The notes beneath the pieces were generated by a model. It was not told the origin of the DNA. It ran no database searches and was given only the letters and a program-made list of their open reading frames with translations. 64,000 nt of DNA from contig NC_090777.1 of assembly GCF_040054535.1 (NCBI RefSeq), positions 16,378,001 through 16,442,000 on the forward strand, given 5' to 3'. Source of the DNA: Antennarius striatus. Its lineage: Eukaryota; Chordata; Actinopteri; Lophiiformes; Antennariidae. The translations under genes were made by a program, and so were the position numbers. This document shows positions 1-64,000 of this stretch, piece by piece; position 1 is the stretch's first letter; each line of letters starts with the position of its first letter.

Positions 1-2238
1 GTGATCGGAGAGCTGCGCGTACGCACACACACGCACACACACACACACACACGAGAATACAAGAGAAAAACTTGGTTTTACCGGTAAAATCTCGTGTTTC
101 ATTAGTTAGCGTTAGCTTAGCTCCCGTGTTATCCACAATCTGTCATTGTCCATGAAGATTTTCAGAAAACACAGTTTTAATTATGCAAAGGATGGGGAAC
201 ATGAGGAAGCAGGTCCACGCTTAGCGCCGAAAAATCAACTTATACTTCGAGTGGAAAACAAGAGAAGAAATAGAGTGAAGTACGTAGCAGCAAAGTTAGT
301 GAAAGTTAAAAAAGTGCCAATCGATCAATCTGTAATGCAGGCGCGTTCGAGTGGCACAAGTAAACAAACACACGTGAACGCGCGGGGAGGAGAGGGGTTG
401 ATCAAGGCAGCTCAGAGGGGCGAGGGGGGAGGAGATAGGGAGCTGAGAGCTACGCCCCATTAAAACAGAGCTTTTGAGAGTGGAAGAGAATTTATCAATA
501 TTCAATCAAAGATATTGACGACCACGGATCACTTTGGGGCAAGACATTGCAAATACAGTGTATTTGGACATCTGACAGCTGAATGACATGAATTAAAAAA
601 AGTTGGAAAAATAATAAAAGCTACCTCTGAAAAAAACTGAGGAATTAAACCCTCATTTCGTGCAGTGATGTGTGTGAAATGACAATCATACTTAAAGCCT
701 GCCATGATCACAGTGGTTATTGATTAAGACTTTTTAACTGCTTAAAGACGTGCTGATCCAAAGTTGAATAAAAACAGCTATGCTGCCATTGTTTCATGTT
801 AACTTTTTGACAGGAAAGACCAATATATAACACAAGAAATAAAGATATATCCAATTAAGTCTTTTAATCAGAAAAGCTTAATCTGCAGTTTAAGGCTTGT
901 GGGGTTCTATGAATGAGCATAATCAAAAATAGATCAAATCTAGCTGCAACACACAGAAAAATACAATGATACAATGGTACAGGGTGGACGCTCACATTGG
1001 CTGTCCATCAAATAAATTGTGCTGCGACCAGTAACTGATAGGTTTGACTAAATGTCAGCCAAGTATCCTATCAGTTAGATGGTGGGGGGGACCGTCCTTT
1101 GTCACTCTTCTACAGTCAGCCCTTGAAAGTAATGGAGACAGAAAATAGAAGATGAAGAGTTCAGTGCTGTGTTATGATGTCCAGAGGGCAGGTCAATTGA
1201 GTCATATGTGACACTCCTTTTAGTTTGTATTAGGGAAAATCATTTGAAGTAGCAGAAGACATCATATTGGCAAATATCTCGGATTAGACACTTTACCGGT
1301 AAAGTGCTGCCTCATGTTGGGGGATGAATCTGATTCAGTTGGATTTGTATGAACTTCACATGCAGAGAAGGTCAAGTTCATCCACAGTTAAAACAACACT
1401 TTAGATCACTTGTGTTCTGGACTAGTGATCTCAACAGATGCTGACAGAAGCATGCTGGACAAAACCAGCATCAGACTACAACAACATTAAGTGCTGGTAA
1501 ATACATGCAAGAGAAATTTCAGGACACCAAAGTAGAGCTTTCTCAGTACCTGCTGCATGCCGCTCCTGCTGCCAGTGATTTGCATCTTATTCCCAGCAGC
1601 TTCACAGAAAAGCGGAGTCGCAGGTCCTCATAAAGCTTTCAAATTTCATCGTCTGCCTTCTCAAACCATACCACACCACACTGACTTCTGTTTGAGCCTT
1701 TCATGAGCTTCTGAACATGTTCTTTAAAGAGTACTGCATTTGCAAATCCGATTTTGCATATTGATTACCATGCAGCAATGCAGAAGAGTAGATTTTAAAC
1801 TGACACCAAACAGAGGACACAAACTTCTGATAATTTTAACCTCTAACTGTGCTGAGGTTTTTCAATTCAATATTATTTCTTTGTTTGGTAAATTCGCGAG
1901 CATTCAGTCTCTGATGAATATTTGGGGGCCTCTGCTCCTCGGGAGATTCAGTGTATTTCAGGACAACATGTTAAAAGGACATCTGTCTAAAATTAAAGAT
2001 TCTAAATAACGATTTTGAATAAAGATTTTAAAGTCTGAATTAATTCTTGTTTCGCAGTCTGAATAGTTGGGTCGTTGAGGAGCGACCATTACCAGCCCAT
2101 ATTATTAGAATGCTTAGTTTATTGATAGAAAAGCACTAAACGCGTGGATACACTTTTAAAATCACACACTTTAATTAGAACGAAGCTGCCCCAGATCTAG
2201 GAGGAGTGGGCATAGGTGGGTGTCCAGCAGCTCGACTG
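1..2238 (-). other. espn: espn intron 1 (partial)
   Basis: This is the sequence immediately downstream (minus strand) of the espn exon 1 splice donor. It holds a short (CA)n run at about 24-52, otherwise AT-rich single-copy-looking DNA. A 100-codon open frame at 152-463 has no recognisable domain and is not called. I see no further espn exon here, so exon 2 lies beyond the left edge. Confidence 0.7.
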
Positions 2239-2244
2239 ACTCAC

Positions 2245-2544
2245 CTCTGGCAGACATCCACCCTGGGTCAGCAGCCACTGTAAGCAGGACAGGTTGCCAG
2301 TGGCGGCTGCGTCATGCGCCGGGGTCGCCCCGTTGTTGGCCACACAGTTGCCCGGCAATCCTGCTTCCTCCACCAGGAAACGCAGACAGGATATTTTCCC
2401 TGATCGGGCTGCGTGGTGGACTGGTGTAGCCCCCAGCCCATCCTTGACATCGCAGGTGAGCGTTTTTGCGGCTAACTGTGCTTTCAGAGTCTGAACGTCC
2501 CCCTGCCGGGCGGCCAGCAGCGTCTTGTCCGCCTCCGCCACCAT
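2245..2544 (-). CDS. espn: espin, first coding exon (ankyrin repeats)
   Basis: Espin is an actin-bundling protein of hair-cell stereocilia and other microvilli. This exon encodes exactly 100 residues, from an ATG at 2544 with a purine at -3 and G at +4 to a strong donor (GAG|GTGAGT, intron beginning at 2244, phase 0). Visible ankyrin repeats are ARQGDVQTLKAQL near residue 12, GATPVHHAARSGKISCLRFL near 38-57 and NGATPAHDAAATGNLSCLQ near 71-89, ending QWLLTQGGC. These match the known N-terminus of espin closely, including the unusual PVHHAAR and TPAHDA signatures. The open frame reads about 15 codons past the donor, but that tail is intronic. The actin-binding, proline-rich and WH2 regions are outside the window. 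The neighbouring hes2 genes support orthology, since ESPN and HES2 are adjacent in human. Very confident of family; ESPN rather than an espin-like paralogue is favoured by synteny. Confidence 0.95.
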
Positions 2545-3350
2545 GACCGCTGCAGACTGGACGACTCCTTCCCTCGGTTGCAGAGTTTAGCCCCGATCGG
2601 TTCACCGTGCGCACAGCGTCAGCATTTACAGATCATCTCAGTCATCCGGTTATGGAACAGTTCAATTATGAGTTCACATTTTCTAGAAGCTCAGCAGTCA
2701 GAGGCAGCATGTGTTCGCCTCCGAGCACGTTTTAAAACGCGAACTGTAATGACATTCAGCTGACCAGCGTCTACCCCAGGGCGAACACACCTGCTCTATC
2801 CGTGGACCGAGGAGGAACTTCGGTTTCTGGCGATCGTAGGATCCGGAACACCTGTTGGAAAAGTTTGACTTGTTTTGTGTCCCCAGTAAACAACTTTTAT
2901 GTAGCTGGTTTAGTCGGTCTGCTAACGTGTGTCCTGAGAGTATTTCGCGGTGTTTTCTTTCTATAGCAGATGGCATCGGGGGACTCTGCGCCTGCTAAAT
3001 AATCCATCAGGAGAGGGAGGATCGCTGAGCCTGTTACCGGTTGTTGCTTCTGGAAATCGGCTCAGGAGTTAAAGAAGCAGGCTCCAAAAAACGTCGAGTC
3101 CAGCCGAACGGGAACGGAGAAAGTTACGCATTCGGGGTCTGGGGTCAGTCAGGCATGGCGCAAGGACGAACACTAATTCAGCGATAGACCTTCAGAACGC
3201 ACGGCCGGTGTCGTTTACACGGAGCCTCATTAATTTAACAGAGAAATCCGCGTGGATCCGCGGAGGGGAAGGTTCCATCTGGTGGCCTTTTAGTAAACTG
3301 AGCTGCTGGAGAAGTTACCGTGGATGTGTGTAATAAAGGTTCTTCATATT
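2545..3350 (-). promoter_or_regulatory. CpG-rich upstream region of espn
   Basis: The 800 bases upstream of the espn start are clearly richer in G+C and CpG than the AT-rich DNA on both sides (for example around 2770-2830, 3050-3130 and 3185-3270). This fits a promoter and 5' untranslated region. The transcription start cannot be placed from sequence. Minus-strand open frames here (such as 2698-2976) show no domain and are ignored. Confidence 0.45.
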
Positions 3351-3959
3351 GGGTGTCTAGTCTGTGTTGTTGTTGTAGGCTCTAGTCGGTACTTCATTAG
3401 ATTTTCATTCTTGTACAATTAAATATAACTTATGCACAAATATCTCATTCTGAATTGGCAACTGATGCCCATAAATACTGTCAGGTGATGGAAACAGGAG
3501 TGACAATGATATGGAGGAAATTAGTAATTATTGGTTAGAATTAAGATGAACTTTGAGCCACAAAAATTGACTTTAGTGGGGCTTTCTCCATTTTACAACT
3601 ACAGTATATAGGATAGATGTTTTATCCATCACTTTATTCTGGAATTAACCAGTTTTTTTTTACGAGTTTAACTAGACCACTACATACTTAACTGAGCCTA
3701 TGTGCTTAACAGTTTATGAATATATTATCTCAACCCCGACCAGCTACAACAGTAAAAAATGTGGTTATGTGTTACTAGTTCCAAAACCCAATATTATAAT
3801 ACCTGACATCTTTTAACATCTGAATCTAATACATTTTATATTGCCATTTAGATTTATTTTTGATATTGCTATAACAAACAAAAAAAGTACTGTGGAAGCT
3901 GGGTGCACTGTAGGCGGCTACTGCTGCCAAAACAATAAAAATTTAATATGTATTATAAT
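3351..3959. other. AT-rich intergenic stretch, nothing recognised
   Basis: AT-rich DNA without coding potential, repeats of note or recognisable elements. It ends where the decayed LINE begins. Confidence 0.5.
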
Positions 3960-4093
3960 ATAGTGTAATTAGCTCAACTCCTGGATATACCTTCAGGCTG
4001 ATGACACCATTTTTCATTCTAAAGCCACTCTCCACTCTGTCATCCAATTCTGAAGTCAGTCTCACCTCTATTTTAGCATTTAGTATTTTAAAT
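3960..4093 (+). mobile_element. Decayed non-LTR retrotransposon, left part
   Basis: In one frame this stretch reads as the end of a reverse transcriptase palm. CAGGCTGATGACACC (3994-4008) gives QADDT in place of the usual YADDT, followed by residues resembling the post-catalytic region, with in-frame stops. The continuation of the same protein appears after the RTE insertion at 7227. The piece is a pseudogene; its LINE clade is not assigned. Confidence 0.55.
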
Positions 4094-7000
4094 GTAGCCG
4101 CAAGAGGACACAAGCCAGTGTCTTATTGTGCCGGTCCCAAGCCCGGATAAATACAGAGGGTTGCGTCAGGAAGGGCATCCGGCGTAAAACTTTTGCCAAA
4201 TCAAATATGCGAATCAAACCTATGACTTCCATACCGGATCGGTCGAGGCCCGGGTTAACAACGACCGCCATCGGCGCTGTTGACCTACAGGGCGCCGGTG
4301 GAAATTGGATTACTGTTGGTCGAAGAAGGAGAGGAGGAAAGTGCGTTCGCACGAAGAAAGAGAAGAGGAACACCAAGAGTATAGGACTGAGAGTAGGGAC
4401 GATGAATGTTGGAACTATGACAGGAAAAGGTAGAGAGTTGGTTGACATGATGCAGAGGAGGAAGGTAGACATACTGTGTGTCCAGGAGACCAGGTGGAAA
4501 GGTAGCAAGGCTAGAAGTTTAGGAGCAGGGTTCAAGTTGTTCTATCATGGTGTAGATGGGAAGAGAAATGGAGTAGGAGTTATCTTGAAGGAGGAGTTTG
4601 TTAGGAATGTCCTGGAGGTAAAAAGAGTGTCAGATAGAGTGATGAGTCTGAAGCTAGAAATAGAAGGGGTGATGTTCAATGTTGTTAGTGGGTATGCTCC
4701 ACAGGTAGGATGTGAGCTGGAGGAGAAGGAGAAATTCTGGTCGGACCTTGATGAAGTGATGCAGAGCATGCCTAGAAGTGAGAGAGTTGTCATTGGAGCA
4801 GACTTCAATGGACATGTTGGTGCAGGAAACAGAGGTGATGAGGAGGTGATGGGCAGGTTTGGTATCCAGGAGAGGAACGCAGAAGGACAGATGGTAGTTG
4901 ACTTTGCAAAAAGGATGGAAATGGCTGTAGTGAATACTTTCTTCCAGAAGAGGCAGGAACATAGAGTGACCTATAAGAGTGGCGGTAGGAGCACACAGGT
5001 AGACTACATCTTGTGTAGACGGTGTAACCTGAAAGAGATCAGTGACTGCAAAGTAGTGGTAGGTGAGAGTGTAGCCAAACAGCATAGGATGGTGGTGTGT
5101 AGGACGACTCTGGTAGTGAGGAAGATGAAGAGGGCAAAGGCAGAGCAGAAGACGAAATGGTGGAAGCTGAAAAAGGAAGAGTGTTGCATGACTTTTAGGA
5201 AGGAGTTAAGACAGGCTCTGGGTGGTCAGGAGGTGCTTCCAGATGACTGGACAACTACAGCTAATGTGATCAGGGAGACAGGTAGGAGAGTACTTGGTGT
5301 GTCATCTGGAAGGAAAGTAGATAAGGAGACTTGGTGGTGGAATGAGGAGGTACAGGAGTGTATACAGAGAAAGAGGTTAGCCAAGAGGAAGTGGGACACT
5401 GAGAGGACTGAGGAGAGTAGACAGGAGTACAGGGAGATGCAGCGTAAGGTGAAGGTAGAGGTAGCAAAGGCCAAACAAGAAGCTTATGATGACTTGTATG
5501 CTAGGTTGGACAGTAAGGAGGGAGAGACTGATCTATATCGGTTGGCAAGACAGAGAGATAGAAATGGGAAGGACGTGCAGCAGGTTAGGGTGATTAAGGA
5601 TAGGGATGGAAGTCTATTGACAGGTGCCAGTAGTGTGATGGGAAGATGGAAAGAGTACTTTGAAGAGTTGATGAACGTGGAAAATGAGAGGGAACAAAGA
5701 CTAGAAGAGGTGACTGTTGTGGACCAGGATGTAGCAAAGATTAGCCAGGATGAAGTGAGGAGGGCATTGAAGAGGATGAAGAATGGAAAGGCAGTCGGTC
5801 CTGATGATATACCTGTAGAGGTATGGAAGTGTCTAGGAGAGGTGGCGGTAGAGTTTCTGACTGGGTTGTTCAACAGGATCTTAGATAGTGAGAAGATGCC
5901 TGAGGAATGGAGGAGAAGTGTGCTGGTGCCCATTTTTAAGAACAAGGGAGATGTGCAGAGTTGTGGCAACTACAGAGGAATAAAGCTGATGAGCCATACA
6001 ATGAAGTTATGGGAAAGAGTAGTGGAAGCTAGACTAAGGGCAGAAGTGAACATTTGTGAGCAGCAGTATGGTTTCATGCCAAAAAAGAGTACTACAGATG
6101 CAGTATTTGCTTTGAGGATGTTGATAGAGAAGTACAGAGAAGGCCAGAGGGAGCTGCATTGTGTTTTTGTAGATCTGGAGAAAGCTTATGACAGGGTGCC
6201 CAGAGAGGAACTGTGGTATTGTATGAGGAAGTCTGGAGTGGCAGAGAAGTATGTTAGAACGGTGCAGGACATGTATGAAGACTGTAAGACAGTGGTGAGG
6301 TGTGCTGTAGGTGTGACAGAGGAGTTCAAGGTGGAGGTGGGACTGCATCAGGGATCAGCTCTGAGCCCCTTCTTGTTTGCCATGGTGATGGACAGGCTGA
6401 CAGACGAGGTTAGACAGGAATCTCCATGGACTATGATGTTTGCAGATGACATTGTGATCTGTAGTGAGAGCAGGGAACAGGTGGAGGAGAAGCTAGAGAA
6501 GTGGAGGTTTGTCCTGGAAAGGAGAGGAATGAAGGTTAGCCGCAGTAAGACAGAGTACATGTGTGTGAATGAGAGGGACCCAAGTGGAAGAGTGAGGTTA
6601 GAGGGAGAAGAGATCAAGAAGGTGGAGGATTTTAAGTACTTAGGCTCAACAGTCCAGAGCAATGGAGAGTGTGGAAAAGAGGTGAAGAAGCGTGTCCAGG
6701 CAGGATGGAACGGGTGGAGGAAAGTGTCAGGTGTGATGTGTGATAGAAGAGTTTCAGCTAAAATGAAGGGAAAGGTGTACAAAACTGTGGTGAGACCAGC
6801 GATGTTGTTTGGTCTAGAGACAGTGTCACTGAGGAAAAGACAGGAGACAGAGCTGGAGGTAGCAGAGATGAAGATGCTGAGGTTCTCTCTGGGAGTGACC
6901 AGGAAGGATAGGATCAGGAATGAGTATATCAGAGGGACAGCACATGTTAGAGGTTTTGGAGATAAAGTCAGAGAGGCCAGACTGAGATGGTTTGGACATG

Positions 7001-7226
7001 TCCAGAGGAGAGATAGTGAATATATTGGTAGAAGGATGCTGAGTTTTGAACTGCCAGGCAGGAGGCCTAGAGGAAGACCAAAGAGGAGGTTTATGGATGT
7101 AATGAGGGAAGACATGAAGGTAGTTGGTGTGAGAGAAGACGATTCAAAGGACAGGGCTAGATGGAGGAAATTGATTCGCTGTGGCGACCCCTGAAGGGAA
7201 AAGCCGAAAGGAAAAGAAGAAGAAGA
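4094..7226 (+). mobile_element. RTE-clade LINE, apparently full-length coding copy
   Basis: A non-LTR retrotransposon of about 3.1 kb inserted in an older LINE. It consists of a short 5' leader with the motif CCGGTCCCAAGCCCGG, one long open frame and a very short 3' end closing in GAAGAAGAAGA. Termination a few dozen bases after the stop, with a GAA-type microsatellite tail and no poly(A), is typical of the RTE clade (RTE-1, BovB, Expander). Three truncated relatives occur in this window at about 13.8, 15.1 and 26.6 kb, all on the plus strand and with highly similar 3' ends. No clear target-site duplication could be seen. The clade is inferred from layout and protein; the exact family is not assigned. 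Confidence 0.85.
4207..7194 (+). CDS. RTE-type LINE polyprotein: AP endonuclease plus reverse transcriptase
   Basis: An uninterrupted frame of 995 codons from the ATG at 4207; the frame is open back to 4126 and the next in-frame ATGs are at 4222 and 4402. The apurinic/apyrimidinic-type endonuclease comes first, with VGTMNVGTM, the catalytic VQETRW glutamate, SGYAP, GADFNGHVG, VDYIL and a KQHRM histidine (in the place of SDHR). The reverse transcriptase follows, with PDDIP, NYRGIKL, QYGFMPKKSTTDA, FVDLEKAYDRVPR, GLHQGSALSP, the catalytic FADD at 6439-6450, and FKYLGSTVQ. The C-terminus holds a basic LRWFGHVQRR / GRRPRGRPKRR stretch and ends RCGDP. The protein would nick chromosomal DNA and copy its RNA at the nick. 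No stop, frameshift or lost catalytic residue is visible, which is unusual among the window's elements and points to a recent, possibly competent copy. Confidence 0.9.
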   Translation: MRIKPMTSIPDRSRPGLTTTAIGAVDLQGAGGNWITVGRRRRGGKCVRTKKEKRNTKSIGLRVGTMNVGTMTGKGRELVDMMQRRKVDILCVQETRWKGSKARSLGAGFKLFYHGVDGKRNGVGVILKEEFVRNVLEVKRVSDRVMSLKLEIEGVMFNVVSGYAPQVGCELEEKEKFWSDLDEVMQSMPRSERVVIGADFNGHVGAGNRGDEEVMGRFGIQERNAEGQMVVDFAKRMEMAVVNTFFQKRQEHRVTYKSGGRSTQVDYILCRRCNLKEISDCKVVVGESVAKQHRMVVCRTTLVVRKMKRAKAEQKTKWWKLKKEECCMTFRKELRQALGGQEVLPDDWTTTANVIRETGRRVLGVSSGRKVDKETWWWNEEVQECIQRKRLAKRKWDTERTEESRQEYREMQRKVKVEVAKAKQEAYDDLYARLDSKEGETDLYRLARQRDRNGKDVQQVRVIKDRDGSLLTGASSVMGRWKEYFEELMNVENEREQRLEEVTVVDQDVAKISQDEVRRALKRMKNGKAVGPDDIPVEVWKCLGEVAVEFLTGLFNRILDSEKMPEEWRRSVLVPIFKNKGDVQSCGNYRGIKLMSHTMKLWERVVEARLRAEVNICEQQYGFMPKKSTTDAVFALRMLIEKYREGQRELHCVFVDLEKAYDRVPREELWYCMRKSGVAEKYVRTVQDMYEDCKTVVRCAVGVTEEFKVEVGLHQGSALSPFLFAMVMDRLTDEVRQESPWTMMFADDIVICSESREQVEEKLEKWRFVLERRGMKVSRSKTEYMCVNERDPSGRVRLEGEEIKKVEDFKYLGSTVQSNGECGKEVKKRVQAGWNGWRKVSGVMCDRRVSAKMKGKVYKTVVRPAMLFGLETVSLRKRQETELEVAEMKMLRFSLGVTRKDRIRNEYIRGTAHVRGFGDKVREARLRWFGHVQRRDSEYIGRRMLSFELPGRRPRGRPKRRFMDVMREDMKVVGVREDDSKDRARWRKLIRCGDP

Positions 7227-7862
7227 TTCTCAACACAAAGAAGACAAAATGCATTCTTTTTGACCTGCCTGACGTTTCAGTAGCACAATAGAGCTTTCTT
7301 TGCCTGCTCATTCGAACACACTATGACAACTGTGATGACACCATCTACAGAATTACATCTCACTGAATCAAGAATCTACACACTTCATCATTCTGACATC
7401 CACTTCAACTACAACACTAACCACTGTGAGCTTTGTATTTCTGTTAACTGGACTTGTTTTTATATCAGACAACACTCCTCTACCTCTCCACCCTTTGAGC
7501 TTCTCCGGCTTTGACCACAAAGTCTAGCGATTGCATCAGACTCATAATCCCTAAAGTCAGCACCATCTTTGACTGCAATGCCTTCATTTTACTGCAACTG
7601 GGAGTACGAAGGGAGGACGAAGGGTTCTTCCTTCAAAATACCCTCAACATAAGCATCCTAACATCCCTCACTGCCTTTCAACAAAACCGACAACCTATCA
7701 TCATCTCCTGCACCATCACCATCACACATAAATATTATTTATGCTGTATTATTCATACTGATCTATGAAGTTAATGGACATCTCTCTCACTCTCTATCAG
7801 CCCCCTGAAAAGGAAAAGGGGAGTCCCTTTGTGTCAAACTGCTTTTATATAAGAATTTATTC
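7227..7862 (+). mobile_element. Decayed non-LTR retrotransposon, right part
   Basis: This continues the LINE interrupted by the RTE insertion. Directly after the junction the frame reads LNTKKTKCILFD, the KTK(C/Y)xLF thumb motif of LINE reverse transcriptases. Further on come DDTIYRI (about 7335) and CIRLIIPKVST / LNISILTSLTAF (about 7530-7680), resembling the conserved C-terminal region of fish LINE proteins, with several frame breaks. A 3' untranslated piece with a GGAAAAGGGGAGTCCC segment precedes the (CA)n tract at 7888. A pseudogene of unassigned clade. Confidence 0.6.
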
Positions 7863-7884
7863 TTGCCTGCTATGTAAAGGTTAA

Positions 7885-7887
<3 letters not shown>

Positions 7888-7962
<75 letters not shown>
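7888..7962. repeat. (CA)n microsatellite
   Basis: An uninterrupted CA dinucleotide run of about 75 bases immediately after the decayed LINE tail. Confidence 0.97.
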
Positions 7963-7968
<6 letters not shown>

Positions 7969-8650
7969 CTAATGCATGTTAAGTTGAAATATAAGCCGTA
8001 AACCACAGATATTATTCACATAATCTACATGTTGTAGATGTGTGTAAAATGATGTCCAGCATACACACTAGTCGCGAACAACCCTTTAATTCTTGTCTCT
8101 TACGTAGATTTATTGATCGTGATTTGATATTGATTTCAACGTTTATCTTTAAGATGATAATAAAGCAGGTGCCCCCCCCCCCGTGTCCTTGGAGGTGTCT
8201 TTGTGATGAACTGTAATACTGTTTGTCACCAAACGGTGGCGTGAAAGCTTCACTCGTTGAGGTGGAGCCCGTCTACAACCTGTGGAAGACTTGTCAAGTC
8301 TTCGGGTTGCACGTACTGGTTTCTGGAAATCTCTGCAGGTCTCATCCAGGTTGGAACAGTACACTACATAGTACTTGATGTTAATAAACGTGTCCTGAAG
8401 TGCTATTCCAATACTGTTCCAACAATACAATCAATACAATTGATATACAGCATATCAATTGGAAAATATGAGAATAGGAGAACACATGTAAACTAATAGA
8501 ATACTAACATTTGGTTTGACTTTCTAAGATGATGTTTTATTCTGATGCTTTATTACATCCCGCTTTTGTGACTGCCTTGTTTTATTTATGGTGTGTGCTG
8601 CACGGACATCGTGGAAATGACTTTCCACCGAACAGGAAGCTCCTACTTAT
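7963..8650. other. Intergenic stretch, nothing recognised
   Basis: No coding signal or recognised repeat. It contains a C10 run near 8173-8182. Confidence 0.5.
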
Positions 8651-8721
8651 TTAATGTCTCTTGTCTGTCAGCTCAGGTTCATTGACTTTTCCGCTCTGAT
8701 CGCTTCTCCCTGCGGATGGAC

Positions 8722-8829
8722 GGGGTGGGCGGGGTGGATGGGGTGGATGGGGTGGGCGGGGTGGATGGGGTGGATGGGGTGGGCGGGGTGGATGGGGTGG
8801 ATGGGGTGGGCGGGGTGGATGGGGTGGGG
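8722..8829. repeat. G-rich 27-bp minisatellite
   Basis: Four copies of a 27-base unit built from three 9-mers (GGGGTGGGC, GGGGTGGAT, GGGGTGGAT), almost perfect. The plus strand has G4 runs every 9 bases, so it could fold into G-quadruplexes. Open frames across it (WAGWMGWMG on plus, HPAHPIHPI on minus) are artefacts of the periodicity. It lies 22 bases 5' of a GACGCGTGCC site and 50 bases 5' of CCATCTGTTG. Confidence 0.95.
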
Positions 8830-8850
8830 GTACCGTGAAGTCTCGTGCTT

Positions 8851-8935
8851 GACGCGTGCCGCTCTCGACCATCTGTTGCTCCGGTCTAACCGTCTCAGAC
8901 ACTGGGCACAGATTGACAGACAGGACATTCCCACG
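8851..8935. promoter_or_regulatory. Candidate regulatory cluster: GACGCGTGCC, CCATCTGTTG, TTCCCACG
   Basis: Within 85 bases there is a GACGCGTGCC (8851-8860; class C Hes-type core), CCATCTGTTG with a CAGATG E-box (about 8869-8878) and TTCCCACG (8928-8935), the reverse complement of the RBPJ/CSL consensus CGTGGGAA. The same first two words occur upstream of hes2 copy 1 beside another G-rich minisatellite. Function is inferred from motifs alone. Confidence 0.35.
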
Positions 8936-9029
8936 GGAGGCCTGATGGGTTCAGTTCCCTGAGGGAAAGGCAGAATAGGGACTATAAGTTCATAAGTTCT
9001 TCTATATTATTCAATTATATTATTATATC

Positions 9030-9030
<1 letters not shown>

Positions 9031-9078
<48 letters not shown>

Positions 9079-9089
9079 CGTGCGTGCGT
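9031..9089. repeat. (TG)n microsatellite passing into (TGCG)n
   Basis: A TG dinucleotide run that ends in four TGCG-type units. Confidence 0.95.
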
Positions 9090-9245
9090 ATAAATATACG
9101 TATATACATTTACTGTGGGCTAAAAACGGTGAGGTTACTTTATATTTACCCCAACGTTTTCATATTTTTTGTCGGCTTTTGTGATGTTAATTTCGTTTAA
9201 TGATGCTTAATAATCAGTAAAATGGCAATAAAACTATGTTAGTGG

Positions 9246-9380
<135 letters not shown>

Positions 9381-9603
9381 ATAAATATGTTGTTCATTAT
9401 TTGGTCGCGTTACAGAATGATATGCAGATACTCGGCATAAAACACAAAAGTACGGGAGACACAAGGTTTAATCATGCGCTGCTGATCTGGACTCTTTTCC
9501 CAGGGTTCCTTATTGAGGCTTTTCTTCAGCAACAAACTAAATCCCTATTGAACTGGAAATGATCTGCCAACGGTTTTCCTCCCCAGCCTGGGAAAGCTGG
9601 GAT

Positions 9604-10110
9604 ATTTCTTGCACGCGTCGGGCGTGCGACAGTTATTCAAATTGGTTTAAATTATTCAGGCGTGGGTCCAGTCTGTTGTCCACGGTCACAGCTGCTGCTG
9701 CGCGGGAACATTTAAATTACCACTCAGGTTCATGCTGTCAATCGCTGGGGTGCAGCTCCTACCGAGACAATGTCAAGCCTTCAGTTAGGAAGTACGACTT
9801 TGCTCTTATAAATTACACCTGACAGACCTGGCTGACCGTGCAGAATCAGCTTTATGAGCGGGTTTCCTGTCTCCTGTAATTTATTTTTGGATTATCACTA
9901 AAAAATAATTGGAGTAGCAATTTTCAAGTAAACAAAAATAATATGATTATTTATAATAATTGTTTATATATATTTTTTCAGTTACCATGAAGCATCATAT
10001 ATTCAAATCTACTCTGCTGTGACGTAATGGCCTGCAGGACACGTCACGGCCCAGCTGCTGGACGCGTGTCACAAAATAATTGCTATTGCTTGAGCGGACC
10101 TGGACGCGTG
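9604..10110. promoter_or_regulatory. Cluster of three ACGCGTG (Hes class C-like) sites
   Basis: CACGCGT at 9612, ACGCGTG at 10062 and ACGCGTG at 10104 occur within 500 bases. The last is part of GGACGCGTGCA, an 11-mer repeated exactly at 20463 and 29064 upstream of the two hes2 genes. No gene is recognised here. The regulatory role is inference from motif recurrence. Confidence 0.3.
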
Positions 10111-13100
10111 CAGGGAGAATGCCTTCAGTCCGAGTGGAGCCACTGAGAAAAACACCCTATCGCATTTATATGAGTTAAAATGTGATCGTATAAGATTTCC
10201 TAATTTTTAGTTGTAGTGAAAAATAAAATTATATTATATAAAAACGAGACTATAATTCACCCATTTGCTGTTCACCATAATTGATTGCAGGAAGTGTAAA
10301 TATATGCTTATAAAGAAAGAGACGAGACAAGCACACTTTATTGATCCGTTGAAAGAAGACTAATGCACACAGAGAACAAATGACTTTATTTATCCTTCTT
10401 CATTCTCCCAGCACAAAACGTATTTTTGCATCACCCCCCCGTATCTGCTTTTCTTTGTTCTTCCGTTTGAATCTATAAGAATGAAAGAAATGAGAGAGAT
10501 GAGAGAGAAATCACAGAGATGAATTCATACCAATACAAATGAAAGTACATTTAAAAAGAATAACTTGTAAATATTTTTCACACGTTTGAAATTCAAGAAT
10601 GTCTGATACTGTCTTTTTTTTAATGAAAGGTTGTCAGGCCACCATTAATTACTTGGAATTGTGATATAGAATACAGGTATTATGCTTTTAATGAGCTAAT
10701 TCATAAGCCATACAAACAAGCCTCTCTGTTATGCTTCAAAGGCGATTTGCTTTAAAAATCACCATTAAAAATTCCATTCCTGAAATGTCCATTCTAATTT
10801 TTTTCTCTTATTAGTAGACAGCATAAATAATTTTCATACAAATGTTATCATATTAGTTAAAAAAACAGACTCCAGACAAATGGATTTATAGCAAAGTATC
10901 GAGTTATATAAAAGTATGAATGCTATTCTTAAACGATCCTTTACTGTATTGTGATTATATGAGGGAAGTTCTTGTAATATAAGGTAATTATATATTTTGC
11001 TCCTGTTTTTCTTACAACGTTAAGACAAAAATTCGGATGTCCTCTGTCTCCTTGAACTCAACATGAAACCATGTTATCTGTCCCAGTCACCCACGTGTCG
11101 CAGTGTGAATTTCTTGTCACTCCCACACTCATTAGATGCTTACAGAAACAGGACAACTTAACTAGACAGGCGTTATACAAATGCAGCATTTATAGTGGAA
11201 TGCTAAAAATGGTTTAGATACCTGTGTTAATATGTAAATATGTACAGTAGTTAAATTGTTTATCACTGTCTCCCTCTATTTAACGGTAAGGATAACTTCA
11301 CTACGGACATGTGATATACTGTACAATACAGATTACATGTACAGCATGTCTCAACCAGAGTCACGTGTTGCAGTTTAAACATCCAAAAGCAGCATCTTAC
11401 TGAAAACGACACCAAACGCACCACTGATTAAAAAGCATTTTACATTTACAGAAATAGACATCTATGCTATTTAAACAGCAAAATGAAAACAGTAGGGACA
11501 TGAAGCTGATATATCACAAATACTACAGTATACGCTGCACATAAATAACGTGATCAAAGGATAAAAGGCTATCAATAAAATAATATTGGAAAATCACCTG
11601 CCAGGATGTCATTCTGTTTTCCCTCGAACCCTTCGTGCTCGCAGGTCTTCTCTGGTTGTGGTTATGGACTATGCTTGTATTCAGCGCCCATTTCCAGCGT
11701 GATGTTCGGGGCTCAATGACAGAGACGCGCTCTCTTGGTGGGCGGGCTCCTCGACAGGCCACGCCCCCCTCCCTTGACTCACCCGCTTCAGGACTGTGAA
11801 AAGCTGAACTGATAATGGTGAGATATTTAATGTAACAAAGGGATATTTGGTTTATTTGCGCAGTCTCCTTTAAGTTTGAATTTGCGTCTCAAATGCAAAC
11901 AAGATGGCATTAAGTGTTGTTGTTGTTGTTGTTGTTGTTTTTAATATAATCTGATTCTATTATGAGCATCTTAAAAGTAAATTAAACACTTTTCAGAAAA
12001 TAAAATAAATATACTCATAGCATTACATTCTGCTGTGCATATAGAATATCATCTTAACGTACACTAAATACCTTTTTCCTGATTAATCCCCATGCTCTTT
12101 AATTCCCCACCGGACCATTGTTAATGGCCCATGTGTCTGTGTAACCCCAAAATAATGCATGGGAGCAGGAAAGCCATCTGCTGCTTTTGTTCGCCCGGCT
12201 CGTGCTGTTCTCGTGCCTGATATAGTAGCACAATAGATCCCCTTCAAGCAGAAGTTCAATATTCAAAAAACCCGCCAGCCTGCCTGTCCAATGCCTGGCT
12301 GTCCAATGCCCCTGCAGCAGGTCCAGTCTACAAAAGACGCATTCTTATAATTTGCAAAAATAAATTGCAGTTTAGTTAGAAATCCTAAGATTATGAATTT
12401 ATATAAATAAATGATCTTTAATTGAACAGTAAAGTTGTTTAAATAAACCTGATAACACGCGGAGGCGCACCGAGCTGGAGACGACAGCTGCGCACGGAGA
12501 CGCTCATGTGACGCAAGAAGTTTTGTCAATTTTTAAGAAGCAAACAAATTTGCGCCACCAGATGTGAGGTCCACCCTGCAGCGTGGCTTTTGGCTTTGTT
12601 TGGTTGTCTGTCAAATCTTTTTTTTTTTTTTTTTTGAAACCTTACGCATGAACAATTGGGCAAAATGTTTCCCCGCCTCTGAAAACGACGCCACCGTCGA
12701 TGCTCCTCACTGTTTGGCTAGACGTCATTTTTAAAGGTAACACTGAGCTGCACAATGAACCCCAAAGCGTCTGTTAGGTTATAAAAGGACGATTGGTCTT
12801 TGCGTGACATGTCTCAAACCTCTCAACAGTGTTTGCCCGATAGTTTTGATTAAAACATAACCTAAGCCTTCAGCCAACATTATTACTGCGTTATTGTGCA
12901 CATATTTGCTTACATGAATGAAATTGACCAATTGACTGGACCTAAAGCTGATATTCAAGAACAAAGATCACAAAAGCAAATAGGAAAAACTTATAGAGGA
13001 TGTAAAACAGCAAGATCTTTTCAGCCTGAATCAATATTTATGATAGCATTAATGGTAAAAAGCATGTCATCGTTTTTGCGGCACTTAATTTGATTTTTTT

Positions 13101-13785
13101 GCTCGGATTGTTGGAAGTTTTTTGTTAATTTTATTTAGTAATTCATCTACATCTTTCTTAGTGTTTCATTTACCAAATTAATCTTATTGGTGCTGATGCA
13201 GAATTTGGTGCAAAACAAGTGACTTCAAATGCATGAATACACTATGTATTTGTCGCTGGTGAAGCAGATGCTTTCTGAGACAGCGTGGTTTTAAGCGTGG
13301 GAAGCTTCCTCGCAAATTCTGATAGGTCCTCCGAGGAGATGTCACATCAGCATTTTGACAAAATCATAACATTTCACTGTTTTTCAGAAACATGAAATAT
13401 TTTTAGAAATAGTTAGTCTATAGAATACAATGATAACTTTCCTCCTGCTGATTTAGTACAGTACAGTTTTTCCATCTGTAAACGTCAACGTTGCCCGCAG
13501 CTCAGTGATAGCCCCACCATAATGGGCAATGAATACAACAAAAATATATGTCCATAAAACTGCTACAGTATTAGACATCTATGAACCAGTAGAAGCTAGA
13601 AGTGAGTAATTTTTTAGATCAAATCTCTTCAGATAAATCATGAGACGTTTACCAGGTCTGGTCGTCCTCTCTAAACTGAGAACTAAAACTTTTCCTTACT
13701 AAAGTGAGAAACCTGCCCATGAAATTTTTTAGAGATGAACAAATACTATTCAAAAAGAGGATCATATATGCCACCACACTGCACT
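10111..13785. other. Long AT-rich intergenic stretch
   Basis: About 3.7 kb without a recognised gene or transposon. Small items: a piece near 10336 reading ACTTTATTGATCC like a common fish repeat, a (TTG)n run near 11918-11938, a CACGTG near 11093 and another near 11364, and a T17 run near 12620. Open frames at 11523-11762 (minus) and 12263-12529 (minus) show no domain. Confidence 0.5.
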
Positions 13786-13838
13786 CAGAAAGATGAGTAC
13801 AGTGAGATTAATACAGTCAGATGAATATTTTGAGATTG

Positions 13839-13947
13839 AGTTGGTGTGAGAGAAGAGGATGCAGAAGACAGGGTTAGATGGAGGCAACTGATTCGCTGCG
13901 GCGACCCCTGAAGGGAAAAGCTGAAAGGAAAACAAGAATAAGAATAA
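13839..13947 (+). mobile_element. RTE-clade LINE, 3'-terminal fragment
   Basis: About 105 bases matching the last part of the RTE element (TTGGTGTGAGAGAAGAGG to the GCGACCCCTGAAGGG stop region and an A/G-rich tail). Severely 5'-truncated, non-coding, inside the 14-bp satellite. Confidence 0.85.
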
Positions 13948-14051
13948 TATTTTGAGATTAAGACAGAAATGAGTACAGCGACATGCATACAGTGAGATGA
14001 ATGTTTTGAAATGAATGAAGTGAACACAGTGAGATGAATACAGTAAGATTG

Positions 14052-14703
14052 TGTGATGATCTGCATCTGCTATGTTCTGTTTTGCCTTATCCATACGTTT
14101 CTGACTTTGTCTTTTGTTTATTGGTTTTCAGTTCATGTACTTTTCTGGTTTTCTGTTACTGCCACATTCAAGATTTGCTGCACCTGGTTTGTTTCCCCTG
14201 ATTGTTTCATTTTGTCTTTAGCCAATCCGTGTTTAATTTTTCCCTTAATTAATTAGTTGATCATTAGTTCCACCTTAAACTAATATAGCACCCTGGGGTG
14301 TCTATTTAAGGCCCCTCACTTCAGTTTGTTCGAGCAGGGATCCTTTTATACCAATCACGACTGTTACTCCTTGACCGCTTTTTGTACGACCACGAGTTTG
14401 TCTTGCCTAGTCTGTTCTTGTTCTGGATTTTGACTCTTTGCCTGTCTGACCACAATTTTTGTCTTCGATGCCCTATGTATGACATCTGGCCTGTCTGTTA
14501 GATTACGGTTTTGCCTGCCTCCTTTGTACCATCCTGCTTCTGGTCATCTGGTTTTGACTCCTGCCTGGAATAGACTATGAGTTTGGATATCCCCCTGGTG
14601 CTGTAATCTCTGTGCTTTCCCGGTTTCGAAAACGGACTGATTAAAGGATTTTCATTTTGTGACATTTTGACTCTCGTGCCTGGTTCCTTTGAAAACTATA
14701 ACA
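14052..14703 (+). mobile_element. Probable solo LTR (TG...CA, 5-bp GATTG duplication)
   Basis: A 652-base segment starting TGTGATGATC and ending CTATAACA, flanked on both sides by GATTG (14047-14051 and 14704-14708). Inside are a TATA-like TATTTAAGG near 14303 and an ATTAAA near 14641, spaced as a promoter and a polyadenylation signal would be in an LTR. The pyrimidine-rich middle contains many CTG/CCTG words. No coding region or second LTR is present, so it looks like the product of LTR-LTR recombination. The family is not assigned. A chance 5-base repeat within the satellite cannot be excluded. Confidence 0.6.
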
Positions 14704-15128
14704 GATTGATTAAGTGAGATAAATAAAATGAGATGAATAAATTGAGATTAATACAGTGACATGAGCACAGTGGTATTAATACATTGAGATGAATACAGTG
14801 AGATGAATACATTGAGAAAAATACAGTTAGATTAATACTTTAAGAAGGACACAATGATATCAATAGAGTAAGATTGGTACATTGAGCTGTATGGAGTGAG
14901 ATGAGTACAGTACATGGAAGAGAGTATAGTGAGATTAATACAATTACATGAGTACAGTCAGATTGTACACTGTGAGATGACAATAAAATTGATATAGTGA
15001 GATGAATACAGTTAGACTAATACAGTGAAATGACTACAGTCAATTAGTACAGAGAAGTGAGTACGATGAAATTAATACAGTGAGATGAATACAGTGACGT
15101 GAGTACAGTGAAGAGAGTACAGTGAGAT

Positions 15129-15787
15129 TAGCCGCAGTAAGACAGAGCACATGTGTGTGAATGAGAGGGACCCAAGTGGAAGAGTGAAATATCAGGGAGA
15201 AGAGATTAAGAAGGTGGAGGATTTTAACAGTCCAGAGCAATGGAGAGTGTGGAAAAGAGGTGAAGAAGCGTGTACAGGCAGGATGAAACAGGTGGAGGAA
15301 CGTGTCAGGTGTGATGTGTGATAGAAGAGTTTCAGCTAAAATGAAAGTTATAAAAAACTGTGGTGAGTCCAGGGATGTTGTTTGGTCTAGAGAAAGTGTC
15401 ACTGAGGAAAAGACAGGAGACAGAGCTGGAGGTAGCAGAGATGAAGATGCTGAGGTTCTCTCTGGGAGTGACCAGGATGGATAGGATCAGGAATGAGTAC
15501 ATCAGAGGGACAGCACATGTTAGAGGTTTTGGAGAGAGAGGCCAGACTGAGATGGTTTGGACATGTCCAGAGGAGAGATAGTGAATATATTGGTAGAAGG
15601 ATGCTGAGTTTTGAGCTGCCAGGCAGGAGGCCTAGAGGAAGACCAAAGAGGAGGTTTATGGATGTAGTGAAAGAGGACATGAAGGTAGTTGGTGTGAGAG
15701 AAGAGGATGCAAAAGACAGGGTTAGATGGGGGCAATTGATTTGCTGTGGCGACCCCTGAAGGGAGAAGCCGAAAGGAAAAGAAGAAG
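15129..15787 (+). mobile_element. RTE-clade LINE, 5'-truncated copy
   Basis: Begins at the sequence corresponding to position 6537 of the full-length element (AGCCGCAGTAAGACAGAG) and runs to the GCGACCCCTGAAGGG end with a GAAGAAG tail. It carries several small deletions relative to the intact copy, including one in the FKYLGS region and one in the GDKVREA region, which shift the frame. Nucleotide similarity to the intact copy is otherwise very high. It is flanked by the 14-bp satellite on both sides. Confidence 0.92.
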
Positions 15788-15960
15788 TACAGTGAGATTT
15801 ATACAGTGAGATTAATACAGTGAGATTAATACAGTTAAAAGCATGCAGCAAAATTTATACAGTGCGAATAATACAGCGATATGAGTACAGTAAGACTGAT
15901 ACAGTGAAATGAACATAGTGAGGTGAGTATAATGAGGTGTGGTTGATGACTGAATAGTGA

Positions 15961-16847
15961 CGCTGTTCCTGATCTGAGAAAGCAGATGCCAGCAGCAGAA
16001 TTTTTCTTTCATAGATTGGAAAAAAACAAGACTTAAACTTTTAGTGCGGTTGTCTCACAAATTGGCAGTCTTTGCCAAATAGTCAACATAATATTCAAAA
16101 TTAAAGTTTTGTCCAACCAATTCCCAGGTGATCATTAACAGCCTGAATAGAAACACCATCAGGAGTATCAGCAAAGTTGTTGGACGATTTGATCTTGTAG
16201 AGAAAGGAAATCATGTGTTCATTTTTGGTTGATTGTTGAAATTCATAGTATTCAGATGAATTGAGTATGCTGCAAAAAGCCGAAATCTGCAGATTTCACA
16301 AAGCCAGCTTTGAGGTGGGGGCAGTGGGGTACACAGTTGTCATCTACTATATATACAAATGACACAACATTTTTCATGAATAAGGAGTTGATGTAATGAT
16401 TAGTAATGGCTGAGCTACACTATCAGATGTTGTTACTATGGTCCTTTAACAGAGTAAAAAACCTGTCTCATGATGTTCTCATGATTGGATTTTTGTTAAT
16501 GAGAGACTGATTAAGTTCTTGGACATTCTATATCTTTAGAGGTGACAACATAAAAGTAAGTGTGTAACGTATACAAAGAATATTCTTTTCTGACCTGCAA
16601 TGTCATAGATCAGCATGAAAAGACTAAAAATCCAATGAGAGCAATCAATAAGTTTTAAACATGATCAGGGTTGATTTTCACTGCACTTCAGTGACACGTC
16701 CTAACGTTCATGTAGTTGGTGATTAAAAGGTAATTTCAGAAGAGATAAATGAAATAAGGACTAATTTCGTTGATTCGTTCCCATTGTCTTTGCTAATGCC
16801 TTTATGAAATCCAATAGCATGGGCTGGAGTTGGTTTTTAAAGTGAGC
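15961..16847. other. Intergenic stretch, nothing recognised
   Basis: AT-rich DNA between the satellite array and the Tc1-like element. No coding or repeat signal seen. Confidence 0.5.
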
Positions 16848-17192
16848 TACAGTGGATATAAAAAGTCTACACACCCCTGGTCAAATGCTAGGTTTTCATG
16901 ATGTAAAAAAACTAAATCAAGACAAATGATTTAACAACTTTTTCCACCTTTAATGTGACCTTTAAGCAGTACAAGGCAATTGGAAAAACAAATCAAAATC
17001 TTTCAGGTAGGTGAAGTAAAAATAAACAACTCAGATTATGTGGTTGAACACCTTGTCATGATTAAGGATTATGGCTGTGTTCAGATTGGACCAGTAACAT
17101 TCAAACTCATGTTTAACTTGTCAGTACTCACCTATCACCAATGAAGGTTCCTCTGATCAACCCTGAATAAAGTTTAACTGTTCTACTAGGTT

Positions 17193-17313
17193 GCACTGGC
17201 ATTGTGCCCGGAGTGTACCCTGCCTCACGTCCTATGCCAACTGAGATAGGCTCCAGCTCCCCGTGACCCACTACGGCGGATGAAGCGACAGAAAAGGAAT
17301 GAATGAATGAATA
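17193..17313 (+). mobile_element. Short interspersed repeat fragment with (GAAT)n tail and 12-bp duplication
   Basis: A 121-base insertion in the Tc1-like element, flanked by TTCTACTAGGTT on both sides (17181-17192 and 17314-17325). It contains GATAGGCTCCAGCTCCCCG and ends in (GAAT)n. A longer relative is at about 49835-50062. The perfect duplication and the tail show retrotransposition by target-primed copying; it probably represents the 3' end of a LINE or its SINE. Confidence 0.85.
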
Positions 17314-17374
17314 TTCTACTAGGTTTTTCCAGACATATTTTTAGCCACATCTTCCTGCAAAAAACAAAAAACAA

Positions 17375-18357
17375 GTGTCAGAGGGATCTTATTATTCAAG
17401 GCATCAATCAGGGGAAGGCTACAAAAGAATTTCCAAAGAATTAAGTATACCATGGAACATGGTGAAGACCATCATTACCAAGTGGAGAAAGTATGGCACA
17501 ACAGTGACATTACCACAAACAGGACTTCTGTCCAAAATTGATAATACGAGAAGAAAACCAGCCAGAAAGGCTACGAAGAGGCCGACAGCTACTCTGAAGG
17601 AGTTGCAGAAATATCTGGCAAGTACCAGCTGTATAGTGCATGTGACAACAATGTATTCTTATTATGTCTGGGCTATGGGGTAGGGTGGCAAGACAGAAGC
17701 CTTATCTAACACAGAAAAACGTCCGAGCCCGGCTGGATTTTGTAAGAAGACATCTGCAGTCTACCAAACACTTGTGGGAAAATGTATTATGGTCTGATGA
17801 AACCAAGGTTGACCTTTTTGGACATAATTCCAAAAGGTATTTTTGGCGCAAAAACAACACAGCACATTACCAAAATAACACCATACCTACATTGAAGCGT
17901 GGTGGTGGCAGCATAATGCTTTGGGGCTGTTTTTCTTCTGCTGGAACTGGGGCCTCAGTCAGAGTGGAGGGAATTATGAACAGGTCCAAATACCAGTCAG
18001 TGTTGGTACAAAACCTTTGGGTCTCTGTAGAAAGCTGAAGATGAAGAGGAATTTCAGGTTACAGCACGACAATAATCCAAAGCACACATCCAAATACACA
18101 AAAGAATGGCTACACCAGGAAAGATTAAAGGTTTGGAATGGTCCAGCCAGAGTCCAGACCTGAATCCCATCGAACATCTTTGGGGTGATCTGACAAGGGC
18201 TGTGGAAGGGAGATGCCCTCGCAATTTGAAAGATTAGGAGCAGTTTTGCAAAGAAGAGTGACAAATATTGCTACCTCAAGATGTGCCACACTGATAGACT
18301 CCTACCCACAAAGATTGAGTGACATGATAAAAGGCAAAGGTGCTGCAAAAAAGTATT
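17375..18357 (+). pseudogene. Tc1-like transposase pseudogene
   Basis: Pieces of a Tc1 transposase in successive frames. 17375-17683 carries the N-terminal helix-turn-helix region (GYKRISKELSIPWNMVKTII). 17664-18038 carries [16 protein letters not shown], the first catalytic aspartate in [11 protein letters not shown] and [12 protein letters not shown]. The frame then shifts to [12 protein letters not shown] with the second aspartate. A further shift is needed to reach the [12 protein letters not shown] motif with the catalytic glutamate near 18165. All three DDE residues are recognisable but no single frame encodes them, so the enzyme cannot be made. There is also a loss near 17640-17690 between the DNA-binding and catalytic parts. 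Confidence 0.9.
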
Positions 18358-18579
18358 AGTTTGAGGGTGTGCATATTTATGCAACCAGGTTATTTGAAGT
18401 TTTTTATTTAATGTGTTTTTTCTTAAAGGTTTCAGTTTGTTTTTCAATTGCTTTTTACAGTTTAAAGGTCACATTAAAGGTGGAAAAAGTTGTGAAATCA
18501 TTTGTCTTGATTTAGTTTTTTTACATCACGAAAACCTATCATTTGAAGAGGGGTATGTAGACTTTTTATATCCACTGTA

Positions 18580-20100
18580 TATAGTTTCATGGTTGGAGTC
18601 CATTTGAAAAGGGTGTACATAGATGATTTTGGAGCTAAAGCAGACAGTTACTTTTTTTTTTTTTGGACAAAAATACGCTCCATTTAATTAGGAATGCCCT
18701 ATTTCAGCAACTCGAAGCAAAATAGTTTATAGACTGTATTAGCAGTGTTGTTAAAATCATATAGAAAAGGATATTTTTCAGAAAACATCAACGTAATTAA
18801 ATTCAGCTTTTTATCTGCTTTTGATAAAAGAATGCACACAACCAAATGACTAAGTCACTGATGACCTCAATCTGTTCAGTCAACCACCAGTCTTTCAGAC
18901 AGTTCAGGTCCCTGACATCACATCCAGAGCTGTCAGGTGTTCTCTGCATGACTTCCACTGAGATGGAGACAACTGGGTTACATGTCATACTTTATACAGG
19001 TCAGTATTAAAACAGGACTCCGTTTATGGTGTTAAACACATTACTGGACTCATCTTTTTAGCTTGTGAACTGATTTTCAGGGAGGGTTTGTAACACTGCA
19101 AACGAGAAACAATGCAAGAAAGATTTGCCCTATTCTGTGTCGGGTCAGGATAAATCAGAAAAATACTCCATCAGCTTACTATTTTGTCTTCAGGCCTAGA
19201 TGATTTTCAAAATTTTGTGACTTCAAACCTTCATGAGTCATAGATTCAATAAGTCTACTCTTCAGGAGGTTACACACATCAAATATAATATGAATATTTT
19301 TGTACATTTGTGTTTTCTACACACTGTGTGTTTGTATAATCTGTTATTAACTACCATTTTGGGATTGTTACCTACTGTCCATTATTAACCTTTTTGTTTA
19401 GCAAGAAAAATAAATTCACTGTAATATTTAGAAAGATTTTAATGTTCATTGTTTCCAGTCAGACTCCCACAAAGTCTGATATCTAGATATCTAGAGTCAA
19501 CAGTATAATTTTCTGTCTTCTATTCTTTTGCACTGTGTATTAAAACACGTCACCTTACAGATTTTGATTGGAAAAAAATTTTATTTATGCATTTTAAACA
19601 GTATCTCACAGCACTGTTTGATGAGGAGAACAGTGGAACTGTGGAAACAGTTCTAAAATGGGATGATACTTCATCACTATTATTTAAAGTAAAATTCAAG
19701 TGACAGTTGTTGGCTAAAACTTGACATCATTTAAGCATTTAACTTTAGCAATCAGCCATGAATGCCACCATATAACAGAATATAACATTAAAGAATATCA
19801 TATTGCGGTTTTTTAAAACTAATTTTCTTTAAGGATTTCATTACAAACTGTGAACAACAGCTGGTTGATTCAAACTCAACTTGATGCTCCATAATGACGC
19901 GGACAATGTTGGCATAGCTTTTGACTTGGGATGCCAGACATCCTTTCAGCGGTAGGTTAAATTCACAAGCTGAAAACCATGCAGTAACGGGAAGCCTCAA
20001 ATGCAGCCAATGGAGACTATCACCTCCCGTCCGTCCGGAGTCCGTTGGAGCCCCCGGCGTTACGCATCAAAACCCGGAGGCTCCAACTCCAATAATAATA
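18580..20100. other. Intergenic stretch, nothing recognised
   Basis: AT-rich, no supported gene or element. Confidence 0.5.
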
Positions 20101-20135
20101 TTTAATAATCAGCAAAATGGCAATAAAACTATGCT

Positions 20136-20256
<121 letters not shown>

Positions 20257-20324
20257 ATGTGATATTCCTCTAACAAACGTCGTCAATCTACTTTTCAAAC
20301 AAAGGGTCACTGTGTTCTCGTTTT

Positions 20325-20475
20325 GCACAGATGGATACCCAAGCTGAAACCAGGACAAAAAGGGTCCAACCGAAGCTTCTCTTGGACTTTTTTTCCTCCA
20401 TACTTCCATGAGGCAGTTCCCAGACTGGACTTGGTGGCAGTTATTTCGGGCCCCATGGGGCAGGACGCGTGCAAA
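20325..20475. promoter_or_regulatory. hes2 upstream block 1, copy A
   Basis: Starts GCACAGATGG (CAGATG E-box) at 20325 and includes GGACGCGTGC at 20463, 138 bases later. A comparable stretch lies upstream of hes2 copy 2 at 28933-29075, with the same two words 131 bases apart and an alignable middle (GACAAAA, then AGG, then AACCG, then AAG). It sits about 1.9 kb 5' of the hes2 copy 1 start. GACGCGTGC is the reverse complement of GCACGCGTC, a class C Hairy/Hes core. Shared ancestry of the blocks is read by eye; enhancer function is inferred. Confidence 0.45.
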
Positions 20476-20922
20476 GCCGCGCATTTAATGTTTGCTCAAA
20501 GGAGGGTTACAGAAGAACCCCCCCTCCCCCCCAGCTCCAGCAGAACATCTTTCAACCGAGAAACAACTTCTTATTACAGATTAAATTAGATTATGTACAT
20601 GGTCTTATGTTTGAAGAGCATCATTAAAACGAATCATAAAACTCCAAATTAATTTGATTCGTGCATTTAGTGAACTGTTTTAAAACAACTTGGTCATGTC
20701 ATCATGTTAAAGGGGCCTCACCAGTATTTAAAGTTCAGTTCAGTGTCTGTGGAGTGTACAGCGTTTTAATAATATGTGTATTCTTTGCGGTGAGCACAGA
20801 TGCGTCAGTAATCTGTTGTCAGGTCACTGTTGATTGTGAGGGGGTGGAACAGGAGATGCTGATGGGAGCCGAGCGGGTCCACGGCGGGACGCAGAGACCG
20901 GGGTGTGGGGTGTGGAGACGGG

Positions 20923-20972
20923 GGTTGAGGGGTGGGGGGTTGAGGGGTGGGGGGTTGAGGGGTGGGGGTGGG
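20923..20972. repeat. G-rich 15-bp minisatellite upstream of hes2 copy 1
   Basis: Three perfect units of GGTTGAGGGGTGGGG plus a partial one. G-quadruplex-capable on the plus strand. It ends 7 bases before the CCATCTG of block 2. An equivalent but different G-rich minisatellite precedes block 2 of hes2 copy 2. Confidence 0.95.
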
Positions 20973-20979
20973 ACTTGTT

Positions 20980-21017
20980 CCATCTGTTGAGCGGTTGTGG
21001 CGCGTGCCGAACGCGTG
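20980..21017. promoter_or_regulatory. hes2 upstream block 2, copy A, with GGCGCGTGCC site
   Basis: CCATCTGTTG (CAGATG E-box on minus) is followed by GGCGCGTGCC at 20999-21008 and ACGCGTG at 21011-21017. GGCGCGTGCC is the exact reverse complement of GGCACGCGCC, the high-affinity class C sequence reported for Hairy/Hes repressors. The matching piece upstream of hes2 copy 2 (30046-30079) reads CCATCTGGTAG, then GTGGCGCGTGC, then AACGC. It lies 1.2 kb from the start codon. An autoregulatory element is the natural inference but is untested. Confidence 0.5.
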
Positions 21018-22094
21018 AATCCTGTGGCATGTCAACGCGCTGCTGCCCCGTCCGTGGAAAAGAGAAGACACCGTGGAAAGGGTCCAACTGAGTCTTGTGG
21101 TCCAAATAAATATGAACTGTTGGATTTAAAGATCTGCTTGTGGATTTTAAATATTTTATCAGTTGTATAAGCAGTTGCTCAAGGCTTTTACCGTTATTTC
21201 CTCCGATACTTTTTGCCATGCATGTTGAAGTAAACTTGTCTATAATTTTATATTATCATACTTTATATTATTATTATTATGGGTTTTATCTTTTTGGTGT
21301 TCAGAGGCGCACATAGCCGTCTTTGCTTGTGTTATATGTTGTCATGCAGTTTCCTCCCCCACTGCTCCAGGTAAATAACAAGTTGTTGGAATTGGAACCA
21401 AGCTGTTGAGGCTCCACAAACAGATGTTAATCCATACGTAGCGTGGCTTGGGTTTATTAATTGTTGGAATAGATTAGTCATCTCACCTCTGAGACATGTC
21501 TGCTCTGCTTTGTATTTGTTTTGGCGGGTAGACAAGCCACACCTTAAAGCCTATATTCAGACAGAATGTATGTGTTTGATTACTTTGTGCTTCGACAAGG
21601 ACGAAAAGTGTTTACTTATAGTAATACATCAGTCAGGCATTTCCTCACACTAAACTACCGGTAATGATCTAGGATTTGAGCGCTCATGTAACAAAACGAA
21701 CAAGATAATAAAATGAGATATATAATAAAAATGATTATTTTAACAACAAATATCGATCCATCTAAATAGGGCGCAGAAAAGGGACATACTGTAGAAAACC
21801 ACCAACTTGCAACTACCTGAACATTTGTGAAGGAAAACAGCATCCTCGTAAGTCTGAGAATCAATTCAAGCATAAATAAACAAGGATTTCAAATTTAAAC
21901 CCAACAATGTGCAACTTTATAAGAAAAATGTCGCATGCCAGCGGAAACCAGCGGCAACCAGCGGTAGACCGAGGGTCCCGATGGGACCAGATGGTCCGCT
22001 AATCAACCCAAAACACGACCCCACCCCCAACCCCCCCAGTGTCAAACGCCTAGACCGCGGCTTGTGTTCCCTCCCCTCTGACGCTCCGGGCTCA

Positions 22095-22103
22095 CATAAA
22101 TAG
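22095..22103 (+). promoter_or_regulatory. TATA-like box of hes2 copy 1
   Basis: CATAAATAG 99 bases before the ATG, in a G+C-rich context. hes2 copy 2 has GATAAATAC at nearly the same distance (88 bases), which supports both as core promoters. Just upstream are three direct copies of CCAGCGG (21938-21967) and an inverted repeat GGTCCC/GGGACC (21974-21988). Confidence 0.7.
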
Positions 22104-22193
22104 GAGCCTCTCCTTCTCCTCCGCACACTCGAGCTGAGCCGCTCCAGAAGAAGTTTCTCCCTTCAACAAGCACAACATCACCCACAAAGCGCA

Positions 22194-23014
22194 ATGAGCC
22201 CCAGCCTTGCTGCCGAGGCCGACCGGCCTGTCACGGCCAGGTCCACTGTTGCCCAGAGAAAACAAGCCAACGAACTGAGAAAGGTAAGGAAAAGATTCTA
22301 AATATATCGTTTTTCATTTTCATGAATGTGTACCCCCCCCCCCTTCCCAATTGAGTCTGCAGACCAATAACGTGTCTTGTCCTTGATTTCTTCTAGACCC
22401 TTAAACCTTTGCTGGAGAAGAGAAGACGTGCACGCATCAACGATAGTCTCAGCCATCTGAAGAGTCTGATTCTTCCTCTGGTTGGTAAAGACAACGCACG
22501 CTACTCCAAGCTGGAGAAAGCCGACATTCTGGAAATGACCGTCCGTTTCCTCAGAGACCTTCCTTCCAGTCCCATCAAAGGTAAGCATCATTTCTTGAAC
22601 TCCCATTCAAGTTATTTTATTTGACTTTCTGGATTATCTTCTGTAAATTCAAGCCACTGATCAACTCTTTTCCCCCCTCCAGATTCCGCTGACAGTTACA
22701 GAGAAGGCTACAAAGCCTGTCTCCAGCGCGTCTCAGCTCTGATTCCCAAAACGAGCCTGGATCGGGACGCGTGTCAGCGCATGAACGACTTCATCCAGCA
22801 GTCCGCGCCGGCTGCTGTCACCCCAACCTGCCTGAACTGCTGCGCTCAGAATTCCAGGAATCTCCCTCAGATTCATCAGAGACTCCAGAGCCTCAAATCC
22901 AGCTTCAGCACCAGACTGGAGAGCCAGTCACGCAGCAGCAGCAGCGCGGTGGCTCCAATCCGAGCGCAGCCGGGCCCACAAGCTGTCAACACGGCCATGT
23001 GGAGACCCTGGTAG
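22194..23014 (+). CDS. hes2: Hes2-like bHLH-Orange transcriptional repressor, copy 1
   Basis: Coding exons are 22194-22283, 22397-22580 and 22683-23014 (606 bases, 201 residues), with GT-AG junctions (AAG|GTAAGG, TTCTAG|ACC, AAG|GTAAGC, CTCCAG|ATT). The basic region contains the Hes-type proline ([15 protein letters not shown], residues 31-45), which favours class C CACGCG sites over E-boxes. The helix-loop-helix runs to about residue 85 ([17 protein letters not shown]). The Orange domain begins near [17 protein letters not shown] (95-111). The protein ends in WRPW (198-201), the Groucho/TLE recruitment motif. The helix sequence closely resembles human HES2. As a nuclear repressor it would act in cell-fate decisions, often downstream of Notch. 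Unlike copy 2 it has no intron in the loop. The two copies form a tandem pair; which one equals zebrafish hes2.1 or hes2.2 was not determined. Confidence 0.95.
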
Positions 23015-23436
23015 CTCAGATGGACACTTCTCTCATGTGTGTTATTTATTTCATGATGCTATGTCATTTGTACTTTAATAGTGGTAGCTGAAGCAAATAT
23101 GAGTATAAGAATAAGTGACTGTGTAATAATATTATTCAGTATTTGACTCATTTTGTGTTAAATGCCAGAGAGCACAGATCTCAAAGAAACTGAAGTCTAT
23201 GAATGTTTCAAATGCAATCCTCTTTGGGGTTTCAAAGACATGGGTTGTAGACAACACTTTTGTAAAACCCCAAGGGTTATTTTGTTCGAGGTTTGCACAA
23301 TTGACTTAAAAGTATTTTGGTCTGTGCAAAGAAATATATGTAAACACTATGTGTTAAATAGATTATGAGTCATTAGCATTGTGTTAAAAAAATGTTTTGG
23401 AATTTTGGAATATTCTGTCATTGTCAAAAGCGTGTC

Positions 23437-23442
23437 AATAAA
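23437..23442 (+). other. Polyadenylation signal of hes2 copy 1
   Basis: AATAAA about 420 bases after the stop codon; it is the only canonical signal noticed in the AT-rich 3' region and is followed by a TG/T-rich stretch near 23464-23480. Confidence 0.65.
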
Positions 23443-23684
23443 TTAACTCCAGATAAAAATGACCGGGTTGTTTGATCCTTGATTTTTATCGTGATCTAAG
23501 GATTTTGGGTTTATCATTAAATCTAAACTCTTCTTGAAAAGACTCCGCGTTTGAAAAGAGTAAAAAAAAAAAAAAAAAGGCGCGCAAACACACAAGAAAA
23601 CTGGTCCGTCTGCACCCAGTCATGCCGATGAGCAGCTGCTCCATTGTTGCTGATGAGAGGCGCCTCTGAGTTTACCGCCAAAGT

Positions 23685-23692
23685 GGTGGGAA
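23685..23692 (+). promoter_or_regulatory. CSL/RBPJ-like site downstream of hes2 copy 1
   Basis: GGTGGGAA matches the (C/T)GTGGGAA RBPJ consensus at 7 of 8 positions, in a locally G+C-rich patch (23578-23740) 670 bases after the stop codon. A single short match; weak evidence. Confidence 0.25.
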
Positions 23693-23759
23693 AGAGTCGG
23701 ACTGGTTGTGTGAAGGGACACACACTGAGGTGGCTGCAGTTGTGAAGCACAATCACAAA

Positions 23760-26573
<2,814 letters not shown>

Positions 26574-27338
26574 GATGGCAGAGGAGTTCAAGGTGGAGGT
26601 GGGACTGCATCAGGGATCAGCTCTGAGCCCCTTCTTGTTTGCTATGGTGATGGACAGGCTGACAGACGAGGTTAGACAGGAATCTCCCTAATGATATTTA
26701 CAGATAACATTGTGATCTGCAGTGAGAGCAGGGAACATGTGGAGGAGAAGCTAGAGAGGTGGAGGTTTGTCCTGGAAAGGAGAGGAATGAAGGTTAGCCG
26801 CAGTAAGACAGAGTACATGTGTGTGAATGAGAGGGACCCAAGTGGAAGAGTGAGGTTACAGGGAGAAGAGATCAAGAAGGAAAAGGAAGGAAGGAAAAGA
26901 GGTGAAGACACGTATACAGGCAGGATGGAACAGGTGGAGGAAAGTGTCAGGTGTGATGTGTGATAGAAGAGTTTCAGCTAAAATGAAAGGAAAGGTGTAC
27001 AAAACTGTGGTGAGACCAGCGATGTTGTTTGGTCTAGAGACAGTGTCACTGAAGAAAAGACAGGAGACAGAGCTGGAGGTAGCAGAGATGAAGATGCTGA
27101 GGTTCTCTCTGGGAGTGACCAGGATGGATAGGATCAGGAATGAGTACATCAGAGGGACAGCACATGTTAGAGGTTTTGGAGATAAAGTCAGAGAGGCCAG
27201 ACTGAGATGGTTTGGACATGTCCAGAGGAGAGATAGTGAATATTTTGGTAGAAGGATGCTGAGTTTTGTACTGCCAGGCAGGAGGCCTAGAGGAAGACCA
27301 AAGAGGAGGTTTATGGATGTAGTGAAAGAGGACATGAA
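26574..27338 (+). mobile_element. RTE-clade LINE, 5'-truncated copy, left part
   Basis: Matches the intact element from about position 6317 (GAGGAGTTCAAGGTGGAGG) to GAGGACATGAA. The catalytic FADD has become FTDN, there is a deletion just before it, and the FKYLGSTVQS segment is replaced by a short A/G-rich stretch, so it is non-functional. The C-terminal frame at 26902-27351 remains readable (VSGVMCDRRVSAKMKG, LRWFGHVQRRDSEY). Its 3' end is displaced by a 242-base insertion. Confidence 0.92.
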
Positions 27339-27580
27339 TAAAATGTCTTAAGGAGATGTCCCAGCTTTACTAAACTTGAAGGTTGAAGTGTACAGTGAGT
27401 GTTCACTGCAGTGATCCTCCCTTTGTTTGACCTACTCGTTGTGTCTGGAAAGAAGTTTGCGCGCTTCAGAAATGAATCTAGTCTTTGTCGACAATCTCTT
27501 GTCGTTTGTCCGTCTGATCCTTCGTCATTACTATATGTTCTTCTCTACAAATACATTATTACAATTCCTATGTTTGTGAG
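27339..27580. mobile_element. 242-bp insertion inside the RTE copy
   Basis: This segment separates two contiguous parts of the RTE 3' region. Its core (27401-27531) is nearly identical, in inverted orientation, to 28488-28614. No TIR or clear duplication was seen at its own edges, so its class is unknown. Confidence 0.7.
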
Positions 27581-27690
27581 AGTTGGTGTGAGAGAAAAAC
27601 ATGCAGAAGACAGGGTAAGATGGAGAAAACTGATTCGCTGTGATGACCCCTGAAGGGAAAAGCTGAAAGGAGAAGAAGAAGAAAAAGAAA
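27581..27690 (+). mobile_element. RTE-clade LINE, 3' end of the interrupted copy
   Basis: Resumes at AGTTGGTGTGAGAGA and continues to GACCCCTGAAGGGAAAAGC with a long GAAGAAG-type tail. Together with 26574-27338 it is one truncated insertion. Confidence 0.9.
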
Positions 27691-27734
27691 TTCTTTAATT
27701 TTAGTACTTTGAGAAGAGCAAAACAATAGTCAAC

Positions 27735-27800
27735 TAGACTTGCTTTAGGTTGGTTGAGGATGTTTTACCTCTCATCCAAGAGGCTTTTTCAAGTTCTATC
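27735..27800 (-). mobile_element. Interspersed-repeat fragment (CTCTTGGATGAGAGG type), minus strand
   Basis: ACCTCTCATCCAAGAGGC with flanking AAGTT is the reverse complement of the AAG(A/C)CTCTTGGATGAGAG word also found at 30189-30210. Both are remnants of one fish repeat family; limits are unclear. Confidence 0.5.
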
Positions 27801-28487
27801 TGCGTGGAGAACCAAGATATGAAAAACAAACAAGCACACAAAACAAACAAAATCACCAAGACGATGAGTTGTTAGGAGTCATATGGACTACACCGTCTAA
27901 GTGTGAGCAGTTTTCTGTTAGTTTTAAAAACTGTGTAAACTGTAAAAACAATAAAACAATAAAAATTAAAGTACAGTAGTGTGATTGACAAAGCATGATT
28001 TTATTGCTTTACATTCCCCTCCGGCTGTCTCATGTATTTCATCACCAGAGCACCAAAGCTCTGGAGCAGGAGAGAGGCTATAAATAGACTGTATTTGGTA
28101 ATTTTCAACAGATCCTGTGGTTGGATTTGATTATCAAGTACATCTAAACTGGAGAACTAATGTGATAAAAATTAATTGCGTCAAATGTACAGATGAAATA
28201 TAATTCTCTGTCCTCTGTGAGAGATATACAATTCAGATTGATGCTGTCCTCAAACCTTCAAATGAAACTTCATGTTATATTGGTAGAAGTCCTCATACAT
28301 CTGTGGTCAAATATGGTTGCTATTAGACAGTTGTTTCACTCTTGTAATTGGTGTAAATGCTCTTGTATGGTGATTTTTTCTCTCTTTTTTTGGCTAATGT
28401 GATATTTTCATTGTTTTTTTACACTCAGTAAGACAGAAAGTGTCACAAATATAGGAAATGTAATCATGTATTTGAGCAGAACATAAA

Positions 28488-28614
28488 GTAATGATGAAGG
28501 ATCAGATTAACAAATGACAAGAGACTGTCGACAAAGACTAGATTCATTCCTGAAGCACGAGAACTTCTTTCCAGACACAACGAGTCAAACAAAGGGAGGA
28601 TCACTGCAGTGAAC
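28488..28614 (-). repeat. Inverted copy of 27401-27531
   Basis: About 127 bases that, read on the minus strand, match 27401-27531 closely (GTTCACTGCAGTGATCCTCC at one end, TGATCCTTC(A/G)TCATTAC at the other). The copies are 956 bases apart and could form a stem or be ends of one element. Confidence 0.9.
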
Positions 28615-28932
28615 GCTGAAGATGTATAGTTTTTATTTATTCAGCTATAAAAACATAATTTTGTACTAAATATTATATCTTATATCAATAATTTTATACA
28701 ATTTTTCAGTCATGACCTGCTGAGGGTCAAGTGCAGAGACCAAACGTTAAATAGGTGTTTATTCTCGGTTGTTGGAGAGCACGGAAACATTCAGAAGGCT
28801 CTCGTCTTCATCCAACTCATATCACGCTGCAGCTCCATCCGTGTTCCTTCTCATCCCAGAGTTTACTGGCGATTCTTAATTCCCATGAAGAGTTGGGACG
28901 GTGTCAAGACAATGGCTACTTGTTATCCGGTG

Positions 28933-29075
28933 GCACAGATGGGATACCGACGCCGAATTTTTTTTGAAAAGACAAAAGAGGACTCTAACCGTAAGGGGAA
29001 AACTGAGGAGAACCCTCCCTCATCCTCCTCCTCACCGCTCCATCCCAGAGGAGGGGCGGTGAGGGACGCGTGCAG
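28933..29075. promoter_or_regulatory. hes2 upstream block 1, copy B
   Basis: Starts GCACAGATGG and reaches GGACGCGTGCA at 29064, as in copy A (20325-20475). The shared order of E-box, GACAAAA, AACCG(T)AAG and GGACGCGTGC indicates a common origin. It is 2.5 kb from the hes2 copy 2 start. An open frame running over it (28885-29130) shows no domain and is not called. Confidence 0.45.
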
Positions 29076-29920
29076 CAAGTGTGCCTGTCACCCTCAGGGC
29101 ATCCCATGTTCCAACCGAAACAATGGGTGATGTCTGCGTGTTGGTCACCTTCACATTTAAACTCTGTTTACGTTCTTTAATTTTTATTAAAGAAGGTAAT
29201 TAATGAATTAAATACAAACAGATCTGCCTTGAAATATGCCGAAAAGCCTCCAAATGGTGACTAACGCGCTGTTAAACGCGAAAAAATTAAATTGACTGAA
29301 TGATTCTGGAAAAAAAAAAAGCTTATACTGGACAAATGTAATATTTCATCACCATTTTTAAATATTATACATTTTAACTCAGTGTCCGTGTTATCGAAAT
29401 CTACTTGGATGATCTATTTTGTAAATACTCATCCCACTATGAAGTGCGTTTTCAGAAAGAAGCCTACAATAAAGACTAGTCATGCAGTCTGCTCGTCAAC
29501 ACAAACATCTTTCAGAATAAGAACAGATTGAGCTTGGTGTGTGTGTGTATCCTGTAGTTATATCATATTCATAAACAACCGTCCTGTGATGGCTTGGACG
29601 CTAAACTATCCAGGAGTCAAGCCTGATGAGACAATTGTAGCGCAGCTTCAATGGGGGCGGTGGGGGGGGGGTTGTAGACGGGTTTGTTTCAGTTGTACAC
29701 TAACATCATAGACACTCAGGAAGCATACAGATGGGGCACCCACGCCAAACCAGCGTGGAGATAATGTGTCATGCGAGTTCAGGTTATAGAAAAAGAGCTT
29801 GCAAACATGTAAAAGCACCAAACGGGTGTGAGGGTGTGTATGCGCGCGCATGGATGAAGGGGTCGAGCCACGGAACACGGAGATTGGCCACTCGGGATCC
29901 TGGTGTGGGGCAGAGGTGTG

Positions 29921-30024
29921 TGTGGGGGGCTGGGGAGCAGTGGAGGATGTGGAGAAGAGGTGTGGGGGGCTGGGGAGCAGTGGAGGATGTGGAGCAGAGG
30001 GATGGGGGGTGAGGAGCAGAGGGG
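29921..30024. repeat. G-rich 40-bp minisatellite upstream of hes2 copy 2
   Basis: Two nearly perfect 40-base units (starting TGTGGGGGGCTGGGGAGCAG) and a partial third. Open frames across it on both strands are artefacts. It occupies the same relative place as the 15-bp array in front of hes2 copy 1. Confidence 0.93.
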
Positions 30025-30045
30025 TGAAAGCTCGGTAACAGAGGG

Positions 30046-30079
30046 CCATCTGGTAGCCGTGGCGCGTGCAACGCACGTG
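30046..30079. promoter_or_regulatory. hes2 upstream block 2, copy B, with GGCGCGTGCA and CACGTG
   Basis: CCATCTGGTAG (CAGATG E-box on minus), GGCGCGTGCA at 30061-30070 and CACGTG at 30074-30079. It aligns with 20980-21017 over about 35 bases. It lies 1.4 kb 5' of the hes2 copy 2 start. CACGTG is a class B site, also bound by Hes/Hey proteins. Confidence 0.5.
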
Positions 30080-30137
30080 GTTCCCCAAGGTGCCGTGGTA
30101 TTTGATGGGTTGTCACGTCTTTCCAGTTTTGGGTCCA

Positions 30138-30300
30138 CAAACGAACTATCCAAAGCTGTTTAAATCAATCCACATGGACTTGGACTGAAGAAGACTCTTG
30201 GATGAGAGACGACACGTCTTCAAGAGCTTTCTTAAAGTTCAGTGGATTGATGTAAACAGCTTTGGACAACCATGACCTGGATGACTGACAACCTACACAG
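30138..30300 (+). mobile_element. Short repeat element with 24-bp inverted arms
   Basis: The arms at 30150-30173 and 30242-30265 are complementary at 23 of 24 positions and enclose AAGACTCTTGGATGAGAG, a word of a common fish interspersed repeat. The piece is probably a fragment of a transposon tail; its superfamily is not assigned. Confidence 0.6.
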
Positions 30301-31395
30301 ACATCGTCCACAAACAAAGCATCACAGCGGCAGAGGACTATGGTTGGGTGAGTAAATGAATAAAGTGGGCAAGTCTATATAATAAATAGTTATAAAACTC
30401 CTTAAAGTCCGGGCTTATTCACATATTTCGGTTATCACTGATAAGTGCGCCCTACCGACCCTCATGTTACTGCCCCCACCGCCCTGAACGAGCTGTTGAC
30501 AGCTGTGGACAAAGATCCTACAGGTAGACACTCCCCTGGGCAGACAGAGCAATAAAAAAAACGTCCCATGTTGTCACAACCTAACAGCAGCTGTTATTTG
30601 AAAGTAGCGTGGCTTGGGTATGAGATTGGATTCAGAGTCCATAACTCTGTGGACACTTTTCTTCACGCAAGCCTGACCCCTATCTGAGTTACACACGTGT
30701 TGCACCCAAATGCTAGTGGCGTTAATATATTTATTTACAAAGTATATCTGGTCTGAAAGGTATTTTATCAAACTTTAACAATAAAAAAACAAAACAAAAA
30801 CCACACAATAAAAGAGAATAATACCTATCCGATATTCAAAAGTGAGGTAAACAAACAACTAAATCTAGAATCCATCATAGAGAAAGCATTTTATTGTATT
30901 CTTTTGTTTAATAGGACACAAAATAAAATAAATAAATATAACCAAGATTTTACAATTGGTTCACCTCTGCACTGCAGTACATTGATTTTATCTGGTAACT
31001 AAACTTATTTATGTATTCTACATACAATATATTATATATAATATTAACCCCAAAAGAGTATGTATGTCTGTGAGTTGTTAATTTACAATAATTTGTAAAT
31101 GGAAGACTTGCAGAGTTAGGATTTGATTTGATTTGATTCACGTATGATGCGTGAATATTTAAAGATTCTCTGCGTCCATTTTCAGCTTCGCGACGCAGTT
31201 TTTGGTTGGATTGATCTATGGCTCACAACACAGACAGACAATGGAATTGTTACGCATTCATTATAGAAGAGGACAGATGGCAATGTTGCTATATTTTCGA
31301 GTTTTCTATTGGTTTCATCGAATGCTTGGCTATTTCAAATCGTTTAGTGTTGGCTTGGGGGCGGACCCGTGACGCACGGAAGTGGACGCCACAGA
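30301..31395. other. Intergenic stretch before hes2 copy 2
   Basis: AT-rich with no gene. A small inverted repeat TTCACG/CGTGAA (31137-31155, 7-base spacer) was noted about 340 bases before the start codon. Confidence 0.45.
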
Positions 31396-31399
31396 CCGG

Positions 31400-31408
31400 G
31401 ATAAATAC
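31400..31408 (+). promoter_or_regulatory. TATA-like box of hes2 copy 2
   Basis: GATAAATAC 88 bases before the ATG; position and sequence parallel the CATAAATAG of copy 1. Confidence 0.7.
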
Positions 31409-31487
31409 CGCAGCTCCAGCCCGTTGAAGACACATCCTTCTCGACCTCTGTTTTGGACACTTCTCCGACATAAAGAGGACTCTGAAA

Positions 31488-32390
31488 ATGTCTCCCAACA
31501 TGACTTGTGAATCTCTCCAATCATATTCTCCAAGGCAAACTGTGGCTAAAAGAAAGGAGGCCCATGAGCTCAGAAAGGTGAGTGAAGCTCAGAAATTTTG
31601 CTTTGTGCCATAAATTCCTCGTTTTGTCAGTAATGTAACGAATTCATAAATCAATTGTTTGATTTTTAGATTATGAAGCCTATGTTGGAAAAAAGAAGGC
31701 GCGCCCGTATCAACGACAGTCTGAACCACTTGAAAAACCTCATCGTTCCCCTCACAGGCAGAAAGGTAAGTTATTTATATACAATATATACAGATAAAAT
31801 CCTGAATGTTCATGTAAGTCATGTGATTAACATTTGATTTTAATGTTTTGTTTCCCCCCCCCCCAGATTTGCTACTCTAAACTTGAGAAAGCCGACATCC
31901 TGGAAATGACTGTGAGGTTCCTGAGCGACATCCCTCCCGGGAACGCTAAAAGTAAGTTATCCATCTGTTTATTACGTTCTGAGCAATAGATGAATACCCG
32001 TACAGAGGACTCGCAGTTGTCGTTCAAGCACAGAATTAATATTTTTATTCTTTTCCAGAATCCACAAATAGCTACAAAGACGGATACGGAGCCTGTCTCC
32101 AACGCGTTTCGGCTCTGCTTCCCAAAACGACTCTGGATCAAGACGCGCGTCAACGCGTGAAAGACTTCATTCGGCGCTCTACGTCTGCCACCCTCACCCC
32201 CACCTGTGTGAACTGTTGCTCTCAGAGCTCCACGGGCGTTTCTCTTATTCAAAAAAGACTTATAAACATCAAATCCAGCGTCGGCGCCAGACTGGACAGC
32301 CAGTCCCGTGGCAGCAGCGGAGCGATGGCTCCCACCAGATCGCAGCCAGACCTGCAGCCTGTCGGCGCTGTCCTGTGGCGACCCTGGTAG
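31488..32390 (+). CDS. hes2: Hes2-like bHLH-Orange transcriptional repressor, copy 2
   Basis: Coding exons are 31488-31577, 31670-31765, 31867-31951 and 32059-32390 (603 bases, 200 residues), with GT-AG junctions (AAG|GTGAGT, TTTTAG|ATT, AAG|GTAAGT, CCCCAG|ATT, AAA|GTAAGT, TTCCAG|AAT). The basic region [15 protein letters not shown] (31-45) has the Hes proline, the second helix is [17 protein letters not shown], the Orange domain starts near [19 protein letters not shown] (94-112), and the protein ends WRPW. Exon 1 (90 bases) and the last exon (332 bases) have the same lengths as in copy 1, proving tandem duplication. The extra intron lies in the loop (TGRK^ICYSK), which is one residue shorter than in copy 1. 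Four coding exons is the ancestral layout for this family as far as I know. Expected role: Groucho-dependent nuclear repression. Confidence 0.95.
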
Positions 32391-32852
32391 AGATTGAGTT
32401 AACTAGTGTTTCACGTTGGATGCATATCCGGAAAGCATCGCTTGTAAATAAACGCAGTGATTCATCACCTCGTTTACGTTGATGATAAGTTAGAATTCAT
32501 CGTTAAATCGTATTTGTTGAGTATTATATACTTACTTTTTACGCACGAGTCCGTTGTCCTGTTTAAGTTGACAAATGTAGACAGTCGTATTTATTCCAAA
32601 TCTGCATGTATGTATCTGTTATAATTTAGACCTCTCCGAGGACTAAGTGAATAAGGGCCATTGAAACAGCCCTGTAAGACCCTAAGGGTCAGTGTTTATG
32701 AATCTGCACGACAGACTTCTATGTCTTGAGTCTGAGCAGATGAACTTTGTATGCATAATATGTGTTAATTGAAGTTTCTCTGTTGGGATGTGCTATTTTT
32801 GCTATTTACAGCAGATGTGAATATAAATGTGTATATATATTATATAACTAAA

Positions 32853-32858
32853 AATAAA
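32853..32858 (+). other. Polyadenylation signal of hes2 copy 2
   Basis: AATAAA about 465 bases after the stop, followed by a TTGTCTTGTTTTT stretch. The distance matches that in copy 1. Confidence 0.65.
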
Positions 32859-32999
32859 ACTACGATGTAGTTAAATCTTGTCTTGTTTTTATTTAAACGT
32901 TCATTTGATGGATACGCAATTTAAAAAAAAAAAGGCACCTTTTTGAGGTGCTATTCTTCCAACAAAAAGAATATCAACAGCTGAAGACCTCAGTGGACT

Positions 33000-33413
33000 T
33001 GGAGAAATAAAACAGTGGACAGGAGCGTAATGAACGATCGCCACAGTCAAACGCGCCGCAGCAGGCAAGCGTGATGGAGTAAAGGCGGTCTCTGCTGCCC
33101 TCCTCCGACCGTTATGAGTAATGAATCGGTTCGGTTCTTCCTGCTATAGAAAGCTCTTATACAGACGTGGAAACTAAAATTCTGTTGGTTAAGTCAAACC
33201 TGTCCCGAGTCGATTCATTTACATTCCTTTTTTTTTTTTGCATACATAGTAAAGCCACATTTCATATTTTCCATGTTTTTGCATTTCTGTTGAAGTATTC
33301 CTTTATTTAATGAGTCATTAGTCAGACTCGGTCAGCCGGATGGCGTAGCCGGGTTTCACTTCACATCATACCTCCAGTGGTGCTCTAACGACAGAGAGGT
33401 TATCCTCATCACC
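33000..33413 (+). promoter_or_regulatory. acot7 upstream region
   Basis: The interval between the hes2 copy 2 3' end and acot7 exon 1 is short and includes CpG-bearing patches (33027-33125, 33340-33360). No TATA box is evident. It presumably holds the acot7 promoter; the start site is not determined. Confidence 0.4.
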
Positions 33414-49118
<15,705 letters not shown>

Positions 49119-49834
49119 GTGAGTTGAACTGTTCTCTTGTCGATTCCAGATGTGTGTTGATTCATCTGTACCATGCAGCCATGAGCAGTGATGAATTTTC
49201 ACTGGATCAAAACACATTAACAATAAAACATTTCTGTGGTCTAGCAAGTGTACTTCAACAGGAAATGTACACTCAGCTTTCTACAGCTTTGGTGTTTTTT
49301 TAGCTACTTTTAGCTTGTTTTGGTTCTCACACTCAGGCATTTACAGTTGAGTCTCTTGACTCTTATTGGTAAAACTTACAAGAAAACTAATTGAGACCAT
49401 TTAAAGACCGCTGTGGATTCATGAGTTAAGGTCCAGTGATGACTCCCATCAACCTGATGGACAGGACGTGTTGACCCTGTTTTGACAGTAACTGCTGGAT
49501 GTAAAAGTAAACTTTTCACACTTAACATGAGCTCTACTCAGTACAGTGGCATCCGGGGTTGTGTTTCTGTAAGACTATGAAAAAAATGATGCATAACAGT
49601 TTTGTCATTTCCTGGAATTATTCCAAAAAAACAAAGGAATGCATTGAATTCCAGGTATATATGCTAATGTTAGACTGACTCAAACTATTAGAATCAGAAG
49701 TAACATAAATGAAGAATCAGACTGGGGTTAAATAAAGCTGGAGATCAGTTAATGGGTGAGCATATGGTGCGACTGCTGCTAATGCTCAGTGCTGTAAATG
49801 CTGCCAGTGTGCGTAAAAAAACACCTTTTCATGG

Positions 49835-50062
49835 TGGAGATGTTGAGATTCATCCGGGTTCTCCGGCTTCCTCCCACCTCCAAACACATGCATTTCAAGT
49901 TAATTGGCCGTTCCAAATTGCCCGTGGGAGTGAGTGTGTGTGTGTGTGTTTGTATGTCTCTGTGTAGCTCCGCCTCGTGCCGTATGCCAGCTGGGATAGG
50001 CTCCAGCTCCCCGCGACCCGCGCAAGCGGATGAAGCGGTAGGAAAATGAATGAATAAATGTA
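49835..50062 (+). mobile_element. Interspersed repeat with (GAAT)n tail
   Basis: Contains TCCGGCTTCCTCCCACCTCC, AATTGCCCGTGGGAGTGAGT and GGGATAGGCTCCAGCTCCCC, then GCGGATGAAGCGG and a (GAAT)n tail. This layout is a very common fish repeat, plausibly the 3' end of an L2/CR1-type LINE. The 17193-17313 insertion is its short relative. Confidence 0.75.
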
Positions 50063-51737
50063 TTGACATTGTTTTATCATTTATTTCATTTGATAATGGA
50101 GCTTATTTGTTTTTAAAGTTGGGTGTAGAACAATGCTGATCGATTGATTTGGTGTGAACATTTAACCCCAACCCTTCAGTGTTTGCTGTGCAGCATCAGT
50201 ATCCGTGTCACACATCTGTGTCATTCTAACACATATGAAACTCACAGTTCACAAACAGCATCAGGCTGGTTGGTATGACTGTCCATGTGAAGGAGAGGGT
50301 GACATGGCGGCACTACGGAGGAGAAAGAAATGAAAAAACACAGAGAATTGAAGGGGGAAGAGCTTAGAAGGAGGAGGAGTATTAACTAGTGTATAATGTG
50401 TATATAATTAACAGATTAAAGAGGAATGACATATCTGTAATGAGTGATTAACCATTTCACACTCACATATACATTTTGTTCATGTTTGTATCGGCATTAT
50501 TCCATCTGTTCCACCTTCAGTAGTTTTTTTTTAATGAGTTTCCATGAAGGTTCCTCTCATTTTATTGGCATTAACTTCCTGTCTGTAGTTAGAGTGAAGT
50601 GTAATAAGAGAATTTTACTACTTCCGTCTTCCTAAGTGAATAGATGAAAGATGCTAGAGTAAAAATCTGTTCTGTGATGTTTTCAGAAATGATTTTTTAA
50701 ATTTATTTTTTGGCATTGCAGATTGATCGGTCTATATTTCTGTGTGCTGTTGTGCTTCTGGAGTGACTAGTGGGGCTGTTGTTCTCACACTTACTCACAG
50801 CAAAAACACTGCTGTTTTGAGCACGCAGACAGAGCAGGAAATTTCTGTCTAGAAGAACAAATGGGAAATAAGTCATGTTAAGAGGAAATTCATGGTGCTG
50901 ATGTGGCGCTGATGATGCTCCTTTCACAAACCAGAGGACTCAGGTTAAATTGTGTTTTTGTCACTTGTCTTCTGGCCTCATTGAAATTTCTCACTGGTCC
51001 TTTTCCATCAAGTAGAAAAACTATTTGTGCTAGCAAAAAGAGAACATATTTCTGAAAACATTCCTTCTATAATTGAAGCACTTTAAGTGTGTAAAAATCC
51101 ATAATTCATATTTTATATTTTCCAGCCTAGAAGCCTTGTCTTTATGCTATTTCTACGTGTACACTTCCATCATGCTTAACTTAACCCTGATGCCTAAAAT
51201 ATATTTTAAATGTGCAGTGGAACAAAATGACCCAGCAGAGAGAAAAAGATATAAAAAGTAAATAAGATTAAGAACAATTTTAATAATTTGTTGGGTAACC
51301 AGGCATAACAAAAACCTGTTAATCTGACGTCTCAAACAACATGAAAGAAGTAACTGCTCACTGGATGTCTTTTTGGCTGCAACTGTAACAAATCCAGCAT
51401 TTTATCAGCATGGAACAGATGCCTCTTATCAGTTGAGGTATATTGTTTCTGGCAGCGTATTCCTGCTTCATACTGCCGTTTCTATTGAGGTCAGCAATGT
51501 AAAGAGACCATCAGAGAGACACCAGAGAGAGAAGCAGTAGGAGAGCGGTTGACTAAGAGAGAGAGGCGATGAGAAGGAGACAGGACAGAAGGGGAGGAGG
51601 TGGAGGTGGAGGGAGCACGGTGGGATGGTTAAGTGTTACATGTGTCGTGATGGTTGCCTTTTTAATTTGCTGAGCTCACTGAGAAATCTGTCCAATTAAA
51701 AATCAAACGTGGAACAAGCATGCAGGTCATTTAGAAT

Positions 51738-51772
51738 ACACACACACACACACACACACGCACACACACACA

Positions 51773-51841
<69 letters not shown>

Positions 51842-51848
51842 ACACACC
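51738..51848. repeat. (CA)n microsatellite
   Basis: CA run with a few CG and CT interruptions. Confidence 0.95.
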
Positions 51849-51962
51849 ATCATTGTGTCTCTCTTTATATGCCATTGCTCATTAAGTAGTGTCCCCTGTT
51901 GTGCATTGCTTTCACTACACTTATTTTGTTTACATAACCGGGTCAGGTCATGCAGTCAGGGT

Positions 51963-52150
<188 letters not shown>

Positions 52151-53376
52151 CCCCCCTCTTGTTTGTGTCTGATTCCACCCCATGTCTCAACCCTTTAAAA
52201 AGTAAACTCACTGTGGTGCAGTGAATTTGCACATGCACAAAAAAACATTTCTCAAGAGCACACATACATCTGAGGCAACGGGTTTATTTGACAATTCTGG
52301 CACTGTTGTTAACGTAGATTGCAGTTAAGGCCAGGGATGATTTGACAAACATATTTAAATCATATTCCTCAGTTTCGATCATATTGAACAGTGCAGAACA
52401 ATCTGATTCTTCTATAACAATGTCCTTCAGTAGCAGAGAGTTTAAAGTCTAGCAACACAACACCATTTCTGTGCACACATTGTCATTATTGTGATTCGAG
52501 CCCAATTTTGTTTTTTTTTGGGAGAATTCACTATTCACACAGATTAAACACTGAGCAATCGATTAAATAATTATGAGATGTTTTGCAGCAGAAGAGAAGA
52601 ATATCCTGTAGACTTGAAAAGAACCTCTAAAATTCTACAAATGTTTATTCAGAGTTCTGAACAACAGCCTAAAGATTCTTTAAATGACTGAAGGGATCAG
52701 ATGACCAGAATTTATGTCACAATTCTTCCTCTTTCTCTATGTACCTGCTTTTTTTGTTGATTCTCTCAAGTCTACATATCTCCTCATTATTTAATGCCCT
52801 CTCTTTCTTCTTTTCTACTTGTTCATCTCCTTCCTTCATGTTCTGAGGAAGTGTACCACCTGTTTCCATAGAAACAGCAGTTGATTGCCACAAGTGGACG
52901 ACGCTGCAATCTGATTAAAGAAAATCTAGACCTAAAAAATATAAAATGATTAAAAAATTATTGACGTACTGTTAGACTATTTAATCTGCTCTGAAGATGC
53001 TTGAGATGCTTGATGTTCTATTTTTACATTCATGCACAAAAACATGGCTGGGGAACTGCACATGTGTGTGGAGCTGCATCCTTTGGTATCAACAGTATGT
53101 GGGTAAGTGTGTGTGAGAAAGGTATGAGCTACAGACATGTGTCTAGATCTATGGCGTGCACAGCTTTAATGCATGGTGTGTGACAGAGTTGAGCCAGAGA
53201 TTGCCTGAGTGCAGGAACACATCCATCAATGTGACTCTATATTATCTGTCCTCTGCTCTGAATTCTGCTCAGTGGGTATATAAACATGTCACTGCCTGAG
53301 ACAGAGGAAGAGACAGGGATATGTCCACTGGAGCCTCTATGATCGACCTTTGAGATGGGTTTGTGTTTGTCTATGT

Positions 53377-53413
53377 GTGTGCATGCATGCGTGCGTGCGT
53401 GCGTGTGTGTGTA
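53377..53413. repeat. (TGCG)n microsatellite
   Basis: Short run of GCATGCATGCGTGCGTGCGT followed by TG units. Confidence 0.9.
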
Positions 53414-56400
53414 GTATTTTTTGGGGGGAATGGGGGCATTGCACCTTTCTTTCTGCCAAAATGAATATTAACTCAGAAATAAGACAGTGATTTTAAAACA
53501 TTCTACAAGCCCTCCAGGCACTCAGACTCGGACTGAATCTCTCTACCTCAAGCTGAAAACCTCTCTCCTTGTACATGACGGATTGCATGTCTTTTCTATC
53601 CTGGTAGTTAAATGATTATGGCTCTTAAGTTAAGTGACCGTGTGAAACATAGGTAGAGCTACGGGCAATCGGTGTATTTATTTTGTGGATTGGCGTGTGT
53701 TTGAATAGAAAAGCCTTGAAGGAAAGCCTGAAAATGTTTTGGTCAGATACTTGAATGTTGGTCAAGATTAAAGCATATTATGGCACAGAGGCCTGAGCGA
53801 CCAATAGCAGAAGCTTTAAACATAGCAGACTCTGACTCATGTCTCTGAACATTCACTGACTTCCACGAGAAGGACGGACCCTTCGGACCTTAAAGAAAAC
53901 ACCGCAGTTTTTTACTTAAGTTAGAGGAGATATAATGGATGGTATAAAATGTTCGATTTTGCTGAAGTCAAATAAGAAGAATGGTCATTGTGACATGAAT
54001 AATAAATCCTACAGGTAAAAGCCTCTCCACATTCAGTTTATTTGTGCTAAAGTCAGATGTGAGTTTGGTCAGTTTGTGTCTTTTCATATTTCAGTGGCAG
54101 GCATACTCGAGGAGCACTCCTCATATGTATTCATCAAATTTTCTATCAAGCTTTTTATTAGTTTTTTTCTCCATTCCTTCCTTTTCATGTTAAAATTTTA
54201 AGGTTTTCACATTCATGTTATGGTGCAGGGGTTCTGTTTGGGGCAGAGGACACTGAATTATTGAGGGTTCACAGAGCTGTGCAAGGGGCCGACATCTTAC
54301 ACTTTTTGCAGCATGGACTTGAGTTTGCTGCTTTTCCCATCATATCCACTGATCACAGGGTATGGCAGTCTGTTTCTTTCCCTAACCCAGTGCCTCGATG
54401 AATGGAGAGGTGAAGCTCTACTCAGAGCTAAATGAGAGTTGCCTTGTGGTCAGGTGATGAGTATGCATGCTGTATGACACCACAGGATTTAGACTGAAAG
54501 CTGGCATCAGGACGGTGAAGTTGAGATATGAGCAGAGATGGCAGAGTGAGCTCAGCGCCAACAACAGATATTTATGAGGCTTTATGAGGGAAGAATGAGC
54601 TCCACATCACGTGTGAATAGATGAGTCGTTTTATGTTCACCCCTCAACAAAAGATCAGCTGTGTATTCTATTCCCCTTCGAAGTACCTGCCACCCAAATT
54701 ATCCACAGTGAATGTAATAAGAAGGATCCTGAGTGAATGTGACGAAAGCTGCTGGGCCTGATAACATCCCTCTCATTTTACAAAAAACATTTAAAAATCA
54801 CCTAATTCAAGACACACATTGTTGTTTCCGTCCCCAATATGTGTGTGAAATCAGACTGACCTAAGCTCTGTGGCCCTTATGCAAAGTAGGTGAAGTTTTG
54901 CACAAAGCGATTCTCAAGCATTCCAAAGATAAGATCCCTGCCAGTTTTACTCTCACAAGATTGAATTCAGAACTACAGCATTAGAGCCACAAAGCTCGCC
55001 ACGTTAACTTCCCCCCATTTACCAGCACTAGAAATCTGTTGTTGATGTCATCACAGTGATACTAAAATTGCTCCATGAAACTGATTGGCACTCTTAGCAC
55101 TTAGGGCTTGAGTACTGCACTTTGCAAATGGATGAAAGTCTTCCTCATCCATAGAGTCTCGACACTTTGCATTGGCTACGTTTAGCCTCTTGTTCACACC
55201 ACACCAATGAATGCACTCCCAAATAAGGAAGAACACGATAACATGTTTTCAGCAGGAGGATGACGCCACCATCATATGCTGCATTTCAAAAAAATGATGA
55301 AAATTCATGTTAGCAGAACTCAACAATCTCTCAACAATCTTGTGTAGGAACAAAATAAAATGATTGTTACTTTAAAAAAGAAATTATTGAAACACAGCCC
55401 TGCTTCACTTCAGCTCCAACGGGAGCGGAAGAGGATCAGAGTTCCCAGGAATCAGCCTCACAGAGAACCTGCATGCATACAACAAGTGCTGCTCAAGTTC
55501 ACACTTCATATGAAGTAGTTCAACGTTCAGTTCCAGATTACATACTACATGCTCACTTTGAAATGTTGAACTGTGAGACAAGATCAAAGGGCTAAAAGTG
55601 AGCTGGTTGACTTTTGTTTTTTAATGACGTTCCTGAACTATTCTTATCAAGTAAAACTTTGCCCTAATTATCCCACTTTTATGTTCCTAGCTCCAAAACA
55701 TTACTGATGCCCACCTAACAAAATAAATTTATATCCCCGAGACTGTGCAGGCTCCACCACTGTTTTCATTACAGTTGAAAGATGTTTTGTAACTGTGGTT
55801 TTGCACAGCAAACAATTTGGAGATGCATTTGTAAAACTCAATTAAATGTTCAGAAAAAGACAAGTCAAGTTGGTGTGTGAAAGTCCTTTCTCTAACTTAC
55901 ACTCCAAAGTCACTCCAGGTGAATATTACATTATAAATAACATTTTCTTCTCATCAGAGCCTCTGAGTCTGGGTAGCCGATGGAAAAGAATGGGTTTTAG
56001 GGTGATAACATTTTGAGAGCTGATGTAGACTTAAGCTGCTGTTACTTTTACTGAGCTATTATCCACCAAAGCTCTGAAATGAACATAACCGAGGTAAAGA
56101 ACAAAAGATTCTGTGAAAAGAAAAGTTCTGCTTTAAGTAAATGATGGCCTTTACCATGACAGCCAGGGATGCAGATTCTCTGGAAGCCTTTTACTTTTGG
56201 TAATAGGCGTCATATCTCAGACCTGCGTGTACACTGAGCTTACAGTTGCAAACAGTTTGCAAAACTTAAGGAATACGCTAATTTATTATTTGGCAAAATC
56301 TGTCACAGCTGCATTGGTGAAATATACAAAAAACTGCTGCTTATAGGACTTTCAGAGAGGATGTGAGTGGGCTTCTGTGTGGCAGTAATGTTAACAGGAG

Positions 56401-58659
56401 CAGTTTCTATAGTAACAGCTCATTAGGAGGGAGTTTGAGCCATTTGATACTGTCAATGATTAAAGCATATATTGGTGAGAGGATGGGGAGGATAGAAAGA
56501 AAGTTACGGAATTGCTAGGGCTGCATGATGAAGTTGAACAGAAAGCAAAAACAGGGGTCATGAAAACAAATAGAGACAAAAGATTTACAGTCACAAGAAA
56601 AATCTGACATGGTTAAGAATGTTTTTCTGTTGGTAACATATGTTGATATGTTGATGTCACACTCTCCTCATTACATTGATAGACGCCTTGTACAGCTGGC
56701 TGTGTCTGTTATTAAAAGGGCTTGAAGTTACTGGGCAGAGTTGATGGTCAACAAGAGCCGCCTGGAGACACCATGTATTGTTCTCAAGACCACTGCAGAT
56801 GGATGGCATTGTGCACAAAAATTTGTCAAATGGTCAGAAGGAATTTATTTACAACGGCTTTGAGCCCTGTGGTCAACTGGGCTGCACTCGGGATTTTGTT
56901 GCTAATTGTTGTGTATTTTTTCTCCATTTATAGTTAACTGTCTTTCCTCTTCATACACACCAACTCTGATCCCTCCCCTGCCTTTCAAGTTCCCACCCTA
57001 CGGCAAAGGGAGAGTCATAGTGTGCCATGTCACCCTGTGAATGTGTAACGCCGGGCCCAGGGCTGTCTTGGCCTTGTTTGTCCTCATTTGCAGTCTCACA
57101 TTGAGCTACTCTTCAACCTTTTACATTGTCTGTACAAGGAGAAGGGTTTCTTTTTTATTGTTGTTGGGGTTTTTTTTTGTAGGAGTTGCGGTCCACTGAT
57201 GGGAATGATTAACAAAGACTGACATTGTGGGTAGTTGAGGACAGGCTCAGGGGTTTTAGACCAATAAATATAAATACAGAAATACAGAAATATACAAGAT
57301 AATCTCAGGTTTTTTTTGTGTGAATTCAACGCAGATCAAAGTTTCCCTGTGCTGGTAAAAAAGTATCATATGGCTTAAAGGAAAATAAATCTAAAATGTT
57401 TGATTTATTTTATCGGTTCTCATGAGGACGTGGAGAACATCCGTATATGTCCCTTGTTTCCCATCAACAGCTTTAAGAAATGTTAACTTTTTCCATCTGA
57501 TGTCTGCATTTACATCTGCAGTTACCGAGCTGTTGCTGCTGAGGAATGCTAATTATCCATTTTGGGGGAAAGAAGCTGAAGCTCTCTTCCACAATGTGAC
57601 AAGTGTGTTGAAGAAAAAAAGCACGTAGATAATGAAGACCTTTTTCAGTTGCTGTGTATAATTGCATCCTTGCATCTGCCATCAGAAGTCACTACGGCTA
57701 AACAACAGTGTTTTGGAGTGCCAAAACTTTCAAGTTTTTATGACTTTTTAGACAAGGGGAATGTCTCTTAGGTAGTGTAGGGGAGTAAAAACAAGAGCAA
57801 CCTGGGGTAAATGTACTCCAATACCCACAACTGTATGTTTTTTTACAGCATCTGAAGTGCTCCTAACACTAGGGGAGCAAGAGAACAAGACAACGGGAGC
57901 CCACTTTCACTGCACCGCAGTCCACATAGTCGCAAAATCCCACATATATTCATGGTCCAAACTAAATGTAACAAAATCCTCTGTAAATTTTTGTTTATTC
58001 TATTTTGAAGGTGGACGGTTCATGCCATGTCATGAAATATGTTCTTTTCCTGTTTCTGTGTGGCCAGATTAATAGATTATCATCCATCTCACACCATACA
58101 TGCAGAGTAGGGCCTCGAGTGCCTTATTTAACCACAAATGACCTAAAGTTAGTCTAATCTTAGTTTCTTAGTTGTAAAGAACCTGCATGACATTTTACGT
58201 AACCTAACAACCCATTTCAACAATCTCTAAAATAAAAAAGAATCTTTCTATATATTTTTTAGAAAAATCCCAAAAGATTTTATACACATAGCAAAAAACA
58301 AGATTTTATTAATTGTTGGCCTCTGGCTTGCAGAATCCTGCAGTTTCAGATGAAATGAACTCATGAGTTGGACTGCTTCCAGAAAGGTACTAACCAGTGT
58401 CACTCCTGGAAGAGGGAGATTCAAGATCTCAAAGGCTCTATTAGGAACCAGGCTCTACTATAACGGGGCACAACATTGTCATTGTCTTGGGTTTGAGCTT
58501 ATTTCCTGTTTTACTTCGATAGTATTATATTTTCGTTGTCTGAATTTTTTTCTTCACACTTCCTGCTTTTGTCTGTTAGGTCCTTCATGGTTTTGACCTT
58601 TGTCCAATCTTCACCTGTTCCCCACCTTCAGTTGCCCCCTCCCTCTCACTCTCTCCCTC

Positions 58660-59127
<468 letters not shown>

Positions 59128-59849
59128 GTTTCCTTCCTTCGTTTGTGTTTTCTCTTCAGTGTTTTTCCTAGTGGATCTCTTGCACTCTTCCTCTTGTAGG
59201 TTTATCCTCCAGAGATTCCCTGCATTGTTCCTGTGGTATTTCCTTGTTCACAGTGGTATTTTGTTTAGTTCCAGTCTTGTTGCACTCCTTTTTTTGGATT
59301 TTGATCATTTATTTGGATTGTTCAGTGCCTGTTTTTTTTGTTTTTTTTTGCGTTTTTAAAAAAATAGATACTTTTTTCCTGTGAGTTATTTTGTTTATTT
59401 TTCCTCAAATTCTTGAACTGCAGGGTAAGGCCTGTAACATAGATCAACTGGTTAATTAATGGCTTTAACTTATCTCAGCTTTCTCTTAACCTTGATGATA
59501 TGATTGAATTACTGTATTCCAGGCAGTGGTTCCAGCCTCTCCATCTGGCAGACCATTTTCCCATCATTCATGAAATAGACCCTGAAATATCACATTTTCT
59601 TGTGGCAACAACTCACCTTCAACTTGAAACAAGTAACGCAGAGTTTTTTTTATGTGGGGAAGCTGAGTTTTGTGCTCGCCACACCAGACTTCACACATCA
59701 GTGCCAACTGAAGATCATGAACTGATGAAACCAACAGAACCAGCAACAGCAAAGAGAGTAAATTATTGTTCTGAACATGTACAGTAGTACATTTAAATAC
59801 AAATTTAGTCTCATAAGTTTAACAACATTTCCCCATTAAAGGAGATCTT

Positions 59850-60735
59850 TACAAGGAGTGGACTGAGGCTGGAGCATCAAGAGCCTCCACACGCAGAAGG
59901 GCCCAACAAATGGACGACACATTTAAAGTTCCGAGTGTCAAGCCACTCCTGAACTAGAGACAACAGCAGAAGCATCTTACCTGGTTTAAGGAGAAGAAGA
60001 ACCAAACCATTTTTCTTTTCAGGTGGAAGTGAATTATGCATTTTATTTGTAATTCAATGTCTGGAAGAGGAGAAGCACAGAATCAATGCTGCTTGAAGTG
60101 TAGTGTGCTGTATCCACACTCAGGGATGGTTGGGGTCCACGCCTTCTGCTGGTGTTAGTCCACTGATTTGAGACCGTACAGCACTTCAGTCCTCTGTCTG
60201 CCGACAGGCTTTCTAGAGATGCTGACTTCTTTTTCAGTGGTACTTGGTATCTGTTCACAGTGATGGAACTCCTCCATGGTGTTACTGTGTTTGATTGGCT
60301 GAACTACTCACCTGACCTGAGCCCTTTACAGAACCTGTGGGTTTTTGTCAAGAGGAAGATGAGAGACGCCAGACTCCACAGTACAAATGAGCTGAAGGCC
60401 GCTATTTAAGCAACCTCAGCAGTGCCAGGCTGATCACCTCCACGCTGGACTGATGCAGTCAATCATGCAAAAGACGGTCCAATGAAGTACTGAGTACAGA
60501 AATGAACACACTTGTCAGAAGTTTGGCTTGTCTGTATTCTGAATACTTTTTTTTTTTAACTTACCTTATGAAATAATCTAATAATTCTAAAATTTTAGGA
60601 TACCAAATTTTAAAATTTCCTAAGCTGCACAATGAGCCAAGAAAAGGTTTGACATATTTCAGTTTATCTGTAATATAAAGAATATGAAAGTTTTACTGTT
60701 TTAATTACATTATAAAATCAAATTGACATATTGCA
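59850..60735 (+). pseudogene. Degenerate Tc1-family transposase remnant
   Basis: Pieces read as a fish Tc1-like transposase: a DNA segment coding for the KPLLN-type region near 59940, TYLV-like text with broken frames, and YSPDLSPLQNLWVFVKRKM near 60305-60360. The usual [11 protein letters not shown] glutamate is replaced by glutamine (LQN). The region bearing the second catalytic aspartate is missing, with a deletion near 60170. No terminal inverted repeats were identified. Dead copy. Confidence 0.75.
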
Positions 60736-62143
60736 TTTTTATATAGATATACCATATAGGGAAAAGGGATGGACAGAGATGGTAGGTAATTCTCAAGTTA
60801 GCGTCAAACTTTCACATACATATAATCATCTGATCCTTCACTGATATTGATCAAAGCTCTGTCAGTAAGGGTTTAGATTTTTGTCAGCCATCATATTTGT
60901 AAGATTAATTTTAAATCGTCAGCAGTAAGCTGTGAGGATATATCAAGCCGGATACAGGCAGCACACCCTTAAATTGGAATTCATTTTAGTGTAATTCAAC
61001 ACTTGGGTTCAGTTTCATCATCTTGTCAGCTTTTGTTCCATCTCCCTTAAGTGTTGCATGCTCAGACATGACCGCTAAGGTTTTGAAAAGCCCCAACCTG
61101 CTAAGCTTTGCACCCAGGGGAAATTTTCAATCTTATGTGAGATTCCATCAATTTCACAACGTAGCAGAGATATCAAAAGAAAAAAACAAAACAAAATGGG
61201 TTTTGGAAATTGCCTCTTAACCGGCTTGTCCACAGACACTTTAAGCTTGAGATGTTGTCATCCTTCTGAGCCCACCTCACATCAACAGCCTTAATCAGAG
61301 AGCATTTCTGATGGCTATACTTCCTCAGTCAACAAGGTTTTGGTTCATGTTATAGGTGATGGAGCCTTTGGTGTGATGGACCAAGGATCTGTCACTTTCA
61401 CAGTGCCTGGCCTAAGCTGAGCAATATAATCACACATCAAAGACAGTTCGATTGAATTCCTCCACCATCAAGCCATTTCCTGTTCTGAAACACTCTTTTA
61501 TTTTACCGTAAGTTTAGCTTGGAGAGAAACAAAGTTTGCTTTCCAAACTCAATCTTCGCACACATCAGCAAAATGAAATGGATGTGATGCATTGGGTTAA
61601 GTGGTTGTCAAAGTAATGGTATGTTTAATTCTTAATCAAGTCAGTAGTCGCACTTGCAGTAAAGACTGCATTTGGGAGCAAGCAGCACCTTCTGTTTGTT
61701 CTCCCACTCTCTTGGCATCGTCCACCGAGCATCTCCATGCAAAAGGTTGGAGCATTCTGGAGACAAACGATCCATCAGCGAGCAGACTTATTGATTTCTG
61801 TGCCGTGGTGGTACAAAAAGCAACTCATGGGAGGCATTCAGGAGATTTGTGGAACACACATGCACATACAAGTTTTTCTGTGCTGGGGAACAGATGTCAC
61901 CATCTTACACACTTCTCTCATCTCAAATCCACCCACTCTACACAAGATGTCCTTCTTTCAGCAAGAAATCCACCAACAACTGTCTTCTTCACATAAAAAA
62001 AACAATCTGTAAACGCCATATGTGTGAATTCCTCTGAGTCCACTCCGCTGCCTTATGAATAAAAATTAAAGAGGAAGGCACAGTTGAAGTCAGCTGGTAA
62101 AGTAGGTGCCCCTTGTGTGGACACTGTGTCGTCCGGAGGAATA

Positions 62144-62210
62144 GATGGATAGATAGATAGATAGATAGATATATACTTTAATGATCCCAAGGGAAATTCA
62201 GGAATTTCAC
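62144..62210. mobile_element. (GATA)n plus ATACTTTAATGATCCCAAGG repeat fragment
   Basis: A short GATA array followed by ATACTTTAATGATCCCAAGG and GAAATTCAGG, the recurrent fish repeat module also at 48282. Confidence 0.6.
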
Positions 62211-62892
62211 CTCCCACTCTGTCTCTCCCATGTCTCTGTCTGTACTATTATCAGAGGCCTGCAAGGCGAAGAAATCTTGATATGACTTTTTCCAAAATTT
62301 TAAACTATTGCTGTAAATGAGATCATCAACTATCTGTTGTGTCAAAGTCACAAACTTGTCATTAAAAGGTCTTGCAGGAAATCAAAGTAAGTTGTCTCCT
62401 TTACTCATTGCTGCAAGAAGAGACCTATAATCATCATGCATCTGGATTGTATAGGTCTTTTTTTTTGGGAAAATGCGAATTAAATCTTTTCAAATTTAAA
62501 AGAAATTGTTGATATTGTTAGTTCTTCTGATAAGGACAGCCTTGGTGAAGGGTTAATAACTTTGTAATAATGGAGTTTATGCTATCAGTGGTGAGATAAG
62601 TCATCTGAATGAGAAGATAATGTCAAGGAAATGGCAAACACCCGCTCATCGTTTTGCTTCAGGTGGACAGGTTCCTGATCAAATCAGGAAATCCAATTGG
62701 TTTCACTTCAAAACATCTCAGTGAAAAAGTCCCACTACACACATTAAAATACATTAAAGAAATTCAAAGCATCTCAGAAATGAGAAATAACACAGGTTCC
62801 TGTTTGAAGATCAAAAGTTGTGCTGTCATAGTTTTAATTTCATTCTTGAAATTACAGTTCAATCCTTTGAAATAACAGTTTCAACCCAAGGG

Positions 62893-63233
62893 TGTCACGA
62901 ATGGCGGAATATGGCCCCCAAATCACCAAAAGCGAATCTTTTCTCCATGATTTAATAAGAAAGTCAAAAATTGTCCAGTTAAGAAATACAAAATCAGAAA
63001 ATAGCAACAGGAACCAAATCAGAGAAACGAACCTGCAAAGGGCTCTGACAAAACCCCGGCTTAAAAAGCCTCATGACAAATAAACCAACTGCATTCAGAC
63101 GAGAAGACCAGCAATGGGTGTGGTGATGAGGAAGAGGGGTGGAGAGGACCAACAGGTGTGGAGCCGAGGATCCACCCACAAGCTTGGCCTCTCTCCCTGC
63201 CACACACCAGCACAGCCACTCTGAACCGTGACA
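62893..63233 (-). mobile_element. Short LTR-like element (TGTCACG...CGTGACA, AAGGG duplication)
   Basis: A 341-base element starting TGTCACG and ending CGTGACA, a perfect 7-base inverted repeat, with AAGGG on both flanks (62888-62892 and 63234-63238). TG...CA ends and a 5-base duplication fit a solo LTR or a miniature LTR element. Open frames over it (62892-63083, 62994-63203) have no domain. Strand is a guess. Confidence 0.65.
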
Positions 63234-64000
63234 AAGGGACAGTTACTGACTTGTTTGGCTTCTGACTGTTTCTACCTGGTTTATTTACTGTTTTCTATTT
63301 AACACAGAGGAAGAAAAACTTTTGTTGTATTAGACTGAGTGTGAGATTGTTTCTCATCCATAGGAGCTGGGCTCACCAGTCACCAACAGGTCTTATTTGC
63401 TTAGCAGCCATTAACATGGAAATAAGTTCAGGTGTTATAATGATGAGTTGTTAACAGGTAACTGTAAGGGCGCTTTATTAATGAGAGCAACGAATTATTT
63501 AGAACATTCATCAGTGAAATAACCCTAAAAATCATTGAAAAATATCGAAGGCTGTTTTTTAACATGGTTTCTTTCATGCTCTGTGTTTAAATTGTACTGA
63601 TTCTTTAAAATTGCTCACAGTAATTTTAGTTTATATTCTCATCCTGTCCAGAATAATTAAATATGTGAATATAATTTGTGTTTATTTATATATTATGTTT
63701 TACAACTTGATTCTCTTCTGGTGGTTGACAATAATAATTTCATATTTTCTAGTTGTGATATGAATTACCCTTTTTGGGAGTTATGCACACATTTGTTTTT
63801 ACACTAGTCATCTACGTGACTAACAACAGAAAGCATCATGTTTATTAGATAGCTCATTCCACAGATGAAGGCGAAGCACTAGTATCAACAGCAGGCATGA
63901 TCTTTTTTGTCCAGACAACAATGAGCACTTCCTCAGCGATCCCATAGATCAGTAACAGCTGATCTGCCTTGTTGTCTGATGTTGTGGGCCGATGATGACA

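Follow-up and report, generated by a model that had tools for sequence, protein, structure and literature searches.

Collinear short words upstream of two tandem hes2 genes in the frogfish Antennarius striatus

We found that the DNA upstream of two tandem hes2 genes of Antennarius striatus shares a collinear series of short words, beyond chance in both shuffled and real-sequence controls. The window analyzed here (the whole stretch of 64 kb) contains two such genes, and the same parts stand in the same order before each of them, as a first-pass annotation of the sequence had proposed. Selection as the cause of this likeness, the proteins that would bind the words, and their effect on expression are what we infer from it. 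The annotation's interpretation as a whole is partly supported.

The hes2 pair and its age

Both genes lie on the plus strand. Copy A (class 1, 22194..23014, 201 aa) has coding exons at 22194-22283, 22397-22580, and 22683-23014, and copy B (class 2, 31488..32391, 200 aa) at 31488-31577, 31670-31765, 31867-31951, and 32059-32391, so that copy A has one intron fewer. Each protein is 100% identical to a HES-2-like entry of Antennarius striatus. Both contain a bHLH domain (Pfam HLH, E 6e-12 and 2e-11; best matches named HES-2), and end in WRPW. Identity between the two is 60%, and 4-fold sites are 50% identical versus a random expectation of 34% (P 0.006). A tree of 47 of the 175 listed proteins splits hes2 into two classes with an SH-aLRT of 100 and a bootstrap of 48 that has not settled, and a topology test gave a p-AU of 0.014 for the two frogfish copies as sisters. 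They appear, then, to be members of two separate classes present in other fish. Given the protein identity, the 4-fold sites, and the test of sisterhood, the duplication looks old, in agreement with the earlier view that it was old enough for the proteins to diverge.

The two introns compared between the copies gave no alignment above shuffles (24/300 and 84/300 as good), which indicates a decayed background against which shared upstream words stand out. The 3' UTRs, in turn, are alignable over about 300 bases, an observation that the first-pass annotation did not include, as it did not the 16-base word, the proximal E-box, and the third composite described below. Elsewhere, eight further open frames in the right flank gave no Pfam family, the whole window has no Rfam match at gathering thresholds, and no relative of the copy A protein was confirmed among 13 candidate stretches in viral contigs.

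Collinear words and their excess over chance

The upstream intervals compared were 20257-22193 (A) and 28620-31487 (B), and a word search recovered all the annotated coordinates; all the features below are on the plus strand. Block 1 begins with the E-box word GCACAGATGG, located by word match and gapped alignment at 20325..20334 in A and 28933..28942 in B and found nowhere else in the window. At a distance of 138 (A) and 131 (B) bases, exactly the spacing that had been claimed, comes GGACGCGTGC (20463 and 29064), where the word GGACGCGTGCA also starts (20463..20473 and 29064..29074; word match and chain test); in copy A this has a Hes-type CACGCG on the minus strand. The presence of GGACGCGTGC in both copies holds, but the word is not confined to the two genes: there is another instance at 10102, which agrees with copy B over as many as 12 bases. 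Next is a G-rich minisatellite, for which different units (15 and 40 bases) in the same slot had been described. Tandem Repeats Finder gives both units: the array of copy A (20900..20972) was called with unit 7, with unit 15 at 20920-20968, and with overlapping units of 8 and 21, and that of copy B (29920..30019) with unit 40. The stretch 20920-20972 of copy A fits a simple G-quadruplex pattern.

Block 2 follows at 20980..21007 (A) and 30046..30069 (B), identified by word match and local alignment. It consists of CCATCTG, starting at 20980 and 30046 and found 26 times in the window as CCATCTG/CAGATGG, and GTGGCGCGTGC, which occurs only at 20997 and 30059. The longest word common to both upstream DNAs is the 16-mer GTAGCGTGGCTTGGGT (21438..21453 and 30604..30619; word match and chain test). 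Closer to the genes, a motif scan located a proximal E-box, ACCAGATGGT in A (21986..21995, CAGATG at -206 from the ATG) and GACAGATGGC in B (31272..31281, CAGATG at -214). Such a coincidence of proximal CAGATGG (21988 and 31274) appeared in 0/4000 shuffles; the proximal E-box, like the block 2 composite, was defined after looking. Last is the TATA-like word ATAAATA (word match), at 22096..22102, 98 bases before the ATG of copy A (22194), and at 31401..31407, 87 bases before that of copy B (31488).

With tandem repeats masked, and independently of the annotated word list, the collinear word chain between A and B was reached in 0/500 shuffles at each of three settings, and a chain of the same strength in 0/3526 interval pairs of the window, which overlap one another. 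Single words equaling the 16-mer in strength turned up in 4/3526 interval pairs; among the matches listed, three were the A/B pair in shifted form. The chain of previously annotated words without the 16-mer, and the chain with the 16-mer but without those words, were each matched in 0/500 shuffles. When both word sets were masked, the residual chain was weak (9/500 as good).

Local alignment of 241-base neighborhoods against 500 shuffles each, the kind of check the first-pass annotation had suggested, gave a mixed outcome. Block 1 (from 20295 versus 28904) scored 47 versus a shuffle maximum of 44, block 2 scored 68 versus 66, and the 16-mer 40 versus 39, each beating 500/500, although the block 2 alignment is a weak test because it was unmasked and G-rich. 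The neighborhood of GGACGCGTGC was not beyond chance (63/500 as good), and neither was that of the TATA-like box (78/500), so that local alignment does not support the latter as a homologous block; for these two parts, support comes from order and position only. The proximal 700 bases of A and B aligned better than all but 1/300 shuffles, but through AT-rich sequence, and this result was left unused.

CACGCG sites, E-boxes, and a third composite

The sequence RCGCGTGC is found 10 times in the window on both strands, versus a mean of 0.25 and a maximum of 2 in 60 shuffles. CAGATGG lies within 150 bases of GCACGCG at 5/10 sites (null mean 1.16, P 0.007) and within 25 bases at 3/10 (null mean 0.21, P 0.0014). 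The block 2 word pair turned up once in 200 shuffles and, together with a G-rich tract, in none of 200. In the window the composite occurs three times, always on the same strand and behind a strong G-rich tract; these tracts, with peak G of 0.72, 0.72, and 0.63, are the three strongest in the window (0.57 for the next G-rich one and 0.62 for the strongest C-rich one). The third occurrence, composite C (8717..8875, plus strand, by motif search), was not used in defining the block 2 pattern and has a G-rich minisatellite at 8717-8827, CGCGTGC at 8853, and CCATCTG at 8869, the reverse of the word order in A and B.

Composite C sits between an espin-like ankyrin exon (2586-2200, minus strand) and copy A. 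A lost third hes2 gene in this region (8560-13400) was considered and not adopted: the tree shows two classes, and tblastn of both hes2 proteins against the whole window gave nothing better than E 0.67 outside the two genes. Collinearity with C gave a mixed picture: on the plus strand (200 shuffles each), that of A with C was equaled by 6 shuffles, with 8560-10140 by 1, and with 10140-13400 by 27; that of B with C was equaled by 0, mostly through AT-rich words, and with the two halves by 15 and 20. A (TCTA)n stretch, 92% identical between 9198-9369 and 20093-20256, is presumably a dispersed repeat tail; it lies outside the tested interval and was masked in the interval-pair test and in all later ones.

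Hes-family genes that are directly targeted by Notch carry RBPJ sites, YGTGRGAA. The hes2 genes resemble these targets in gene family and in the upstream position considered, and differ from them in that neither 20257-22193 nor 28620-31487 has a YGTGRGAA on either strand; one RBPJ-type TTCCCACG is found in region C, at 8928. In the stretch from block 1 to block 2, each copy has one N-box CACCAG, but the strands differ; none of the remaining N-boxes listed has an A/B counterpart. As for the E-boxes, the consensus of the Atoh1-type E-box (AtEAM) is RMCAKMTGKY, which occurs 12 times in the window, with 8868, 21419, 21986, 30045, and 31272 within the three regions; the block 1 E-boxes and that of copy A block 2 mismatch it. 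An excerpt of PMC6562609 describes the AtEAM motif as CAGCTGGT.

Origin and possible role of the shared words

The explanation we favor, to which we give about an even chance, is that the words go back to a single ancestral control region upstream of hes2, of which purifying selection has retained these parts in both copies. From far to near, each copy would retain an E-box CAGATGG with a CACGCG; a G-rich tract, CCATCTG, and CACGCG; the 16-mer; the proximal CAGATGG; and the TATA-like box. Proneural-type bHLH activators (the Atoh/Neurog/NeuroD group with E proteins) would turn the gene on through the E-boxes, and Hes-family repressors, Hes2 included via its WRPW tail, would damp expression from the neighboring CACGCG sites. 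With candidate sites of both kinds in each copy, the pair would respond to common inputs, and each gene could repress the other. The hes2 upstream DNA is thus best read as a putative activator/feedback-repressor switch devoid of YGTGRGAA RBPJ sites. Against this, the words are known from one genome and CAGATGG is common in the window; moreover, the affinity of HEY1 for CACGCG is far below that for CACGTG (PMC3355086), and in the passages considered, Hes autorepression is assigned to N-boxes and not to class C sites (PMC5665482).

Neutral decay, with the words as leftover homology from the duplication and the exact runs as its lucky tail, is possible but considerably less probable. Part of the likeness could indeed be slow decay, given the residual identity at 4-fold sites and the aligning 3' UTRs, and the masked residue is weak. 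However, the introns are unalignable, and the exact runs sit in DNA otherwise hardly alignable, where, by our own estimate for about 1900 aligned positions at 45-50% background identity and with no indels, a run of 16 bases is expected some 0.003-0.015 times. Nor does decay account for the way the words cluster with E-boxes and with G-rich tracts.

Another reading takes the parts as real control elements that are, as composite C would show, not specific to hes2; they would act on the divergent espn-like gene or on the neighborhood at large, with the E-boxes as hair-cell or placode inputs. This seems unlikely. The position of C, in DNA where tblastn gave no hes2 hit better than E 0.67, and the fit of its E-box to RMCAKMTGKY agree with this, as does the expression of Xenopus Hes2 in placodes (excerpt of PMC5035141). 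Yet C is oriented like the hes2 copies and faces away from espn, whose putative start is some 6 kb distant, and fish hes2 expression data were not found in the literature surveyed. Equally doubtful is a broader version of the favored reading, a portable three-part switch (G-rich tract and proneural E-box beside a Hes CACGCG) that would exist in three copies across espn-hes2-hes2-acot7, the hes2 ones predating the main euteleost radiation, with the two hes2 genes repressing each other under the control of proneural factors and not of Notch directly. Its class C rather than N-box sites would make it harder for Id proteins to open this loop than other Hes loops; at class C sites, Hes-Id dimers reportedly retain repression, though less efficiently (excerpt of PMC5665482). 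The G-rich tract may be G-quadruplex-forming in two of the three copies.

Coincidence among CpG-rich words and simple repeats picked by eye in GC-rich upstream DNA is already disfavored and very improbable: the words were chosen after looking and the TATA and GGACGCGTGC neighborhoods are not above shuffles, but the repeat-masked chain tests pass without the annotated words, and a third composite exists that did not define the pattern. Nor is there much likelihood that gene conversion copied upstream patches between the tandem copies. Conversion tracts are usually longer than the 10- to 16-base identities seen here in unalignable flanks, and the coding sequences of the two frogfish genes belong to separate classes, whereas in Aplochiton, whose two proteins are sisters in the tree, and in Lepidogalaxias, whose copies are 86% identical over 93%, the lineages do look converted or re-duplicated.

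If the favored explanation is right, the frogfish words would be a good instance of a known phenomenon, noncoding elements shared by paralogues. Dlx elements are conserved between species, whereas the hes2 words, at 10-16 bases, are very short and come from a single genome. According to an excerpt of PMC3695995, Dlx bigene pairs have conserved noncoding elements common to paralogous developmental genes; the hes2 pair would be alike in having regulatory sequences common to both copies. In work on the Atoh1 promoter, a core CACGCG is taken to be a Hes1 site (PMC6291236), and in JAG1 it is treated as a HEY site, where the response is lost on mutation (PMC3355086). In hes2 the same core is found in two places upstream per copy; here the candidate sites adjoin E-boxes and lie upstream of a Hes gene itself. 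As in the autorepression loops of PMC5665482, a Hes gene has candidate sites for its own protein family, but the shared sites are CACGCG, of the class C type, instead of the N-boxes described there. The literature surveyed yielded no work on elements upstream of hes2 in fish. Soelter 2006 and Nishimura 1998 (mouse Hes2 promoter) might contain promoter data of relevance here.

Short control words rarely remain recognizable in old tandem duplicates. If these are conserved in other fish, the hes2 pair would offer a compact and mutable test case of a repressor pair sharing one ancestral switch, and a test of hes2 feedback without direct Notch input.

Structure and age of the hes2 pair

Two bHLH genes pointing the same way were found in the window: hes2 copy A (22194-23014, three coding exons, 201 residues) and hes2 copy B (31488-32391, four coding exons, 200 residues). 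Their proteins are 60% identical, carry a Pfam HLH domain and end in WRPW, and each is a 100% match to an Antennarius striatus HES-2-like protein. One exon of copy A (22397-22580) corresponds to two of copy B (31670-31765 and 31867-31951), an apparent loss in copy A of one intron that copy B has. Left of the pair, the minus strand has an ankyrin open frame (2586-2200), which by its look we take to be the start of espin (named from human espin), and to the right there is a plus-strand thioesterase domain, presumably of acot7. This synteny is ordinary, since espn, acot7, and hes2.2 are also together on medaka chromosome 7, according to an excerpt of the hes family evolution paper (PMC8320183). 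In excerpts of PMC3396596, the two HES2 genes of zebrafish share chromosome 8; a same-chromosome duo is thus known. The zebrafish HES2 subgroup is also reported to have lost one intron and gained one; copy A, too, is one intron short of its partner.

A tree of 47 proteins, out of at least 175 listed, contained two classes, each with Polymixia, Myripristis, Osmerus, and other members; therefore, the duplication predates the split of those lineages. The branch dividing the classes had an SH-aLRT of 100 and a bootstrap of 48, the latter not yet settled. Both classes contained a long-stemmed group of gadiform and Lepidogalaxias sequences, and the two proteins from Aplochiton were sisters. The topology with the frogfish copies as sisters had a p-AU of 0.014 (0.036 with the handfish gene included).

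Shared words upstream of both genes

The first-pass annotation had described the same parts in the same order upstream of both copies. Comparison of 20257-22193 (copy A) with 28620-31487 (copy B) confirmed this observation and extended it with added elements. Unmasked, the top collinear chain of exact words exceeded all 300 dinucleotide shuffles, and also the reversed and the reverse-complemented sequence. After masking of tandem repeats it stayed above all 500 shuffles under three different settings. The masked chain also outscored the 3526 other interval pairs of the window in both orientations (77.8 versus 72.6 for the best of them), which are not independent controls, because intervals overlap, some top rows are the shifted A/B pair, and four of the 3526 include an individual word no weaker than the longest shared one.

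That word, the 16-mer GTAGCGTGGCTTGGGT (21438 and 30604), had been missed at first, as had a proximal CAGATGG at -206 (copy A) and -214 (copy B). It stands 441 (copy A) and 545 (copy B) bases past GTGGCGCGTGC of block 2, and no further match with up to three mismatches was found within the window. With the 16-mer removed, the words originally annotated were still matched by 0/500 shuffles; with those words removed, neither was the chain with the 16-mer (0/500); and with both sets removed, the residual chain was equalled by 9/500. Local alignment against shuffled controls, part of the check proposed at the outset, upheld block 1 (at its E-box word), block 2 (CCATCTG and a CGCGTGC-type word behind a G-rich minisatellite), and the 16-mer, each above 500/500 shuffles, with small margins for the last two and a block 2 score raised partly by G-rich composition. 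The neighbourhoods of GGACGCGTGC, the CACGCG-type word of block 1, and of the TATA-like box before each ATG did not rise above shuffles (63/500 and 78/500 equally good).

Judging by the sequence, the shared words are likely conserved control DNA, of an already known kind, paralogous conserved elements. They might instead be neutral homology left over from the duplication, and indeed the 3' UTRs (23187-23490 and 32599-32893) align as well (0/300 shuffles equally good) and a trace of ancestry persists in 4-fold degenerate sites (27/54 identical versus 34% expected by composition); yet the introns compared gave no alignment, and we consider neutral leftovers the less likely reading. Within the 3' UTRs, two small hairpins are possible (23266-23278/32678-32690 and 23292-23330/32702-32741), each with one pair altered on both sides between copies, by eye (A-T to G-C and T-A to C-G). 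Predicted folding support for them is modest: the second had z values of -2.4 (copy A) and -1.5 (copy B), versus 0.1 and -1.0 for the whole 100 bases, and the first appeared in copy A in the centroid only, not in the best fold.

Composite elements and repeats

A composite of a G-rich tract, CCATCTG, and CGCGTGC (≤40 bases), also missed at first, has three instances, all on the plus strand: upstream of copy A, upstream of copy B, and at 8717-8875, between the espn-like gene and copy A, where the two words swap order. Among 200 shuffles of the whole window, a CCATCTG/CGCGTGC pair arose once, and never with a G-rich tract. The three tracts are the strongest G-rich ones of the window, with the strongest C-rich tract near (0.62 versus 0.63). 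A simple G-quadruplex pattern fits two of the three, not that of copy B, and has three other matches elsewhere, on the minus strand.

The interval between the espn-like gene and copy A (8560-13400), in which no gene was found, has Hes-type words at 8853, 9611, 10063, and 10105, together with TTCCCACG at 8928, CGTGGGAA at 13296, AGCGTGGCTT at 12580, and TATAAAAGG near 12781. A (TCTA)n array and the roughly 40 bases preceding it match at 92% identity between 9198-9369 and 20093-20256, the latter a short way ahead of copy A's block 1; this likeness is probably a dispersed repeat tail. The element at 4084-7226, whose long open frame spans 4084-7194 (1036 aa), would be a retrotransposon-like repeat, since partial copies about 91% identical are found at 15125-15787 and 26576-27338.

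A possible bHLH feedback on hes2

CAGATGG is an E-box form preferred by proneural bHLH factors. As for CACGCG, excerpts of two studies treat it as a binding site: for Hes1 in the Atoh1 promoter (PMC6291236), and for HEY in JAG1, where it competes less well than CACGTG (PMC3355086). RCGCGTGC is over-represented in the window (10 on both strands versus 0.25 on average in 60 shuffles), an excess that CpG clustering may inflate. Three of these words form a second GCACGCG cluster near 42.2-42.7 kb (42234-42697); two of them fall inside a GCACGC simple repeat, and any CAGATGG is more than 3.5 kb off. YGTGRGAA was found in neither upstream interval (20257-22193 and 28620-31487), so direct Notch input via this DNA is unsupported.

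With putative activator E-boxes next to putative repressor sites ahead of a gene that itself encodes a repressor, the arrangement suggests proneural activation with feedback damping. Proneural factors would activate hes2 via the E-boxes, and the repressor sites beside them would allow its product to damp hes2, a bHLH feedback that the motif content makes plausible.
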